NCBI GenBank assembly: GCA_947450025.1
Contig: CANFTW010000016.1
Location: 1-64,000, forward strand
Direction of reading: 5' to 3'
Origin: Bacteroidota bacterium
GTDB lineage: Bacteria > Bacteroidota > Bacteroidia > B-17B0 > Aurantibacillaceae
DNA: 64,000 nucleotides
The position numbers and the translations under genes are program-made. The notes under the pieces were generated by a model. It saw only the letters and a list, made by a program, of their open reading frames with translations, was not told the origin of the DNA and made no database searches. Shown piece by piece: positions 1-64,000 of this stretch. Within the stretch, counting starts at the first letter, position 1. Each line of letters opens with the position of its first letter.

Positions 1-78
1 AAAACGTTAGGCGTAACTTTACAAAAACAAAGTAGCCAAAACCGAATGAACTGGGCAGAATTAGATAAATTAAAATGA
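1..78 (+). CDS. 3' end of a truncated or cassette-borne reading frame
   Basis: Frame 1 is open from the window edge to a TGA at 76-78 and gives 25 residues ending in MNWAELDKLK. An ATG at 46 would make only a 10-residue peptide. The frame runs through the GTTAGGC element at 6-12, so it may be either the true C-terminus of a protein that starts outside the window or a chance frame at a cassette boundary. Its stop overlaps the ATG of the next small ORF (ATGA at 75-78), which favours translational coupling. No family is recognisable from so short a piece. Confidence 0.25.
   Translation, partial: KTLGVTLQKQSSQNRMNWAELDKLK
6..26 (+). repeat. Cassette-boundary-like repeat with GTTRRRY core
   Basis: GTTAGGC at 6-12 fits the integron attC core consensus GTTRRRY exactly. 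It is followed by GCGTAACTTTACAAA (11-25). Nearly the same sequence, lacking one T, returns at 922-935, downstream of the lipoprotein ORF. Two similar boundary sequences flanking short ORFs is the arrangement expected of gene cassettes. The pairing arm of a complete attC site was not established, so this remains a suggestion. Confidence 0.27.
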
Positions 79-242
79 AAAAAGTATCACTTATTATCGC
101 AATACTTTTGGCTGGACTTTCCTCTGCTTTTTTTCAAATCGGATACGGAATTATGAAAAGACCAGTATGGTTTAACGCAAAAGCAAGGAACCGTTCAACC
201 AAAAGTACTTGCTTGGTAATATTGAAAAAAAGCTACACATAA
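75..242 (+). CDS. Small exported peptide, 55 residues, unknown
   Basis: ATG at 75 to TAA at 240-242. The N-terminus is a good signal sequence (MKKVSLIIAILLAGLSSAFFQ), followed by about 30 polar and basic residues. The protein is unusually short and its C-terminal part has no recognisable domain, so it may be a gene truncated by recombination within a cassette-like region. It starts inside the stop codon of the preceding frame and ends about 40 bases before the next ORF. I do not recognise a family. Confidence 0.35.
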   Translation: MKKVSLIIAILLAGLSSAFFQIGYGIMKRPVWFNAKARNRSTKSTCLVILKKSYT

Positions 243-280
243 CAGCGGTTTTTCACAAGCTATGACAAACAATAAATGAC

Positions 281-901
281 ATGATAAACCATCTTAAATA
301 TTCAAAAGGACTACATATCTTAATTCTATGTTGTTTTCTTCTTCCTTTTTTCCATGCAAGTTGTGAAGATGAATTACAAGAAGAAATGGCAAAAACTGAA
401 ATGATAATGGCGGAACAAGTTGCAAAAGACGACTCAGCTATTTCAGTAACAGACTCCGACAACGTTGCTGAGGAAAATATTAGTCTTCCGACACCCGCCT
501 CTACAAATAATAGTTCTAAGAATAAAGATGATTTATCGTCACATAAAATTGTCGACAAGATTCCAATTCTAAAGCCTATATTGACCCCAGACAAAGACAT
601 TTATACAGGACTTGCAACTGTTATCGACTCTTTTCCTTGGATCATTTTCATGTCAACTCCAATTGCTTTCCTATTTTTAATTGTAAACTTAACAGTAAAA
701 ATCATTGACAAAAATGCAAGACGAACAATTGTTTTTCTCGACATTCTTGCTTTTGGTTTTCTACTAATAGCTCATTCATTATCGTTGGGCAGTGAAAGAC
801 TTTGGGGTGTATGGGTGACAATATCTTTAATTGGTATCCTGACAATTTATGACATTTATATAAACAGACTTCTCCGAAATGAACTAAAAGGCAGTAGCTA
901 A
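281..901 (+). CDS. Predicted lipoprotein with C-terminal membrane segments, 206 residues
   Basis: The N-terminal hydrophobic stretch ends in a lipobox-like FHASC at about residues 24-28, so the protein is probably processed by signal peptidase II and lipid-anchored at Cys28. Residues 29-95 are acidic and Ser/Asn rich and look disordered. Three hydrophobic segments follow (about 115-138, 149-170 and 176-194), which is unusual for a simple lipoprotein. An alternative is a membrane protein with four TM segments. It lies in the cassette-like region upstream of purD, with repeated boundary elements on both sides, and has no recognised family. Codon use is AT-rich like the rest of the window. Confidence 0.6.
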   Translation: MINHLKYSKGLHILILCCFLLPFFHASCEDELQEEMAKTEMIMAEQVAKDDSAISVTDSDNVAEENISLPTPASTNNSSKNKDDLSSHKIVDKIPILKPILTPDKDIYTGLATVIDSFPWIIFMSTPIAFLFLIVNLTVKIIDKNARRTIVFLDILAFGFLLIAHSLSLGSERLWGVWVTISLIGILTIYDIYINRLLRNELKGSS

Positions 902-919
902 CACAGACTTTGCATCAGG

Positions 920-935
920 ATGCGTAACTTACAAA
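920..935 (+). repeat. Second copy of the cassette-boundary-like repeat
   Basis: GCGTAACTTACAAA at 922-935 matches the element at 11-25 with one base missing. It follows a short perfect hairpin (GCATC-AG-GATGC, 912-923). It sits just after the stop codon of the lipoprotein ORF at 281-901, where a cassette attachment site would be expected. The R' core is degenerate here (AGGATGC rather than GTTRRRY). Confidence 0.25.
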
Positions 936-966
936 CTTGTAGCTTTGAGCTTACATTCAAGTTCAA

Positions 967-1004
967 GTTGATGATTCTGTACTCTGAAAACTGTCAGAAT
1001 CAAC
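967..1004 (-). other. Stem-loop just beyond the purD stop codon
   Basis: TGATTCTG (972-979) and CAGAATCA (995-1002) are perfect inverted repeats around a 15-base loop. The pairing extends to GTTG/CAAC with a three-base bulge. It lies 12 bases downstream of the purD stop on the minus strand. No T-run follows, so it is not a clear intrinsic terminator. It could be an mRNA 3'-end hairpin or part of the cassette boundary. Confidence 0.3.
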
Positions 1005-1015
1005 GTGCGATATCA

Positions 1016-2302
1016 TTACTTCCCCCAATTCATCAAATCTTTTCCAATATCACTTCTGTAATATTTGCCATCGTAATTAAGCTTTTCGGCAGTTACAAAA
1101 CTCTTAGCAACAGCTTCTTCTATTGTTTTACCAAATGATGTGATGGCAAATACCCGTCCACCGTTAGTAACGACCTCCTCATTTTTTAAAGCAGTTCCAG
1201 AATGAAAAACTTGACTATTTGTAATATTATTTAATCCTGTAACCACTTTATTTTTTTCATAATCTTCTGGATATCCACCGCTTACTAATACAACAGTGGT
1301 TGCAATATCAGATGTTACACTAAATTGTTTTTCATGCAAAGTTTGTGTTGCCACGCCTTGCAGTAAATCTAATAAATCCGATTCAATGCGTGGAATCACC
1401 ACTTCGGTTTCAGGATCTCCCATTCGGCAATTGTACTCAATCACACTTGGTTCGCCATCGCAATTCATTAAACCAATAAAAATAAATCCTCTATAATCAA
1501 TCCCATCTTTTAGTAAACCATTAATCGTTGGCTTCACAATTTTTTCTTCTACTTTTTTAATAAAAGCTTCATTAGCAAATGGCACTGGACTCACCGCTCC
1601 CATTCCACCAGTATTTAAACCAGTATCACCTACTCCAATGCGTTTGTAATCTTTAGCAGCTGGTAATATTTTATAGGATTTTCCGTCTGTTAATACAAAC
1701 ACTGATAATTCAATGCCTTTTAAAAATTCTTCAATCACTACCGTATTACCGGCATTACCAAACTTGGCATTCAAAATCATGTTTTGTAATTCCGCCTTCG
1801 CCTCGTCGGCATCATCAATAATCAGCACGCCCTTTCCTGCAGCTAAACCATCTGCTTTTAAGACATAAGGTGGCGTTAAACTATCAATAAAGGCTGCGCC
1901 TTCATGAATATTTTCTTTAGTGAAACTTTTATATTTTGCAGTTGGCACGCCATGTTTAAACATAAATTGTTTACTAAAATCTTTACTACCTTCTAGTTGT
2001 GCGCCATCTTTTCGTGGGCCAATAACTGGGATTTCTCTTAAAACTTCATCAGCTAAAAAATAATCATGCACTCCTTTTACGAGAGGATCTTCAGGGCCAA
2101 CCAACACCATATCAATTCCTTTTTCCCAAACTAGATTTTTGATAGCGTCAAAATCTGTTGCTGAAATATGAACATTAGTGCCACATTGAGCGGTTCCAGC
2201 ATTTCCTGGAGCTATATATAAATTTTCTAATTGTTTACTTTGAGCTAGTTTCCATGCAAAAGCATGCTCTCTTCCTCCTGATCCTAAAATTAATACATTC
2301 AT
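1016..2302 (-). CDS. purD: Phosphoribosylamine--glycine ligase (GAR synthetase)
   Basis: This enzyme joins glycine to 5-phosphoribosylamine using ATP, the second step of de novo purine synthesis in the cytoplasm. The 428-residue length is normal for the family. The N-terminus carries the family signature GSGGREHAFAWKL. The ATP-grasp core (about residues 100-300) includes KADGLAAGKGV and GFIFIGLM, and the GDPETE motif lies near residue 290. The ATG start gives the expected MNVLILGSGG. It is a single gene, with purN, which acts next in the pathway, 43 kb away at 44722-45285. A convergent cassette-like region lies beyond its 3' end. Confidence 0.96.
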   Translation of the reverse strand: MNVLILGSGGREHAFAWKLAQSKQLENLYIAPGNAGTAQCGTNVHISATDFDAIKNLVWEKGIDMVLVGPEDPLVKGVHDYFLADEVLREIPVIGPRKDGAQLEGSKDFSKQFMFKHGVPTAKYKSFTKENIHEGAAFIDSLTPPYVLKADGLAAGKGVLIIDDADEAKAELQNMILNAKFGNAGNTVVIEEFLKGIELSVFVLTDGKSYKILPAAKDYKRIGVGDTGLNTGGMGAVSPVPFANEAFIKKVEEKIVKPTINGLLKDGIDYRGFIFIGLMNCDGEPSVIEYNCRMGDPETEVVIPRIESDLLDLLQGVATQTLHEKQFSVTSDIATTVVLVSGGYPEDYEKNKVVTGLNNITNSQVFHSGTALKNEEVVTNGGRVFAITSFGKTIEEAVAKSFVTAEKLNYDGKYYRSDIGKDLMNWGK

Positions 2303-2323
2303 AAGTTTGAATAAAGTGTAAAA

Positions 2324-2354
2324 TTAAAAAATCCCATCCGAAAAGATGAGATTC
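2324..2354 (-). terminator. Intrinsic terminator of the basic secreted protein gene
   Basis: On the minus strand, AATCTCATC and GATGGGATT form a nine-base stem with one G-T pair around a six-base loop, followed by a T-run. It lies 24 bases after the stop at 2378 and just before the purD start, so it separates the two transcripts. Confidence 0.7.
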
Positions 2355-2377
2355 ATTAAAAAAGTTTTAAAAAGTAT

Positions 2378-2785
2378 TTATCGTTTTCTCTTACTAAATG
2401 ATTGATTACCTCTTACCCTTGTTGCAGATCGCTTTCGGTTTTGCTGAGCAATAATACCATCAGTATATTGTTTTCCTTTTGTACGATTACGTGAAAATAA
2501 TTTGGCTTGTTCTTTCTTTTGTTTTTTTCCTGGTTGAGTTTTGTGATACACCCAAGCGCTTCCGCTTTTATTCCCTTGAAATATGCGAGCAAACAAACTC
2601 TTTCTTTTACCTCCCTTAGCAAAGGTGGCAGCATTTCCTTTAGATTTGTGTCCGAAAAGCTTCTTACCTCCACCTCGTTGGTTACGGTGCTCTTTTTTAC
2701 GACCACCCTTTACTTGAGCTAAAATGGGCGTAGTTATTCCAATAGATAGGAACAAAATTATGGTTAATAATTTGGTAAGTTTCAT
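2378..2785 (-). CDS. Very basic small secreted protein, 135 residues
   Basis: I chose the ATG at 2785 because it gives a compact signal peptide (MKLTKLLTIILFLSIG, cleavage near ILAQ). A TTG six codons upstream is less likely. The mature part is exceptionally rich in Lys, Arg, Gly, Gln and Asn, has few acidic residues and ends in SKRKR. It has no recognisable domain. Such a strongly cationic exported protein could bind cell-surface polysaccharide, LPS or extracellular DNA, but that is inference. It has its own terminator and faces away from mnmH. Family unknown to me. Confidence 0.65.
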   Translation of the reverse strand: MKLTKLLTIILFLSIGITTPILAQVKGGRKKEHRNQRGGGKKLFGHKSKGNAATFAKGGKRKSLFARIFQGNKSGSAWVYHKTQPGKKQKKEQAKLFSRNRTKGKQYTDGIIAQQNRKRSATRVRGNQSFSKRKR

Positions 2786-2957
2786 TATTACAATATTATA
2801 CAAAAAAATATATAAAATCCCATGCTTTTGAGTTTATTTCATGAAATATCTCACAAGATTTAAACAATTTGGTATTCATAACCATTTTATTGGTAGAATT
2901 TTTGGATAAAATCTAATCCTTGGGAAATTAAGTGAAATATTATGTAGCTTCGTGCTA

Positions 2958-3986
2958 ATGACTGCAAATGCTCTTGAAGTAGCTAATTTCATAAACAATA
3001 GCCAAGGTGAATTAATTATAGATGTGAGGGCTCCTATTGAGTTCTTTAAAGGCCATGTGCCTAATGCTATCAATATTCCATTATTCGAAGATAGTGAACG
3101 AGCAGAAATAGGAACACTATACAAACAACAAGGAAAAGACACAGCAGTAAATAGGGGATTAGAAATTGTTTCGCCAAAAATGACCTCCTTCGTGAATCAA
3201 GTTAAGGCATTATGTAAAAACAAAAAGGTATTTGTGTATTGCTTTAGAGGAGGGATGAGAAGTAACAGTTTTGCTTGGCTCATGAACACCTCCGGATTAG
3301 ATGCTGTGATTATGAAAGGTGGCTATAAAGCTTTTAGAAATTATGCTTTAAATTATTTTGAGCAAGAACGCAAAATAATTTTATTAGGAGGAAAAACTGG
3401 AAGCGGCAAAACAGACATTTTAAAAAAACTAAAAGAACAGAACTTACAAATTGTTGATTTAGAACATATCGCTCATCATAAAGGCTCTGCTTTTGGAAGT
3501 ATTAATGAACAAAAACAAAATCCTCAACAGGAATTTGAACACCAATTATATGACAAATTATCAGAACTCAATAATTCCAAATATATTATTATAGAAGACG
3601 AATCTCAAACCATTGGATATAATAAAATTCCCATTGGATTATGGCAGCAAATGAAACAGGCAACTATATTAAAAATTGAAATCCCATTTGAATTACGCGT
3701 ACAAAAATTAGTAGATGATTATACAACCGTCAATATTGAAGCGCTCAAATCTTGTGTGATTAAAATTGCTCAACAACTAGGCTCTCTAAATACAAAACAA
3801 TGTTTACAATATTTAGATGACAATAATTTACATGATGTTGCTAGATTATCTTTATTATACTACGATAAAGCCTATGAGTTTAGTTATAAGAACAAAAAAC
3901 AACCTATTATTCATTTAAACTCAGATACAATTGATGCTACCATTAATGCTCAAAAAGTAAAAGAGATGATAGAAACTTTAAAATAA
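2958..3986 (+). CDS. mnmH: tRNA 2-selenouridine synthase (rhodanese plus P-loop)
   Basis: MnmH (SelU, YbbB) replaces sulfur with selenium in 2-thiouridine at the wobble position of certain tRNAs, using selenophosphate. The N-terminal rhodanese domain (about 1-125) has the active-site loop YCFRGGMRS, with the catalytic Cys. A P-loop follows (LLGGKTGSGKTD, about residue 145). The C-terminal region (HHKGSAFG, EDESQTIG) is typical of the family. I chose the ATG at 2958 rather than the GTG two codons upstream. selD starts two bases after the stop codon, so the enzyme and its selenium donor are co-transcribed. Confidence 0.94.
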   Translation: MTANALEVANFINNSQGELIIDVRAPIEFFKGHVPNAINIPLFEDSERAEIGTLYKQQGKDTAVNRGLEIVSPKMTSFVNQVKALCKNKKVFVYCFRGGMRSNSFAWLMNTSGLDAVIMKGGYKAFRNYALNYFEQERKIILLGGKTGSGKTDILKKLKEQNLQIVDLEHIAHHKGSAFGSINEQKQNPQQEFEHQLYDKLSELNNSKYIIIEDESQTIGYNKIPIGLWQQMKQATILKIEIPFELRVQKLVDDYTTVNIEALKSCVIKIAQQLGSLNTKQCLQYLDDNNLHDVARLSLLYYDKAYEFSYKNKKQPIIHLNSDTIDATINAQKVKEMIETLK

Positions 3987-3987
3987 A

Positions 3988-5016
3988 ATGTCAATAAAAC
4001 TTACACAATATAGCAAAGCCTCCGGATGTGGTTGCAAAATTGCACCCGCTGTTTTAGAAGAAATATTAAGCGGTTGCAAACAAGATGTTGTTTTCAAAAA
4101 CCTATTAGTAGGCAATGAAACCAAGGACGATGCTGCTGTTTACGAACTGGAAGATGGGAACTGTATTATTAGTACAACCGATTTTTTTACCCCAATTGTA
4201 GATGACGCTTTTGATTTTGGCAAGATATCAGCTTGTAATGCAATCAGTGATGTGTATTCCATGGGAGGAAAGCCATTGATGGCGGTAGCCATTTTAGGCT
4301 GGCCAGTCGATAAAATACCAGCAGATGTGGCGCAACAAGTCATCAAAGGGGCACAAGAAATATGTGCAAAAGCTGGTATTCCATTAGCTGGCGGACACAG
4401 TGTCGATACACAAGAACCTTTATTCGGCTTAGCAGTAACGGGCTTAGTAAAAAAAGAACATATTAAAAAAAATAACGCCCTTAAAGAAAATGACATCCTA
4501 TACATTACAAAACCATTAGGGATTGGTGTTTTAAGTACTGCTTTAAAAAGAGGTCTTTTGAATGAAACGCATTATCAAATACTATTGGAACAATCCACGG
4601 CTTTAAATTCGATTGGCGAAAAATTAGGCGCTTTATCTTTTGTAAATTCTATCACTGACGTCACAGGCTTTGGTTTTGCAGGCCATTTATTAGAAATGTT
4701 AGCCGACACCAATCTTTCAGCTTCCATCAAAAAAGAATCACTTCCTATTATTGAAGCAGCCAAAGAATACGCTAAACAATTTGTGTTTCCTGATAACACC
4801 ACTCGCAATTACAACGCACAATCCAAATACATTGCAGGCATGACAGATTTAGATTTTATTTTTTATTGCGACCCTCAAACATCTGGAGGCTTGTTATTTA
4901 GCGTTTCTTCATCTCATGAAAAGGAAATGGATACTTTTTTAGAATCTCAAAATCAATATTTTGCTAAAATCGGAACCATTACGTCTAAACAAGAAAAAGA
5001 AATCATTTTCCTGTAA
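3988..5016 (+). CDS. selD: Selenide, water dikinase (selenophosphate synthetase)
   Basis: SelD makes selenophosphate from selenide and ATP. The 342-residue length and the N-terminal active-site segment SGCGCKIAP, with the essential Cys and Lys, fit the cysteine-type enzyme (no in-frame TGA, so not a selenoprotein). Metal-binding and AIRS-like ATP-binding motifs follow: DDAAVY, TTDFFTPIVDD, GGHSVD and DVTGFGFAGHL. It is tightly coupled to mnmH, so the local use of selenophosphate is tRNA modification. No selA, selB or tRNA-Sec is visible in the window. Confidence 0.96.
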   Translation: MSIKLTQYSKASGCGCKIAPAVLEEILSGCKQDVVFKNLLVGNETKDDAAVYELEDGNCIISTTDFFTPIVDDAFDFGKISACNAISDVYSMGGKPLMAVAILGWPVDKIPADVAQQVIKGAQEICAKAGIPLAGGHSVDTQEPLFGLAVTGLVKKEHIKKNNALKENDILYITKPLGIGVLSTALKRGLLNETHYQILLEQSTALNSIGEKLGALSFVNSITDVTGFGFAGHLLEMLADTNLSASIKKESLPIIEAAKEYAKQFVFPDNTTRNYNAQSKYIAGMTDLDFIFYCDPQTSGGLLFSVSSSHEKEMDTFLESQNQYFAKIGTITSKQEKEIIFL

Positions 5017-5101
5017 CTAAACTATTTTGTTTAACGTTTGTTAACCATTAAAGAGGTAATAAGAGGTTAAAAATCACGTTTTTACAATTAATAAAATAGT
5101 T

Positions 5102-5109
5102 TATCTTTG
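5102..5109 (+). promoter_or_regulatory. Bacteroidota -7 promoter box upstream of dxs
   Basis: TATCTTTG at 5102-5109 matches TAnnTTTG. It ends only five bases before the dxs ATG at 5115, so transcription from it would give an almost leaderless message. No clear TTTG box lies about 19 bases upstream, only a T-rich stretch. Confidence 0.5.
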
Positions 5110-5114
5110 TTGTA

Positions 5115-7067
5115 ATGGAAATTGTTAAGGGTTCAGGTGTTATACCTGGTGAATTATTGGCAAAGGTGAATTCCCCTGCCGACTTAAAAAAACTAAAAGA
5201 AGAAGAATTAGAACAATTCTGTGCAGAATTGCGTCAATTCATCATCGACATCGTATCTGTGAAAGGCGGCCACTTTGGTGCTTCTTTAGGCGTTGTTGAA
5301 TTGACCACAGCCTTACATTATGTATTCAATACACCTTACGATCAATTAGTATGGGACGTAGGTCATCAAGCATACGGACATAAAATTATTACTGGTCGTC
5401 GTGATGTGTTTCACACAAACCGTATTTACAAAGGCATTAGTGGTTTCCCAAAACGTTCAGAAAGTGAATATGACACGTTTGGCGTTGGTCACTCTTCTAC
5501 TTCTATCGGCGGTGCTTTAGGGATGGCTGTTGCTAGCCAATACATGGGCATTAAAGATAAACAACACATTGCTGTTATTGGAGATGGTTCTATGACTGCT
5601 GGTCAGGCTTTTGAAGCCTTAAACCATGCCGGTATTTCAAACAGTAATTTATTAGTAGTGTTAAATGATAACTGTATGAGCATTGACCCTAACGTTGGTG
5701 CTTTAAGAGATTATTTAACGGATATTACAACCTCTCATACTTACAATAAAACAAAAGATAAAGTTTGGGAATTATTAGGAAAGATTAGCAAATTTGGACC
5801 AAATGCTCAAGAAATTGCAAGTAAATTAGAAAATGCTGTTAAGACTTCATTATTAAAACAAAGCAATTTATTTGAATCGTTAAAGTTCCGCTATTTTGGA
5901 CCAGTAGATGGACACGATGTAGTTCGTTTAACGAAAATCATGGCCGATTTAAAAGATATACCTGGCCCAAAAATATTACACGTTTTAACTAAAAAAGGAA
6001 AAGGTTATAAATTCTCAGAAGAAGGAAATGAAACAGTTTGGCACTCGCCAGGTTTGTTTAATAAAGAGACAGGAGAAATTATTAAAGTAGTTCCTAAAGA
6101 ACCTCAACCTCCAAAATACCAAGATGTATTTGGACATACGATTGTAGAATTAGCTGAGCAAAATAAAAAAATAATGGGGATCACGCCTGCTATGCCAAGT
6201 GGTTGCTCATTAAATATTATGATGAAAGCGATGCCTGACAGAGCATTTGACGTAGGTATTGCCGAACAGCATGCCGTAACGTTTAGTGCAGGTTTAGCAA
6301 CACAAGGCATGATTCCTTATTGCAACATTTACTCTTCGTTTATGCAACGTGCGTATGACCAAGTGGTGCATGATGTGGCTTTGCAAAATTTAAAAGTTGT
6401 TTTATGTTTAGATAGAGGTGGAATTGCTGGTGCTGATGGCCCAACACACCACGGCGCATTTGACATTGCTTATTTCCGTTGCATTCCCAATATGATTGTG
6501 AGTGCGCCTATGAATGAAGAAGAGCTGCGTAACTTAATGTACACCGCTCAATTAGATGAAGTAAAAGGAGCATTTAGTATCCGCTACCCGCGTGGTAATG
6601 GCGTGATGGTGAACTGGAAAACTCCTTTCAAAAAATTAGAAATTGGGAAAGGCCGTAAATTAAAAGATGGAAAAGAGGTTGCGATTTTATCCTTAGGCCA
6701 TCCTGGAAACTTTGCTGCAAAAGCTATTGAAAAATTAGAAGCAGAAGGCATTACTCCTGCTCACTACGATTTGCGTTTTGCTAAACCGCTAGATGAAGCG
6801 ATGTTACACGAAGTATTTGCTCGCTACAAAAAAATAATTACCATCGAAGATGGGACTATTGTTGGTGGTGTTGGTAGCGCTATATTAGAATTCATGGCCG
6901 AAAATAATTACAGCGCACAAGTAAAACGATTAGGTATTCCTGATAAATTTATCGAGCACGGAGAGCCAAACGAATTATATCAAGAGTGTGGTTTTTCAGT
7001 TGAACAAATTCATAACGAAGTTTTAGAAATCTTAAAAGAGAAAAAAGCGACTAAAGTTGCTGGGTAA
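5115..7067 (+). CDS. dxs: 1-deoxy-D-xylulose-5-phosphate synthase
   Basis: Dxs condenses pyruvate and glyceraldehyde 3-phosphate, with thiamine diphosphate, in the first step of the MEP isoprenoid pathway. At 650 residues it has the three transketolase-type domains. GGHFGASLG and the VWDVGHQAYGHK segment lie near residues 50-90. The thiamine diphosphate motif GDGSMTAGQAFEALN...NDNCMSI lies near 155-190. The pyrimidine-binding domain has GIAEQHAVTFSAGLA. The start is supported by the family's N-terminal GELLAKVNSPADLKKL. The gene appears monocistronic, with a -7 box just before its start and a strong terminator after it. Confidence 0.97.
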   Translation: MEIVKGSGVIPGELLAKVNSPADLKKLKEEELEQFCAELRQFIIDIVSVKGGHFGASLGVVELTTALHYVFNTPYDQLVWDVGHQAYGHKIITGRRDVFHTNRIYKGISGFPKRSESEYDTFGVGHSSTSIGGALGMAVASQYMGIKDKQHIAVIGDGSMTAGQAFEALNHAGISNSNLLVVLNDNCMSIDPNVGALRDYLTDITTSHTYNKTKDKVWELLGKISKFGPNAQEIASKLENAVKTSLLKQSNLFESLKFRYFGPVDGHDVVRLTKIMADLKDIPGPKILHVLTKKGKGYKFSEEGNETVWHSPGLFNKETGEIIKVVPKEPQPPKYQDVFGHTIVELAEQNKKIMGITPAMPSGCSLNIMMKAMPDRAFDVGIAEQHAVTFSAGLATQGMIPYCNIYSSFMQRAYDQVVHDVALQNLKVVLCLDRGGIAGADGPTHHGAFDIAYFRCIPNMIVSAPMNEEELRNLMYTAQLDEVKGAFSIRYPRGNGVMVNWKTPFKKLEIGKGRKLKDGKEVAILSLGHPGNFAAKAIEKLEAEGITPAHYDLRFAKPLDEAMLHEVFARYKKIITIEDGTIVGGVGSAILEFMAENNYSAQVKRLGIPDKFIEHGEPNELYQECGFSVEQIHNEVLEILKEKKATKVAG

Positions 7068-7089
7068 TTTTTCTTTATAACACTTATTT

Positions 7090-7127
7090 AAAGCGACTTA
7101 ACAAAAAATTAAGTCGCTTTTTTATTT
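7090..7127 (+). terminator. Intrinsic terminator after dxs
   Basis: AAAGCGACTTAA (7090-7101) and TTAAGTCGCTTT (7109-7120) form a perfect 12-base stem with a seven-base loop, followed by T's. The flanking A-run and T-run make it usable in both directions, but no minus-strand gene ends here. Confidence 0.9.
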
Positions 7128-7163
7128 AACAGAAATTTTATTTTAATCCTCCCTTGTTTTCGT

Positions 7164-7171
7164 TAAATTTG
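7164..7171 (+). promoter_or_regulatory. -7 promoter box of the DUF4175 operon
   Basis: TAAATTTG fits TAnnTTTG and ends 16 bases before the TTG start at 7188. It lies after the dxs terminator, so the operon probably has its own transcript. Confidence 0.45.
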
Positions 7172-7187
7172 TGTAAATACCAATAAA

Positions 7188-10100
7188 TTGGCTTCAGAGC
7201 AAAATATATTAATTTATAAACTTGATGAGTTTATTCGCAAGTATTACAAAAACCAACTCATTAAAGGGTTATTGTATACGAGCGGATTATTAGTGGCTGC
7301 CTTTTTATTTTTAGTGGTAGCAGAATATTTTGCAGAGTTTGGAACAACCACGCGAACTATTTTATTTTATTCGTTTTTAGCAACCAGTGGTTTTGTATTA
7401 TTTAAATACATTGCCATTCCTGTTTTAAAATTAAACAAACTCGGCGAAGTGATTTCTTATGACGAAGCAGCCAATATCGTAGGAACTCATTTCAATAATA
7501 TCAATGATAAATTATTAAACACCTTACAATTACAACGTAACTCTGGTTCCATTTTATCTCCCGATTTATTAACGGCTAGTATCAATCAAAAAATGGAGGA
7601 GCTAAAGCCTATTCCATTTACATCAGCTATTGATATTGGAGAAAATAAGAAATATTTAAAATATGCTTTGCCTCCGATTGCCTTGATGCTATTGGTATTA
7701 GTTATTAAACCAAGCATTATCAAAGATGGAACCGAACGTATTGTGTTTCACCAAACTTATTTTGAAAAAGCAGCACCATTTCAATTTGCCATTAACAATA
7801 AATCTTTAGAAGCAATTCAGCAACAAGATTATGTATTGGAATTAAAATTAAATGGTAACGAAATTCCCAATGAAGTTTTTATCAATGTAGATGGCGTTGA
7901 TCATAAAATGAAGAAAGTGGATAATGTAAATTATAACTACACATTTAAAAACGTTCAAAAAAATTTAGACTTCGTATTTAATGCGGCAGGCTTTAATTCA
8001 AAATCATATGAATTAAGCGTGCTACCAAAACCAATGTTAATGAAGTTTGATATTCAATTAACATATCCTACTTATCTCAATAAAAAAAATGAAACTGTTT
8101 CCAATATTGGCGATATGCAATTACCACAAGGCACTAAAATGCAATGGGTGTTCCATACTAAAAATACAGACAATATTTTTTTAAATTTTGCTGATACCTT
8201 AGTTGATATTTCTCGCTCATCAGAAGATGAATTTGCATTTTCAAAACGCATGATGCAAAGCACAAGCTACAGCATCAAAACCATGAATCATTTTTTAAAA
8301 CAAAATCCTGATTCAGTAAATTATACCATTAACGTTATACCTGACCAAGTTCCATTAATTGACGTAAGCGAAAAAACAGATTCTTTAAACCCTAAAAACA
8401 TTTATTTCTCAGGAACTATTAAAGATGATTATGGGTTTAATCGTTTAGCATTTAAATACGTTCATTACACTCAAGATTCAACAGGCAAATCCATTGTAAA
8501 AAATGGAGAACAAATAATGGGTGTAAACAAAACTCAAATCACTCAACCTTACTATTACTTTTTAGACGCTTCGCGTTTTAATGTTTTACCTGGAGATAAA
8601 ATTGAATACTATTTTGAAGTATGGGATAATGATGGTGTTATGGGTTCAAAATCCGCTAAAACACAAACCATGTTGTTTAAGGCTCCGACCATTGATGAAT
8701 TAAATCAAGCAACAGATAAAAACAATTCTGAGATTAAAAAAGATTTAGACGATGGCATTAAAAAAGCAAAAGATTTACAAAAAGATATTAATGACCTTGG
8801 CAAAAAACTGACTGAAAAAAAACAAATGGGTTATGAGGAAAAGAAAAAATTAGAAGACATCCTCAAAAAACAAAACGAATTAAAAAACAAAATAGAAGAA
8901 ACAAAACAAGAAAATCAACTTAACAATCAGCAACAGCAAGAAAACCAGCAGCTTGATGAATCTTTATTGGAAAAACAAAAACAACTAGAACAATTGTTTG
9001 AAAACATTATGACTCCTGAAATGAAAAAATTATTTGATGAGTTAAATAAGATGTTAGATAAATTAGATAAAAATCAAGTTCAGCAAAAGCTAGAAGAATT
9101 AAAACTTTCTAATAAAGATATGGAGAAGGAGTTAGATAGAACTCTAGAAGCATTTAAGCAAATGGAAGTGGAACAAAAACTACAACAAGCTATTGATAAA
9201 TTAGATGAATTAAAAGATAAACAAGACGCCTTAAAAAAAGAGACGGAAGGAAATAAAGACAATCAAGAAAAAAAGGCGGATAAACCAAAATCTGATGAAA
9301 ACAAATCAGACAATAAAGACTCGAAAAGTGACAACAAAGATAAAACTGAATCAAAGGATAAAAAAGAAGCTTCTAATAAAGAATTAGAAAAAAAACAAGA
9401 CGATTTAAATAAGCAATTTGAAGATTTAAAAAAAGAGTTAAAAGAGATGCAAGAAAAAAATGCAGCTCTTGAGCAACCAAACGAATTGCCCAAAACAGAA
9501 GAAAAACAAAATGAAATTAGCAAAGAGATGGAGAAAAGTTCTGAGCAATTAAATCAGAATAATAAAAAAAATGCCTCTAAATCTCAAAAAGAAGCTTCTG
9601 ATAAAATGCAAGAGATGAAAGATCAAATGCAAAAAGCTATGGATAGCATGGAAAAAGAAGAACAAGAAGAAGACATGCAATCGATTCGTCAAATATTAGA
9701 AAACTTACTAAACTTATCCTTTGCTCAAGAAGATTTAATGGGTCAATTATCAAAAATACGTGCAGACAATCCTCAATATTTAAAAATCACTCAAACACAA
9801 AAAAAATTACAAGATGATTCTAAAATCATTGAGGATAGTTTACTAGCGCTAAGTAAACGAAATCCAAAAATAAGCGCTGATGTAAATCGAGAAATTTCAG
9901 CAATTAATATGAATATGAGCAAAGCGGTATATGAGTTAGCAGAGCGAATGCAATCTAATGCTCAAATGCGTATGCAATATTCAATGACCTCTATCAATAA
10001 CTTAGCTTTAATGCTCAATGAATCTTTAGAACAAATGCAAAAAGAAGCCAAGGAAGGCAAGCCCGGAAGTGGTAGTTGCAAAAAACCAGGAAAAGGCAAA

Positions 10101-10760
10101 AAACCAAGCTCTTCGTCAGGCAATAAACCTAGCATGCAAAGCATGAAACAAATGCAACAACAGCTAAATAAACAATTAGAGGAATTAAAGAAACAATTGG
10201 AACAAGGACAAAAACCGGGAGGGCAAAAACCAGGATCTAAACCCGGCGAAAAGCCTGGAGGTCAAAAGCCCGGAGGAAAAAGTGGCATGGGTCAACAAGG
10301 CGGACAAAATGGAACAATGCCGGGCACTCAAGGTCAAGGGATGAGCGAACAATTGGCAAAAATGGCTGCACAACAAGAGGCTTTAAGACGACAAATGCAG
10401 CAAATGATGGATAAAATTAAAAAAGAAGGAGGATCCAATCCTGGAGGTAATATTACCGACATGATGGAACAAACCGAAAAAGACATTGTTAATCGACAAA
10501 TTACTCAAGAAACAATGAAACGTCAGCAAGATATCATTACTAAACTTTTAGAAAGTGAAAAAGCAGAGCGAGAAAGGGAACAAGATGAAAAAAGAAAAAG
10601 TAATGAGGCAAAAAGTGAACTTTTAAGTAACCCTTCACAATTTTTAGAGTATAAGAGACTTAAAGAAAAAGAATTAGAATTGCTAAATACGGTGCCACCA
10701 AGTTTGACGCCATATTACAAACAAAAGGTAAATGAATATTTTAATAGCGTAAACAAATGA
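7188..10760 (+). CDS. DUF4175-type membrane protein with very long coiled coil
   Basis: The protein has 1190 residues. The start is TTG, with no ATG nearby that keeps the N-terminal part. Membrane segments lie at about 25-45, 55-75 and 155-175, followed by a beta-rich region (about 180-500) and then roughly 600 residues rich in Lys, Glu, Gln and Asn that are predicted to be coiled coil. A Gly/Pro/Lys/Gln tract with repeated GGQKPG-like motifs lies near 1000-1035. This arrangement is that of the uncharacterised Bacteroidota family DUF4175. It overlaps the next gene by four bases and heads a four-gene operon with an RsbW-like ATPase and ybeY. Its function is unknown. Envelope tethering is a guess based on topology. 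Confidence 0.85.
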   Translation: MASEQNILIYKLDEFIRKYYKNQLIKGLLYTSGLLVAAFLFLVVAEYFAEFGTTTRTILFYSFLATSGFVLFKYIAIPVLKLNKLGEVISYDEAANIVGTHFNNINDKLLNTLQLQRNSGSILSPDLLTASINQKMEELKPIPFTSAIDIGENKKYLKYALPPIALMLLVLVIKPSIIKDGTERIVFHQTYFEKAAPFQFAINNKSLEAIQQQDYVLELKLNGNEIPNEVFINVDGVDHKMKKVDNVNYNYTFKNVQKNLDFVFNAAGFNSKSYELSVLPKPMLMKFDIQLTYPTYLNKKNETVSNIGDMQLPQGTKMQWVFHTKNTDNIFLNFADTLVDISRSSEDEFAFSKRMMQSTSYSIKTMNHFLKQNPDSVNYTINVIPDQVPLIDVSEKTDSLNPKNIYFSGTIKDDYGFNRLAFKYVHYTQDSTGKSIVKNGEQIMGVNKTQITQPYYYFLDASRFNVLPGDKIEYYFEVWDNDGVMGSKSAKTQTMLFKAPTIDELNQATDKNNSEIKKDLDDGIKKAKDLQKDINDLGKKLTEKKQMGYEEKKKLEDILKKQNELKNKIEETKQENQLNNQQQQENQQLDESLLEKQKQLEQLFENIMTPEMKKLFDELNKMLDKLDKNQVQQKLEELKLSNKDMEKELDRTLEAFKQMEVEQKLQQAIDKLDELKDKQDALKKETEGNKDNQEKKADKPKSDENKSDNKDSKSDNKDKTESKDKKEASNKELEKKQDDLNKQFEDLKKELKEMQEKNAALEQPNELPKTEEKQNEISKEMEKSSEQLNQNNKKNASKSQKEASDKMQEMKDQMQKAMDSMEKEEQEEDMQSIRQILENLLNLSFAQEDLMGQLSKIRADNPQYLKITQTQKKLQDDSKIIEDSLLALSKRNPKISADVNREISAINMNMSKAVYELAERMQSNAQMRMQYSMTSINNLALMLNESLEQMQKEAKEGKPGSGSCKKPGKGKKPSSSSGNKPSMQSMKQMQQQLNKQLEELKKQLEQGQKPGGQKPGSKPGEKPGGQKPGGKSGMGQQGGQNGTMPGTQGQGMSEQLAKMAAQQEALRRQMQQMMDKIKKEGGSNPGGNITDMMEQTEKDIVNRQITQETMKRQQDIITKLLESEKAEREREQDEKRKSNEAKSELLSNPSQFLEYKRLKEKELELLNTVPPSLTPYYKQKVNEYFNSVNK

Positions 10761-11167
10761 TACCAGCCAAAGGAGAAAAACTAAATATTGCATCCGCCTC
10801 TGAAAATATTAGATTAGTTGAACGTTTAGTAGAAGATGTATGTGAAGTATTTAAAGTAAACGAAGATAATTACGGAAACATATTAATTGCAGTAACGGAA
10901 GCCGTTAATAACGCCATGTATCATGGCAATCAGGGCAATCCCAATAAACACATTAAAATAGGATTTGAACCTGGAGAAAAAAATATTAAATTTTCCGTGG
11001 CTGATGAAGGCATGGGTTTTGACTATGACAGCCTACCTGACCCTACAGATCCTATAAATATTGATAAACCAAGTGGGCGCGGAATTTTTTTAATGAAAAA
11101 TCTTGCTGATAAGGTAGAGTTTAATAATAATGGTCAAGAAGTATTACTGACTTTCAATTTAAATTAA
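10757..11167 (+). CDS. RsbW-like ATP-binding protein (HATPase_c_2)
   Basis: A 136-residue single-domain GHKL ATPase of the anti-sigma-factor or serine kinase type. The N box is ITVTEAVNNAMYHGNQ-like (ILIAVTEAVNNAMYHG, about residues 42-57). The G1 box is VADEGMGFD, and GRGIFLMKNLAD forms G2. In Firmicutes such proteins (RsbW, SpoIIAB) sequester sigma factors and phosphorylate an anti-anti-sigma protein. In Bacteroidota the partner is usually unknown. It overlaps the DUF4175 gene by four bases and ybeY by one. A SpoIIE-type phosphatase, the natural counterpart activity, is encoded at 38667-40667, but no STAS partner is seen. Confidence 0.88.
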   Translation: MIPAKGEKLNIASASENIRLVERLVEDVCEVFKVNEDNYGNILIAVTEAVNNAMYHGNQGNPNKHIKIGFEPGEKNIKFSVADEGMGFDYDSLPDPTDPINIDKPSGRGIFLMKNLADKVEFNNNGQEVLLTFNLN

Positions 11168-11583
11168 TGATTTCCTTCCATAACCAGAGTATTGCTTTTA
11201 AATTTAAAGGAAAAACAAAATTAAAGCAATGGATTAAAAGTGTCACCGAAAAAGAAAAGCATAAACTCGGTACCATTAATTACATTTTTTGCACTGATGA
11301 TGAATTGCTAGAAATTAACGTCAAGCATTTAAATCATAATACGCTGACCGATATTATTACTTTTGACTATACCGAAGGTAAAACTATCAATAGCGATATT
11401 TTCATTAGCATTGAACGAGTTTTAGAGAATTCAGAAAAATACAAAGTAACATTTGACGACGAATTCCATCGCGTAATGATTCATGGCATTTTGCATCTAT
11501 GCGGCTACAAAGATAAATCTAAAGCAGATGCAGAACTCATGCGAAAAAAAGAAAACTGGGCGTTAAAACTATTTAAAAATTAG
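11167..11583 (+). CDS. ybeY: Endoribonuclease YbeY, rRNA maturation
   Basis: YbeY is a zinc endoribonuclease that takes part in 16S rRNA 3'-end maturation and ribosome quality control. The 138-residue protein has the family motif HGILHLCGYKDK near residue 110. The first two His are present. The position of the third, usually His, is Asp here, which I recall as common in Bacteroidota. NTLTDIITFDY is also typical. The ATG overlaps the stop of the preceding gene by one base, and the next gene starts immediately after its stop. Confidence 0.93.
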   Translation: MISFHNQSIAFKFKGKTKLKQWIKSVTEKEKHKLGTINYIFCTDDELLEINVKHLNHNTLTDIITFDYTEGKTINSDIFISIERVLENSEKYKVTFDDEFHRVMIHGILHLCGYKDKSKADAELMRKKENWALKLFKN

Positions 11584-12024
11584 ATGGATTTAAAAAAAAT
11601 AGTCCCACTAGTTCTGTGCTTTCTAAATTCAATATATGGATTTAGCCAACAAAAAGAATTGGAAATTAATGGCATAGTCGCTAACACCAATGATTGTGCT
11701 GCGATAAAAATTTACAAAGTAATTCCTGAAGTATTACCAGGTTATTTGTGCGAGATAAAAGACGCCCAAGTGACCGGTGATTGTTTAGAATTAACTATTA
11801 TATACGGAGGCTGTAATGGAAATTTAGAACTCATCACTGATAGCATCATAGATAAGAATTCTAAATTAAATTTCAAAGCCCGTTGGATAGAACCTTCGTT
11901 TTGTAAAACATTTACATTAAAAAAAGTGTCGTTTGATTTGAAACCATTTAAAGAAATGGTTATCGCTAATATGGCGTCTATAAAAATTTTAAATACGACT
12001 TTCGATATTTATTATAGCTACTAG
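11584..12024 (+). CDS. Secreted protein of unknown function, 146 residues
   Basis: A hydrophobic signal peptide (about residues 6-22, cleavage near YGFSQ) precedes a small mature domain with five Cys, including CEIKD, GDCLE and GGCNG, that could form disulfides in the periplasm. It starts directly after the ybeY stop, so it is co-transcribed as the last gene of the operon. Its last four bases overlap the stop of the convergent ABC transporter gene. No family is recognised and the role is unknown. Confidence 0.7.
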   Translation: MDLKKIVPLVLCFLNSIYGFSQQKELEINGIVANTNDCAAIKIYKVIPEVLPGYLCEIKDAQVTGDCLELTIIYGGCNGNLELITDSIIDKNSKLNFKARWIEPSFCKTFTLKKVSFDLKPFKEMVIANMASIKILNTTFDIYYSY

Positions 12025-13850
12025 CTTAACTCGTACTGAAGTTTACTCAATTTTTGATATAAGCCACTTTGGTTGTTCATCAATTCTTGATGAGTTCCCA
12101 TCTCCACTACTTCACCTTTTTGTAATACCACAATTTTATCAGCATTACGTATCGTTGATAATCGATGTGCAATGACAATAGATGTTCTGCCGATCATTAA
12201 CTTATCTAAAGCCTCTTGCACTAAACGTTCGCTTTCACTATCTAGGGATGACGTTGCTTCATCTAAAATTAAAATAGATGGGTTTTTTAATACCGCTCGG
12301 GCAATCGCCACACGCTGACGTTGTCCTCCCGATAATTGAATTCCTCTATCCCCCACTAAAGTTTCAAATTTATCAGGAAAACTCATAATAAAATCAAAGG
12401 CATTAGCTTGTTTAGCAGCTTCTATAACTTCTGTTTCAGTAGCATTAGGTTTACCATACAATATATTTTCTTTAATTGTTCCTCCAAATAATAATACATC
12501 CTGAGGGACAATTGCCATTTGATCACGTAGTTCAGTCAACTCATAATCCGTTGATTTTTTTCCATCAATTAAATACTCACCTTCATTTGGCTCATAAAAA
12601 CGTAAAGCCATAGATGCCAAAGTTGATTTCCCACTTCCACTACTACCAACTAAGGCTATAGTTTGACCAGCATGAGCTCTAAATGACACATCTTTTAATA
12701 CTACAAAATCAGGGCGAGTTGGATAGGTGAATTTTATATTTTTGAATTCTAAATCACCTTTCACTCTATTTAAATTTAAGTTATTGCGATGAGCTAAATT
12801 TATTACCTCGTTAGTATCGTCTATAATATCAAATACTCTATCCGTTGCGCCTAATGCACGTTGAATAGATGCCAATTGTTCTGGCAATCCTCCTAATGAA
12901 CCCGCTACAAACAAAGATAACATCATAAAGATTCCAAACTCTTCAGGTTTTAATGCGCCTGACTTCATCAACAATAACATTTTAAATAAAATAAAAAATA
13001 TAGAACCAAAAATACACATGATAATAAAAGCAAAAAAAGCACCGCGCATAATGCCGTATTTAATACCGAACTTCCTAATTTCAGCAGTTACTTTACTGTA
13101 TTTGCCAATTTCCAATTGCTCATTTGTAAATGCTTTTACACTTGTAATACCGGTTAATGCTTCTGAAACGATAACACTGGATTCCGATATTTTATCTTGG
13201 AGCGCTTTTGAATATTTACGTATCCTTCTGCCGTACAAAATTGCTACTATCGTAATTGGGGGAATAATAACCAAAAACCATTTTGCTACATCCCATCCAG
13301 TGAAATATACTAATAAAATAATACCACCTATTCCAACAATAGTTTGTCGAATCACTTCCGCTATATTTATAGTGAATGCCTCTGAAATAACATTAATATC
13401 AGTAGACAATCGACTGCTTAAATCAGCTACTTGATTTTTAGAAAAAAAACTCATGGGCATTTGCACCAGTTTATTAAATGTATCTGTTCGCAGGCCTTTT
13501 AATATATTTTCAGTAACAATAGAAAATGTATAAACCCTGCCAAAGGATACTAAGCCTTGAATAACAAGAAGTATAAATAAATCTAAACCCGTGCCTGATA
13601 CTTTGCTTGTAAATAAATTAGTTGCCATGCCAAGCTGACCCATGTAACCAAACATTTTACCAGCTACAATTGGAAAATAAAGCCCCACAGCCGCCGTTCC
13701 AGCAACAAAAAACATCCCTAACACAAAAACCCACTTACTTTTCCCTAAATATTTGAATAATCTGAAGGATTTTTTAAAATTTGCCTTAGAAAGTTTTGCC
13801 TTGGGGATATCATCCTCTGGTTTATATTTTACGCCGTTTCCTCTTGCCAT
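12021..13850 (-). CDS. ABC exporter, fused permease and ATPase (MsbA-like)
   Basis: A 609-residue half-transporter that should work as a homodimer in the inner membrane. The N-terminal ABC_membrane domain has six TM segments (about 40-330). The ATPase domain carries Walker A GSSGSGKST (about 403), Q-loop IVPQDVLLF, signature LSGGQRQRV (about 507), Walker B ILILDEATSSLD and the switch His in IAHRLST. The family includes lipid A, lipid and peptide exporters, and substrate cannot be read from sequence. The N-terminal 30 residues are charged and cytoplasmic. It is convergent with the preceding operon and divergent from rpmH. Confidence 0.93.
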   Translation of the reverse strand: MARGNGVKYKPEDDIPKAKLSKANFKKSFRLFKYLGKSKWVFVLGMFFVAGTAAVGLYFPIVAGKMFGYMGQLGMATNLFTSKVSGTGLDLFILLVIQGLVSFGRVYTFSIVTENILKGLRTDTFNKLVQMPMSFFSKNQVADLSSRLSTDINVISEAFTINIAEVIRQTIVGIGGIILLVYFTGWDVAKWFLVIIPPITIVAILYGRRIRKYSKALQDKISESSVIVSEALTGITSVKAFTNEQLEIGKYSKVTAEIRKFGIKYGIMRGAFFAFIIMCIFGSIFFILFKMLLLMKSGALKPEEFGIFMMLSLFVAGSLGGLPEQLASIQRALGATDRVFDIIDDTNEVINLAHRNNLNLNRVKGDLEFKNIKFTYPTRPDFVVLKDVSFRAHAGQTIALVGSSGSGKSTLASMALRFYEPNEGEYLIDGKKSTDYELTELRDQMAIVPQDVLLFGGTIKENILYGKPNATETEVIEAAKQANAFDFIMSFPDKFETLVGDRGIQLSGGQRQRVAIARAVLKNPSILILDEATSSLDSESERLVQEALDKLMIGRTSIVIAHRLSTIRNADKIVVLQKGEVVEMGTHQELMNNQSGLYQKLSKLQYELS

Positions 13851-13938
13851 TTTAAACTATTTTAGGCTGCAAATGTAATGTTTTAAGACTGCTTAAATTT
13901 AAAAAAAATCCTATTTTTAGGTTAAAATTCATAAAAAA

Positions 13939-13969
13939 TTTGTGTCTTTATAAAAATCCACTATATTTG
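13939..13969 (+). promoter_or_regulatory. Promoter of rpmH, near-ideal Bacteroidota type
   Basis: TTTG (13939-13942), a 19-base spacer and TATATTTG (13962-13969) match the Bacteroidota primary-sigma consensus exactly. The start codon of rpmH lies 44 bases beyond. Confidence 0.85.
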
Positions 13970-14013
13970 CAGTCCAATTTTGAAAAACATATAAAAATTA
14001 AATACTTAATATC

Positions 14014-14169
14014 ATGAAACGCACTTTCCAACCATCGCAACGTAAAAGAAGAAACAAACACGGATTTCGTGAGCGTATGGCTTCTGCAAATGGCCGTAGA
14101 GTTTTAGCTTCTCGTAGAGCTAAAGGTCGTAAAAAATTAACTGTATCTAGCGAAAAAACGCATAAATAA
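14014..14169 (+). CDS. rpmH: 50S ribosomal protein bL34
   Basis: A 51-residue, very basic protein beginning [20 protein letters not shown], with [16 protein letters not shown], the conserved bL34 sequence. It binds 23S rRNA in the large subunit. It has an ideal promoter upstream and a strong terminator downstream, so it is transcribed alone. The usual rpmH neighbours (rnpA, dnaA) are absent, which is common in this phylum. Confidence 0.97.
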
Positions 14170-14202
14170 TAGCTTTTTAAAAGCAATTTAATATCTTTTA
14201 TC

Positions 14203-14234
14203 AAAGCTACCCGTCATAACGGGTGGCTTTTTTT
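14203..14234 (+). terminator. Intrinsic terminator after rpmH
   Basis: AAAGCTACCCGT (14203-14214) pairs with ACGGGTGGCTTT (14219-14230) through a four-base loop, with one G-T pair, followed by a T-run. Confidence 0.92.
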
Positions 14235-14263
14235 GTTATATTTACTAGCCTAAACCACATCTT

Positions 14264-17200
14264 ATGATAAAGAAATTACTCATTAATCTTCTTTTTCCTA
14301 TTTCTCTATTTGCTCAACAATCAACCATTCAAGAGCAAAGCCAACATTACAAAAACTACTCATTTATTAATGATGCTCAATGGGATAGCTTACAAGTTAT
14401 TGAAAATGGATTCATGCCCTCACCTAGTCTTCCTGCATCCAAAACAAATTCTCTTACTTGCAGTCTTAATAAAAAAGTATATGGCTGGCATCCGTATTGG
14501 GTTGGCTCAGTATATACAAATTATGACTGGAGCATGTTAAGTGATTTTGTGTATTTTGATTATTCGGTTAGCCCTACAACAGGTAATAATACCAATACGT
14601 CATTCGCCTGGGCTAGCAGTGGCGCTGTAACTACTGCTATTAGTAATAGTGTGAATGTGCACTTTTGCGCTACCTTATTTGCTAGTCATTCAACATTTTG
14701 GGCAAGCTCATCTGCACAACAAACCTTTATCACAAATGCAATAAATTTATTGAACTCTCGCCCAGGTAGTAATGGTATTAATATAGATTTTGAAGGAATG
14801 GGCGCTATTGATAAAACTCCCTTTACAACATTCATGACCAATCTTTGCAATCAGGTGCATGCCGCCAATTCAAATTATAAAGTCACGGTAGCACTATATG
14901 CTGTTGATTGGAGCGGAACTTTTGATATTGCCGCTCTAAATCCACTAGTAGATAATTTTATTATTATGGGTTACGATTATTATTATTCGGGTTCAGCACA
15001 AGCTGGACCAGAGGCTCCTCTTTATAATTTCCAAACAAGCTATAATCAAACATTATCAAAATCCATTACCTATTATTTAAAACAAGGTGCTAGTAAAAAT
15101 AAATTATTGCTAGGCCTACCTTGGTATGGAAGAGAATGGGAAACTTTAGCGGCAACGGCTCCATCAAATACTACAGGTGGCTTCACAGCATCAAGAACTT
15201 ATAATTATGTGAGAAACAATTCAGCAACCTATTCCAGTGCAAACAAAAATTGGGACAGCAACAGTTTTAATCCTTTTTATTCTTATCAAAACGCCGGTTT
15301 ATGGCGTCAATGCTGGATCGACGACATCTACAGTTACGGCCGTAAATTTGATATGGTAAACCAACGAGGTATTGGCGGCATTGGTATATGGGCATTGGGG
15401 TACGACGACGGTTATAGTGATTTATGGAATTTGATTAAAGGTAAATTTTCTACCTGCTCCACCGTAGCTTGCACCGATAGTATTTTTGATATGGGAGGGC
15501 CAAACAGAAATTACTACGATGCCGAATCATATTTATATACCATTGCTCCAACGGGTGCTAATAAAGTTCAATTAAATTTCACTAAGTTGGATTTGGAGCA
15601 AGGTTATGACTCGTTGTATATATTTGACGGGACATCAGCAGCAGCGACTATTTTAGGAGCGTATTCAGGAACTGTTATTCCATCGTTAATCACTTCTACT
15701 GGAAACGCTATCACAATTAAATTCAAATCAGATAATGCAACAAACAAAAGCGGTTTCAGGGCAATTTGGAGCTGCATACAAGACAACGTTATTCCAACAA
15801 CTCAAATTATAACTCCTAGTGGATGGATTACTCAAAACTTCACAGCTAGCTATTCAGATTCTGACAATATTGGCGGAACAGGGATTGAAAAAAGTTTTTA
15901 CCAAGCAAGTTACTATAACGGCATTGAATGGAGAGCAAACGGCGCGAGAGGTTTTTTTAATGATGATTTTAATGGCTCAGCTATTCATCCCGATTGGACA
16001 ACTTCTTTAGGGACATGGGGTATTTCATCGGGAGCTTTAATTCAAACAGATGAAACAAACAGCAATACTAATATTTATGCATCTGTAGAACAAAATTTAT
16101 CTAACTGTTACTTATATCATTTTAAAGGAACAATCACTGGAACGAACACAAATCGAAGAGCGGGTATTTATATTGCCTGCGATAATCCATCACAAACACA
16201 GAGAGGAAATAGTTATATGATTTGGTTTAGACCTGATCAAAATTCAGTTGAATTTTACAAATCAATCGCCAATACCATTGGACTACCAACATACTCTGCA
16301 AATATTACTATTAGCCCAGGAACAACTTATGATTACAAAATTTCTTATGATCGAATAACAGGTGAAATAAAAGTTTGGCAAAATGATGTATTCATAGGCT
16401 CATGGACAGATGCAACACCATATATTTCAGGGAATTCTGTATCGTTCAGAACAGGAAACAGCACCTTTAAAATTGATGATTTTAAAATTTTCAGATCAAG
16501 AGCAGCTTCAAATACAATTTTAGTTGGGGCGTCAAATACAAATGATTTAATAAACGAAAACATTTCGCCAAATATATCTGGAGGAAATATCAGCAGTATT
16601 ACAAAAGACAACGCCAATAATTTATCTACCATCTCTAATCAATATTTAGATATTGATTGGACTAAACCAATCACTTCATCTACTATTAATGACGGAACTG
16701 CGAATGATATTGATACAACTTTTATTGGGACACAATTAGATTTAAACTACACAGCTGCAAAAGACACAAACTCTGGTGTGATGAATTACTATTATGCGAT
16801 TGGCACAACTGCAGGATCACAAAATGTCGTTTCATGGACAAACAATGCCCTAAATTTAAATTCAACAAAAACTAATTTATCGTTGCTTAATCAACAAAAA
16901 TATTATATGATGGTAAAATCCATTAATGGTGCTGGTTTGTTAAGTGATAGCATAGTTAGTGACGGGATTCTATTTTTAATGCCAACGAACTTATCAGAAT
17001 CAACATTGTTTAACGATTTAATTATTTATCCTAATCCTACTTATGATCAAATCACTCTGAGCATCATTAGTCCTTCACAAAAAAATTATCATTATGTGTT
17101 ACATGATGCTTTAGGGAATAATATTGAAGAAAAAGAAATTTTAATCACAACTGGTCTTAATCAATTAAAAATTAATCTTAATCCATATCATTTAAGTAAG

Positions 17201-17266
17201 GGGATTTACTTTATCACCCTATACTCAGAAACAACTGCAATTACTAAAAAACTCATTATCAATTAA
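14264..17266 (+). CDS. Secreted GH18-CUB protein with T9SS type A sorting domain
   Basis: A 1000-residue secreted multidomain protein. A signal peptide (1-17) is followed by a glycoside hydrolase family 18 barrel (about 70-395). The catalytic strand reads NGINIDFE (170-177), with the acid Glu177 and Asp175 present. The barrel also has FIIMGYDYYY and LLLGLPWYGREW. A CUB-like domain (about 398-505, with CTDSIFDMGG and GYDSLYIFDG), a concanavalin-like lectin fold region (about 560-745) and a fibronectin-like segment follow. The C-terminus (LIIYPNP... to KKLIIN) is a type A T9SS sorting domain. It probably cleaves a chitin-like or peptidoglycan-type beta-1,4-glycan at the cell surface or outside. 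The first Asp of the DxxDxDxE motif is Asn. Confidence 0.88.
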   Translation: MIKKLLINLLFPISLFAQQSTIQEQSQHYKNYSFINDAQWDSLQVIENGFMPSPSLPASKTNSLTCSLNKKVYGWHPYWVGSVYTNYDWSMLSDFVYFDYSVSPTTGNNTNTSFAWASSGAVTTAISNSVNVHFCATLFASHSTFWASSSAQQTFITNAINLLNSRPGSNGINIDFEGMGAIDKTPFTTFMTNLCNQVHAANSNYKVTVALYAVDWSGTFDIAALNPLVDNFIIMGYDYYYSGSAQAGPEAPLYNFQTSYNQTLSKSITYYLKQGASKNKLLLGLPWYGREWETLAATAPSNTTGGFTASRTYNYVRNNSATYSSANKNWDSNSFNPFYSYQNAGLWRQCWIDDIYSYGRKFDMVNQRGIGGIGIWALGYDDGYSDLWNLIKGKFSTCSTVACTDSIFDMGGPNRNYYDAESYLYTIAPTGANKVQLNFTKLDLEQGYDSLYIFDGTSAAATILGAYSGTVIPSLITSTGNAITIKFKSDNATNKSGFRAIWSCIQDNVIPTTQIITPSGWITQNFTASYSDSDNIGGTGIEKSFYQASYYNGIEWRANGARGFFNDDFNGSAIHPDWTTSLGTWGISSGALIQTDETNSNTNIYASVEQNLSNCYLYHFKGTITGTNTNRRAGIYIACDNPSQTQRGNSYMIWFRPDQNSVEFYKSIANTIGLPTYSANITISPGTTYDYKISYDRITGEIKVWQNDVFIGSWTDATPYISGNSVSFRTGNSTFKIDDFKIFRSRAASNTILVGASNTNDLINENISPNISGGNISSITKDNANNLSTISNQYLDIDWTKPITSSTINDGTANDIDTTFIGTQLDLNYTAAKDTNSGVMNYYYAIGTTAGSQNVVSWTNNALNLNSTKTNLSLLNQQKYYMMVKSINGAGLLSDSIVSDGILFLMPTNLSESTLFNDLIIYPNPTYDQITLSIISPSQKNYHYVLHDALGNNIEEKEILITTGLNQLKINLNPYHLSKGIYFITLYSETTAITKKLIIN

Positions 17267-17369
17267 AGACATCTCTAAAACCATCGTTTATTAGGCAATT
17301 AGCCATATTTAGTATTTTTAGTATATTTACTAGTTAATAAAAATAACGTCTAGGAAAAAGAGAAAATAT

Positions 17370-18467
17370 ATGCCCTCTGTTCTTATCATAGCCGATCACC
17401 GTTTAAATCGTTCTCCTAGTCAAAGATATCGGTTTGAGCAGTATTTAAATTACTTTAAATCTGAAGGATTTAATTGGGAACTTTCTGAAATCATTACAGA
17501 AAAAGATGACCGAATTTTTTACCATCCCGGCAATTATTTAAAAAAAGCTTGGATACTTTTTAAATCAATTTTTATAAGGTTTAAAGATTTACAAAGAGCT
17601 AAAAAATTCGATATAATTTTCATTCAACGAGAAGCTCTTTTATTAGGATCTTCCTATTTTGAAAAACAATTCTATAAAAATAATAAGGTTGTTTTTGATT
17701 TCGACGATAGTATATGGCTTCTAGATACCTCGCCTGAAAATAAAAAGTTCGAATTTTTAAAAAATCCGAACAAAACTAAAATTAATATTGCTCATGCAAA
17801 TTGCGTGATTGCAGGCAATACATTTTTAGCAAACTACGCTAAATCGTTTAATCCCAATACGGTAATTATACCAACAACTATTGATAGCGATTTTCATATT
17901 CCAAAGCCTGAATTAAGAGGCTTCGACTCCGCTCAGCCTGACAAAAAAATAGTTATTGGATGGAGTGGCAGTATCAGTACAATTAAACATTTTGAAATAG
18001 CAATTCCTGCTTTAAAAGAAATTCAAAATAAATACCCAAATAAAGTAGAATTTCATATCATAGGTCAAGGCTCTTATGTACATCCTGAAATTAAGGTGAT
18101 TAGCAAAAACTGGAGCACTCAAACAGAAGTGGATGACTTAAATCAGTTTGATATTGGAATTATGCCACTACCAAATGATGAATGGGTAAAAGGTAAATGT
18201 GGTCTAAAAGGCTTATCCTACATGGCTTGTGGTGTTACAACCCTTATGAGTGACGTGGGGGTGAATTCAGAAATCATAGAACACGGCAAAAACGGCTTTT
18301 TGGCTACAACCCAACAAGAATGGGTAAGTTACTTATCTCAATTGATTGAAAATGTTGAATTGCGTAATAAAATGGGACAAGAAGGAAGAGAAACGGTGGT
18401 TAAAAACTACTCTGTAAATGCTAATAAAGTTAAGTATTTAGAGGTTTTAAAATCTCTAATAAAATAG
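17370..18467 (+). CDS. Glycosyltransferase, GT-B fold (GT4-like)
   Basis: A 365-residue enzyme with two Rossmann domains. The N-terminal half has SPSQRYRFEQY and FDFDDSIW. The C-terminal half has IGWSGSISTIKHFE, FHIIGQGS and the donor-binding segment KCGLKGLSYMACGVTTLMSDVGVNSEII near 270-300. It likely adds a sugar to a surface glycan or lipid carrier on the cytoplasmic side of the membrane. Between the two halves, residues about 182-191 (RGFDSAQPD) are encoded by a dispersed repeat that seems to have inserted in frame. The gene stands alone between the GH18 gene and gcvT. Confidence 0.9.
   Translation: MPSVLIIADHRLNRSPSQRYRFEQYLNYFKSEGFNWELSEIITEKDDRIFYHPGNYLKKAWILFKSIFIRFKDLQRAKKFDIIFIQREALLLGSSYFEKQFYKNNKVVFDFDDSIWLLDTSPENKKFEFLKNPNKTKINIAHANCVIAGNTFLANYAKSFNPNTVIIPTTIDSDFHIPKPELRGFDSAQPDKKIVIGWSGSISTIKHFEIAIPALKEIQNKYPNKVEFHIIGQGSYVHPEIKVISKNWSTQTEVDDLNQFDIGIMPLPNDEWVKGKCGLKGLSYMACGVTTLMSDVGVNSEIIEHGKNGFLATTQQEWVSYLSQLIENVELRNKMGQEGRETVVKNYSVNANKVKYLEVLKSLIK
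17914..17944 (+). repeat. Dispersed Bacteroidota repeat inserted in frame in a glycosyltransferase
   Basis: The segment GGCTTCGACTCCGCTCAGCC and flanking bases match a short GC-rich sequence that I recall as a widespread intergenic repeat in Bacteroidota genomes. Here it encodes RGFDSAQPD, exactly in the linker between the two GT-B domains. Its base composition stands out from the AT-rich surroundings. No second copy was seen in this window. Confidence 0.6.
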
Positions 18468-18594
18468 TAGATTTACTGCCACAAATTAAAGAATAGCACA
18501 AGAATTAAAATATTAAGAAATAGCCCTTTTTACGAAAAATCCAATCAAAAAACTGGCAACCCTAATACTATTAAAAAACTAACAATATAGACAT

Positions 18595-19677
18595 ATGAAA
18601 AACACAGCACTTTCACAAAAACACATTTCTTTAGGAGCTAAAATGGTTCCATTTGCAGGATATAATATGCCTGTTTCTTATAGCGGATTAAACGATGAGC
18701 ATGCCACTGTGAGAAATGCTGTTGGTGTATTTGATGTGAGTCATATGGGAGAATTTATTTTAAAGGGAGAAAACGCTTTAGATTTAATTCAAAGAGTAAC
18801 AAGTAATGATGCTTCTGTGCTTACTGATGGAAAAGCTCAATACTCATGCTTACCAAATAATGATGGCGGGATTGTAGATGATTTAATTGTATACCGTGTT
18901 GATGAAAAAACATATATGTTAGTAGTTAATGCTTCGAATATTGATAAAGATTGGAATTGGATTAGTAAACACAACACTAAGAATGTTGAGATGCATAATA
19001 TTTCAGAGAAAACATCTTTATTAGCTATTCAAGGTCCTAAAGCGATAGATACATTACAAAAATTAACCGATGTAAAATTATCTGATATACCTTACTATTC
19101 TTTTGCAAAAGGGAAATTTAACGGAGTAGATAATGTGGTGATTTCTAATACTGGTTATACAGGTGCCGGTGGATTTGAAATTTATTTTGAAAATGAGTAT
19201 GCTGAAAAAATGTGGGATTCTATATTTGCAGCTGGTACTGAGCTTGGAATTAAACCTATTGGGTTAGGAGCTCGTGATACCTTGCGTTTAGAAATGGGAT
19301 TCTGTTTATATGGAAACGATATTGACGATACAACGTCGCCAATTGAAGCTGGTTTAGGATGGATTACAAAATTTACAAAAGATTTTACAAACCGTGCAGC
19401 TATCGAAAAACAAAAAACGGATGGTGTAACTAAAAAATTAGTTGGCTTTGAAATGATTGATAGAGGAATCCCTCGACATGATTACCAAATTGCTGATGCT
19501 CAAGGAAACATTATTGGCAAGGTAACTTCAGGAACACAATCACCAACTTTAAGCAAAGCTATTGGTATGGGTTATGTGAATAAAGATTTTGCAAAAGCAG
19601 ATACAGAGATTTTTGTGGTAATTAGAGATAAAGCAATTAAAGCTAAAGTTTGTAAAATACCTTTCTTAAAAAAATAA
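18595..19677 (+). CDS. gcvT: Aminomethyltransferase, glycine cleavage T protein
   Basis: GcvT transfers the aminomethyl carbon of glycine from the H-protein lipoyl arm to tetrahydrofolate, releasing ammonia. The 360-residue length is standard. Family features include [12 protein letters not shown] near residue 45, [20 protein letters not shown] near 180 and the folate-site region [14 protein letters not shown]...YGNDID. The C-terminal barrel domain ends with [21 protein letters not shown]. No gcvH or gcvP is nearby, so the operon is split as is frequent in the phylum. comB follows four bases after its stop. Confidence 0.97.
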
Positions 19678-19681
19678 CAAC

Positions 19682-20389
19682 ATGAACATCGAAGTTTGCT
19701 ACACACCACAAGCTTACAATCTTTTTCATAAGGATGAATCTATTGTGGTGGTAATTGATATTTTCAGAGCCACTTCAGCAATTGTTACAGCATTTTATAA
19801 TGGGGTAAGTAAAATGATTCCTGTTGCCACAGTGGAAGAAGCAAAAGAATACCAACAAAATGGATATTTAGCAGCGGCTGAGCGAAATGGAGAAATGATA
19901 GAAGGTTTTGAATTAGGTAATAGTCCTTTTGGCTACATGAATAATAAAGTGAAAGGAAAAACCATTGCCATTTCAACAACCAATGGAACACAAGCTATCG
20001 AGGCAAGTCGTAAAGCATCCAAAATTTTAGTTGGAAGCTTCTTAAATTTAGATGTCCTATGTGAATATTTAGCAGAACAAAAAAAAGATGTGATTTTAGT
20101 TTGCGCAGGATGGAAAAATAAATTCAATTTAGAAGACACTATTTTTGCAGGTGCTATTGTAGAAAAACTAACCACCGAATCAGGATTTGAGATCACTTGC
20201 GATTCAGCTATTGCATCAAAACATTTATACAATATCGCTAAACAGGATATGTTTGAGTTCTTATCAAATTCTTCGCATCGCAATCGTTTAGCTAAATTGG
20301 ATCTAGAGCGTGATATAAAATATTGCTTAACACCTAATCAATGTCCTGTAATTCCTGTCATGGAAGGAAAATATTTAGTTAAAATGTAA
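19682..20389 (+). CDS. comB: Probable 2-phosphosulfolactate phosphatase
   Basis: A 235-residue ComB-family protein. VVVIDIFRATSAIVTAF near residue 25 is the Asp-rich active-site signature, followed by AERNGEMIEGFELGNSP and ISTTNGTQAI, all conserved in the family. ComB removes phosphate from 2-phosphosulfolactate, known from coenzyme M synthesis in archaea. Bacteria with comB but no coenzyme M may make sulfolactate or sulfonolipid precursors. Partner genes comA and comC are absent here. It is packed four bases after gcvT, probably co-transcribed without a clear functional link. Confidence 0.88.
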   Translation: MNIEVCYTPQAYNLFHKDESIVVVIDIFRATSAIVTAFYNGVSKMIPVATVEEAKEYQQNGYLAAAERNGEMIEGFELGNSPFGYMNNKVKGKTIAISTTNGTQAIEASRKASKILVGSFLNLDVLCEYLAEQKKDVILVCAGWKNKFNLEDTIFAGAIVEKLTTESGFEITCDSAIASKHLYNIAKQDMFEFLSNSSHRNRLAKLDLERDIKYCLTPNQCPVIPVMEGKYLVKM

Positions 20390-20403
20390 CGAAGAACTTA
20401 TTT

Positions 20404-20952
20404 ATGGAAAACATTCAAACGATAGGTAAACGTTGTTCGATTTTAATTAAAGATCAAGTTTTTAGTTTGGTAATTTTACCTACCGACGACAAAAAGAAAG
20501 TAAACTTAATGTTCTTATGGTTATTAGCTTGGAGCGTCAGTGGCGTTATTGTTATTGCAAATTATTTTACTTTGCAACAAGAAAGCGCAAGACTATTCAT
20601 CATTATTTGGTTAGCATTCTGGGCTTATTTTGAATTTAAAATTATTAGAGTGTTTATGTGGAAACGCTTTGGTAAAGAAAAATTATGGATAAAAAATGGA
20701 ATCATGTTTTATCAACAAGACATTAATGGTAAAGGAAAAATTAAAGAGTTTGATATCAACTTAGTTTCAGAGATTGATATAATTACCTTAACCAAAGGAA
20801 GTATAGCAGATACTTTTAGCCAAACTTTTTGGGTAAAAGGAGGTGAACGTATTGAGTTTACGTGCCAAGCCAAAGTCATGAAATTTGGAATGCAATTAGA
20901 AGATGATGATGCGAAAAAAATCATATCCGCATTAAAGAAATTTTTAAAGTAA
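20404..20952 (+). CDS. Conserved membrane protein with two TM segments, 182 residues
   Basis: A short cytoplasmic N-terminus is followed by two adjacent hydrophobic segments (about 37-55 and 62-80), then a soluble C-terminal half of mixed alpha/beta character ending in a Lys-rich helix. The layout resembles small PH-like or photosystem-assembly-like membrane proteins, but I see no signature motif. It follows comB by 14 bases and is probably the last gene of a gcvT-comB unit. It converges with the pseudouridine synthase gene six bases away. Confidence 0.7.
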   Translation: MENIQTIGKRCSILIKDQVFSLVILPTDDKKKVNLMFLWLLAWSVSGVIVIANYFTLQQESARLFIIIWLAFWAYFEFKIIRVFMWKRFGKEKLWIKNGIMFYQQDINGKGKIKEFDINLVSEIDIITLTKGSIADTFSQTFWVKGGERIEFTCQAKVMKFGMQLEDDDAKKIISALKKFLK

Positions 20953-20957
20953 ATTAT

Positions 20958-21569
20958 TTATTCCTTCCAATTTTCAATCTTTAATTTTTTGAAGAACATT
21001 TCTTCTTCTATTTCTTGTACACAACCAGGTTGTAAATCTCCTAATTCTAAATCTTCGATAGAAATTCGAATTAATCTTTTGCAATGATGGTATACCGATG
21101 ATACCATTTTACGAATTTGATGATACTTGCCTTCAGTGAGCGTAATTAAAAGCCAAGAACTTGGCAAATCTTCTCTAAATTCATGAGCACGTTTAGGTAA
21201 GTTTTCTGGCTTATCAACTATTTCTACATCACATGGCGATGTGGTATAGTATCCTCCACCCTTTACTCTGATAGTAATACCTGTTTGCAATTGAAGTAAT
21301 CGTTCTAGAGTTACTATTTTTTCAACGTGAACCAAATACGTACGTTTATGAGGGGTATCACTTTCAAACAATAATTTTGTGACACGTTTGTTTGTCGTTA
21401 GTATTAATAAACCTTCTGAATTATTATCTAAACGTCCAATAGCATGAGTTCCTTCGGGCCAATCAAAATCAATATCACCTAATAAATTAACTTTATCTGG
21501 ACTAACAAACTGAGATACCATTTTATATGGCTTGTTTACTATAAAGTAACGATTAGGATTTTCGGTCAT
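20958..21569 (-). CDS. rluE: 23S rRNA pseudouridine synthase (RluE/RsuA family)
   Basis: This enzyme converts a specific uridine in 23S rRNA to pseudouridine. I chose the ATG at 21569, which begins MTENPNRYFIVNKPYKMVSQ. The upstream in-frame codons have no counterpart in the family. The catalytic motif GRLDNNSEGLLILT, with its Asp nucleophile, is near residue 55. The C-terminal EGKYHQIRKMVSSVYHHCKRLIR is the family's RNA-binding core. It lacks an S4 domain, as RluE does. Its start lies 17 bases inside the upstream glycosyltransferase gene, so the two are coupled. Assignment to RluE rather than another RsuA-type enzyme is moderately sure. Confidence 0.88.
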   Translation of the reverse strand: MTENPNRYFIVNKPYKMVSQFVSPDKVNLLGDIDFDWPEGTHAIGRLDNNSEGLLILTTNKRVTKLLFESDTPHKRTYLVHVEKIVTLERLLQLQTGITIRVKGGGYYTTSPCDVEIVDKPENLPKRAHEFREDLPSSWLLITLTEGKYHQIRKMVSSVYHHCKRLIRISIEDLELGDLQPGCVQEIEEEMFFKKLKIENWKE

Positions 21570-22764
21570 GATGAGTTGGTGTATAACCAAAAATTTTTAA
21601 CAATAACCATGTTACCATAAAACCAGCGATACCTACAATTACAGATAATACTGATGCCCCAATAACATATATTAAACCAATATTAATTGCCATTTTAATA
21701 GTAATTGCTTCGCTAAAATTTAAATGAACCTGTTGGTTTAAAACATATTCTCCGGTTTTTACGCTTGCATAAACAATAAATGGAATCATAGGGGGAACGC
21801 TGATTTGAGCCGTTAATCCAACAATTACTTTATTAAGTTTAAAATAAACCGCAGAAAGAATGGCTAATCCAAATTGAAACCCCCAAATAGGAACAATGCC
21901 AAAAAATAAACCAACACCTACCGAAACAGCCTTATTGAAAGCACTTTCGTGAGTAGCTAAAACTTCTTCTTTCCACGCTTTTTTCAAATTCGTTAACGTC
22001 ATTTTTCTAATTAACATTACTGGACGCCAAAATAATGCGGCAAGAATGACTAAATACGTATTTAAAAAACTAATACGTGTACTATCTCTACTCGGAATAA
22101 AATGTGACACTCTCTCTCCTTCAGGGGCGTAATATACGCTTACTGGCACCGACAGCACCGGTATTCCTCGCCATGCTGCTTTCACAATGACTTCAATTTC
22201 TAGCTCAAACTTCGTGGTAAATAACCATATCTTTTTTAATCGTTTTACTGGATACAATCGATAGCCACTCTGTGTATCTGGTAATGAAATACCCGTTTCT
22301 GCCCAAAACCAAAAATTACTAAACTTGTTACCAAAATTACTTTTATTTGGAACATTTTCTACTGTCATATTTCGAGCACCAATAATTAAACTACCTGGTT
22401 GCTGCTCTATTTTATCTAGAAATAAAATAAAATCTTTTGGGTAATGTTGTCCATCACTATCTATACTAATAGCATAATCAAATCCTAATTCAACTGCTTT
22501 TAAGAACCCATTTCTCAGGCCTTTTCCTTTACCTTGATTAATGGGATGTGTGACAACTTTTAATTGAGGGTATTTCGATAAAATATGTGCCGTCCCATCT
22601 GTGCAACCATCATTGATTACCATCACATCCTGACAGTATTCTAATGTTGAGTGAATAACCTGTTCAATAGTTTTAGAATTATTATAGGTTGGAATAAGCA
22701 CACAACATTTAAGTTGTTTGAATTTTTGCTTTACAAGTGCCTTTTGATCTTGAGCTTCCATCAT
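21553..22764 (-). CDS. GT2 glycosyltransferase fused to DUF2062
   Basis: A 403-residue protein. The N-terminal GT-A domain (about 18-230) begins CCVLIPTYNNSKTIEQVI and has the NDGCTDGT turn, the metal-binding SIDSDGQH and DTQSGYRLY. It resembles dolichol-phosphate mannose synthase-type enzymes that load sugar on a lipid carrier. The C-terminal third (about 285-395) is a DUF2062 membrane domain with three to four TM segments (FNKAVSVGVGLFFGIVPIWGF). Both starts at 22764 and 22761 are ATG. It overlaps the pseudouridine synthase gene downstream. Confidence 0.88.
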   Translation of the reverse strand: MMEAQDQKALVKQKFKQLKCCVLIPTYNNSKTIEQVIHSTLEYCQDVMVINDGCTDGTAHILSKYPQLKVVTHPINQGKGKGLRNGFLKAVELGFDYAISIDSDGQHYPKDFILFLDKIEQQPGSLIIGARNMTVENVPNKSNFGNKFSNFWFWAETGISLPDTQSGYRLYPVKRLKKIWLFTTKFELEIEVIVKAAWRGIPVLSVPVSVYYAPEGERVSHFIPSRDSTRISFLNTYLVILAALFWRPVMLIRKMTLTNLKKAWKEEVLATHESAFNKAVSVGVGLFFGIVPIWGFQFGLAILSAVYFKLNKVIVGLTAQISVPPMIPFIVYASVKTGEYVLNQQVHLNFSEAITIKMAINIGLIYVIGASVLSVIVGIAGFMVTWLLLKIFGYTPTHHDRKS

Positions 22765-22843
22765 AACGAGATGGTAAAAATAAAAAAATAATACATGTAA
22801 TTCTTATCTTTCTCATTCTGAATATTTTTTTAAGTTTGTAATC

Positions 22844-23887
22844 ATGTCATTTTCTTTAAAACATACAATTCTTTTACTCACTTTACTGTTAAGCACTGCT
22901 ATTATTGCTCAAAAAAAGGAAAAAAAACAGAAGGAAACGAGAGAGGAAAAGAAAGAAAGAAAGAAAGCAGAAAAAAATAAATTACCAGATAATATTGAAT
23001 CCTTTCCTAAAAATTTTTTAATTAGGCCTAGATTTGTATTTCCTGAAGTTTCCGTAAACGTTAGCAATAGGCTTTTTGGAAAAGGCGAAAAATTCAAATA
23101 TAAACCAGCTATCCCAGGCGTAGTAGGCCTATCCTTAAAAATTAAAAAAGTATATATATCAGCCGCTATGCAATTACCTGCAAGCGACCATCTAAAAAAA
23201 TTATATGGTGAAACAAAGTTTAGAAATATCAACATTAACATACAAGGACGAATTGTTAACTGGGGATTATTTTACAGAGATTACAAAGGCTTTTATTTAA
23301 AAAATTACGAATCGTATTACCCAAATTGGAACAGAGACTCGCTAGGATATCCTAGATCATCTAAATTACGTATTATCGAAGGCGGCTTAAACCTATCTTT
23401 TAACTTTAATAAAAATTTCTCTATGAATGCTGCCTTTGCTCAAGGAGAGAGACAAAAGAAAAGTGCTGGCTCTTTTTTAATGGGTTTATCTGAACGCTAT
23501 CAACGTATTGATGCAGATACAAGCTTTGTACCTCCAACTCAAGGTGATTTGTATCCTAATTTAAATAAATTAAGATATGGTAATTTCACAAGTACCCTTA
23601 TTTATATAGGATTTGGGTATCAATTTGTCATTAAAAAATTTCACTTCACACCTGTGGCACTTGCAGGAACAGGATTTCAAATACAAAGCTATACTCAAAC
23701 CGACAAAAAACATTTTTGGATAAATTACCCGACCTATGCGACATTAAAGGCTCAATTAGGATATAATGGTGATCATTTTTTTGCTAATTTGATTTACGCA
23801 ACTGAATTCAATAGTATTCCAATTAAAGAAACAAGAATTCGCTTATTTCATAATTACCTAGAATTTGGAATGGGCTTAAGATTTTAA
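22844..23887 (+). CDS. Outer membrane barrel protein, DUF4421-like
   Basis: A 347-residue exported protein. A signal peptide (1-22) is followed by a highly charged Lys/Glu stretch (KKEKKQKETREEKKERKKAE), then alternating beta strands ending in Phe (LEFGMGLRF), as expected for an outer membrane barrel. The sequence pattern resembles the uncharacterised Bacteroidota family DUF4421. A TAAGTTTG box (22831-22838) sits six bases before the ATG, suggesting an almost leaderless message. A four-base repeat tract lies in the charged region. Confidence 0.75.
   Translation: MSFSLKHTILLLTLLLSTAIIAQKKEKKQKETREEKKERKKAEKNKLPDNIESFPKNFLIRPRFVFPEVSVNVSNRLFGKGEKFKYKPAIPGVVGLSLKIKKVYISAAMQLPASDHLKKLYGETKFRNININIQGRIVNWGLFYRDYKGFYLKNYESYYPNWNRDSLGYPRSSKLRIIEGGLNLSFNFNKNFSMNAAFAQGERQKKSAGSFLMGLSERYQRIDADTSFVPPTQGDLYPNLNKLRYGNFTSTLIYIGFGYQFVIKKFHFTPVALAGTGFQIQSYTQTDKKHFWINYPTYATLKAQLGYNGDHFFANLIYATEFNSIPIKETRIRLFHNYLEFGMGLRF
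22950..22967 (+). repeat. Tetranucleotide repeat (GAAA) in the 5' part of the barrel gene
   Basis: About four and a quarter tandem GAAA units lie within codons of the charged stretch after the signal peptide. Slipping by one unit would shift the frame and stop expression of the outer membrane protein. The tract is short, so variation is possible but not certain. Confidence 0.6.
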
Positions 23888-23918
23888 AAATATAACTTCA
23901 TTAAACAAAAAAATAAGT

Positions 23919-24707
23919 TTATTTCTTTTTGTTAAATTCAGCTACTTGATTATCAAAACATAAATAATACTTGCCTTTTACTAAATTGTCGATGTCTGTT
24001 TCTTTACCAAATCCCTTTTTTACAATTGCGCCATAAGCATCATAAACTTCATAATCAGTATTCATAGAATATTGTATTTGCTTATGATCTTTAGTGAGCA
24101 TATAATTTGGTTTCTCAAGTTCAAAGTTCCAAACAATTGCCGCTGAGACTTTAGGCGTAGCGCCTAATCCAACTTGTTTAACTCTAAACTTATTTTCGCC
24201 GCTATGAGCCGTAATTTGAAAAGAATAATCATGATTACCTGGGCTTCCAATGCCTTGAACCTCTCCTACATAAACCCATTTATTCCATTTAAATTGCTCA
24301 ATAATGTATGGGATTGAACCATTTTCATTTTTAGTGGTCCACTTTAAAATTCCATTTGACTGAATATTCATAGTCACAATCTCAAAAGTTGGACGAGGTT
24401 TAAGCACTTCTGGATTTAAAACAATGGGAGTGCAATCATTTTTGTGACTAATCTCAATCACCACTTTTTGACCTGGCTGAAGATTCATAGCCGTTAAATC
24501 AATTTCAAAAGCAGAAGAGTTTACTTCGTCTGTGGTGATATTACCATTTACTTTAATTTCAGTAGCACAAAAACCAACACCGTTAGCCGCAAAAGAATTT
24601 TGGATATAGATATTTTTACTTTGAAACTTACCCTCTATCACTAAAACATTAGCTGAAACATGAATAGATATAAAGATTATTAAATATGCAAAATATAAAC
24701 GTCTCAT
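23919..24707 (-). CDS. Secreted protein of unknown function, 262 residues
   Basis: The signal peptide (1-19, MRRLYFAYLIIFISIHVSA) is followed by an all-beta mature part without TM segments. Two Cys (CATEI and NDCTP) lie in the first half. The region around 105-200 (TFEIVTMNIQSNGILKWTTKNENG) resembles a fibronectin III-like fold used in secreted Bacteroidota proteins. The C-terminus (VYDAYGAIVKKGFGKETDIDNLVKGKYYL) resembles a degenerate type A T9SS sorting domain, ending in EFNKKK. Role unknown. The small membrane protein gene upstream is 52 bases away on the same strand. Confidence 0.7.
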   Translation of the reverse strand: MRRLYFAYLIIFISIHVSANVLVIEGKFQSKNIYIQNSFAANGVGFCATEIKVNGNITTDEVNSSAFEIDLTAMNLQPGQKVVIEISHKNDCTPIVLNPEVLKPRPTFEIVTMNIQSNGILKWTTKNENGSIPYIIEQFKWNKWVYVGEVQGIGSPGNHDYSFQITAHSGENKFRVKQVGLGATPKVSAAIVWNFELEKPNYMLTKDHKQIQYSMNTDYEVYDAYGAIVKKGFGKETDIDNLVKGKYYLCFDNQVAEFNKKK

Positions 24708-24759
24708 CTAAAAAGGTTTGGTTTTAACAAACCAAAATTAGATAAAAAAGGTACACAAA

Positions 24760-24951
24760 TTAAATTTTGTGGCGCATTTTAACATATATAAATAATAAAA
24801 ATAGAACCAAAATTGCAATCACAAGGACTTTTGAAGCACCTTTAAAATGAATCTTATTGGTAAAACTGTCCTTTTTGTATGACCAAATCATAGCCGCCAC
24901 AAAAACCACCACAAAACAAGCTGCAAAAATCATTTTTCCTATTGTCAACAT
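24760..24951 (-). CDS. Small membrane protein, 63 residues
   Basis: The ORF codes for two hydrophobic segments (about 6-23 and 40-58) separated by a polar loop (SYKKDSFTNKIHFKG), with a short basic C-terminal tail (KMRHKI). The composition is that of a real small inner membrane protein, and its codon use matches the neighbours. It is divergent from the WG-repeat gene (46-base gap) and upstream of the secreted protein gene. Unknown function. Confidence 0.6.
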   Translation of the reverse strand: MLTIGKMIFAACFVVVFVAAMIWSYKKDSFTNKIHFKGASKVLVIAILVLFLLFIYVKMRHKI

Positions 24952-24997
24952 CTTTTCATTTTATTTTGGCTGCAATTTATAATTTTACACTGAATTG

Positions 24998-27085
24998 ATG
25001 AGAAAAATAATACTACTATTTATAATTTGTTTTGGACTCAAAGCTCAAGCTAATAAAATGACGGAGGCTTATGAAGCCCTCTCTATATTTGATTATTTTA
25101 AAGCCAAACAACTTTTTTATAAAATCCAACAGAAATACCCTTGTGAATCATCATACGGATTAGCAACTATTTATTTCAGAACCGATAATCCATTTTCAAA
25201 TATTGATAGCGCCGCTAAATACATTGCCATTTCTAAAAACGCCTTTAAAGATAGTTTAACGATTTGCAATTATCACATCAATACTTTAACTATTATTTTT
25301 CTAGCTGACAACATTTGTAAAAAAGGGTTTCAAATATATTGTGTGAATCGTTCCATAAAAGACATTAATTATTTTTTAACTCATTTTTATTTTGCAAATG
25401 AAGAGTTGCTTAACCGAAGCTACTTTTCAAGAGATGCCATGGCCTTAGAAAATGCTACATTTTCTAAATCTAGTGACAGTATAACACAATTCCTACTAAA
25501 ATATCCCGAAAGCATGTTGTACCAACAAGCACAACTTTCTTTTTATGATTTTCAATATAATGAAAACGTTCCTCATAAAACCATTTATGAGTTAGAAGCT
25601 TTTATAAAAAAATATCCTTCTAATCCAAACATAACAGACGCTGAAGGACTTTTATTTTCTGCCATACAACAATTACACTCATCAGATAGTACATACACCT
25701 TCATCAAACATTTTAGTACGTCATTAACTCAAGAAGCCGCATGGAAATTATTATACAGCCTATCTGTAAACCATTATAATAAAGAAGAGTTGACTACCTT
25801 CCTTACCAAATATCCCGACTATCCTTACAATGAGTCTGTTCTAAAAGAAATTACACTTTCTCAAAACATTTTAATTCCAATTAAAGATTCTAGTGATCAT
25901 TTTGGTTTTATAGATACAGTAGGCAACTGGATCATTAAACCTCAATTTGATGATGCATTACCCTTTAGTGAAGGTTTTTCTGCAGTTTGCAAAAACGACA
26001 GTTGCTACTATATCAATAAAGAAGGGAATAAAACATCCATCTACTATTTTGAGGAAACTGAAAATTATAAAGATGGTATTGCCATTGTAAAAAAAGATAA
26101 TGCTTATTTTTTAATCAACCGCTCTGGTCAAATTATTTCAAAAGGCTATCAAGATATCAATCCAGCCTCAAATAAATTATATGTCTGTAAATTAAATAAT
26201 GTATATGGCGCCATTAATGCAAAAGGGGAAGTCATGATTCCGTTTTCATATAACAAACTAGGTAATTTTAAAAATAGGTACGCCTATTATCTATCTTCTC
26301 AATACGGACTAGTTGATATCAACAATCGCACTTTAGAAGCTCAATGGGATTGGATTTCAGATATTGACTCTAATGCCATTGCTGTTGTAAAAAACAATAA
26401 TCAATTTGGATTAATAAATATTAACGAACAAATCATTTTGCCTTGTCAGTATGATTATGTGACGCATTGCCTAAACGATATATATTTGGTTGTGAAAAAT
26501 GGTCTTTATGGTTTTTTTAATGGAAAAGAAAAATGCTTTGTAACGTCGGTTGAATACTCATACAATCCTTCTTTAGATCTTAAATACTATACCAATGGGA
26601 AATATTTTAAATTAATCAAAGAAGAAGAGGTCGCATTAGTAGACATGAACGGACGAACTAGCATCAATTTTGGGACCTATAGCAATTTATTTTTTGCTAA
26701 ATGCGACATTATTCGCGTTCAGAAAAAAAATAAGTTTGGTTATGTTGACCGAAAACTAAAACCAATTACTGCTTTTGAATTTGAAAGAGCTTCCGATTTT
26801 GAAAACAACTTAGCTATTGTTTCCAAAAAAAATCAAACAATGTTAATCGAAAAATCCGGAAAAGTTTTATACAGTGTTAAAAATGGAAATATCAGTATCA
26901 TGAATACTAGCTTATACCAAGTGAATCAAGACGATTTGATTGGCTTATTAAATGCAGAAGGCAAACTTATATTACCCATTGAATATGACAGCATTCAGTT
27001 AATATATGAAGGGATTTATACATGTATAAAAAATGAAGGCTTATACTTGTATAATATTCACTCCAACAGTTTGAAAAAACTATAA
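24998..27085 (+). CDS. Secreted WG-repeat protein, 695 residues
   Basis: I chose the ATG at 24998 over the TTG just before it. A signal peptide (about 1-19) is followed by a helical TPR-like half (20-290), then about eight WG-type repeats (295-690). These are units of 45-60 residues with motifs such as FGFIDTVGNWIIKPQFDDA, NKFGYVDRKLKPIT and GLLNAEGKLILPIEYD. WG repeats form beta structures of unknown ligand and are common in exported bacterial proteins. The stop codon abuts the stop of the convergent histidine kinase gene with no gap. Confidence 0.87.
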   Translation: MRKIILLFIICFGLKAQANKMTEAYEALSIFDYFKAKQLFYKIQQKYPCESSYGLATIYFRTDNPFSNIDSAAKYIAISKNAFKDSLTICNYHINTLTIIFLADNICKKGFQIYCVNRSIKDINYFLTHFYFANEELLNRSYFSRDAMALENATFSKSSDSITQFLLKYPESMLYQQAQLSFYDFQYNENVPHKTIYELEAFIKKYPSNPNITDAEGLLFSAIQQLHSSDSTYTFIKHFSTSLTQEAAWKLLYSLSVNHYNKEELTTFLTKYPDYPYNESVLKEITLSQNILIPIKDSSDHFGFIDTVGNWIIKPQFDDALPFSEGFSAVCKNDSCYYINKEGNKTSIYYFEETENYKDGIAIVKKDNAYFLINRSGQIISKGYQDINPASNKLYVCKLNNVYGAINAKGEVMIPFSYNKLGNFKNRYAYYLSSQYGLVDINNRTLEAQWDWISDIDSNAIAVVKNNNQFGLININEQIILPCQYDYVTHCLNDIYLVVKNGLYGFFNGKEKCFVTSVEYSYNPSLDLKYYTNGKYFKLIKEEEVALVDMNGRTSINFGTYSNLFFAKCDIIRVQKKNKFGYVDRKLKPITAFEFERASDFENNLAIVSKKNQTMLIEKSGKVLYSVKNGNISIMNTSLYQVNQDDLIGLLNAEGKLILPIEYDSIQLIYEGIYTCIKNEGLYLYNIHSNSLKKL

Positions 27086-30000
27086 CTACATTTTTAACAA
27101 AGGCAATACAATTGTAAACATTGTTCCTTTATTGAGTTCTGTTTCAAAATTAATAGAACCGTTGAAAGATACAATAGCACTTTTTACCATCGCAAGCCCT
27201 AAGCCTGTCCCAGTAGATTTAGTTGTAAAATTTGGAGTAAACAATTTAGGCTTAATTTCTTCAGGAATACCACAGCCATTATCTTTAACTTTTACAGTCA
27301 CTGAATCTTCTAATACAAAAGCAAACACTTCTATATTTCCTATTCGCGATTCGGGAATAGATTGCTCTGCATTCTTTAGTAAATTTGTAAATATACGCAA
27401 GCACTGTTCCTTATCAGCTAGAATCCATAACTCATCAGGACTTTGTAATGATAAATGGCAGCGGGTATTTTGCTGAAATAAATCAGCAATGCTTCGTAAC
27501 ACATCAGCTAAATTAACAGGTTCCAAGTTCGGGTTTGGTAACTTAGCAAAGTTCGAAAATTCGGTCGCAATATGAGATAGTGAATCAATTTGTTCAATCA
27601 ACATTTCAGAAACTCTATTTACGCGCTCATTAATATCATCCGGATGCGATTCCACTACTCTCTTCAAATGTTGGATGTTTAATTTCATGGGAGTCAATGG
27701 ATTTTTAATTTCATGGGCGACTTGTTTTGCCATTTCACGCCACGCACTTTCTCTCTCTGAATGAGCTAATAACTCTGAACTTTTTTCTAGTTTAATCAAC
27801 ATAGCATTATACTCTGCTACTAAATTTCCAATCTCATCGTTAGATTTCCATTGAAGCGACTCGTTAAATTTACCGAACTGGATATTAGAAATTTGTTGCT
27901 TAATTATTCGAAGTGGTTTAGTTAACAAATTGGATACCAATAAGGCAATCAAAGTCGTTATCACAAATAAAATGGTATAAATATTAATTAAGGTCGTAAG
28001 ATATGCTGTTAACTCTTTTTCTAAATCTTTTTGGCGAGAAAAATATGGGAGATTGATATAGCCTATCAACTGATCGTTTTTACTGTAAAACGGAATATAT
28101 GCCGAAAGATAATTTAAAGTTCCGATATTTTCTTTTTGCGAATAATTAGCTCGTATCACTTTTTTAAAGCTTATATAGGCGCGTGGATTCATGAATTTAG
28201 ATATCAAACCTTGATCATAAATAGCAGGTTGAGAGGTGGCATACAATAATCCATTTTTATCAAACAATGAAATGTCACTACCAAATAATTGTGCCAACCG
28301 CTTTAATTTATAAGAGGTCGCCTCTTTAAAAGAGGGATCTAAATACTGTTGCTGACCAACACTTGGCTGTAGCTCTTTTAAAACGGATTGAGATTTTATA
28401 ATTAAATCTTTTTTATTTTTCAACTCAAATTGGGAATTCACCACCACTATGGTCCCAAAAACAACTGCGGTTAATGACAAAACTACTATTGAAACTAATA
28501 TAAATTGAATACGATGATTAAGAGAACTGATACTGTAATTTTTAGTAATAAAAATGGAGTTAAAGGACACACTCAGAAGCACTAATAAGGAAAAGAAAAT
28601 AAATAAATAAGACACGGATGTAAACTGCCCCCACATACCAAATTCTTTGTCAGAAATAATAATGATGACATTTGGTTTAGGTTGATAAAAAAAATGCTCA
28701 TAACCATCTCCAGTAGAGATTTTCATGCCATGGCGTGAAACGAATAATGGATATTGATATTCTCCGAAGGTATTTAATAGCCGATTTGATTCATACACCG
28801 CATAAGAAATTTGTTTTGATTCAAATTTATTTTCTAAGGATTTATCGAGCAATAAATCAGGGAAAGCTCCTAGGTTAACCGCTAATTTTGGCTCTAACTG
28901 GATATATAAATGAAATGTTTTAGTTGGATCTTTAGAAAGGTCATCGATTTTTAATTTAGCAATATAACGTGCCGATTTTTTTTCTTTCTCAATAAAATAT
29001 AAATCTTCGCTAATGGTTTTTGAGCCGCCTCGCTCTATTTGTTGTTTAAAATAATCTTCATTTAAATAAATTGGATTTAATTGCAAAAACACTGGCGTAC
29101 AATCGTTTTTAAATAATGACATCACTATATCATAACGTTCAAAATAGTCGCTAAAATTTTGCTGCCTAATAGTTTGTTCAATTTGCTCAGTGCTTAATGG
29201 CAATAAGTTTAAGAGTTGCTTTAATTGTACATCTCTCTTAATTGACGAACTAATTTTATTAAACTCGTTTTCTGCAATCACATCTTGGCGATCGGCTAAG
29301 CTATAGGAGATCGCTTCAAAGGTTTGCACTTTATTTATCTGTTCATTATGATTAAATAATGAACTAGCCGCATATGTAGCCACAAAAACAATTACACCAA
29401 TATTTATAAAATGATACCGAGATTTTGTTTGATGAATATACACTGAAATACAAAAAAACAACAATGGCCATAAATTGTCAACGAGAGGTAGTTGCTTCAT
29501 TAAACAATAAGTAATAAGAGCAATGATTAATATACTGCATGATAATAAACCGAATTTAGTAAACACATGGATGCGAGCTAAAAATTGAACAAATCGATCT
29601 AAACATAAATAAAACGAGAATAGTAAAAAACCAACCGATAATAGGCCAATTAGACTATACGTATTAAAACTAAACAACTCATTAATGTTATAAGAAATCG
29701 TTGAGTTATTTACTAAACTACCAATCAACCAACGAATCTGAAAAGAAAAAAACGAGAGAATCACTAACGATAATAAACTCAATAACCAATTGAGAGAAAG
29801 ATGATAAGTCGTTTTAGAATGGGGAGCTTTAAAAATAAGTACAGACAATAAAAAGATACAAGCCGTATTGATTAAAACATCACCTAAATATGAAAAATAA
29901 AAAGAAGCGGCATCTCCAAATAATTTGGCATCATAAAAGCTTGTTTCATAAAATACGCCTGGCCATTTAAAATAGATCATCACTGATCGAATAACAAGAC

Positions 30001-30751
30001 CAATAACAATGAAAACTGCAATAAACTTTGAACGATCACGTACATAGCGTTTTAATACCATTAATAAACTAATCAACCAAAGTAAAATGGCAACAAGAAA
30101 AAGTATAGAAGAATACATATTAACGGTTGGGTTGTTATATAAGCCATCTGAACGATAAATTTCGAATAACGGTATGCCGAATTTTGAATTAACCGCATGG
30201 CTTAAAAAACTTACAGGCGTCAATAATTTGGTGTTTTCAGGAAGATCAAGCCAAGCTCCAAAATGATTATTTAAATATTGGTTCTCGACATCATATTCAG
30301 GCTTAATAGAAATCAGTGCTACAATAGTATAGGGTGAAGTTACCGAAGGTTTTTCTTGAATGCATTCATACCAACCATTTCGGGTTTTAATTAATTGCGC
30401 CTTAGCTTTATTTTTGTAAGCGTAAAAATCAATAGCTGGTTGATTATCTGTCCAAAAGCACAAGCTATCACGTTTGTATATATAAAAGGTTAACTCCTCA
30501 TGATTCAAAAAATCACTCATAGTCTCCTTATATTGATTAAAAAGTTCTTTTGGTTGTGCAATTTTTAAGGAAGCTGATAATTTTTCTAAATGAGATTGAG
30601 CAATAGTTTCTTTTTGTTGCAACTGAATTTGAGCACTATGAGCTAGCTCTTGAGTTGTAAAATGATTATTTCGGGAAAGAATATATGAAAAGAGGGCACA
30701 AAGGATGCCAAACATAAAAACAGCATATAATTTCAAGAGATGTTTTCCCAT
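27086..30751 (-). CDS. Very large multi-TM sensor histidine kinase, NtrY-like
   Basis: At 1221 residues this is about twice the size of usual kinases. An N-terminal TM and a periplasmic domain (30-205) are followed by a block of about eight TM segments (about 215-470), a second long extracytoplasmic domain (about 475-715), two TM segments, a third periplasmic domain (785-920) and a TM. A HAMP domain (about 945-1000), HisKA (VAHEIKNPLTPMKLN, His near 1014) and HATPase (NLLKNAEQSIPES; DNGCGIPEE; GTGLGLAMV) complete it. The order resembles NtrY-type kinases. No response regulator is next to it, so it is an orphan. Sensed signal unknown. Confidence 0.93.
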   Translation of the reverse strand: MGKHLLKLYAVFMFGILCALFSYILSRNNHFTTQELAHSAQIQLQQKETIAQSHLEKLSASLKIAQPKELFNQYKETMSDFLNHEELTFYIYKRDSLCFWTDNQPAIDFYAYKNKAKAQLIKTRNGWYECIQEKPSVTSPYTIVALISIKPEYDVENQYLNNHFGAWLDLPENTKLLTPVSFLSHAVNSKFGIPLFEIYRSDGLYNNPTVNMYSSILFLVAILLWLISLLMVLKRYVRDRSKFIAVFIVIGLVIRSVMIYFKWPGVFYETSFYDAKLFGDAASFYFSYLGDVLINTACIFLLSVLIFKAPHSKTTYHLSLNWLLSLLSLVILSFFSFQIRWLIGSLVNNSTISYNINELFSFNTYSLIGLLSVGFLLFSFYLCLDRFVQFLARIHVFTKFGLLSCSILIIALITYCLMKQLPLVDNLWPLLFFCISVYIHQTKSRYHFINIGVIVFVATYAASSLFNHNEQINKVQTFEAISYSLADRQDVIAENEFNKISSSIKRDVQLKQLLNLLPLSTEQIEQTIRQQNFSDYFERYDIVMSLFKNDCTPVFLQLNPIYLNEDYFKQQIERGGSKTISEDLYFIEKEKKSARYIAKLKIDDLSKDPTKTFHLYIQLEPKLAVNLGAFPDLLLDKSLENKFESKQISYAVYESNRLLNTFGEYQYPLFVSRHGMKISTGDGYEHFFYQPKPNVIIIISDKEFGMWGQFTSVSYLFIFFSLLVLLSVSFNSIFITKNYSISSLNHRIQFILVSIVVLSLTAVVFGTIVVVNSQFELKNKKDLIIKSQSVLKELQPSVGQQQYLDPSFKEATSYKLKRLAQLFGSDISLFDKNGLLYATSQPAIYDQGLISKFMNPRAYISFKKVIRANYSQKENIGTLNYLSAYIPFYSKNDQLIGYINLPYFSRQKDLEKELTAYLTTLINIYTILFVITTLIALLVSNLLTKPLRIIKQQISNIQFGKFNESLQWKSNDEIGNLVAEYNAMLIKLEKSSELLAHSERESAWREMAKQVAHEIKNPLTPMKLNIQHLKRVVESHPDDINERVNRVSEMLIEQIDSLSHIATEFSNFAKLPNPNLEPVNLADVLRSIADLFQQNTRCHLSLQSPDELWILADKEQCLRIFTNLLKNAEQSIPESRIGNIEVFAFVLEDSVTVKVKDNGCGIPEEIKPKLFTPNFTTKSTGTGLGLAMVKSAIVSFNGSINFETELNKGTMFTIVLPLLKM

Positions 30752-30824
30752 GTCAACGATAGGGCAATTTACTGTTTTTTAACTAATTTTTTGAACCTAA
30801 AAATCGTTTTTTTCAAGATTTAAG

Positions 30825-30832
30825 TATATTTG
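30825..30832 (+). promoter_or_regulatory. -7 promoter box of the TMTC-like gene
   Basis: TATATTTG ends 20 bases before the ATG at 30853. The upstream -33 region is T-rich without an exact TTTG. Confidence 0.5.
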
Positions 30833-30852
30833 TAAGATAACACTCTATTTTT

Positions 30853-33090
30853 ATGGCAAAACAAACAGCAAGTACAAAACAACCTACTTTTAAAGAGTTA
30901 AAGAATACATTTCATTTCTTTCCATTTAAAAATCAAACCGCACCATTTATTGTGATTGTCCTTTTAGGACTGATTTTTAACTTAACTTCTTTAAACAATG
31001 AGTATGCCTTAGATGACGGTATTATTATTCACCAAAACGACCACGTTATTAAAGGCGTTAAGGGTATTAAAGATATTATGACTAAAGATGCCTACGAGAG
31101 TTTTTATCGAAGAATGAATGCGACCGATCAGTTAGCAGGTGGTCGTTACCGTCCATTATCAGTTGTGAGTTTTGCGATTGAACAAGAATTTATTGGAGCT
31201 TATCCAAAAGACGGCTTATATCCTGCACAATGCTGGGATACTAATGGGAACAAAAAAAATGATGTAGAAGAGGATATTAACGACGACGGTGTATTTAATG
31301 AAGTTGACTGCCAAGTAAATGGCGCATCGCTTCGCCATTTTGTTAATATTATTTCTTTCATCATTGGGGTGATGTTATTGTATCTGTTTTTTAGAAACTA
31401 TATTTTTAAAAATTACCATGATTTAGCCTTTTTAGCGGCTTTAATCTTTTTAATGCACCCTATACATTCCGAAGCGATTGCCAATGTAAAAAGTAGAGAT
31501 GAGTTGTTTTCATTAATCTTTATTTCGCTAACATTCTTCTATTCTTTTAAATACATGCAGGAGAAAAATAACAAAAATTTATTTTGGGCAGCTTTTAACT
31601 TTTTATTAGCCTTGTTATCAAAAGAGTATGCGGTAGTATTGGTAATGTTAATTCCTATTGCATTTTATGTATTTGAAGAAATTACTTTTAACCCAAAAAC
31701 TTTTTTACAATCCAAAGAATTTAAACAAGCTTTATATGTTTTTGGAACTTTCTTTGCCTGCGCCCTCTTTATGTTAATGGTAAAACGTAATTCTGATATT
31801 CACATTTTACCAGGACAAAAACCAACTACTTCCTATTGGTTATTCCCGTTTGTGTATTTAATTGTAGGTGTTGGATTAATTGCATCAAAAATAAAAACAA
31901 AATTCGCGACTCTGATGAGTTGGCATTTCTTTATCATGTTGTTTTATCTAGGCATGCGTTTAGTTGCTGTAAAATTAAAACCAGGAGTACCTGATACCGA
32001 AATTTTAAATAACCCTTATTTATTAGCTACTCAACAAGAACAATGGGCTACTAAGGTGTTTGTGTTATTAAAATACTTTACGCTATGTTGGTTACCACAT
32101 CCATTATCCTCAGATTATTCATTTAACACTATTCAGTTCCGTACATTTGCTAGTTGGGACACTCTAGTATCATTGGTATTACATATTGGTTTAATGTATG
32201 CTGGTGTGAAATTAATTTTAAAGAAACATATTTTAGGATTTGCCATCGCTGTATACTTTGCCTTTTTATTAATGATTGGTAATATTTTAATGGACATTGG
32301 TGCAACAATGGGCGAACGTTTATTATTTCACTCTACTATTGGATTTGTGATTGCCTTTGCCTGGTTAATTTTAAAAGGCGTAGATAAAATCCCAGGGTCC
32401 TTAATGGCTAAACGCTCAGTATTATTTTTATTATTAGGCACTATGACATTTTTATACGGATGCAAAACATGGGAACGTAACTGGGATTGGAAAAATGACA
32501 TTACTTTATTTTTAAAGGATGTTGAGACCGTTCCAAACTCTGTATTAGTGTTAGGTAATGCTGGTGCACGTTATATTGACTTATCTGACACTAAAAACTT
32601 TGTAGCAAAACGCGAAGAATCTTTAGAGAAAGGTATTAAATATTTAAAACACGCCATTGAATTACATCCACGTTATGTAAACGGTTACTTAAATTTAGGA
32701 TTAGGAAGCTTCAAATTGCACCGAGATAGAGATGCCTTGTTTTATTGGAAACAAGCAGAATATTTATATCCTAACAACCCCTACTTAAGAAGCTACTACA
32801 CAGTGATGTATCAAGATTTATTATCTAGAGGCTATCAAAAAGCACAACGTGGGCAATTAGATAGTTCTATTTATGAGTTTAGAAAAACCATTATTTTAGA
32901 TAAATTAAATCCTGAAGGATTCTTCCAGTTAGGAGCTGCTTATTACCAAAACAAGCAATACGACAAAGCTAAATACTATTGGGAACAATGTGTTAAGTTA
33001 AAACCAGACCATGTGCAAGCTAAAGCTGGTTTAGCTACAATTATAACGGTTACGGTGCCTACACCAGCGCAACCAACAGCTAAGAAATAA
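30853..33090 (+). CDS. TMTC-like membrane glycosyltransferase with TPR repeats
   Basis: A 745-residue protein with about ten or more TM segments (30-530) followed by C-terminal TPRs (about 600-735). The first extracytoplasmic loop has YALDDGII and GRYRPLSVVSF. With HPIHSEAIANVKSRDE these match the DUF1736/TMTC O-mannosyltransferase-like GT-C family, whose aspartates bind the polyprenyl-phosphate sugar. Residues 127-153 (CWDTNGNKKNDVEED to EVDC) insert an Asp/Asn-rich, calcium-binding-like loop framed by two Cys. It probably adds sugars to exported proteins on the periplasmic side. It is monocistronic, with a terminator at 33110. Confidence 0.87.
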   Translation: MAKQTASTKQPTFKELKNTFHFFPFKNQTAPFIVIVLLGLIFNLTSLNNEYALDDGIIIHQNDHVIKGVKGIKDIMTKDAYESFYRRMNATDQLAGGRYRPLSVVSFAIEQEFIGAYPKDGLYPAQCWDTNGNKKNDVEEDINDDGVFNEVDCQVNGASLRHFVNIISFIIGVMLLYLFFRNYIFKNYHDLAFLAALIFLMHPIHSEAIANVKSRDELFSLIFISLTFFYSFKYMQEKNNKNLFWAAFNFLLALLSKEYAVVLVMLIPIAFYVFEEITFNPKTFLQSKEFKQALYVFGTFFACALFMLMVKRNSDIHILPGQKPTTSYWLFPFVYLIVGVGLIASKIKTKFATLMSWHFFIMLFYLGMRLVAVKLKPGVPDTEILNNPYLLATQQEQWATKVFVLLKYFTLCWLPHPLSSDYSFNTIQFRTFASWDTLVSLVLHIGLMYAGVKLILKKHILGFAIAVYFAFLLMIGNILMDIGATMGERLLFHSTIGFVIAFAWLILKGVDKIPGSLMAKRSVLFLLLGTMTFLYGCKTWERNWDWKNDITLFLKDVETVPNSVLVLGNAGARYIDLSDTKNFVAKREESLEKGIKYLKHAIELHPRYVNGYLNLGLGSFKLHRDRDALFYWKQAEYLYPNNPYLRSYYTVMYQDLLSRGYQKAQRGQLDSSIYEFRKTIILDKLNPEGFFQLGAAYYQNKQYDKAKYYWEQCVKLKPDHVQAKAGLATIITVTVPTPAQPTAKK

Positions 33091-33109
33091 AACTTAAATT
33101 ATACGTTTT

Positions 33110-33140
33110 AAAAGGTGAGAAAGATTTCTCACCTTTTTTT
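33110..33140 (+). terminator. Intrinsic terminator after the TMTC-like gene
   Basis: AAGGTGAGAAA (33112-33122) and TTTCTCACCTT (33125-33135) are perfect complements with a very short loop, followed by a T-run. Confidence 0.88.
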
Positions 33141-33166
33141 ATGAATAGCATAAAACAACTTAAATA

Positions 33167-33196
33167 TTGATTCTAGCAATAAAACGTATATCTTTA
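33167..33196 (+). promoter_or_regulatory. Promoter of the OmpA-like gene
   Basis: TTG (33167-33169), a 19-base spacer and TATCTTTA (33189-33196). The leader that follows resembles the leader of the DoxX-like gene at 34701. Confidence 0.6.
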
Positions 33197-33266
33197 AAAA
33201 CCATTTTTGGCATACAAAGTTTCAAAAGCAAACAATACTAGCTACAAAAACGTTAATAGTTGTTTT

Positions 33267-33740
33267 ATGAAGGCATACATCACACTCCTATTGATAATTA
33301 TAAATTGTAATTTATGTTACTCTCAACAGTTACCTAATGAGCCAGTGAAAAGGGAGACAAAAGCTGAATTGTATGCGCCTATTTACACCTTATACTACCC
33401 AACAAATCAATGGGAATTAACCACTGAAAATGTTGAATTTCTATACTCATATGTTATTCAAAAAATTAAAAGACCAGATGCGCCAAAGCTTATCATCTAT
33501 CTTGAAGGACACACAGATGATGAAGGTAATTCTGATTACAATATAAACCTTTCAAAAAAAAGAGTACAGGCTGTTGCTAACTATTTAAAAAACAATGGCA
33601 TTGATGTCAACCAACTAATAATCTCTTTCTTTGGCGAATCAATACCTGAAACAAGAAAAATTGCTATTAGTGAAAAACTTAAAGACATTCGTTATGCCAA
33701 TAGAAGAGTGACTATTCGAATTGAAAAAGTATTCGAATAG
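33267..33740 (+). CDS. OmpA-family C-terminal domain protein, 157 residues
   Basis: I chose the ATG at 33267 because it begins a signal peptide (MKAYITLLLIIINCNLCYSQ) and because the predicted promoter places the transcript start near 33204, too close for the TTG at 33207. The mature protein is a single OmpA-like peptidoglycan-binding domain with LIIYLEGHTDDEGNSDYN, LSKKRVQAVANYL and FGE...NRRVTIRIE. It should sit in the periplasm bound to peptidoglycan and, without a barrel or lipobox, may be soluble or partner another protein. The upstream gene is terminated, and the Sel1 gene follows after 65 bases. Confidence 0.9.
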   Translation: MKAYITLLLIIINCNLCYSQQLPNEPVKRETKAELYAPIYTLYYPTNQWELTTENVEFLYSYVIQKIKRPDAPKLIIYLEGHTDDEGNSDYNINLSKKRVQAVANYLKNNGIDVNQLIISFFGESIPETRKIAISEKLKDIRYANRRVTIRIEKVFE

Positions 33741-33805
33741 ATAATCCATTTCGCAATAACAAAACAATTAAAGTAAACTATTTTAAACTATTTTTATATA
33801 ACACA

Positions 33806-34585
33806 ATGAAAAAACATTTAACAACACTATTTATTATGATAGTTGGATTGAGCACTTTTGGACAAAATGCAGACGAGTTAAATCTGCAATCCAAAAAATT
33901 TTTAGAAATTCAACAGTTCGATAAAGCTATTCCATTGCTCAAAAAATCAGCCGAATTAGGAAATGCCGAAGCGCAATACAATTTAGGCTTCTGTTATCAA
34001 ACGGGTACCATTGTTGAAAAAAATCAAAAAAAGGCTATTGAATGGTATTTAAAATCTGCCGAACAGGGATTTAATGATGCATTTTATCAATTAATGATGG
34101 CTTATGGAAATGGAGAGGGCATTGATCAAGATCCTAAAAAAGCCTTTACTTACGCTTTAAAATGTGCTGAAAATAATGACGGAACATGTATGTGGAACGT
34201 TGTCAATTGTTACTATTCAGGAATAGGTACTGATAAAAATATTAATGACATGATTAAATGGGCCATTAGACTTGGCAAATTACAAAATCCTGAAAATTTA
34301 GCAAAAAGTGGATATATCACTTCGTCAAGATTACAACTTGCCTATTTATATAGAGATGGAAAAGAAATTAAACAAAATTATTTTGAAAGCTATTTATGGT
34401 TTTTAATCTACAATGAATTTAAGGTGGATTTTTCTATTTCACAGCAGCAACAAGTTATAAAGGATATTCAAGATTTAGAAACTAAATTAACAGCTGAACA
34501 AAAAGAAAACGGACAAAAAGCAGCAGAAAAATTATTAGAACGACCACTAAATAATATCGGAAACTTATACAAAACTGATATTTAA
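33806..34585 (+). CDS. Secreted Sel1-like repeat protein
   Basis: The signal peptide (about 1-20, ending in FGQNA) is followed by Sel1/TPR-like repeats of about 36 residues. Clear units contain NAEAQYNLGFCYQTGTIVE, AIEWYLKSAEQG and KKAFTYALKCAEN, and later units are more divergent. Such alpha-helical repeat proteins usually mediate protein-protein contacts in the periplasm or outside. The last 30 residues are polar with no sorting domain. It lies 65 bases after the OmpA-like gene and may be co-transcribed with it. Confidence 0.85.
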   Translation: MKKHLTTLFIMIVGLSTFGQNADELNLQSKKFLEIQQFDKAIPLLKKSAELGNAEAQYNLGFCYQTGTIVEKNQKKAIEWYLKSAEQGFNDAFYQLMMAYGNGEGIDQDPKKAFTYALKCAENNDGTCMWNVVNCYYSGIGTDKNINDMIKWAIRLGKLQNPENLAKSGYITSSRLQLAYLYRDGKEIKQNYFESYLWFLIYNEFKVDFSISQQQQVIKDIQDLETKLTAEQKENGQKAAEKLLERPLNNIGNLYKTDI

Positions 34586-34662
34586 AAAATCATTAAGTTG
34601 AAAGCCTAATATAAATTGACATCGATCTTTATTTAAATCAAAAACCAATTAATAAATTTTCG

Positions 34663-34694
34663 TTTTGTGAAATTATATTAAAGATTTATCTTTA
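34663..34694 (+). promoter_or_regulatory. Promoter of the DoxX-like gene
   Basis: TTTTG (34663-34667), a 19-base spacer and TATCTTTA (34687-34694). A perfect 13-base inverted repeat overlaps the spacer and the -7 box. The start codon at 34778 implies a leader of about 75 bases. Confidence 0.6.
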
Positions 34695-34700
34695 ATATAA
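34673..34700 (+). promoter_or_regulatory. Perfect inverted repeat over the promoter, operator candidate
   Basis: TTATATTAAAGAT and ATCTTTAATATAA are exact reverse complements with a two-base spacer. The element covers the promoter spacer and -7 box of the DoxX-like gene. A dimeric repressor or activator bound here would control initiation. It is AT-only apart from one G and one C, so chance symmetry is possible. Confidence 0.4.
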
Positions 34701-34777
34701 CATTTTCGGCCAACTATGTTTCAAAATAAATTATAGCATTGTAAGCCGTCATTAAAAAAACACTTAAATACAAGAAC

Positions 34778-35149
34778 ATGAAAAAAGAAAAAATTATCTT
34801 TTGGACAGCAACAATAATCATCGCTTTATTTGAAGGAGTTATGCCTGCGCTTACGTCACAAACAGAGCTTGCAAAAGAAGGTATTAAACATCTAGGTTAT
34901 CCAGAATATTTTGGGAATGCCTTAGTTATTTTTAAAATTTTAGGAGTTTTAGCTTTAGTAATTCCGAAAATACCAAAAAGAGTAAAAGAATGGGCATATG
35001 CTGGATTTGCATTTGACTTTATTTTTGCAACAATTAGTCATGGGGCTGTTGACGGCATAAACGGACAAACATTTTTTCCACTCGTTATATTCGGGATCTT
35101 AATCATTTCATACACTTATTACCAGAAGTTAAGTTCAAATAAAAATTAA
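34778..35149 (+). CDS. DoxX-like small membrane protein, 123 residues
   Basis: Four hydrophobic segments (about 7-25, 46-62, 70-88 and 95-115) and motifs such as ILGVLALVIPKIPKRVKEWAYAGFAF match the DoxX-like family (PF13564 type). Members are inner membrane proteins often linked to redox or thiol stress, with unclear biochemistry. The length is typical. It has its own promoter, overlapped by a perfect inverted repeat that could be an operator. It is followed 46 bases later by a lipoprotein gene that may share its transcript. Confidence 0.85.
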   Translation: MKKEKIIFWTATIIIALFEGVMPALTSQTELAKEGIKHLGYPEYFGNALVIFKILGVLALVIPKIPKRVKEWAYAGFAFDFIFATISHGAVDGINGQTFFPLVIFGILIISYTYYQKLSSNKN

Positions 35150-35195
35150 TGCCACATTATTTCATGCCATTCAAAGGGTCAATAAAAAAGAGACT

Positions 35196-35702
35196 ATGAG
35201 AAATATATTTTTACTATCGATGGCAATCCTATTTACATGGAATAGTTGTAAAAAATATGAGCAAGACGATAAGAAATATTATAAAACGCCTTGCGGAAGA
35301 ATAGCTAAAAAATGGCAATTATATAAAATAGTTGACAAGACTGGTAAAGACTTTACCGATAGTGTTATCTATTTTAAAACACCTGACAATGGCTGGGCAT
35401 TTGTTCCTGAACAATCCTACACATATGGCGGTATGATCATTGAATTTGAAAGATCTAACAATAAATTATGTATAGAAACAGGGATACGAGGAAATGTAAC
35501 CGTCTTAAATAAACCATTTCATAAAGGTTATTATGAAATAAAATTCAAACGAACTAAATTTAAGTTTGACATTGAGCCTCATACGAATTCACCTGCTAGG
35601 TATTTTTTCGATGACTATACAATTTATAAAATGACTTCTGACGAACTTATATTTGGACAAGAGTGGAATAAAATGAGAGCATATTTCAAAGTTGCCGACT
35701 AA
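35196..35702 (+). CDS. Predicted lipoprotein, 168 residues
   Basis: The lipobox FTWNSC at residues 13-18, followed by KKYEQDDKK, predicts cleavage at Cys18 and anchoring in a membrane, with the charged stretch behind Cys resembling surface lipoproteins of Bacteroidota. The mature protein is beta-rich with three further Cys (TPCGR, KLCIE). It is consistent with a small lipocalin-like barrel, but I see no firm signature. It follows the DoxX-like gene at 46 bases. Function unknown. Confidence 0.7.
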   Translation: MRNIFLLSMAILFTWNSCKKYEQDDKKYYKTPCGRIAKKWQLYKIVDKTGKDFTDSVIYFKTPDNGWAFVPEQSYTYGGMIIEFERSNNKLCIETGIRGNVTVLNKPFHKGYYEIKFKRTKFKFDIEPHTNSPARYFFDDYTIYKMTSDELIFGQEWNKMRAYFKVAD

Positions 35703-35790
35703 AATAACTTTATTCTTCCTCAACATAAATTACAATTATATCTACACCTTCGACATTTTAAAATATAGGAAACAATTGATTGATTTTTGA

Positions 35791-35820
35791 TTTGTAATAT
35801 CCTTAAAACCATTAAATTTA
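35791..35820 (+). promoter_or_regulatory. Promoter of the DUF1801-type gene
   Basis: TTTG (35791-35794), an 18-base spacer and TAAATTTA (35813-35820), 13 bases before the ATG at 35834. Confidence 0.45.
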
Positions 35821-35833
35821 TATCATTGTTTAT

Positions 35834-36262
35834 ATGAGCATTCAACACCTTATCAACGCATATATTGACAGCCAACCTGAACAGAAACGCCATGATATGC
35901 TTTACTTGCATAATATGATATTAAAAATCACACCCTCCTGCCAGTTATGGTTTTTAGATGGGAAAGATAGTGCTCAAAAAACAGTTTCTAATCCTAATAT
36001 AGGATATGGGAACTACACTATAACATATGCTGATGGGAAAATAAAAGAGTTTTACAAAATTGGCATGAGCGCAAATACAACTGGTATCTCTATTTACATT
36101 TTTGGCATTCTAGATAAAACCTATTTAGTAAAAACCTACGGACAGAAAATAGGTAAAGCCACTGTAAGTGGATACTGCATTAAATTTAAAAGTCTAAAGG
36201 ATATTAATATAAACGTTTTAGAAACTGCTTTACGTTATGGATTTGAAAAACAAACAAAATAA
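35834..36262 (+). CDS. DUF1801 (YdhG-like) protein
   Basis: A 142-residue cytoplasmic protein. The central GYGNYTITYADGKIKEFYKIGMSANTTGISIYIFG and the later YGQKIGKATVSGYCIKFKSLKDIN match the DUF1801 fold (an iron-chaperone-like alpha/beta family that includes YdhG). Its biochemical role is uncertain, and some members are annotated as iron chaperones by homology only. It has its own promoter. The next gene begins 24 bases downstream. Confidence 0.85.
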   Translation: MSIQHLINAYIDSQPEQKRHDMLYLHNMILKITPSCQLWFLDGKDSAQKTVSNPNIGYGNYTITYADGKIKEFYKIGMSANTTGISIYIFGILDKTYLVKTYGQKIGKATVSGYCIKFKSLKDININVLETALRYGFEKQTK

Positions 36263-36285
36263 AAATTTGTAATAAACTTATAAAA

Positions 36286-36651
36286 ATGAAAAATATAAAA
36301 TCAATCAATCGCCTTCATTGGATAACTCGTATTATTGGGACAATGATGGTTATGTTTACTTTATTTTTTTTCATCGGTTACTTGATAGAAGGAATTAATA
36401 AGCCTAGCGCCTCATTCAATGTGTATACTATTATCCTATTTATCGTATGGGGAATTGGACTTTTAGGTATCCTATTAGCAAATTGGAAGCCTGGTTTTGG
36501 AGGAATCCTCTCCTTCATAAGTTTTATAATTTTTAATATACTCGCTGCCATAAATCCCAATCCAGAAGCCGGATATTCCTTTATACTTTTAATCTTTCTA
36601 TTACCTTCCATTTTATTTCTAATTGTTTGGAAACTAAATCAAGCCTCTTAA
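36286..36651 (+). CDS. Small membrane protein with four TM segments, 121 residues
   Basis: A short basic N-terminus (MKNIKSINRLHWITR) precedes four hydrophobic segments (about 16-34, 45-64, 70-88 and 96-115). No charged catalytic residues lie in the membrane. It resembles uncharacterised four-TM proteins of Bacteroidota and Firmicutes often annotated as DUF7670-like. It starts 24 bases after the DUF1801 gene and probably shares its transcript. Function unknown. Confidence 0.65.
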   Translation: MKNIKSINRLHWITRIIGTMMVMFTLFFFIGYLIEGINKPSASFNVYTIILFIVWGIGLLGILLANWKPGFGGILSFISFIIFNILAAINPNPEAGYSFILLIFLLPSILFLIVWKLNQAS

Positions 36652-36674
36652 ACTAACATACTTTGACTTTAGTA

Positions 36675-36705
36675 TTTGCTAATGACTAAAAACATCGTAT
36701 CTTTA
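36675..36705 (+). promoter_or_regulatory. Promoter of the carbohydrate-binding-like gene
   Basis: TTTG (36675-36678), exactly 19 bases, then TATCTTTA (36698-36705). Confidence 0.6.
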
Positions 36706-36800
36706 ATAGTGTGCTAGAATTTATAAAATGCAACTAGAATCATTCTATGAAAAAGCACTTTATAAACTTATATAAAACACCTCGTCGCTAATTTTATTTC

Positions 36801-37415
36801 ATGAGATTACTTCAATACATTAAGATTACCATGAACAAATCTTTTTTAACTATACTAGGTCTCATATTGCTTTCTTTAGCATTATGGTCTTTTGATTTGC
36901 CTAGTGGTTGGTTTCATGCTGGCAGTAAGCCTAAAAGTTACAATATGGGAATCGACAAAGGTAAAGGTCAAGATGGTAAAAATGCGGCGACCATAAAATC
37001 GATTGATGAAAAAATTAACGGCTTTGGCACTTTAATGCAACAATGTAAACCAGATAAATATTTGGGAAAACGTATTAAAATGACTGGATATGTTAAATCT
37101 GAAAATGTAACCAATTGGGCAGGTTTATGGATGCGTGTTGACCAAACTGATTCACGTCAGCCACTAGCCTTCGATAATATGGGCGACAGACCCATTAAAG
37201 GTACAACTGATTGGACGAAGTATGAAATTATTTTAGATGTTCCAAACCACGCATCACTAATTGCCTATGGAGCTTTGCTTGATGGAACTGGGCAGATTTG
37301 GTTTGATCAAATAACATTTGAAATCTTATCTGATTTCTCACCTTCAACAGGTTCTTCAACCATAAAAAAAACGCCAACCGTTGATGAGCCCACAAATTTA
37401 AATTTTGAAAATTAA
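36801..37415 (+). CDS. Exported protein with carbohydrate-binding-like beta fold
   Basis: A hydrophobic signal segment (about 14-30) follows a ten-residue N-terminal extension. The ATG at 36831 (MNKSFLTILG) gives a more ordinary signal peptide and may be the true start. The mature part begins GWFHAGSKPKSYNMGID and has YLGKRIKMTGYVKSENVTNWAGLWMRVD, TDWTKYEIILDVPNHASLIAYGALL and GTGQIWFDQITFEI. That pattern is typical of beta-sandwich CBM4/9-like or AraC-effector-like domains. It probably binds a sugar or small ligand outside the cytoplasm. It has its own promoter and is a single gene. Confidence 0.75.
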   Translation: MRLLQYIKITMNKSFLTILGLILLSLALWSFDLPSGWFHAGSKPKSYNMGIDKGKGQDGKNAATIKSIDEKINGFGTLMQQCKPDKYLGKRIKMTGYVKSENVTNWAGLWMRVDQTDSRQPLAFDNMGDRPIKGTTDWTKYEIILDVPNHASLIAYGALLDGTGQIWFDQITFEILSDFSPSTGSSTIKKTPTVDEPTNLNFEN

Positions 37416-37465
37416 GCTGGCTATTACCTAAGAGCCTTCATTATAAATTTATAAAACAAAAAAAG

Positions 37466-37732
37466 ATGAATAGAATACAAGTCATTTTAACCATAGATAC
37501 AGACAATTTACCAGAAAACTTTGCTGAAATTTTAAAGCATGAACAAGAAGTAGTTGCTGAGTGGAAACAAAAAGGAATATTGGACCATTTATTCTTAAGA
37601 CAAACACGCAATGGCGCTATCTTAATATTTAAAGATATTGACGAGGAAAAAGCAAAAGAATTAATGGAAACACTTCCATTGTATGCCTTGAAAAAAAGCG
37701 TTGAATATTTTAATCTCATCAAACAGTTTTAG
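37466..37732 (+). CDS. Small dimeric alpha/beta barrel-like protein, 88 residues
   Basis: The sequence alternates beta (RIQVILTIDT, GAILIFKDI) and alpha (FAEILKHEQEVVAEWKQKG, EEKAKELMETLPLYAL) elements, as in the ferredoxin-like dimeric barrel proteins (YCII, muconolactone isomerase-like). The pattern of a Leu-Pro-Leu turn and YALKKSVEYF near the end resembles muconolactone isomerase-like domains. Catalytic residues cannot be assigned. It lies between the carbohydrate-binding-like gene and the VanW-like gene. Cytoplasmic, role unknown. Confidence 0.7.
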   Translation: MNRIQVILTIDTDNLPENFAEILKHEQEVVAEWKQKGILDHLFLRQTRNGAILIFKDIDEEKAKELMETLPLYALKKSVEYFNLIKQF

Positions 37733-37801
37733 TAACATATCATTCATGTTATTAAAACTATTATGTAGTATAGAGAAGTCAAATAAAATATACAAAAGGT
37801 A

Positions 37802-38620
37802 ATGGTGCATAATTACCAAATTGACAAGCCTAAACATAGAGGTAAGCTTAGAAAATTTTTAGGTAAAGAATACTTTATTGCTAAACGCCAATGTTATTGG
37901 TGGTTTAGCAAAACCAATTTTGCTAAACCTGAGCCAAATACTCACTATAAACACTCTTTAATTGTCCATCAATCATTTTTGTTACGCCCATTAAAAGATG
38001 TTGACATGTACTTGCAACATAATAAAATTACAAATCTAAGAATTGCTATAAGCCATCTTCATAAGGTGGTTATCAAACCTGGACAGGTTTTTTCGATATG
38101 GAATTTAGTAGGAAGACCAACCAAATCAAAAGGTTATTTAGAAGGTATGACTTTGCACAATGGTAAAGTTTTAAAAGATATAGGAGGCGGCCTTTGTCAA
38201 TTAGGCAACCTTTTATACTGGATGGCGCTACACACACCTTTATCTATTAAAGAGCGCTGGCGACATAGTTATGATGTGTTTCCTGACATTAATAGGACGA
38301 TTCCGTTTGCATGTGGCGCTACCTTGTCATATAATTACATTGATCTGCAATTAGAAAACAATACAGATAAAAATTTTCAAATTCATCTATGGCTCGATGA
38401 TGCTTATTTAAATGGAGAAATAACTTGCAAATCTGATTTAAACACACGTTATGAAATTTACGAAACAGATCATATTTTTAAACAACAATGGTGGGGAGGT
38501 TATACCAGACATAACAAAATTTGGAAAAAAATAACCACACTTCAAGATGAAACCACGACCGAAGAACTTGTAGCAGAAAACAATGCGATTATGATGTATA
38601 GCCCACTCATAGAGCAATAA
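37802..38620 (+). CDS. VanW-like family protein
   Basis: A 272-residue protein. The central segment VIKPGQVFSIWNLVGRPTKSKGYLEGMTL, followed by DIGGGLCQLGNLLYWMALHTPL, is the VanW core (PF04294 type). VanW is an accessory protein of vancomycin-resistance clusters in Gram-positive bacteria, but stand-alone homologues are widespread and their function is unknown. No vanA, vanH or vanX genes are nearby, so resistance is not implied. No signal peptide is present, so the protein is probably cytoplasmic. It converges with the SpoIIE phosphatase gene. Confidence 0.87.
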   Translation: MVHNYQIDKPKHRGKLRKFLGKEYFIAKRQCYWWFSKTNFAKPEPNTHYKHSLIVHQSFLLRPLKDVDMYLQHNKITNLRIAISHLHKVVIKPGQVFSIWNLVGRPTKSKGYLEGMTLHNGKVLKDIGGGLCQLGNLLYWMALHTPLSIKERWRHSYDVFPDINRTIPFACGATLSYNYIDLQLENNTDKNFQIHLWLDDAYLNGEITCKSDLNTRYEIYETDHIFKQQWWGGYTRHNKIWKKITTLQDETTTEELVAENNAIMMYSPLIEQ

Positions 38621-38666
38621 TGATTCGACGTCAATTACATTTTACTGTCAGAAATTTTTATTTTCT

Positions 38667-40667
38667 CTAACTCACTTTAATAGCTAACACACACACATCA
38701 TCTACTTGCTCAAGATGATTCTTCCATTCAGTAAACGCTTGCTCTAAGATCTCTTTTTGTTTTACCATAGATTGAGATTTATTTTTCAATAACATTTCCA
38801 TCATCGGCTTGTATTTATATTTTTTACCTTTAGGACCGCCAAATTGGTCAGCATATCCATCTGTGCTTAAATATATCAAATCTCCTTGCTGTAAATTGAT
38901 TGTTGTACTGGTAAAAGGCTCCTCCTTATCTAAATATAAGCCTATTGGCATTTTATCGGCTTTGTATTCCATCAATTCCTCGCCTCTTAACAACCATAAA
39001 GGATTATTAGCTCCAGCAAATTCAAGCGTATGATCTATTTTATTCCACACGCACAAGCTAATATCCATGCCATCTTTTTGTTGTGTACCGCCTTTTTGTT
39101 CTAATGCATTGATGATTTTAGAACGCAGTTTATTTAAAATTGCATCAGCTTTAAATATTTTATTTTCAATCACAATTTCATTTAAAAAACTATTGCCAAG
39201 CATACTCATAAAGCCACCTGGTACACCATGTCCTGTGCAATCAGCCAAGGCAAAAACAGAACGGTTATTAGGTGTATTATATGCCCAATAAAAATCACCA
39301 CTCACAATATCTTTAGGTTTAAATAATATAAAATAATCTTTAGAGACTTTACCCCACACATCATCTCCCGTTAAAACAGCTTGCTGAATGCGTTTTGCAT
39401 AATTAATGCTATCAATAATTTCTTTTTGTTTTTCTTCAACGATATCCTTTTGACGTGTAATTTCATCATTTTTCAATTCAACCTCTAATTTTTGATTTTC
39501 AATGATCACATTGGCTTTTTTGGTTTTTTTAAAATTGATATAGGCCATGGCTGCAAAAAAACCAGTGCCTAAAAGTGCCAGAGTACCGAATAAAATAATT
39601 AAAGACTTTTGCTTGTTTTGTTTTTCCTGAGCTTCAATCTCAAAAGATTGATTTTTTATTTGCAATTCTTTTTTTTCAGTTTCATATTTGGTTTGTAAAT
39701 CTTTAGAAGCGGCTAATCCTTTTTGAAGATTAATAGAATCGTTAATTGCTAATGTTTTAAAAAAATAAACCTCAGCACTATCGGCGCGTTTTTCAAAAAT
39801 ATAGCACATCGCTAAGTCTCTGTATATATGTTTTAAATTATCTGAACTACCCGCCATATTTGCATATTCTAAACTTTTATATAAATAAAATTTAGTGAGC
39901 ACAGTGTTTTTGTTCAACTTCCAATAAACATTAGCCAAATTACTATTTAAGATTAATAAATAATTATTAAACCCATTTCGCTCAAAGTAGGGCAAAGCTT
40001 TTTTTAAAAAGATTAAACTAGAATCTAATTTTAAGGCATCGTTTAATCTTACCCCAACTTGCATCATCATGTTGTAATATTTTACACTATCGTTTAAAGT
40101 AGCCGACAGAGCAAATGCTTTTCGAGAATAGCCTAAGGCTGAATCATATTTTCGATAATCGGTATATAAATTAGAAATATTATTTAGCGTATTGACAATT
40201 CCTAACGTCCAATTTATTTTCTCATATATCTGTAAAGCTTTCTTACTATCAGAAATAGCACCCTCTATATCTCCAATGGTGCGTTTTACTAATGAAAAAC
40301 TTTGATAAACTTTTCCTATACCTTTATCATTACCAATTTTTTTAAAGTATAATAACGCTTTATTGAAATAACTTAAGGCGCTATCTACTTTGTTCTCCAT
40401 GTGATAGCTATTACCAAACTGAATTAACACATCACCTCTAGCAACACTATTAGCGGGAGCCATTTTAGCTGCTATTGAGGCGTAGGTGCGCACGCTGTCT
40501 GAATTCACACCCGTAAAGATATTAGCTATTTTCACATATAATTTAGAAGCAGAGTCGTTACTCACCCTGTGCGCTATTTTTTTTAGTGAATCGGTAAGTT
40601 GATTTTGACTAAAACTAGCAAAAGATAAAAAAATACTAAACAGGAAAATTTTCAATGGATTAATCAT
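38667..40667 (-). CDS. TPR sensor protein with SpoIIE-type phosphatase domain
   Basis: A 666-residue protein. A signal or first TM (1-20) is followed by TPR-like repeats (about 40-340) facing the periplasm, one TM (about 355-378), a coiled-coil linker (380-420) and a PP2C/SpoIIE phosphatase domain (about 425-665). The metal-binding acids are in DIVSGDFYWAY, ADCTGHGVPGGFMSMLG and STDGYADQFGG. It probably relays an envelope signal by dephosphorylating a serine on an anti-anti-sigma or similar protein. The RsbW-like ATPase at 10757 supplies the opposing activity in principle. Confidence 0.9.
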   Translation of the reverse strand: MINPLKIFLFSIFLSFASFSQNQLTDSLKKIAHRVSNDSASKLYVKIANIFTGVNSDSVRTYASIAAKMAPANSVARGDVLIQFGNSYHMENKVDSALSYFNKALLYFKKIGNDKGIGKVYQSFSLVKRTIGDIEGAISDSKKALQIYEKINWTLGIVNTLNNISNLYTDYRKYDSALGYSRKAFALSATLNDSVKYYNMMMQVGVRLNDALKLDSSLIFLKKALPYFERNGFNNYLLILNSNLANVYWKLNKNTVLTKFYLYKSLEYANMAGSSDNLKHIYRDLAMCYIFEKRADSAEVYFFKTLAINDSINLQKGLAASKDLQTKYETEKKELQIKNQSFEIEAQEKQNKQKSLIILFGTLALLGTGFFAAMAYINFKKTKKANVIIENQKLEVELKNDEITRQKDIVEEKQKEIIDSINYAKRIQQAVLTGDDVWGKVSKDYFILFKPKDIVSGDFYWAYNTPNNRSVFALADCTGHGVPGGFMSMLGNSFLNEIVIENKIFKADAILNKLRSKIINALEQKGGTQQKDGMDISLCVWNKIDHTLEFAGANNPLWLLRGEELMEYKADKMPIGLYLDKEEPFTSTTINLQQGDLIYLSTDGYADQFGGPKGKKYKYKPMMEMLLKNKSQSMVKQKEILEQAFTEWKNHLEQVDDVCVLAIKVS

Positions 40668-40715
40668 AATATAAAGTTAAATAATCATTCCATATAGAAA
40701 AAACGAATTTCGTAT

Positions 40716-42098
40716 TTATCCGAATAAATGACTAAATACTTCTTCCATTTTAGTAACAGCAATCACCTGAATTTTTAATTGTTTTAAATCTAAACCCTTT
40801 AAGTTATATGAAGAAATATAAATTTTTTCGAAGCCTAATTTTTGAGCTTCTGAAATACGCTGTTCGATGCGGCTTACTGGTCGAATTTCACCAGTTAATC
40901 CAACCTCAGCGGCAAAGCACACATTTTGAGCAATTGGCAAATCCTCGTTACTAGAAAGTACCGCACAAACTAAGGCTAAATCAATACCAGGATCTTCTAC
41001 TTTGATACCACCTGCGATATTAATAAAAACATCTTTGGCTCCTAATCTAAAGCCACAGCGTTTTTCAAGAACAGCGAGTAGCATCGATAATCGTCTTAAA
41101 TCAAATCCAGTGGATGAACGTTGTGGTGTGCCATAAGCGGCAGTGCTCACTAAGGCTTGTGTTTCTATCAACAAAGGGCGATTCCCTTCTAATGTTGCAG
41201 CAATAGCTACACCACTCGTTGCCTCTGTTCTATTGGTAATTAATATCTCTGATGGGTTGAGGACTTCTTTTAACCCATCCCCATTCATTTCATAAATACC
41301 CATTTCATTAGTACTTCCAAAACGATTTTTAGTAGCGCGCAATAATCGGTATATATGATTTCTATCTCCTTCAAATTGTAGAACGGTATCCACCATATGT
41401 TCTAAAACTTTAGGGCCAGCAAGGCTACCTTCTTTAGTAATATGCCCAATCATAAACACAGGAACATTGGTTTCTTTAGCAAAGCGCAAAAACTCCGCTG
41501 CGCATTCACGAACCTGACTAACGCTTCCCGGACTACTATCAATATAACTGGTATGAATGGTTTGAATAGAATCAATAATCACTAACTGTGGTTCTATTTT
41601 TTCTATTTGAGTGAAAATATTTTGAGTATTCGTTTCTTGAAGAATAAAACAGTTTTCTGTTGTCACACCGATGCGTTCGGCTCGCATTTTTATTTGTTGT
41701 TCACTCTCCTCGCCGCTCACGTAGAGCACTCTTAAATTTTTTAAACGTAAGGCGAGCTGTAACATTAACGTGGATTTACCAATACCAGGCTCACCTCCAA
41801 ACAATACCAAACTGCCAGGCACAACCCCACCCCCTAAAACTCTTGGCAATTCTTGTCCTGGAACTTGAATACGCGGATATTCTGTCAGCCCTATTTCTTG
41901 TAATAAAACGGACTGATTAGAACGGTGCTGCTCGTTTTTATTAGCCGAAAACAGCTGTAAACGATCATTCTTGGTTTCTTTATGAATCACTTCTTCAACA
42001 AGTGTATTCCACTCGCCACAGCTATTGCATTTACCTGCCCACTTAGCAGCTTGTGCGCCACAACTTTGACAGAAATAGGATGTTTTTGTTTTTGCCAC
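40716..42098 (-). CDS. radA: DNA repair protein RadA
   Basis: RadA (Sms) is a RecA-related branch-migration helicase that processes recombination intermediates. The 460-residue protein has the N-terminal four-Cys zinc finger (CQSCGAQAAKWAGKCNSCGEWN), Walker A GGEPGIGKST near residue 95, the RadA-specific KNRFG motif near 257, and a C-terminal Lon-like domain. The start is GTG, which gives the conserved MAKTKTSYFCQSCG. A TAATTTTG promoter-like box lies 18 bases upstream on the minus strand. It is about 100 bases from the dnaX stop, so it may be transcribed separately. Confidence 0.96.
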   Translation of the reverse strand: MAKTKTSYFCQSCGAQAAKWAGKCNSCGEWNTLVEEVIHKETKNDRLQLFSANKNEQHRSNQSVLLQEIGLTEYPRIQVPGQELPRVLGGGVVPGSLVLFGGEPGIGKSTLMLQLALRLKNLRVLYVSGEESEQQIKMRAERIGVTTENCFILQETNTQNIFTQIEKIEPQLVIIDSIQTIHTSYIDSSPGSVSQVRECAAEFLRFAKETNVPVFMIGHITKEGSLAGPKVLEHMVDTVLQFEGDRNHIYRLLRATKNRFGSTNEMGIYEMNGDGLKEVLNPSEILITNRTEATSGVAIAATLEGNRPLLIETQALVSTAAYGTPQRSSTGFDLRRLSMLLAVLEKRCGFRLGAKDVFINIAGGIKVEDPGIDLALVCAVLSSNEDLPIAQNVCFAAEVGLTGEIRPVSRIEQRISEAQKLGFEKIYISSYNLKGLDLKQLKIQVIAVTKMEEVFSHLFG

Positions 42099-42200
42099 TG
42101 GATTAATTTATAACTTCAAAATTACACTAATTGATAGCGATTGATTGCTATAATTTGTAGCTAAATAAAATAAATTGATTTTAAAAACTTAAAAAAACTA

Positions 42201-43916
42201 CTAGTATTCAATATCTAAATCAAATCGTTTTTTTAATTCTAATAGGGCTGGATTTTTTTCTGCCATTAACTTAAACTTATCAGAGGGTTTATAGGCCTTC
42301 ACTTCTCCTAAAACCTCAGATACTTTAATTTCTAATTGGGTTTGTTTATTACTAGATAACTTTCTCAACTCATCTAACATATCTTGCTTGATATTAACTA
42401 GCATTTCTCTTTGCACCTCATTATTCAATTCAATAATAATGGTGTTACCAGATAAACTAATTTTACTAGATGTTAAAGTTGCATACAATTGCTTATTACC
42501 ATTTTTTCCTTTCTCTTCAGCAAATTGCTTCACTGCATCAAGTGCCCTATCCGATGTCAGTTCAATATCCACTGCAGATGTCGCATCTTGAACAATTGTG
42601 GCATCAACTGCAACAGCTTGACTTTTTTGAGCGTTATCTTGCAGTAAAAACTGAGATTTTATTTTTAGTTCATTAAACCCTACAACAGGCTTAGCGCTTG
42701 TTTGAACAATAGGCTGAGCCGTAAATTTAGCAACTGGCTGAGCTTGTTCAATGGATTTTGGCTGAGCACTCTGAATTTCGAAACCCGAATTTAACTCATT
42801 TTTTTTTTCCGCATCTTGTGATGCGGCGTTTAAATAACTGATTTGCATCAGTGCCATCTCAACTTGCAATCGTTGATTTTTAGCGGCCTTATAATGAATA
42901 TCACATTTATTAATGACCGATAGGGATTTTAATAAAAATGGTGTTGGACATAATTGAGCTTGTTCGGAAAAACGTTTTTTCAAAGCATCACTTGCCTCTA
43001 ACAATTGAACGGTATATTGATCTTTACTCACTAATAAGTTTCGTAAATGTTCTCCAAAACCAATAATAAAATTATGACCATCAAATCCTTTTTTTAAAAT
43101 CTCATCAAAGGTAACCATGACTTCAGGTAATCGTCCGTTTAAAGCAGCGTCCGTTAACTTAAAGTAATATTCATAATCTAAGACGTGAAGGTTTTCTACA
43201 ACCGCTTTGTAGGTTAAATGATTCCCTGTAAAAGTTACCATTTGATCAAAAATAGAACAAGCATCCCGTAAACCACCATCTGCTTTTTGAGAAATGATTT
43301 GTAAAGCCTCAGGCTCAAAAGTAATATGCTCTGTATTGGCAATGTATTCTAATTGTTCAGTAATATCTTCGGCTTTTATCCGATTAAAACTAAATACCTG
43401 ACAACGAGATAAAATCGTAGGAATAATTTTATGCTTTTCGGTAGTAGCTAAAATAAATTTAGCATGCTTTGGCGGCTCTTCTAATGTTTTTAAAAATGCG
43501 TTAAACGCTGCGTTTGACAACATATGAACCTCATCAATCACATACACTTTATAATCTCCTAATTGAGGCGCAAAACGCACTTGATCAACTAAATTTCTTA
43601 TATCCTCTACGGAGTTGTTTGATGCGGCATCTAATTCATATACGTTGAGTGAAGCTCCAGAATTGAATGACAAACAGGATTCACAAGCGTCACATGCTTC
43701 TCCATCAGAAGTTAAATTAGTACAGTTAATGGTTTTAGCAAAAATACGTGCGCAGGTTGTTTTACCTACACCACGCGGACCACAGAATAAATACGCTTGC
43801 GCGATTTTTCCATTTTTTATAGCTTGTTTTAAAGTATTGGTAATATGGCTTTGACCAACCACTGTATTAAAGTGTTGGGGACGATATTTCCGAGCTGATA
43901 CTATAAAATCATCCAT
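42201..43916 (-). CDS. dnaX: DNA polymerase III subunit gamma/tau
   Basis: The clamp-loader ATPase of the replicative polymerase, 571 residues. Residues 1-360 form the AAA+ core: KYRPQHFNTVVGQSH at the N-terminus, Walker A GPRGVGKTTCARIF near 45, a zinc-binding Cys cluster (CTNLTSDGEACDACESC, 64-80), Walker B YVIDEVHMLS and the sensor ATTEKHKIIPTILSRC. The C-terminal third, rich in Ala, Gln and Lys, is the tau-specific, poorly conserved part. A frameshift site producing gamma is not evident. It has its own start ATG. Confidence 0.96.
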   Translation of the reverse strand: MDDFIVSARKYRPQHFNTVVGQSHITNTLKQAIKNGKIAQAYLFCGPRGVGKTTCARIFAKTINCTNLTSDGEACDACESCLSFNSGASLNVYELDAASNNSVEDIRNLVDQVRFAPQLGDYKVYVIDEVHMLSNAAFNAFLKTLEEPPKHAKFILATTEKHKIIPTILSRCQVFSFNRIKAEDITEQLEYIANTEHITFEPEALQIISQKADGGLRDACSIFDQMVTFTGNHLTYKAVVENLHVLDYEYYFKLTDAALNGRLPEVMVTFDEILKKGFDGHNFIIGFGEHLRNLLVSKDQYTVQLLEASDALKKRFSEQAQLCPTPFLLKSLSVINKCDIHYKAAKNQRLQVEMALMQISYLNAASQDAEKKNELNSGFEIQSAQPKSIEQAQPVAKFTAQPIVQTSAKPVVGFNELKIKSQFLLQDNAQKSQAVAVDATIVQDATSAVDIELTSDRALDAVKQFAEEKGKNGNKQLYATLTSSKISLSGNTIIIELNNEVQREMLVNIKQDMLDELRKLSSNKQTQLEIKVSEVLGEVKAYKPSDKFKLMAEKNPALLELKKRFDLDIEY

Positions 43917-43988
43917 AAATTGAGGTAAATTTACTCTTTATATCCCCATAAAAAAGGTTAAATTATTAACTGTTTGTGAATAAGTCGA

Positions 43989-43996
43989 TATATTTG
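43989..43996 (+). promoter_or_regulatory. -7 promoter box before the CTG-initiated gene
   Basis: TATATTTG ends 26 bases before the CTG at 44023. A TTTG lies only 12 bases upstream (43973-43976), too near to be the partner box. Confidence 0.45.
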
Positions 43997-44022
43997 ATAG
44001 AATCTAAAAATTATCCTTTCTC

Positions 44023-44721
44023 CTGAAAAGAGCCTATAACATAGTTTTTTATCTTTTGATTCTTCTATCGTATGCAGGAGTTAGCCAAAATCTTATTAAA
44101 GGAATTGTCACAGAACCCGACAGTGTTACACCAATGCCTTTTGTATATGTCATTAACTGCGAAACAGGACTAGGACAAATGAGTGATGGTAATGGTAAAT
44201 TCTCTATTGCTGCCGGTGATAAAGATTCGATTATATTCTCGTTTGTTGGTTACACGCGATTAAAACTTCCTGCGAGCAAATTATATAAAGGCTTGTACAA
44301 AGAATGCACAGTTGTAATGGAAGAAACCGCCTTTAAACTTAACCAAGTTGTTGTTAGCGACTTTAAATTAAAACCTTATGAAAAAGATTACATGAAAAGG
44401 GTGATTAAAGGATCTAAAATCAGCCTTATTAACGCCGCACAAAGTCCGATATCAGCGCTTTATATGCAGTTTAGTCAGAAAGGAAAAGAGCAACGAAAAC
44501 TAGCAGCCATTTTTGAAGAAATTTTTATTCAAGAAGAGGTAGCCAAAAAGTTTAATGCCGAAACCTTACGAAAACTGACCGGGGACGACAAAATTGATTT
44601 TGAAAGATTTAGAAAATATTGCTACTACCTCAGTAACGAATACATTCTTAAGCATAATGGTTATGAATTGTATGACCGCGTCATGGATTGCTACTATCGC
44701 TGGAAGGAGGAGAAACGATAG
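44023..44721 (+). CDS. Secreted CarboxypepD-reg-like domain protein, probable CTG start
   Basis: The frame is open from 44008, with no ATG, GTG or TTG before 44056. A TTG at 44056 gives MILLSYAGVSQ, which lacks a positively charged n-region. CTG at 44023 would give MKRAYNIVFYLLILLSYAGVSQ, a proper signal peptide. The mature part begins with a carboxypeptidase regulatory-like domain (NLIKGIVTEPDSVTPMPFVYVIN, about 22-95) typical of Bacteroidota outer membrane systems. It is followed by a soluble helical region without a barrel. Its stop abuts purN, which runs the opposite way. Function unknown. The start is unusual or a former ATG was lost. Confidence 0.7.
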   Translation: MKRAYNIVFYLLILLSYAGVSQNLIKGIVTEPDSVTPMPFVYVINCETGLGQMSDGNGKFSIAAGDKDSIIFSFVGYTRLKLPASKLYKGLYKECTVVMEETAFKLNQVVVSDFKLKPYEKDYMKRVIKGSKISLINAAQSPISALYMQFSQKGKEQRKLAAIFEEIFIQEEVAKKFNAETLRKLTGDDKIDFERFRKYCYYLSNEYILKHNGYELYDRVMDCYYRWKEEKR

Positions 44722-45285
44722 TTATAATATCATTTCTATCGCTTTTGGGAAATATTCAAATTCTAATTTTCTAATTTTTGCAGATAAAGATTCAGGAGTG
44801 TCTGTATCGTCAACCTTACATTTAGCTTGCAAAATCACTTCTCCTTTATCATATTCCTCATTGACATAATGAATTGTAATTCCACTCTCCACTTCTTGAT
44901 GCTCAATAACTGCTTGATGAACGCGTATGCCATACATGCCTTTACCGCCATATTTAGGCAATAAGGACGGATGAATATTAATGATTTTATTAGGGAATGA
45001 TTTAATGAATTGTTCAGGTACCTTCAAAAGAAATCCAGCTAATATGATGATATCAATTTTCTCTGTATTTAAAAATTCAATAATCTGAGAGGTATACTCA
45101 TTAAAGGCTGTTTTACTAATGATTTGAACATTTTTCTTATGTTTTTCTGCTCTTGCGATTACACCAGCTTGATCAGAATTAGTGACTACTAACTTTATTT
45201 TTACGCGCTTATCTTGATTAAAATAATTAAATAAATTTTCAGCATTAGTACCTTCTCCTGAAGCAAATATGGCAATGTTTTTCAT
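44722..45285 (-). CDS. purN: Phosphoribosylglycinamide formyltransferase
   Basis: PurN uses 10-formyltetrahydrofolate to formylate glycinamide ribonucleotide, the step after PurD. At 187 residues it has normal length. The N-terminus MKNIAIFASGEGTNAENL binds phosphate. The catalytic Asn and His lie in INIHPSLLPKYGGKGMYG near residue 105, and the acid lies in ITIHYVNEEYDKGEV. The gene is convergent with the secreted protein gene with no intervening base, and is followed upstream by a terminator from the giant adhesin gene. Confidence 0.96.
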   Translation of the reverse strand: MKNIAIFASGEGTNAENLFNYFNQDKRVKIKLVVTNSDQAGVIARAEKHKKNVQIISKTAFNEYTSQIIEFLNTEKIDIIILAGFLLKVPEQFIKSFPNKIINIHPSLLPKYGGKGMYGIRVHQAVIEHQEVESGITIHYVNEEYDKGEVILQAKCKVDDTDTPESLSAKIRKLEFEYFPKAIEMIL

Positions 45286-45333
45286 TAAGTCGTCATTAAA
45301 ATAATCCTTCCACGAAAGTACAAATTTATATCA

Positions 45334-45363
45334 CAAAAAACGCCGCTTTTGAAGCTGCGTTTT
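45334..45363 (-). terminator. Terminator of the giant adhesin gene
   Basis: On the minus strand AAAACGCAGCTT pairs with AAGCGGCGTTTT, with one mismatch, followed by a T-run. It lies 19 bases after the stop at 45382. Confidence 0.8.
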
Positions 45364-45381
45364 AAGCATTATATGCAACTG

Positions 45382-48300
45382 TTACTGATTTTGTCTAATA
45401 ACTGTCACGTGGCCAACATAAGGATGCTTGTTACCTCGTAAGTCATATACTGATAATTTGTAAATATAAACTCCTTGTGGTGCCAATTTCGAACCGCCTT
45501 TTAAAGTTCCATCCCAACCTCTTCTAAAGTTATTACTTGAGAATACATTCTCTCCCCATCTATCAAAAATATCCATACGATAATTTTCTTCATCGATACC
45601 AATACCCATTGGCTGGAAGATGTCATTCTTGTCGTTTCCATCTGGTGTAAAGGCATTTGGAATATATAATGCAAAGTCAGGCGTAATTTCTACTGCAACC
45701 ATCGCCGTATCTCTGCAACCTTTAATTGATGTAGCAATTAAATGCACACTATAAACTCCAACGTTATTGTAATAATGGCTTGGGTTTGTGGCTGAAGAAT
45801 TATTAGAACCATTAGCCGCAGAAAGATCACCAAAATCCCAGAAATAACTTACTGCACCTTGAGAGGTGTTGACAAAATTAATATTAGGATCTAAAATACT
45901 TGCTACTGGTGGATTTGCATAAAACGATGCAATAGGTTGTTTATTAATAATAATATAATTTGTTTTTATTTCAGAATTAGAACAACCTGTTGTCGTATTA
46001 GTAATTACTAATTTTACAGTGACAGAATCTGCTGTTGCAAAATTATACGTCACAGGGTTAGTTGTTCCCATCATATCTTTATCCTCGTAATACCAAGTGT
46101 ATGAATAGTTGCCAACTGAACCAGGTGTAGCAAGGAAATCAATATTAGCAGGAGCACATGCTTCTAAGGTGTTAGCCGTAAAAGTAACGGTTGGCAATGG
46201 ATTTGTGACAACTGTAAATACAGTTGCCCCATTAGGCATGGTGCAACCATCGCTTACGATTAATGATATCGTATTAGTTGTTAATCCTGATGGCGCATTG
46301 CCAACATACATTAAAGAGCTTGTATTTGCCGCTGTTGGATTCCATATATAATTATACGGACCACCATTGCCAGGGCTTGTAATTGTAGGGGTTAATAAGC
46401 CTGCTGCTCCATGACACAAGGTAATTGAATTTCCTATCACACTTAATTGAGGAGTTACATTGACCGTGATGATCTTAGGCGATGGAGAACATCCTCTTGT
46501 ATCACTCACGGAAACTGTATATGTTGTGGTAACTGTAGGATTAACGGTTTGTGGCCCTCCTCCGGTAAATGGATTAGGCGACCATGTATATGAGTAGGCA
46601 GGCGAACCACTTTGTCCTGATGCTGTTAATTGAGTCGTTTGACCATAACAAATAGTAGGATCAGGGCTTACTAATAATAATAGTAAGCCTGGTTGTGTAA
46701 CCACTATTTGTTGAGAAGTAGCGCAACCATAACTGTCTGTTAATGTAGCCGTGTATACACCTTGAGCAACACCTGAGATACTTTGAGTTAATGCAGAAGT
46801 TGTGACAGTTTGCGATATTGGATTAGACCAAACAACTGTGTATGGTGCTGTTCCTGATGTATAATTTACAGTAATATCACCATTAGATAATCCAAAACAA
46901 GATGGCTGAGTAACCACTGGTGCAGATAAAATAGGGCTTGGAGCATCTGCTACACTAACCGTTTGCGTGATTGAACAACCATTTAAATCGGTAATCACAC
47001 ACTGCCAGTTATTGCCTGGCGCCATATTAGTAGCAACCATTCCTTGCTGTGTTGGTGCTGTATTCCAATTTAATGTATACGTTGGTGTTCCGCCACCAAC
47101 CGTAACTGTTGCTGAACCATTTGATACGCCACATTTTGCAGGCACCGAAGTATATGATGAAATTAATACCGATGGTTCCAAAATAGTGAAGTTCGCATTT
47201 ATAGAACAGGTTTTCGAGTCAGTAACTGTTAAGGCATAATTTCCTGCAACTAATCCAATTAATACACCGTTATTTCCAGCTTGAGCTGGAGTCCAAACAT
47301 AATTATAACCCGGTGTACCACCCTGAACTGCCGTTGAGATCAATCCATTAGTTCCGCCAAAACAAGATATATTACTATAACTTGATGCAGACATGACTAG
47401 TGCTTGTGGTTGAGAAATCACCACTTGAGATGAAGCTGCACAACCATTGGCATCTGTAATTGTTCCTGTATAGGTATTTGCAGGGACATTCACTAAAACA
47501 GAGGATGTTTGCGCAGAGGATGTCCAAGAATAATAATAAGGACTAGTTCCACCGTTACCTAAAATTGTAGCTGAGCCATTACTTAAATTAAAACAAGAAA
47601 CATCTGTAAAACTACTAATTGCAGTAACCAATTGTGTTGGCTGAGTAATATTAACTGAGGCTGTTCCAACACAACCCGCAGCATCAGTAACTGTAATATT
47701 ATGAAGACCTGCTGAAAAATTAGACACGTTTTGTGTGGTCTGTCCGCTTGACCAAAATGCTGTCACAGAGCCAGTACCACCAGATATCAAAGTAGTAGCT
47801 CCTCCATTATTTCCTCCAAAACAACTCACGTTAGTTTGAGTAAGCACTGAAACTGTTGGGCCAGTAATATCATTAATTAAGCCACTTGCATTTGCTTTAC
47901 AACCATTATTATCTGTTACCGTAAATGAATAAGCGCCTGCTAAGACATTACTATTACATAAGGTGTTAATATTATTACTCCATAAATAAGTTAACGGAGA
48001 AGTTCCGCCACTAACTACCACGCAAGCCTTACCATTGGATTGTCCACAATTTGAATTTGTAGCACTTACTACAGCTGTTAATAGAGCTGGTTCAGATAAT
48101 GTAAAAGTTAAAACAGTTGGGCACGAGCCATTCGATGTAATCGAAACAGTTTGAGGTCCAACACATAAATTATTAACTGAGTTACCTGATTGCAATCCTG
48201 GCAACCATAAAAATGTTGTAACACCCGCTCCGCCTGCATAAGCAATATTAGCAGTCCCATCACATAGGCCATGACATTTAGGATCTGTTGTAGTTAATGT

Positions 48301-51300
48301 TGTGGCAAATGGTGCCGGCTCTAAAATCGTTGTGACAGTAGATGTCGAACATCCATTTGCATCACTAACGCTTACCGTATAACCTCCTGCTGCTAAATTA
48401 TTTGCATTTGATGAACTTCCTCCATTAGGTGACCATGTATATGTATATCCTCCTGTTCCACCAGATGAAGAAACTACCGCAAATCCATTATTACCTCCGT
48501 GACATGTTACACTTCCTGTAGAGGATATATTAGCAACTAATTGAGTTGGTTGAGAAATAATAACTTGTGCACTTGCGGTACAAGAATTTTGATCAGTCGC
48601 TAATAGTGTATAGGTTCCCGCACATAATCCTGTTGCTGAAGGCGCCATAATTGGATTAGAACCACCAATCCAGACGTAACCAACCGCTCCAATGCCATTA
48701 GTACTTGAAGCAACTGCTGTAGCATTACATGCATTAAAACAAGAAACATTAGTGGAAGTAATACTTGCTGCCATTGCGGGTGGATTTGCTAAAGCCATGG
48801 TAGATGCAACTGTACATCCATTAGCATCAGTGACAATTAAATTATAATTTCCTGCGCCCAATAAATTACTTGTTGATGATGTGCCGCCTAGTCCAGACCA
48901 AGAATAAGAATAGCCTGAAGTGCCGCCTAATGCTGAAGCAATACCGTAACCATTTATAGCTCCAAAACATTTAGGTTGAGAGGTCACAATTCCAACTGTT
49001 AAAGGGGTAGGTTGAGTAATAGTAACATTAGTTGAGGCCACACAACCTGCTTGATCCGTTACTGAAACTGTATAAATATTACTTGAAAGGTTTGGGGCAA
49101 TAGACGAAACGTTACCATTACTCCAAGAATAGATATATGGAGCAACTCCACCTGTTACCGATGTCGTTGCTATACCATTTGAACCGCCATAACAACTTAC
49201 ATTCGTTTGAGATGCAATACTAATCAATGGTCCTGCAGTATTTGGTATCGTTGCTGAAACCACCTGAATACAATTGTTAGCATCCTGAACATTAATGGTA
49301 TAAGTACCTGCTAATAAAGACCCTTGACTAGCTGCATTAGATCCCGAACTCCAAGTATAGGTATAGGCAGCTGAAGCTCCACCTGACGCAACCACTGTTG
49401 CTGAACCATTTGCTTGATTGCAATTAGCAGAAGTTACCGTTGATGTTAAAGTAATGGACGTAGGTTGAGTAACTGTAATCGTTTGACTAATAGAACATCC
49501 ATTAGCATCAGTTACAATACAATTATAATTACCAATTGGCACGTTGGATACCGTTGATAATGTACTAGGAATAGTTGGCCATAAATAATGATATGGACTA
49601 GTTCCACCCGTACCAGAGGCAGAAACTGTGCCTGTTGACGTTCCGTAACATTTCACATTATTGGAATTCATTACCATATTTAAAATACTTGGTTGAGTCA
49701 TCACTCCTGTAATGGTGGTTTTACATCCAAAAAAATCTGTAATTAAACAAGAATAATTTCCTGGGCTTAAATTAGTTGCTGTAGCGTTTGTTTGTGCACT
49801 TGGTGTCCAAGAGTAGGTATATGGTGCAGTGCCTCCAATTGGACTTGCCGTCATTGACCCGTCATTAGATCCATTACAAGTAACTGCGGATGAAGCAGAA
49901 ATTACGGCAGTCCCTCCAGGAGTAACACCAATGACTGCTTGACCAGAAATCACACATCCATTCATATCAGTTGCCGTAACAGTATAAGTTCCTGATGGTA
50001 ATCCATTAGAAACAGGCAACGCTCCGCCATTTCCTGTCCAAGTATACGTATAAATAGGTGTTCCACCTGTTACTGTAGCAGATCCAACACCGTTTGATGC
50101 TGTACAATTTGCATTTTGAGAAGATACGAAAATCGATAATGCAGATGGTTGACTAATCGTCACCGTTTGTGATGCAACACATCCATTGGCATCTTTAATT
50201 CCAACTGCATAGGTTGCAGCAAATTGGTTTGCAAATGAATTAGATGCCTGATAAGCGCCTCCATTAATATTATATGAATATGAAGGAGTTCCGCCTGAAC
50301 CAACAACATTTATAGTACCCGTTGCTGTTCCAAAACATTTTGCTTGTATAGAAGTTGGCGCTAATGTTAATAAAGCTGGCTCACTTATTACTGCCGTTGT
50401 TGTAGCGGTACACCCTGCAACATCCTTTATTATTACCGTGTAAGTGCCTGCAGAAAGTCCAGAAAAACTTCCAATGCCATTTGTTTGGTATGGAGAAGTT
50501 AAAGTATAAGTATATGGTGCACCGCTACCACCAGAACCTGATGCTGTTAGTCCTCCATTCGCTCCTCCAAAACAACTTGTATTAGTGGTACTTAATATAG
50601 ATGCTGTAGGCATTCCATTATTTAACACATTATAATTTACTGTTAAAGTACATGAATTCGCATCTTTAACAGTTACGGTATGAGTTCCTGCTAATAAACC
50701 GTTAGTGGTTGCTCCAACTGCAAACGCACCTCCATCAAATGAATATTGAAAAGTAGGAGTCCCTCCTGTTACAGCTGTTACTGTTGCAGTTCCATTTGCA
50801 CTTCCACAACTTGCATTTGAAGTATTGACAGTTATTGAAGATGGGCCGACAGTTGTTCCAATAATAAATGTAGTTGAATATATACATCCATTGGCATCAC
50901 TTACTAATACTGTATGAGTTCCTGCTGCTAATCCTGATGTTAAATTAGAAGTTGAAACACCATCCACACTATATGAATATATTGCAGTTCCACCTGTTAC
51001 TCCTGTTATACTATATGTTCCGTTAGACAATCCACATCCTGCTAAAGTAGTTGTTCCTGTAATCGCAGTTGGACCAGGAATATTTGTCACTGAAACTGTT
51101 CTGGTTAATACACAGCCTTTAAAATCAGTTACTGTAAGTGAATAAATGCCTGCTAAAGCTCCCGTTAAAATACTTGAAATTCCTCCATTACTCCAGTTAT
51201 AAGTATAAGCAGGGCTTCCTCCGCTAACCGTTACTATCCCTGAACCATTAGCATTCCCGCAAGTGGCAGGAGTTAGCGCAGATGTTAGCGTTAAAGAAGA

Positions 51301-54300
51301 AGGTTGTGTTACTGTAATACTTTTAGTAATTACACAACCATTAGCATCTGTTAGCGTAACGCTATATGTTCCTGCTGGCGCTGTAGTTACTGATGATAAC
51401 GTACTACTACCTAATGCTGGCCATAAATAGTTATAAGGTGTTACACCTCCACTTCCACTAGCTGTTACGGTTCCTGTTGATGTTCCAAAACAATTTGCTG
51501 GTAGAGAAGAAACTGTAAGAGTTAATGCTGATGGCTGTGTTAACGTAACGGAAGCTGTTGCTGTACACCCTGAATTATCTTTTACAGTTACAACGTAGGC
51601 GCCTGCTGGTAAACCTGTAAAAACACCTGTTGAATTAATTACAACTGGCGCAGTTAATGTATATGTAAATGGAGATGTTCCTCCAACAGGTGTAACGGTG
51701 AAACTTCCTGTATTAGCTCCATTACAAAGAATATTAACAGAATTAGTAACAGAGGCGGTTGGTCCACTATTATTTAATTCAGTATAAGTAACTGTTAAGG
51801 TACATGAATTAGCATCTCTAATGGTAACCGAATGGGTTCCCGCTGATAAACCAGAAACAGTTGTTCCTGAAGCAAAAGCTGATCCATCAAATGAATATTG
51901 ATAGGCAGGCAAACCACCTGTAACTCCAGTGATGGTAGCTGTTCCATTTGCTGTTCCGCAAGTAGCGTTTGTAGTGATAACTGTGGCAGATGTTGGACCG
52001 TTAGCTGTATTAATATTAAAAGTAGTACTAAATGTACATCCGTTTAAATCCTTAACTAAAACCGTATGAACTCCTGCAGCTAAACTTGAGGTTAAACTTG
52101 AGGTGGCAACTGCATCAACACTATACGTGTATGCTGGTGTTCCACCTGTTACTCCAGTAATATTATAGGTTCCATTAGATAATCCACAACCTGCAAGAGT
52201 CGTCGTTCCTGTAATAGCAGTTGGACCAGGTATGTTTGTTATCGTTACTGAGCTTGTTAGAACACATCCATTAAAATCAGTCACCGTTATCGAGTAGGTT
52301 CCTGCTGAAACTGAAGTTAATACATTCGTTAAATTTCCATTACTCCAATTATAATTATAAGGCGTTGTTCCACCACTTACTGTTACCGATACAGAACCAT
52401 TTGCATTGCCGCAGGTAGCTGGTGTTAAAGTAGACGTTAAGGTTAATAAAGAGGGCTGCGTCACTGTTACTGTTTTTGTAATAGCACACAAATTCGCATC
52501 TTTAATCGTGACTGTATAATTTCCTGCAACAGCCCCTCCAACAGATGGCAATGTACTATTTCCTAAACTTGGCCATAAATAAGTATATGGAGCTACACCT
52601 CCAGAGCCTCCTGCAGAAACAGTTCCCGTAGCATTTCCAAAACAATTTACAGGAAGCGAACTAACGGTTGCCGTCACTACTGAAGGCTGTGTTAAAATTG
52701 CTGTTACAGTTGCAGTACATCCTGCATTGTCTTTAACTGTTATACTATATGAACCTGCGAGTAAGCCTGTAAATGTTCCTGTAGTATTAGTTTGTGTTGG
52801 TGCGGTTAATGTATAGGTGTATGGTGAAGTTCCGCCTGTTGGAACAACACTTAAACTTCCTGTTGAAGCTCCATTACATGAAATATTAAGCAAACTTGAA
52901 ATAGAGGCAGTAGGCGGAGCATTATTGATAACATTATAGGTTACCGTTAAGGTACATGAATTTGCATCTTTAATAGTTACAGAGTGTGTGCCTCCAGATA
53001 AACCAGATGCTGACGTAGTTGTTCCATAAGCTCCACCGTCAAATGAATATTGATAAGCAGACAATCCTCCTGTTACTGATGTGACAGTTGATGTTCCATT
53101 TGAAGAACCGCAACTTGCATTCGTGGTAACGATGGTTGCAGCTGTTGGTCCATTTGCAGAACTGATATTAAATGTTGTACTATATGTACATCCATTTGCA
53201 TCTTTAACTAAAATTGTATGAGCACCTGCGCCTAATCCTGAAGTTAAACTTGATGTTGCTACTCCATCGACACTAAATGTATATGCAGCTGTACCACCAG
53301 TAACTCCGGTAACATTATAAGTTCCATTCAATAATCCACAACCGGCTAATGTTGTAGTACCTGTAATTGCTGTTGGACCTGGAATATTCACAATAGATGT
53401 GGTTTTTGTATATACACATCCATTAACATCTTTAACCGTTACAGAATAGGTTCCTGGCGCTAAGCCAGTTGCTGGTGATACTGCAGAAAAAGCGCCTCCA
53501 TTAATCGCATACGTATAAGGAGACGTACCTCCAACAGGAGATCCAAATGTGAAACTACCATTATTATTTCCACATGTCGCATTTGTTGGCGTCATGGTAA
53601 TATTAGTTAGACCAGGAGACATTGTTAATGTAGCTGACACTGTATACGTACATCCGTAATTATTAGTTAATGTAATAATAGGCAAGCTAGCTCCTAGGCC
53701 AGTAACAGTTTGGCCAGAGACTGCACCAATACTACTAGCAAAAGATGAAATAGTTTGTAATCCAAAAGATGTATTATTAATTACAATTATTCCATTATTA
53801 TTTCCACAGGTAGGATTAGTATAAGTTAAAGTTGCTGCAGGATTAGGTCTTATTGTAACCGAAACCACTGCTGTTGCAGGAGGGCAGCCTCCACTTCCTG
53901 GAACTGTATAGGTATAATTATAAGCACCTGCAGCTAAACCAGCTGGATTAAACGTACCCAAATAGCCTCCAGTTAATGCTGGAGCAGGTCCAGTCCAAGT
54001 TCCAGTTGTCGAAACTCCTGCACCTAAAAGAGCGTATAAATTAGATGTCGCAGCTGAATTACAAACAGCTAATGTATTGCTAACACCTGCGTAAGGACCT
54101 GGTGTTACTGTTACGCATCTAACGGTTGTGTAACTGCAACCAAAGTTATCGACCGCTGTTAACGTGTAACAATAGGTGCCTGTTGCAGTGGGTGTAATGA
54201 CAGCATTATTACCTGATGTAGAAGTAATATTAGCCCCACTCCATGACTGCGCAACAATGGTTGGAGTAAAAGATTGAGATGCAGGGACTGCTGCATTAAA

Positions 54301-55614
54301 ATTGATATCCCAATTAAAAATATAGCCATTATCTGACCCTAAATTATCTGTCACCTTAATTGTCCATGCTCCATTTAAAGGGCAGCCAACCAAACTACTA
54401 AAATTTCCAGTTGGAGAATATGTTCCAGCGGCAATAGATGTCATTGGTGGCGTTCCTTGACCTGCCACTGTTGGTCCATTACATAATAAAACAGTTCCCG
54501 ACATTGCAAAACAATAATTAGCACCTACTCCAGGGCCAACAGCAGGATCATCTAAAGGTGCGCCTAAATAATTGTATGCGCCACCTGGATAATCTTTTAA
54601 ATTACAAGTTTGACCATTAGGACATATAATTTGTATGGATAAATCTCCTTGATAAGAGTGCTCCATATTTAAACAAATATTATTTATATCTGCTGCAGAT
54701 GTTACTGTTTGCGCTGAACCAAAACAATCTACAACAATAGAGGTGCTATATGACAAACCAGAACCATCTGGTAAAAATGTTGTTCCGGAAATAGGTGGCG
54801 TACAGTTAGCAACGAAAGGTGTTGGTGTTACCGAACCTATTAATGTAGCCGATTGACCCAAACAAATACTAGTCGTTGATGTTGTTGTAGCTGAAAAAGA
54901 TGGGGTTGTTGAAACTTGAACTATTTGATTAAATTTATTATTATTGATACATCCACCTTTATTGATGTTTAAATTAACCACATATACACCAGGCGCAGTA
55001 TAGGTTGTGGTTGCAGAAGCCCCTGATCCAGTTAAGCCATTATCGAAATTCCAACTGTAACTAGCTCCAGTTCCACTTCCTGAAGAAAACGTTCCACTCC
55101 CGTTAAATGTTACTGACTGACCTTGACATATTTTAATAATTCCACCTGCTGGCGCTGGTACCGAGCTATTAAATACAGAATTAATGGTTTCACAAGGCAC
55201 AACACATGAAATAGTTGCAGCCCATCCTGCATTTTGAACACTGCCATCTGATGTAAATACAAACGTTAAACAGCCTGTTGTATTTGTAGCGGTTGCTTGA
55301 ACAGTCCCTGGTCCTAATAAACCTGTATAAGTACCAAGCGTTGGAGACGATGTATTTGGACCATTATAAATAGTCAAAAAATCATAATTATTCTCAAGAT
55401 CAAAAGATGTAAATATCATTTGTAGCTTATTACCAACAAGGGAAGGGCAAAAAGTCTTGGTAAATGTTTGACTAGCTCCGTATACAGCAGCGCTTCCGCC
55501 TGAATCATAAAAAGTTCCTGCGCAAGTATTTACTGAAACATTACTCATATTATACGTTTGAGCATTAACAAAAAGGATAATTAATATAAATAGTGAAGTG
55601 TATATTTTTTTCAT
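45382..55614 (-). CDS. Giant SprB-repeat surface protein, T9SS type B cargo
   Basis: A 3410-residue secreted protein. A signal peptide (1-18) is followed by a CUB domain (22-137), a PKD domain (about 155-235), a P-domain-like region (275-440), and about 31 SprB-type repeats of about 75 residues (roughly 600-2950). Each repeat has two Cys (NATCG- and DANGC-type motifs). PKD and Ig-like domains and a C-terminal gliding_CHU_C-type sorting domain follow, with YIPNAFTPDGNDKNDIF, MDIFDRWGENVFSS, GWDGT and GVYIYKL. It should be exported through the type IX system and held on the surface, possibly as an adhesin or gliding or matrix protein. It resembles SprB without clear orthology. Confidence 0.93.
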   Translation of the reverse strand: MKKIYTSLFILIILFVNAQTYNMSNVSVNTCAGTFYDSGGSAAVYGASQTFTKTFCPSLVGNKLQMIFTSFDLENNYDFLTIYNGPNTSSPTLGTYTGLLGPGTVQATATNTTGCLTFVFTSDGSVQNAGWAATISCVVPCETINSVFNSSVPAPAGGIIKICQGQSVTFNGSGTFSSGSGTGASYSWNFDNGLTGSGASATTTYTAPGVYVVNLNINKGGCINNNKFNQIVQVSTTPSFSATTTSTTSICLGQSATLIGSVTPTPFVANCTPPISGTTFLPDGSGLSYSTSIVVDCFGSAQTVTSAADINNICLNMEHSYQGDLSIQIICPNGQTCNLKDYPGGAYNYLGAPLDDPAVGPGVGANYCFAMSGTVLLCNGPTVAGQGTPPMTSIAAGTYSPTGNFSSLVGCPLNGAWTIKVTDNLGSDNGYIFNWDINFNAAVPASQSFTPTIVAQSWSGANITSTSGNNAVITPTATGTYCYTLTAVDNFGCSYTTVRCVTVTPGPYAGVSNTLAVCNSAATSNLYALLGAGVSTTGTWTGPAPALTGGYLGTFNPAGLAAGAYNYTYTVPGSGGCPPATAVVSVTIRPNPAATLTYTNPTCGNNNGIIVINNTSFGLQTISSFASSIGAVSGQTVTGLGASLPIITLTNNYGCTYTVSATLTMSPGLTNITMTPTNATCGNNNGSFTFGSPVGGTSPYTYAINGGAFSAVSPATGLAPGTYSVTVKDVNGCVYTKTTSIVNIPGPTAITGTTTLAGCGLLNGTYNVTGVTGGTAAYTFSVDGVATSSLTSGLGAGAHTILVKDANGCTYSTTFNISSANGPTAATIVTTNASCGSSNGTSTVTSVTGGLSAYQYSFDGGAYGTTTSASGLSGGTHSVTIKDANSCTLTVTYNVINNAPPTASISSLLNISCNGASTGSLSVVPTGGTSPYTYTLTAPTQTNTTGTFTGLLAGSYSITVKDNAGCTATVTAILTQPSVVTATVSSLPVNCFGNATGTVSAGGSGGVAPYTYLWPSLGNSTLPSVGGAVAGNYTVTIKDANLCAITKTVTVTQPSLLTLTSTLTPATCGNANGSVSVTVSGGTTPYNYNWSNGNLTNVLTSVSAGTYSITVTDFNGCVLTSSVTITNIPGPTAITGTTTLAGCGLSNGTYNITGVTGGTPAYTYSVDAVATSSLTSSLAAGVHTVLVKDLNGCTFSTTFNINTANGPTSATVITTNATCGTANGTATITGVTGGLPAYQYSFDGSAFASGTTVSGLSAGTHSVTIRDANSCTLTVTYTELNNSGPTASVTNSVNILCNGANTGSFTVTPVGGTSPFTYTLTAPVVINSTGVFTGLPAGAYVVTVKDNSGCTATASVTLTQPSALTLTVSSLPANCFGTSTGTVTASGSGGVTPYNYLWPALGSSTLSSVTTAPAGTYSVTLTDANGCVITKSITVTQPSSLTLTSALTPATCGNANGSGIVTVSGGSPAYTYNWSNGGISSILTGALAGIYSLTVTDFKGCVLTRTVSVTNIPGPTAITGTTTLAGCGLSNGTYSITGVTGGTAIYSYSVDGVSTSNLTSGLAAGTHTVLVSDANGCIYSTTFIIGTTVGPSSITVNTSNASCGSANGTATVTAVTGGTPTFQYSFDGGAFAVGATTNGLLAGTHTVTVKDANSCTLTVNYNVLNNGMPTASILSTTNTSCFGGANGGLTASGSGGSGAPYTYTLTSPYQTNGIGSFSGLSAGTYTVIIKDVAGCTATTTAVISEPALLTLAPTSIQAKCFGTATGTINVVGSGGTPSYSYNINGGAYQASNSFANQFAATYAVGIKDANGCVASQTVTISQPSALSIFVSSQNANCTASNGVGSATVTGGTPIYTYTWTGNGGALPVSNGLPSGTYTVTATDMNGCVISGQAVIGVTPGGTAVISASSAVTCNGSNDGSMTASPIGGTAPYTYSWTPSAQTNATATNLSPGNYSCLITDFFGCKTTITGVMTQPSILNMVMNSNNVKCYGTSTGTVSASGTGGTSPYHYLWPTIPSTLSTVSNVPIGNYNCIVTDANGCSISQTITVTQPTSITLTSTVTSANCNQANGSATVVASGGASAAYTYTWSSGSNAASQGSLLAGTYTINVQDANNCIQVVSATIPNTAGPLISIASQTNVSCYGGSNGIATTSVTGGVAPYIYSWSNGNVSSIAPNLSSNIYTVSVTDQAGCVASTNVTITQPTPLTVGIVTSQPKCFGAINGYGIASALGGTSGYSYSWSGLGGTSSTSNLLGAGNYNLIVTDANGCTVASTMALANPPAMAASITSTNVSCFNACNATAVASSTNGIGAVGYVWIGGSNPIMAPSATGLCAGTYTLLATDQNSCTASAQVIISQPTQLVANISSTGSVTCHGGNNGFAVVSSSGGTGGYTYTWSPNGGSSSNANNLAAGGYTVSVSDANGCSTSTVTTILEPAPFATTLTTTDPKCHGLCDGTANIAYAGGAGVTTFLWLPGLQSGNSVNNLCVGPQTVSITSNGSCPTVLTFTLSEPALLTAVVSATNSNCGQSNGKACVVVSGGTSPLTYLWSNNINTLCNSNVLAGAYSFTVTDNNGCKANASGLINDITGPTVSVLTQTNVSCFGGNNGGATTLISGGTGSVTAFWSSGQTTQNVSNFSAGLHNITVTDAAGCVGTASVNITQPTQLVTAISSFTDVSCFNLSNGSATILGNGGTSPYYYSWTSSAQTSSVLVNVPANTYTGTITDANGCAASSQVVISQPQALVMSASSYSNISCFGGTNGLISTAVQGGTPGYNYVWTPAQAGNNGVLIGLVAGNYALTVTDSKTCSINANFTILEPSVLISSYTSVPAKCGVSNGSATVTVGGGTPTYTLNWNTAPTQQGMVATNMAPGNNWQCVITDLNGCSITQTVSVADAPSPILSAPVVTQPSCFGLSNGDITVNYTSGTAPYTVVWSNPISQTVTTSALTQSISGVAQGVYTATLTDSYGCATSQQIVVTQPGLLLLLVSPDPTICYGQTTQLTASGQSGSPAYSYTWSPNPFTGGGPQTVNPTVTTTYTVSVSDTRGCSPSPKIITVNVTPQLSVIGNSITLCHGAAGLLTPTITSPGNGGPYNYIWNPTAANTSSLMYVGNAPSGLTTNTISLIVSDGCTMPNGATVFTVVTNPLPTVTFTANTLEACAPANIDFLATPGSVGNYSYTWYYEDKDMMGTTNPVTYNFATADSVTVKLVITNTTTGCSNSEIKTNYIIINKQPIASFYANPPVASILDPNINFVNTSQGAVSYFWDFGDLSAANGSNNSSATNPSHYYNNVGVYSVHLIATSIKGCRDTAMVAVEITPDFALYIPNAFTPDGNDKNDIFQPMGIGIDEENYRMDIFDRWGENVFSSNNFRRGWDGTLKGGSKLAPQGVYIYKLSVYDLRGNKHPYVGHVTVIRQNQ
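49921..53375 (-). repeat. Higher-order repeat, 1152 bp (384 residues), within the giant gene
   Basis: The module beginning PGPTAITGTTTLAGCG recurs with matching positions at 53375, 52223 and 51071, exactly 1152 bases apart each time. Each unit contains five SprB repeats of 74-79 residues. Two units are intact, and a third, more divergent unit runs to about 49918 and is about 1158 bases. The exact in-frame period indicates recent tandem duplication of whole five-repeat blocks. Confidence 0.85.
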
Positions 55615-55618
55615 TTGA

Positions 55619-56029
55619 TTAATTCTTATTTATTACTTGAGGCTCAATAACTATTAGATAATTGGTATTATCTACTCGATATACCATTGGTGTTTTTGGT
55701 AAAAAAATCAAATTGTACTTTAAAGGATTAAAATTTAATGGATCAAACACAATATCTCTTGTGAGACTTGAGTTATATTTATTAAGGAGAGCTATCTCCG
55801 AAAGCTTAATAAATTTTTCGTCTAACGAAAATGCAGATTCAATAATCGATATACGATTATCAAGTAAATCATTAAATAAAACTAATTGATCAGGGTTGTT
55901 TAAAACAAGTTCTTGAGTTTTATCTCCATAAATTTCTTGAATTTTTGGATTTACTTGTTGACTAAATAGGCTATTACTGCACAATGCAAAAAGCATGGCA
56001 ATAAAAATACCTTGGCACGTATTTTTCAT
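55619..56029 (-). CDS. Small secreted protein coupled to the giant adhesin
   Basis: A 136-residue protein with a signal peptide (1-24, ending NSLFSQ). The mature part has IYGDKTQELVLNNPDQL, NDLLDNRISIIE, TRDIVFDPLNFNPLKYN and a C-terminal YRVDNTNYLIVIEPQ. It has no Cys in the mature part and no TM. It ends four bases before the start of the giant gene, so the two are surely co-transcribed. I recall similar small proteins next to type B T9SS adhesins but cannot name a family. It may be a dedicated secretion or assembly partner. That is inference from position. Confidence 0.75.
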   Translation of the reverse strand: MKNTCQGIFIAMLFALCSNSLFSQQVNPKIQEIYGDKTQELVLNNPDQLVLFNDLLDNRISIIESAFSLDEKFIKLSEIALLNKYNSSLTRDIVFDPLNFNPLKYNLIFLPKTPMVYRVDNTNYLIVIEPQVINKN

Positions 56030-56458
56030 AGTAATGGTTTAACACGATAAAATTAACGCTTTGTGCCAATTTTTAATAATTATTTAATAATTAGATAAGG
56101 TGATTCACTCGCTCAAAGCAAAAATCGCTTAGACGAAAACATTAAAAAAACGAGGATTTAATGGAATAAAGTAGTTATTTAATAACCGTGCGACCTAAAG
56201 TTTTATTGACACGCTTTTTTTGGTTTTCAAGAAGAATTAAAAACTCATAAATGTTCTTGTTCTTAAAAGAGGCTGATTGAATTAATTATATATGTTCTTT
56301 AAAAAGGCAACTAGTGCTTATTTAAGACTTTTTTATTTTCAACTCATTGAATTATGTTTTTTCTAGAATAGTAAATGTTTTTTGGAATGCTTATTAATTT
56401 GAGGTTAATACAAATTATTTAACTATTTTAAACATTAAATCAATCTTAAATAAAAAAT
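56030..56458. other. 429-base intergenic gap between the two giant gene units
   Basis: This stretch holds the dnaG 3'-end remnant at 56175-56305 and otherwise AT-rich sequence. I see no intact gene, tRNA, clear terminator or promoter with both boxes in it. The part 56306-56458 lies just downstream of the 1535-residue adhesin gene's stop codon. Confidence 0.7.
56175..56305 (-). pseudogene. Remnant of the 3' end of dnaG
   Basis: On the minus strand this encodes KNIYEFLILLENQKKRVN and TLGRTVIK before a stop, matching the C-terminus of the intact dnaG (NVYEFVILLENQKKRVN, ILGRTIIK). By eye about 80 of the 93 stop-proximal bases are identical, including a 37-base exact run (56201-56237, 61732-61768). 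A three-base deletion and an in-frame stop follow upstream, so it is not functional. It lies 5531 bases from the intact gene in the same orientation and brackets the 1535-residue adhesin and its small partner. Confidence 0.88.
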
Positions 56459-59400
56459 TTAATCATTATCTCTAATTACTGTTAAGTGGCCAACAAAAGG
56501 ATGTTTTCCACCCAGTAAATCTCTTACGAAAATCTTATATGTATAAACACCTTGAGGCGCTAACTTGGAATTTCCCTTTACAGTTCCATCCCAACCCTTT
56601 CTGAAATTACTACTTGAAAAAATATTTTCGCCCCATCTATCAAATATATCCATACGAAAACTATCTTCATCAATACCAACTCCTAAAGGCTGAAAAATAT
56701 CGTTTAATCCATTTCCATCAGGTGTAAATGTATTTGGAATATATAATGCAAAATCAGGAATAACTTCAATCACTATGTCTGCTGTGTCCTTACACCCTCT
56801 ATCAGAAGTAGCTATCAGATGAACAGTATAAGTGCCAGCATTGCTATATAAATAACTTGGATTTACTGCTACTGAATTATTTAAGCCATTTTGAGCATTA
56901 GGGTCTCCAAAATCCCAATTATAGCTATTTGCTCCCTGAGATGTATTTATAAAACTGATATTTGATTCATAAATAGTTGTTTTAGAAGGATTGGCATAGA
57001 AAGAGGCAATTGGTAAAGGATATACTTGAATATAATTTGGTTTGATAATATTGCTTAAACACCCTGTTGATGGATTGGTAACATTTAATGATACTTGATA
57101 ATATCCGGTATCAGTGAGTGTTACTATTTGAGGATTACCTGTTAATCCAAATTCTATCCACGAAAAAGTATCATTAATTCCATCAGAAGTAGCTGTTAAC
57201 GTTACCGTTAATGGTGCGCATCCTGCTCTAGGTATTGCAGTAAAATCTATAACAGGATTTGGATTTACATTTATGGTAAATACTGCTTGTCCTAATAGAA
57301 TTGAGCAATGATCATCTATAGTTACAGAATATTGATTTGGCCCTGTTATTGTTGCTATAACCGATATACTACTTGTAGTCGCTGAAGTTGTAGTTATTCC
57401 ATTGCTCCAAATAAAATCATAAAGCACTCCACTACTCTGACTCACAATATTTGGAGTTAGAACAACCGTTTCTCCTTCACATTTTGTTAACGAAAAACCA
57501 TTAACTGTATACTGAGAGGCTGAAACATTTACTACTACAGTCTGAATTGCAACACAACCTTGTCCATCGGTTATTGTAGCAATCCAGTTATTACCTGAAG
57601 GCATATTAACTGCAGTTGTACCAGTTGGGCTACCCGGTAAATTATTCCAAGTAACACTATAAGATGGTGTACCTCCTGTTATATTAATAGTAGCGCTACC
57701 ATTAGCACTTCCGCAGGAAGCAGGAGTAGAAGTGTATGTTGTTGTCAAAACACTGGGTTGATGTATCGTAAAACTTGTAGTTATAGAACAATTATTTACA
57801 TCCGTTACCGTTAAACTATATAAACCTGCTGCTAAATTATTCAGTATGCCACTATTAGTTGCTTGCGCGGGAGACCACACGTATGTATATAATGGAGAAC
57901 CGCCTTGAACAGTTGTTGATATTTGCCCATTAATGCCTCCAAAACAAGATACATCAGTAAAACTTGAAGAAGCAATAACCAACTGCGGTGGTTGAACAAT
58001 ATTTACAGATGCAGAGGCGATACAACCAGCTGCATCTGCAACAGATATATTATATATTCCTGAAGACAATCCACTAAAGACTCCGATTGTATTTGTTTGA
58101 ATAGATGAAACTATTGAATAGGTATATGGTGCACCTGCGCCTCCTGTTGGAATCGCCACAGTAAATGAACCATTAGCTAATCCAAAACATGTAACGTTTG
58201 AAAAACTGGTGATAGATGTTGTAGGACTTCCTAAACTAATTACATTATAGGTTACTGATAATGTACAAGTGTTTACATCTTTAATAATAACGGTATGTGA
58301 ACCTGCCGCTAAACTGGATGTATTAGCACTTGTTGTGTATGTTCCGCCATCATAAGAATAACTATATGTTGGTACACCACCTGTTACAATTGAAACAGTT
58401 GCTGTTGCATTTGATGTACCACAGCTAGCTGTTGATGCATTTACTGTTGCTGATGTAATACCAGCTGTTAATCCTACACTAAAAGTTGAAGAAAATGAAC
58501 ATCCATTTGCATCTGTTACTGATATAGAATGTGTTCCGGTTGCTAAACTTCCAAAAGTTGATGAAGTAGTTAATGCACCTCCATTTAGAGAATAACTATA
58601 TGTTGGAGTTCCTCCTGTTACACCCGTTACAGTGTATGAGCCAGTAGCGCCCGCACATGAAGCAGGACTTGCTGTTCCAGCAATGGAAGTTGGTCCAGTT
58701 ACGTTTACAATAGATGTCGTTTTTGTAAGTATGCAACCGTTAGCATCTTTAATAGTTACTGAATAAGTTCCAGGAGCTAATCCTGTTGTTGGTGAAGTTG
58801 CTGAAAATGCACCACCATTTATTGAATAACTATATGTTGGAGTTCCACCAACGGGTGAACCAAATGTAAAGCTACCGTTATTGTTTCCGCAAGTTGCATT
58901 TGTTGGAACAAGAGTAATACTAGTTGGTATAGGGGTCATTGTTAATGTAGTTGAAACAGTGAACGTACATCCTGAACTATTTGTTAAAGTGATTACTGGA
59001 GTTCCAGCTGCTAAACCTGTTACCGTTTGACCAGAAACAGAACCTAAACTACTTGCAAAAGAAGAAATAGTTTGCGCGCAACAAGATGTATTATTTATAA
59101 ATATTTGTCCGTTAGCATTTCCACAAGTTGGATTAGTAGCAGTTAAGGTTGCCAAAGGATTTGGATTTACTATTACGACATCTGTTGTTGTATTTACACA
59201 AACTCCGCTAGTTACCGTATGTGAAACGGTATATGTGCCTGGGGCTGTAAAACTTGCTCCAACATAATTTGTTTGTGTACTAGTAGCAGGAGACCCAATT
59301 GTTGGATTAAAACTATATGAATGAGCAGCAATAGCAGTTCCTGTGTTATTAAAACTAAAGCTATTTCCAACTAAACATTGCGTAGTTGCACCAGTAAAAG

Positions 59401-61066
59401 TAGAAGTAACTGTACCTGTTTGAATAATAGAAACTGTTTTTGTAATGATACAGCCTTTTGAATCTGAAGCGCTTAATGAATAAGTTCCTATGTTTAAACC
59501 ATTAGGGTTTTGAACGTTTGAACTAAAGGCGGGCGAACTAGTCCAGGTATAAGTATATGCGGGAGTTCCTCCAGCCAAAACTGTTGTTATAGAACCTAAA
59601 GTACTACAACTACTATTAATCGGCGTTACCGTTGCCGTTAAAGAACTTGGCTGTGTAACTGACATTGTAACCGTTTTGCTACAAAAATTTTTATCAACTA
59701 GAGTTAAAGTATAAGTTCCAATAGGTAAACTAGAGATGCTATTCGTAAGCCCTGTAACAACGGTATTAGTAGCGATAATACCACTAGGCCCTGTCCATGT
59801 AAAAACATAAGGCGCCTGAGATCCAGCGGCGCCAATAACCGCAGATGCTGTTATTGATCCATCAGAGCCCCCGAAACAGCTTGTTGGCGAAACTGTATAA
59901 GTTGGTGGGCAACACGCTAAAATAGCGTTAAAAGTTGTATTTGGATCACCTGCGCATCCTGCCGTAGCATAACCTCCACTTTCTCCATCACCACTGGTTC
60001 CAACTGTTACATTAAGATTATCTCCAGGATTACAAGTATTATTAACAGTCACTGAAAAACAAAATTTCCATTGGTTTGCAGGTACAGTAATTACTGCTCC
60101 TGAACTACTATAACCATCGCCAAAGTTATTTCCTGGATTACCATCGTTAATTGAACCACAACTTACAAACTGAGTTCCTGCAGCATTAGTATTATATGTT
60201 CCGTTAAAATAAAATCCAGGAGGCCAAGCTGTTGGTCCAATATTACTAGTTATGCCTGCTGGGTAATAACTCCATGTTCCACAAGATGAAGGGCAATTTA
60301 CTGAAGCAGGATTATTGTAGAAAGTAGTAGATAAGTATGGCGAAGGGGGAGTTGCTACAAGACTTCCTGCGTTCCAGCCTGGACCTAAACTTACTTGCAC
60401 ACCATGAAGCCAATTATTAGCTACTTGTGTCCATTTATCAATATGATAACAAAAATTAACTGTTTGGCCAGGATTATAGGACCCATTTAAGGGCAAAGGA
60501 TTTACGGTTAAACTTCCTGCATTTAAACAATCACTACAATCCTGATAAGCGTTTACAGCTAAATTGAATGTGCCACTTTGGCCCGTGTTACCGCTTATTT
60601 GTATATAATAAACATTGCCTGGCAAAAAACCAGACGAAATATTTAATGTTGCCGAGCCTCCTGAACCCACAATACAACCAACTCCGGTTAATCCAGAGCA
60701 CCCATTAACTCCTGCGGCTCCAGCATTCCATAAAGCAATATTTGGATTTGCTAACGCTGCGCCACCTCCAGAAACCACAATATTTATAGCTAAACCATTA
60801 GTTGGCATAGTAAATTTATACCACACACTATTTGCTGGTGAAGCCATACCACATCCCGCTAGAGAAACATAAGGATTTTCCGCGGTTGCTGCTACATTTG
60901 TTGTTCCTAAATTGGTGATTAATCCGTTTTTTATACCTGAACCACAAGCGCCCGGATTACCCAATGTCCCTAAATTAATAGCTCCTGAACAATCATCATT
61001 TGCTGGTTGTGCAAATAAACTAATTATTGAAATAGATAATATTAATGTTAAAATTACTTTTTTCAT
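56459..61066 (-). CDS. Giant SprB-repeat surface protein, paralogue, T9SS type B cargo
   Basis: A 1535-residue secreted protein. A signal peptide (1-19) is followed by a beta-sandwich N-terminal domain (about 20-180, with SVWYKFTMPTNG and NVYYIQISGNTGQSGTF) and a second Cys-rich region (180-385). About nine SprB-type repeats follow (390-1180), then PKD-like domains (with YNWDFGDPNAQNG) and a type B sorting domain with YIPNTFTPDGNGLNDIF and MDIFDRWGENIFSS. The C-terminal 100 residues and several repeats are very close to the 3410-residue protein, so they are paralogues. Likely a surface adhesin exported by the type IX system. Confidence 0.92.
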   Translation of the reverse strand: MKKVILTLILSISIISLFAQPANDDCSGAINLGTLGNPGACGSGIKNGLITNLGTTNVAATAENPYVSLAGCGMASPANSVWYKFTMPTNGLAINIVVSGGGAALANPNIALWNAGAAGVNGCSGLTGVGCIVGSGGSATLNISSGFLPGNVYYIQISGNTGQSGTFNLAVNAYQDCSDCLNAGSLTVNPLPLNGSYNPGQTVNFCYHIDKWTQVANNWLHGVQVSLGPGWNAGSLVATPPSPYLSTTFYNNPASVNCPSSCGTWSYYPAGITSNIGPTAWPPGFYFNGTYNTNAAGTQFVSCGSINDGNPGNNFGDGYSSSGAVITVPANQWKFCFSVTVNNTCNPGDNLNVTVGTSGDGESGGYATAGCAGDPNTTFNAILACCPPTYTVSPTSCFGGSDGSITASAVIGAAGSQAPYVFTWTGPSGIIATNTVVTGLTNSISSLPIGTYTLTLVDKNFCSKTVTMSVTQPSSLTATVTPINSSCSTLGSITTVLAGGTPAYTYTWTSSPAFSSNVQNPNGLNIGTYSLSASDSKGCIITKTVSIIQTGTVTSTFTGATTQCLVGNSFSFNNTGTAIAAHSYSFNPTIGSPATSTQTNYVGASFTAPGTYTVSHTVTSGVCVNTTTDVVIVNPNPLATLTATNPTCGNANGQIFINNTSCCAQTISSFASSLGSVSGQTVTGLAAGTPVITLTNSSGCTFTVSTTLTMTPIPTSITLVPTNATCGNNNGSFTFGSPVGGTPTYSYSINGGAFSATSPTTGLAPGTYSVTIKDANGCILTKTTSIVNVTGPTSIAGTASPASCAGATGSYTVTGVTGGTPTYSYSLNGGALTTSSTFGSLATGTHSISVTDANGCSFSSTFSVGLTAGITSATVNASTASCGTSNATATVSIVTGGVPTYSYSYDGGTYTTSANTSSLAAGSHTVIIKDVNTCTLSVTYNVISLGSPTTSITSFSNVTCFGLANGSFTVAIPTGGAGAPYTYSIVSSIQTNTIGVFSGLSSGIYNISVADAAGCIASASVNIVQPPQLVIASSSFTDVSCFGGINGQISTTVQGGSPLYTYVWSPAQATNSGILNNLAAGLYSLTVTDVNNCSITTSFTIHQPSVLTTTYTSTPASCGSANGSATINITGGTPSYSVTWNNLPGSPTGTTAVNMPSGNNWIATITDGQGCVAIQTVVVNVSASQYTVNGFSLTKCEGETVVLTPNIVSQSSGVLYDFIWSNGITTTSATTSSISVIATITGPNQYSVTIDDHCSILLGQAVFTINVNPNPVIDFTAIPRAGCAPLTVTLTATSDGINDTFSWIEFGLTGNPQIVTLTDTGYYQVSLNVTNPSTGCLSNIIKPNYIQVYPLPIASFYANPSKTTIYESNISFINTSQGANSYNWDFGDPNAQNGLNNSVAVNPSYLYSNAGTYTVHLIATSDRGCKDTADIVIEVIPDFALYIPNTFTPDGNGLNDIFQPLGVGIDEDSFRMDIFDRWGENIFSSSNFRKGWDGTVKGNSKLAPQGVYTYKIFVRDLLGGKHPFVGHLTVIRDND

Positions 61067-61082
61067 AGAAAATAAATTCCGG

Positions 61083-61460
61083 TTAATATTTATAAGACGG
61101 ATTTCTTGGTGTTTCAGCTCCTAACTGACCATTTGAATAAATAGTGAATATTGGTAAAATGTAGTCTTTTGGGAAAGAATCTTTATAATTATTTACTTCA
61201 ATACTAATCCCTTTTAAAAATAAAGACTTTGCTGAATACATAACACATTCAAAGCCATCTTTAAACTTCAAAACAACATCTGATTCTTTCAAACGATAGG
61301 TTTCCATAGAGGCAGCTAAGATACTATTCTCATAAAATGATGTCTTTGATTTATCGAAATCTCCTTGAAGAACAAAACTATTTGGCAAAGTTTTGAGTTG
61401 ACAAAATACGTTACCCTTAAAAACTAAAAAAAAATAAATAATCCATTTCGCTTTTTTCAT
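61083..61460 (-). CDS. Small secreted protein upstream of the second giant gene
   Basis: I chose the ATG at 61460, which begins a signal peptide (MKKAKWIIYFFLVFKGNVFC, cleavage near CQLKT). The upstream in-frame extension is not typical. The mature part (about 105 residues) is mixed beta/alpha with no known domain and ends in TPRNPSYKY. It stops 16 bases before the giant gene start, so co-transcription is likely. It is not visibly similar to the small protein of the other unit, though both occupy the same position. Confidence 0.7.
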   Translation of the reverse strand: MKKAKWIIYFFLVFKGNVFCQLKTLPNSFVLQGDFDKSKTSFYENSILAASMETYRLKESDVVLKFKDGFECVMYSAKSLFLKGISIEVNNYKDSFPKDYILPIFTIYSNGQLGAETPRNPSYKY

Positions 61461-61705
61461 AATAATTTGAAATAATTTACATATATCAAATATAAGATAA
61501 TTATAAAAAATCGATTGCTTTTTTAATAACCAAGAATACGTGTGCACTCATTAATAAACCTAGATCATCTTAATTCTTTAGATTATTATAGAATTTTTAT
61601 ATAACACACAAATAGTGAAGTTAGATAAAAACTGCCACAAAGTAGATTAAAAGTATAAAAATGAAGAACCTACCGTACAATCGAATAAGAAATTTGAACC
61701 AAGTG

Positions 61706-63700
61706 CTACTTAATAATAGTTCTTCCTAAAATTTTATTGACACGCTTTTTTTGGTTTTCAAGAAGAATCACAAACTCATAAACGTTTTTGTTCTCAAAAG
61801 GATCAGCTGTTTTAATTAATTCTTTAGCTTCTTTAAGAATTTGACTTAATCTTTTTTCTTTTAAACTAAATAATTGATGTTCAATTCCTTTCTTTATAAA
61901 ATGAACTTCTTGTGGAACATTGACCCCAAACTTTTCCCATTTGTAGCTAACGGTATCCGAAAAAGAAGCGATATCTATAGCAACTTGAGAAACTGCAGGA
62001 TTTGAATGATGAATAAATGTTTGCAACGTAGGAATAATGCCATTTTCTAATTCATGATGAAATTCATCTAATACCATTTGATAAATAGGATTAATAAATT
62101 GCAGATTATCTCTCCATAATTCAAAAATCACAAACTCACATACTGTTAACTGAAAAGATTGTTCGGTGTGATCTGTATCCTCTGCTTCAACATCCACTAA
62201 AACATTTCCATACTGCATCATCATGCGCAGTAATTCCTTCTCTTCACTATCCAATATTGGATCTTTCACTTTTTCTTCTTCTAAATACGTATCTAGAGGA
62301 ATATCATCAATTGGGTAATTACCTTGCTGTTGATTGTCTTTTTGTACTGAAGGTGCAGTTTTACCGGTTTTTTTACGAATGAGTTTATTGATTTCAATTT
62401 GTAAAACCTGTTCGCTAATGTCCATGATTCGCGAACATTCCTTTACATATACCGAACGGTTAATCGCATCTGGAATCACCGAAATACTTTCAACGATATC
62501 TTTAATTAATTCAGCGCGCTTAATGGGATCGTGTTCAACTTCTTTATAAAGTAAGCTCGTTTTAAAAGCAATAAAATCTTTGCTATTGATTTTAATAAAC
62601 TCTTTAAACTCTTCATTAGTTACTTTTTTACTATAAGAATCCGGATCATCGCCGTCAGGAAACAACAGTACTCTTACATTCATCCCCTCTTCCAAAATCA
62701 AATCTATTCCTCTAAAACTAGCTTTAATACCAGCCACATCACCATCATATAAAATGGTAATATTTTTAGTAAAGCGATGAATTAATTTGATTTGTTCAAC
62801 CGTTAACGATGTTCCTGAAGATGCTACTACATTTTCGATACCAGATTGATGCATCGAAATCACATCCGTATAACCTTCAACTAAATAACAGTTATCATCT
62901 TGTATAATAGTTTTCTTTGCTTGAAACAAGCCATACAAGGTTTTACTCTTATCGTAAATATCGGTTTGCGGAGAGTTAATATACTTCGCTAATTTTTTAT
63001 CGCTCGTTAAAATTCTACCTCCAAAACCAATGACCTTTCCAGATATATTATGAATTGGGAACATCACACGACCTGTGTATCTATCAAAAATATCTTTCTC
63101 TGTTATTGGAGTTCCTTCTACATGATTATTTGATAAAATCGACATCCCAGTCTTTACCAAATACTCAGGCTTGTAACCATTCTTCACCGCTGTTTCCGAA
63201 AACTTGCGCCTCTCTTCCGAACTATAACCTAAATTAAATTTATCTATCGTTGCTTGTGAAAACCCTCTTTCTTTAAAATAGCCTAACCCAATAGAACGAC
63301 CTAAATCATCGTTCATCAACAAATCAGCAAAATACTTTTGCGCGTATTGCATCACAATGTATAAACTTTCTTTTTCGTTTTGTTGCGCTTTTTCTTCTAC
63401 ACTTATCTCCTTCTCTACAACCTCGATTCCATATTTATTTGCCAAATACCTTAAAGCCTCTGGATAAGATAAACTCTCCAAATCCATAATAAAATTAACA
63501 GCTGTACCTGATTTACCACATCCAAAACATTTGTAAATTCCTTTAGCAGGCGATACTGTAAACGAAGGCGATTTCTCGCCATGAAAAGGACATAATCCTA
63601 ATAAATTAGCTCCCCGCTTTTTTAGGGTAATAAAATCACCAATCACGTCCTCTACTCGAGCCGCATCAATAATTTTATCTATCGTTAATTTAGGTATCAA
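61706..63700 (-). CDS. dnaG: DNA primase
   Basis: DnaG makes RNA primers for replication at the fork. The 664-residue protein has an N-terminal CHC2-type zinc finger (CPFHGEKSPSF...CFGCGKSG, about 37-65), the RNA polymerase domain with the toprim acids (YLVEGYTDVISMHQ and ILYDGDVAGIKAS, about 260-325), and a C-terminal helicase-binding region. The start is TTG, giving the conserved MIPKLTIDKIID. No ATG is possible before an in-frame stop. Its last 134 bases are duplicated at 56175. Confidence 0.96.
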   Translation of the reverse strand: MIPKLTIDKIIDAARVEDVIGDFITLKKRGANLLGLCPFHGEKSPSFTVSPAKGIYKCFGCGKSGTAVNFIMDLESLSYPEALRYLANKYGIEVVEKEISVEEKAQQNEKESLYIVMQYAQKYFADLLMNDDLGRSIGLGYFKERGFSQATIDKFNLGYSSEERRKFSETAVKNGYKPEYLVKTGMSILSNNHVEGTPITEKDIFDRYTGRVMFPIHNISGKVIGFGGRILTSDKKLAKYINSPQTDIYDKSKTLYGLFQAKKTIIQDDNCYLVEGYTDVISMHQSGIENVVASSGTSLTVEQIKLIHRFTKNITILYDGDVAGIKASFRGIDLILEEGMNVRVLLFPDGDDPDSYSKKVTNEEFKEFIKINSKDFIAFKTSLLYKEVEHDPIKRAELIKDIVESISVIPDAINRSVYVKECSRIMDISEQVLQIEINKLIRKKTGKTAPSVQKDNQQQGNYPIDDIPLDTYLEEEKVKDPILDSEEKELLRMMMQYGNVLVDVEAEDTDHTEQSFQLTVCEFVIFELWRDNLQFINPIYQMVLDEFHHELENGIIPTLQTFIHHSNPAVSQVAIDIASFSDTVSYKWEKFGVNVPQEVHFIKKGIEHQLFSLKEKRLSQILKEAKELIKTADPFENKNVYEFVILLENQKKRVNKILGRTIIK

Positions 63701-63737
63701 AAAAATGTAATTTTATCCTGTAAATATAAAAGCAATT

Positions 63738-64000
63738 ATGAGAATTTTAAAGATACATTTTTTATTGCTTATGGCACTTATTTCTGTCGAAATTAAAGCA
63801 CAAACCACGGCCTTATTACCTCAGAAAGTGTTTGATTTTATTAAACAAAAACGATTTGACGAGTTGTTTAAATTAGTTGATACGTCAGGACTTACAAAAG
63901 ATTTTCTAGCTTCGCAAAGAGCTCAAATGGAAACTAATTTTACTCAATTTGGCAAAGTAAAAAAATTGATTGCTATATATGAAGATGAGGCTGGTGTAAA
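63738..64000 (+). CDS. N-terminal part of a secreted protein, cut by the window end
   Basis: ATG at 63738 opens a frame that continues past 64000. It encodes a signal peptide (MRILKIHFLLLMALISVEIKA, cleavage before QTT) and then a helical region (KVFDFIKQKRFDELFKLVD, then FGKVKKLIAIYEDE). This pattern resembles DUF3887-type N-terminal domains found before hydrolases, but that is weak. It is divergent from dnaG, with 37 bases between them. No further description is possible without more sequence. Confidence 0.6.
   Translation, partial: MRILKIHFLLLMALISVEIKAQTTALLPQKVFDFIKQKRFDELFKLVDTSGLTKDFLASQRAQMETNFTQFGKVKKLIAIYEDEAGV

Follow-up and report, generated by a model that had tools for sequence, protein, structure and literature searches.

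The 3' end of the primase gene dnaG is present twice in the window (the whole 64,000-nucleotide stretch analysed here), and this repeat is probably the trace of an adhesin cassette that was added by recombination within the dnaG 3' end. The incoming cassette, which we call type B, would have brought a replacement end for dnaG, leaving the old end displaced beside a cassette of another type, type A. On the minus strand the genes run in the order dnaG, s1, adh1, remnant of dnaG, s2, adh2 and purN (Table 1).

Table 1. Features of the window and occupancy of the two adhesin sockets in the genus
Feature	Position or genome	Strand	Support or relatives
purN (formyltransferase), other border of the socket	44722..45285	-	
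adh2, 3410-aa type-A adhesin: CUB and P-proprotein N-terminus, SprB repeats, CHU_C	45382..55614	-	
s2, small secreted-type partner of the type-A cassette, 136 aa	55619..56029	-	11 homologues in genus
Upstream region of the resident type-A cassette; GAGTGAA motif at -82	56030..56174	-	
Displaced non-functional remnant of the dnaG 3' end, stop codon included	56175..56305	-	
AT-rich segment (GC 0.20) from the adh1 stop to the remnant; putative illegitimate junction near 56305/56306	56306..56458	-	
adh1, 1535-aa type-B adhesin: SprB repeats, PKD, CHU_C T9SS type B sorting domain	56459..61066	-	N-terminus 69% to G002, 47-51% to G008/G015/G016
s1, small secreted-type partner of the type-B cassette, 125 aa, ATG start	61083..61460	-	homologues adjoin type-B adhesins in G002, G008, G015, G016
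Upstream region of the type-B cassette; GAGTGCA motif ~90 bp before the s1 start, TAnnTTTG-like box; putative promoter	61461..61705	-	
Functional copy of the repeated dnaG 3' end; exact 37-bp core at 61732-61768	61706..61839	-	
Intact dnaG (DNA primase) with functional 3' end (probable replacement)	61706..63700	-	Pfam and NCBIfam TIGR01391
rpoN-socket type-A adhesin of the genome under study	G000:C3 244158-252553 (L095:4659-13054)		
dnaG-purN socket, type A (s2/adh2)	G004, G008, G014, G018/G013		
dnaG-purN socket, type C	G017		
dnaG-purN socket, type E	G016		
dnaG-purN socket, dnaG side only visible	G001, G005 (type A), G006 (type F)		
dnaG-purN socket, no cassette: dnaG-TPR-purN	G012		
Type-C cassette adjoining purN	G011 (sister species)		
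rpoN-lepA socket, type B (s1/adh1-like)	G016, G008		
rpoN-lepA socket, type D	G017		
rpoN-lepA socket, type A	genome under study		
Type A adjoining rpoN	G012		

An earlier note on this DNA had described a copy of the last 131 bases of dnaG lying 5531 bp away in the same orientation, with a stop codon and a 37-base exact core, and the alignment bears this out. The remnant matches the dnaG end over 131/134 bp with 82% identity and one 3-bp gap, and a search of the whole 3.2-Mb genome returned it with E=1.6e-31. The longest exact run (56201-56237, equal to 61732-61768) would be expected with P=0.003 if the mismatches were placed randomly. Both copies include a stop codon, TAG in dnaG and TAA in the remnant. 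With its in-frame TAA and 3-bp deletion the remnant encodes no primase end, and hence it cannot be functional. On the 3' side the homology ends exactly at the stop codon, beyond which the flanks align no better than shuffled sequence (718/1000). On the 5' side it ends at about 131 bp and is at chance level thereafter (173/1000 shuffles); a longer remnant was considered and rejected, the extension being not significant. A duplication introduced by the assembly is unlikely, because the copy is 18% diverged, the contig measures 68 kb and the genome is estimated to be 99.96% complete. No second dnaG end was found in 19 other genomes of the genus, a comparison of species and not of strains.

The two giant adhesins with small partners are as the earlier note described. 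SprB repeats and a T9SS type B sorting domain (CHU_C/TIGR04131) are present in both, and their surface display is predicted. (The genome as a whole, G000, has 45 CHU_C matches, 37 of them above the cut-off, a large T9SS type B protein set.) One correction concerns the small partners, since the 136-aa and 154-aa calls belong to different families: neither s1 nor s2 has a Pfam or NCBIfam match, and the two show no similarity to each other. The 154-aa call for s1 begins at an upstream GTG; its homologues agree with the ATG at 61460, which gives 125 aa. The homologues of s2, one of them in the same genome, precede type-A adhesins in every case examined; its predicted structure is of low confidence (mean pLDDT 55.8). 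No relative was found for the 153-bp segment between the adh1 stop and the remnant, and a plasmid search with adh1 gave only partial matches below 60% identity.

Comparison with other species separates the two cassettes. The pair formed by s1 and the adh1 N-terminus matches linked gene pairs in G002, G008, G015 and G016, not s2/adh2; s1 tracks the same set of species as the adh1 N-terminus, and two of these linked pairs occupy the rpoN-lepA socket. With the type-B adhesins of that socket adh1 is collinear over its first ~1050 residues, and it then skips to their ends.

A survey of 20 genomes of the genus (MAGs of uncultured Bacteroidia) gives these types their context. A small protein and a giant SprB-repeat/T9SS adhesin form a cassette that recurs at two conserved sockets, dnaG-purN and rpoN-lepA, and its type varies by species at both, even between sisters: B followed by A here, C in G011, whose dnaG is on a separate contig from the purN-side cassette, a contig that stops 31 bp past the dnaG stop codon. 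As a rule a single cassette occupies the dnaG-purN interval, in many cases after a TPR-SpoIIE gene. Three genomes show the dnaG side only, because their contigs stop inside the adhesin (G001, G005, G006), and five (G002, G007, G009, G010, G015) have no cassette of the SprB/small-partner kind after dnaG. Further type-B pairs are found in G002 and G015. The socket survey thus places the other known members of the type-B family elsewhere, while the dnaG socket of the window holds two types consecutively. The synteny comparison proposed in the earlier note agrees with this, at the level of species: G014 has dnaG-s2-adh2-purN without an extra cassette, and the site in G012 is empty. Adhesin cassettes are thus probably exchanged at the dnaG-purN socket. 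In many relatives a TPR-SpoIIE gene separates dnaG from the cassette; the genome under study lacks it at this position, and a TPR-SpoIIE protein about 35% related to it is encoded at 38667-40667 of the window.

In G008 an orphan adhesin C-terminus of 225 aa (L039:5222-5899) lies between the TPR-SpoIIE gene and the s2 of a type-A cassette. It matches the type-E adhesin of G016 best (80%), and it is a fossil of another cassette in the dnaG-purN socket. Because of this orphan, two consecutive cassettes may have arisen more than once there.

The upstream regions of the cassettes share a short element, approximately A(A/C)(T/C)GAGT(G/A)(A/C)A, located ~81-99 bp before the first gene in 15 of the 20 cassettes with an upstream region available. 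It spans all cassette types and both sockets, the cassette of sister G011 included, and several cassettes that have it also carry a TAnnTTTG-like box closer to the start. In the window it lies at about 61550 and 56111 on the minus strand, and it also precedes cassettes at loci L035-L039, L042, L043, L072, L073, L095-L097, L099 and L108. The element is possibly the site of a shared regulator. A genome-wide regulon with the motif at the same spacing was rejected (8 matches against 6 in the control).

The direction of events was approached by scoring the differences between remnant and dnaG against the dnaG of 16 relatives. Upstream of the exact core, 13 of the 16 differences fall at codon positions 1-2, in addition to the 3-bp loss, and 11 of the 16 remnant bases never occur in relatives; read from this codon pattern, the differences are decay. 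Upstream of the last codons only ~4/35 third positions differ from dnaG, as though this part had been the same allele before it decayed. A different picture emerges in the final 27 nt (stop included), with six of eight differences synonymous and, outside the stop codon, 6/7 of the differing remnant bases present in relatives, so that, with few sites (8 differences), this stretch resembles two functional alleles. As to whether the repeats were identical at the time of insertion, the few sites give a mixed picture: the last 27 nt look like different alleles, the remainder like a single allele that has since decayed. The pattern fits, again on few sites, a dnaG that gained a new end while the old one stayed beside s2. 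The gene as a whole groups with that of sister G011, but in the last 700 bp (the 3' third) their identity at third positions is 0.52, down from 0.71, the largest such drop among 136 pairs (~3.2 standard deviations). This is as expected if an exchange had taken place in one of the two lineages; the change could lie in G011 instead.

We propose the following course. The dnaG-purN socket would at first have held the type-A cassette behind dnaG. A type-B cassette preceded by its own dnaG 3' end, from a relative with that same order, would have entered through recombination inside the dnaG 3' end; the incoming end would have completed the gene, and the original end would have moved 5.5 kb downstream beside the type-A cassette and decayed there. 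One junction may have formed by homology and the other illegitimately near 56305/56306. Integration of a circle by one crossover in the core would give the same product. Expression was presumably unaffected, since each cassette keeps its own upstream region. A donor with the type-B cassette directly after dnaG was not found among the relatives examined.

The earlier note had offered tandem duplication of a dnaG-end and adhesin unit, with later divergence, as one of two explanations. Both halves indeed have the same gene order, and the adhesin stalks resemble each other, with 68-71% DNA identity across their longest blocks. Yet the small partners are unrelated in sequence, each cassette is of its own type and has its own relatives in other species, for the type-B pair even in another socket, and the flanks of the two dnaG ends fail to align although the remnant itself still does. 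The two units do not display the common descent within the lineage that such a duplication entails, which leaves it highly unlikely. We consider it unlikely, too, that a dnaG-end/type-A unit was duplicated in tandem and its first copy then replaced by type B, with homologous recombination acting at dnaG and in the conserved stalk of the adhesin. This would explain why the remnant decays like the same allele upstream of its last codons, as well as the differing N-termini and partners at the dnaG-purN socket in G011, G016 and G017. It requires two events instead of one, however, and neither the 3' flanks of adh1 and adh2 nor the regions upstream of s1 and s2 are similar. Moreover, the C-terminus of adh1 shares 66% identity with that of adh2 and as much as 68% with those found in other species. 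By contrast, adh2 and its type-A counterpart in the rpoN socket of this genome reach 80% at their C-termini, above the likeness of either to other species, a possible within-genome homogenisation of the two type-A adhesins.

Integrative elements insert in gene 3' ends, among them those of tRNA genes, guaA and prfC. The other explanation in the earlier note compared the module with such elements, and its core, insertion with a replacement dnaG end, is supported by the codon pattern, by G014 and G012 and by the lack of a remnant elsewhere; the likeness to integrative elements is formal only. In the window, as in these elements, the gene keeps a functional replacement end, the old end lies beyond the insert and an identical core is shared, a geometry that a site-specific element with attL/attR-like repeats and an integrase since lost would leave. 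Unlike in these elements, there is no integrase and no defined att core, and the homology goes past the exact core in both directions. The note's remark that no integrase is visible holds: integrase, transposase, tRNA and mobility genes are absent among the genes examined around the insert, whose content is the single pair of s1 and adh1, neither of which matches an integrase. The dnaG homology runs ~70 bp upstream of the core and is not limited to a core plus replacement end, which argues for recombination, homologous or illegitimate, at a socket for adhesin exchange. In G008 and G016 the type-B relatives sit in the rpoN-lepA socket, where the flanking genes are not repeated, and duplicated rpoN, lepA, dnaG or purN ends that would mark an insertion are absent from the sockets of the relatives. 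An element of this kind is therefore very improbable. Addition of the type-B cassette by recombination within dnaG is the reading we retain.

Among known systems, the closest pattern appears to be insertion with long target duplication, described for restriction-modification genes of Helicobacter pylori (Nobusato et al. 2000, as cited in PMC1643837 and PMC3031569). As far as those citing accounts go, the likeness lies in a unit between long direct repeats of the target sequence, which is what flanks the insert here, with no evident integrase or transposase, and in repeats that permit later loss or amplification. The differences, on the same accounts, are that the cargo here is a T9SS adhesin pair and the target the end of a core gene, and that the copies have diverged, the functional end showing signs of a replacement allele and not of a duplicated target. 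The adhesins share SprB repeats and the CHU_C/TIGR04131 sorting domain with SprB of Flavobacterium johnsoniae, a T9SS adhesin with a type B CTD (PMC9143113). Unlike in the SprB/SprF system, the adjoining partner is a small protein of no known family and not a PorP/SprF-like barrel, and the N-terminal types vary among species at two chromosomal sockets. A PorP-like gene was not present among the neighbours examined, and our literature search found nothing direct on exchange of SprB cassettes.

The direct repeats would permit a putative loop-out that leaves dnaG intact. We think it quite improbable that they are a working switch, in which recombination between the copies loops the type-B cassette in and out with dnaG always intact; if they were, the tail of a core gene would be a homology arm for swapping surface adhesins. 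The probable addition of the type-B cassette means that one step of adhesin exchange has been caught, in which the fossil indicates an incoming cassette that was added, not swapped, and the crossover region was a core gene's end. Two fixed chromosomal sockets, in which the N-terminal adhesin types are interchangeable and the small partners match them, offer a testable route to altered surface binding, by which these uncultured freshwater and groundwater Bacteroidia could change the surfaces that they bind.
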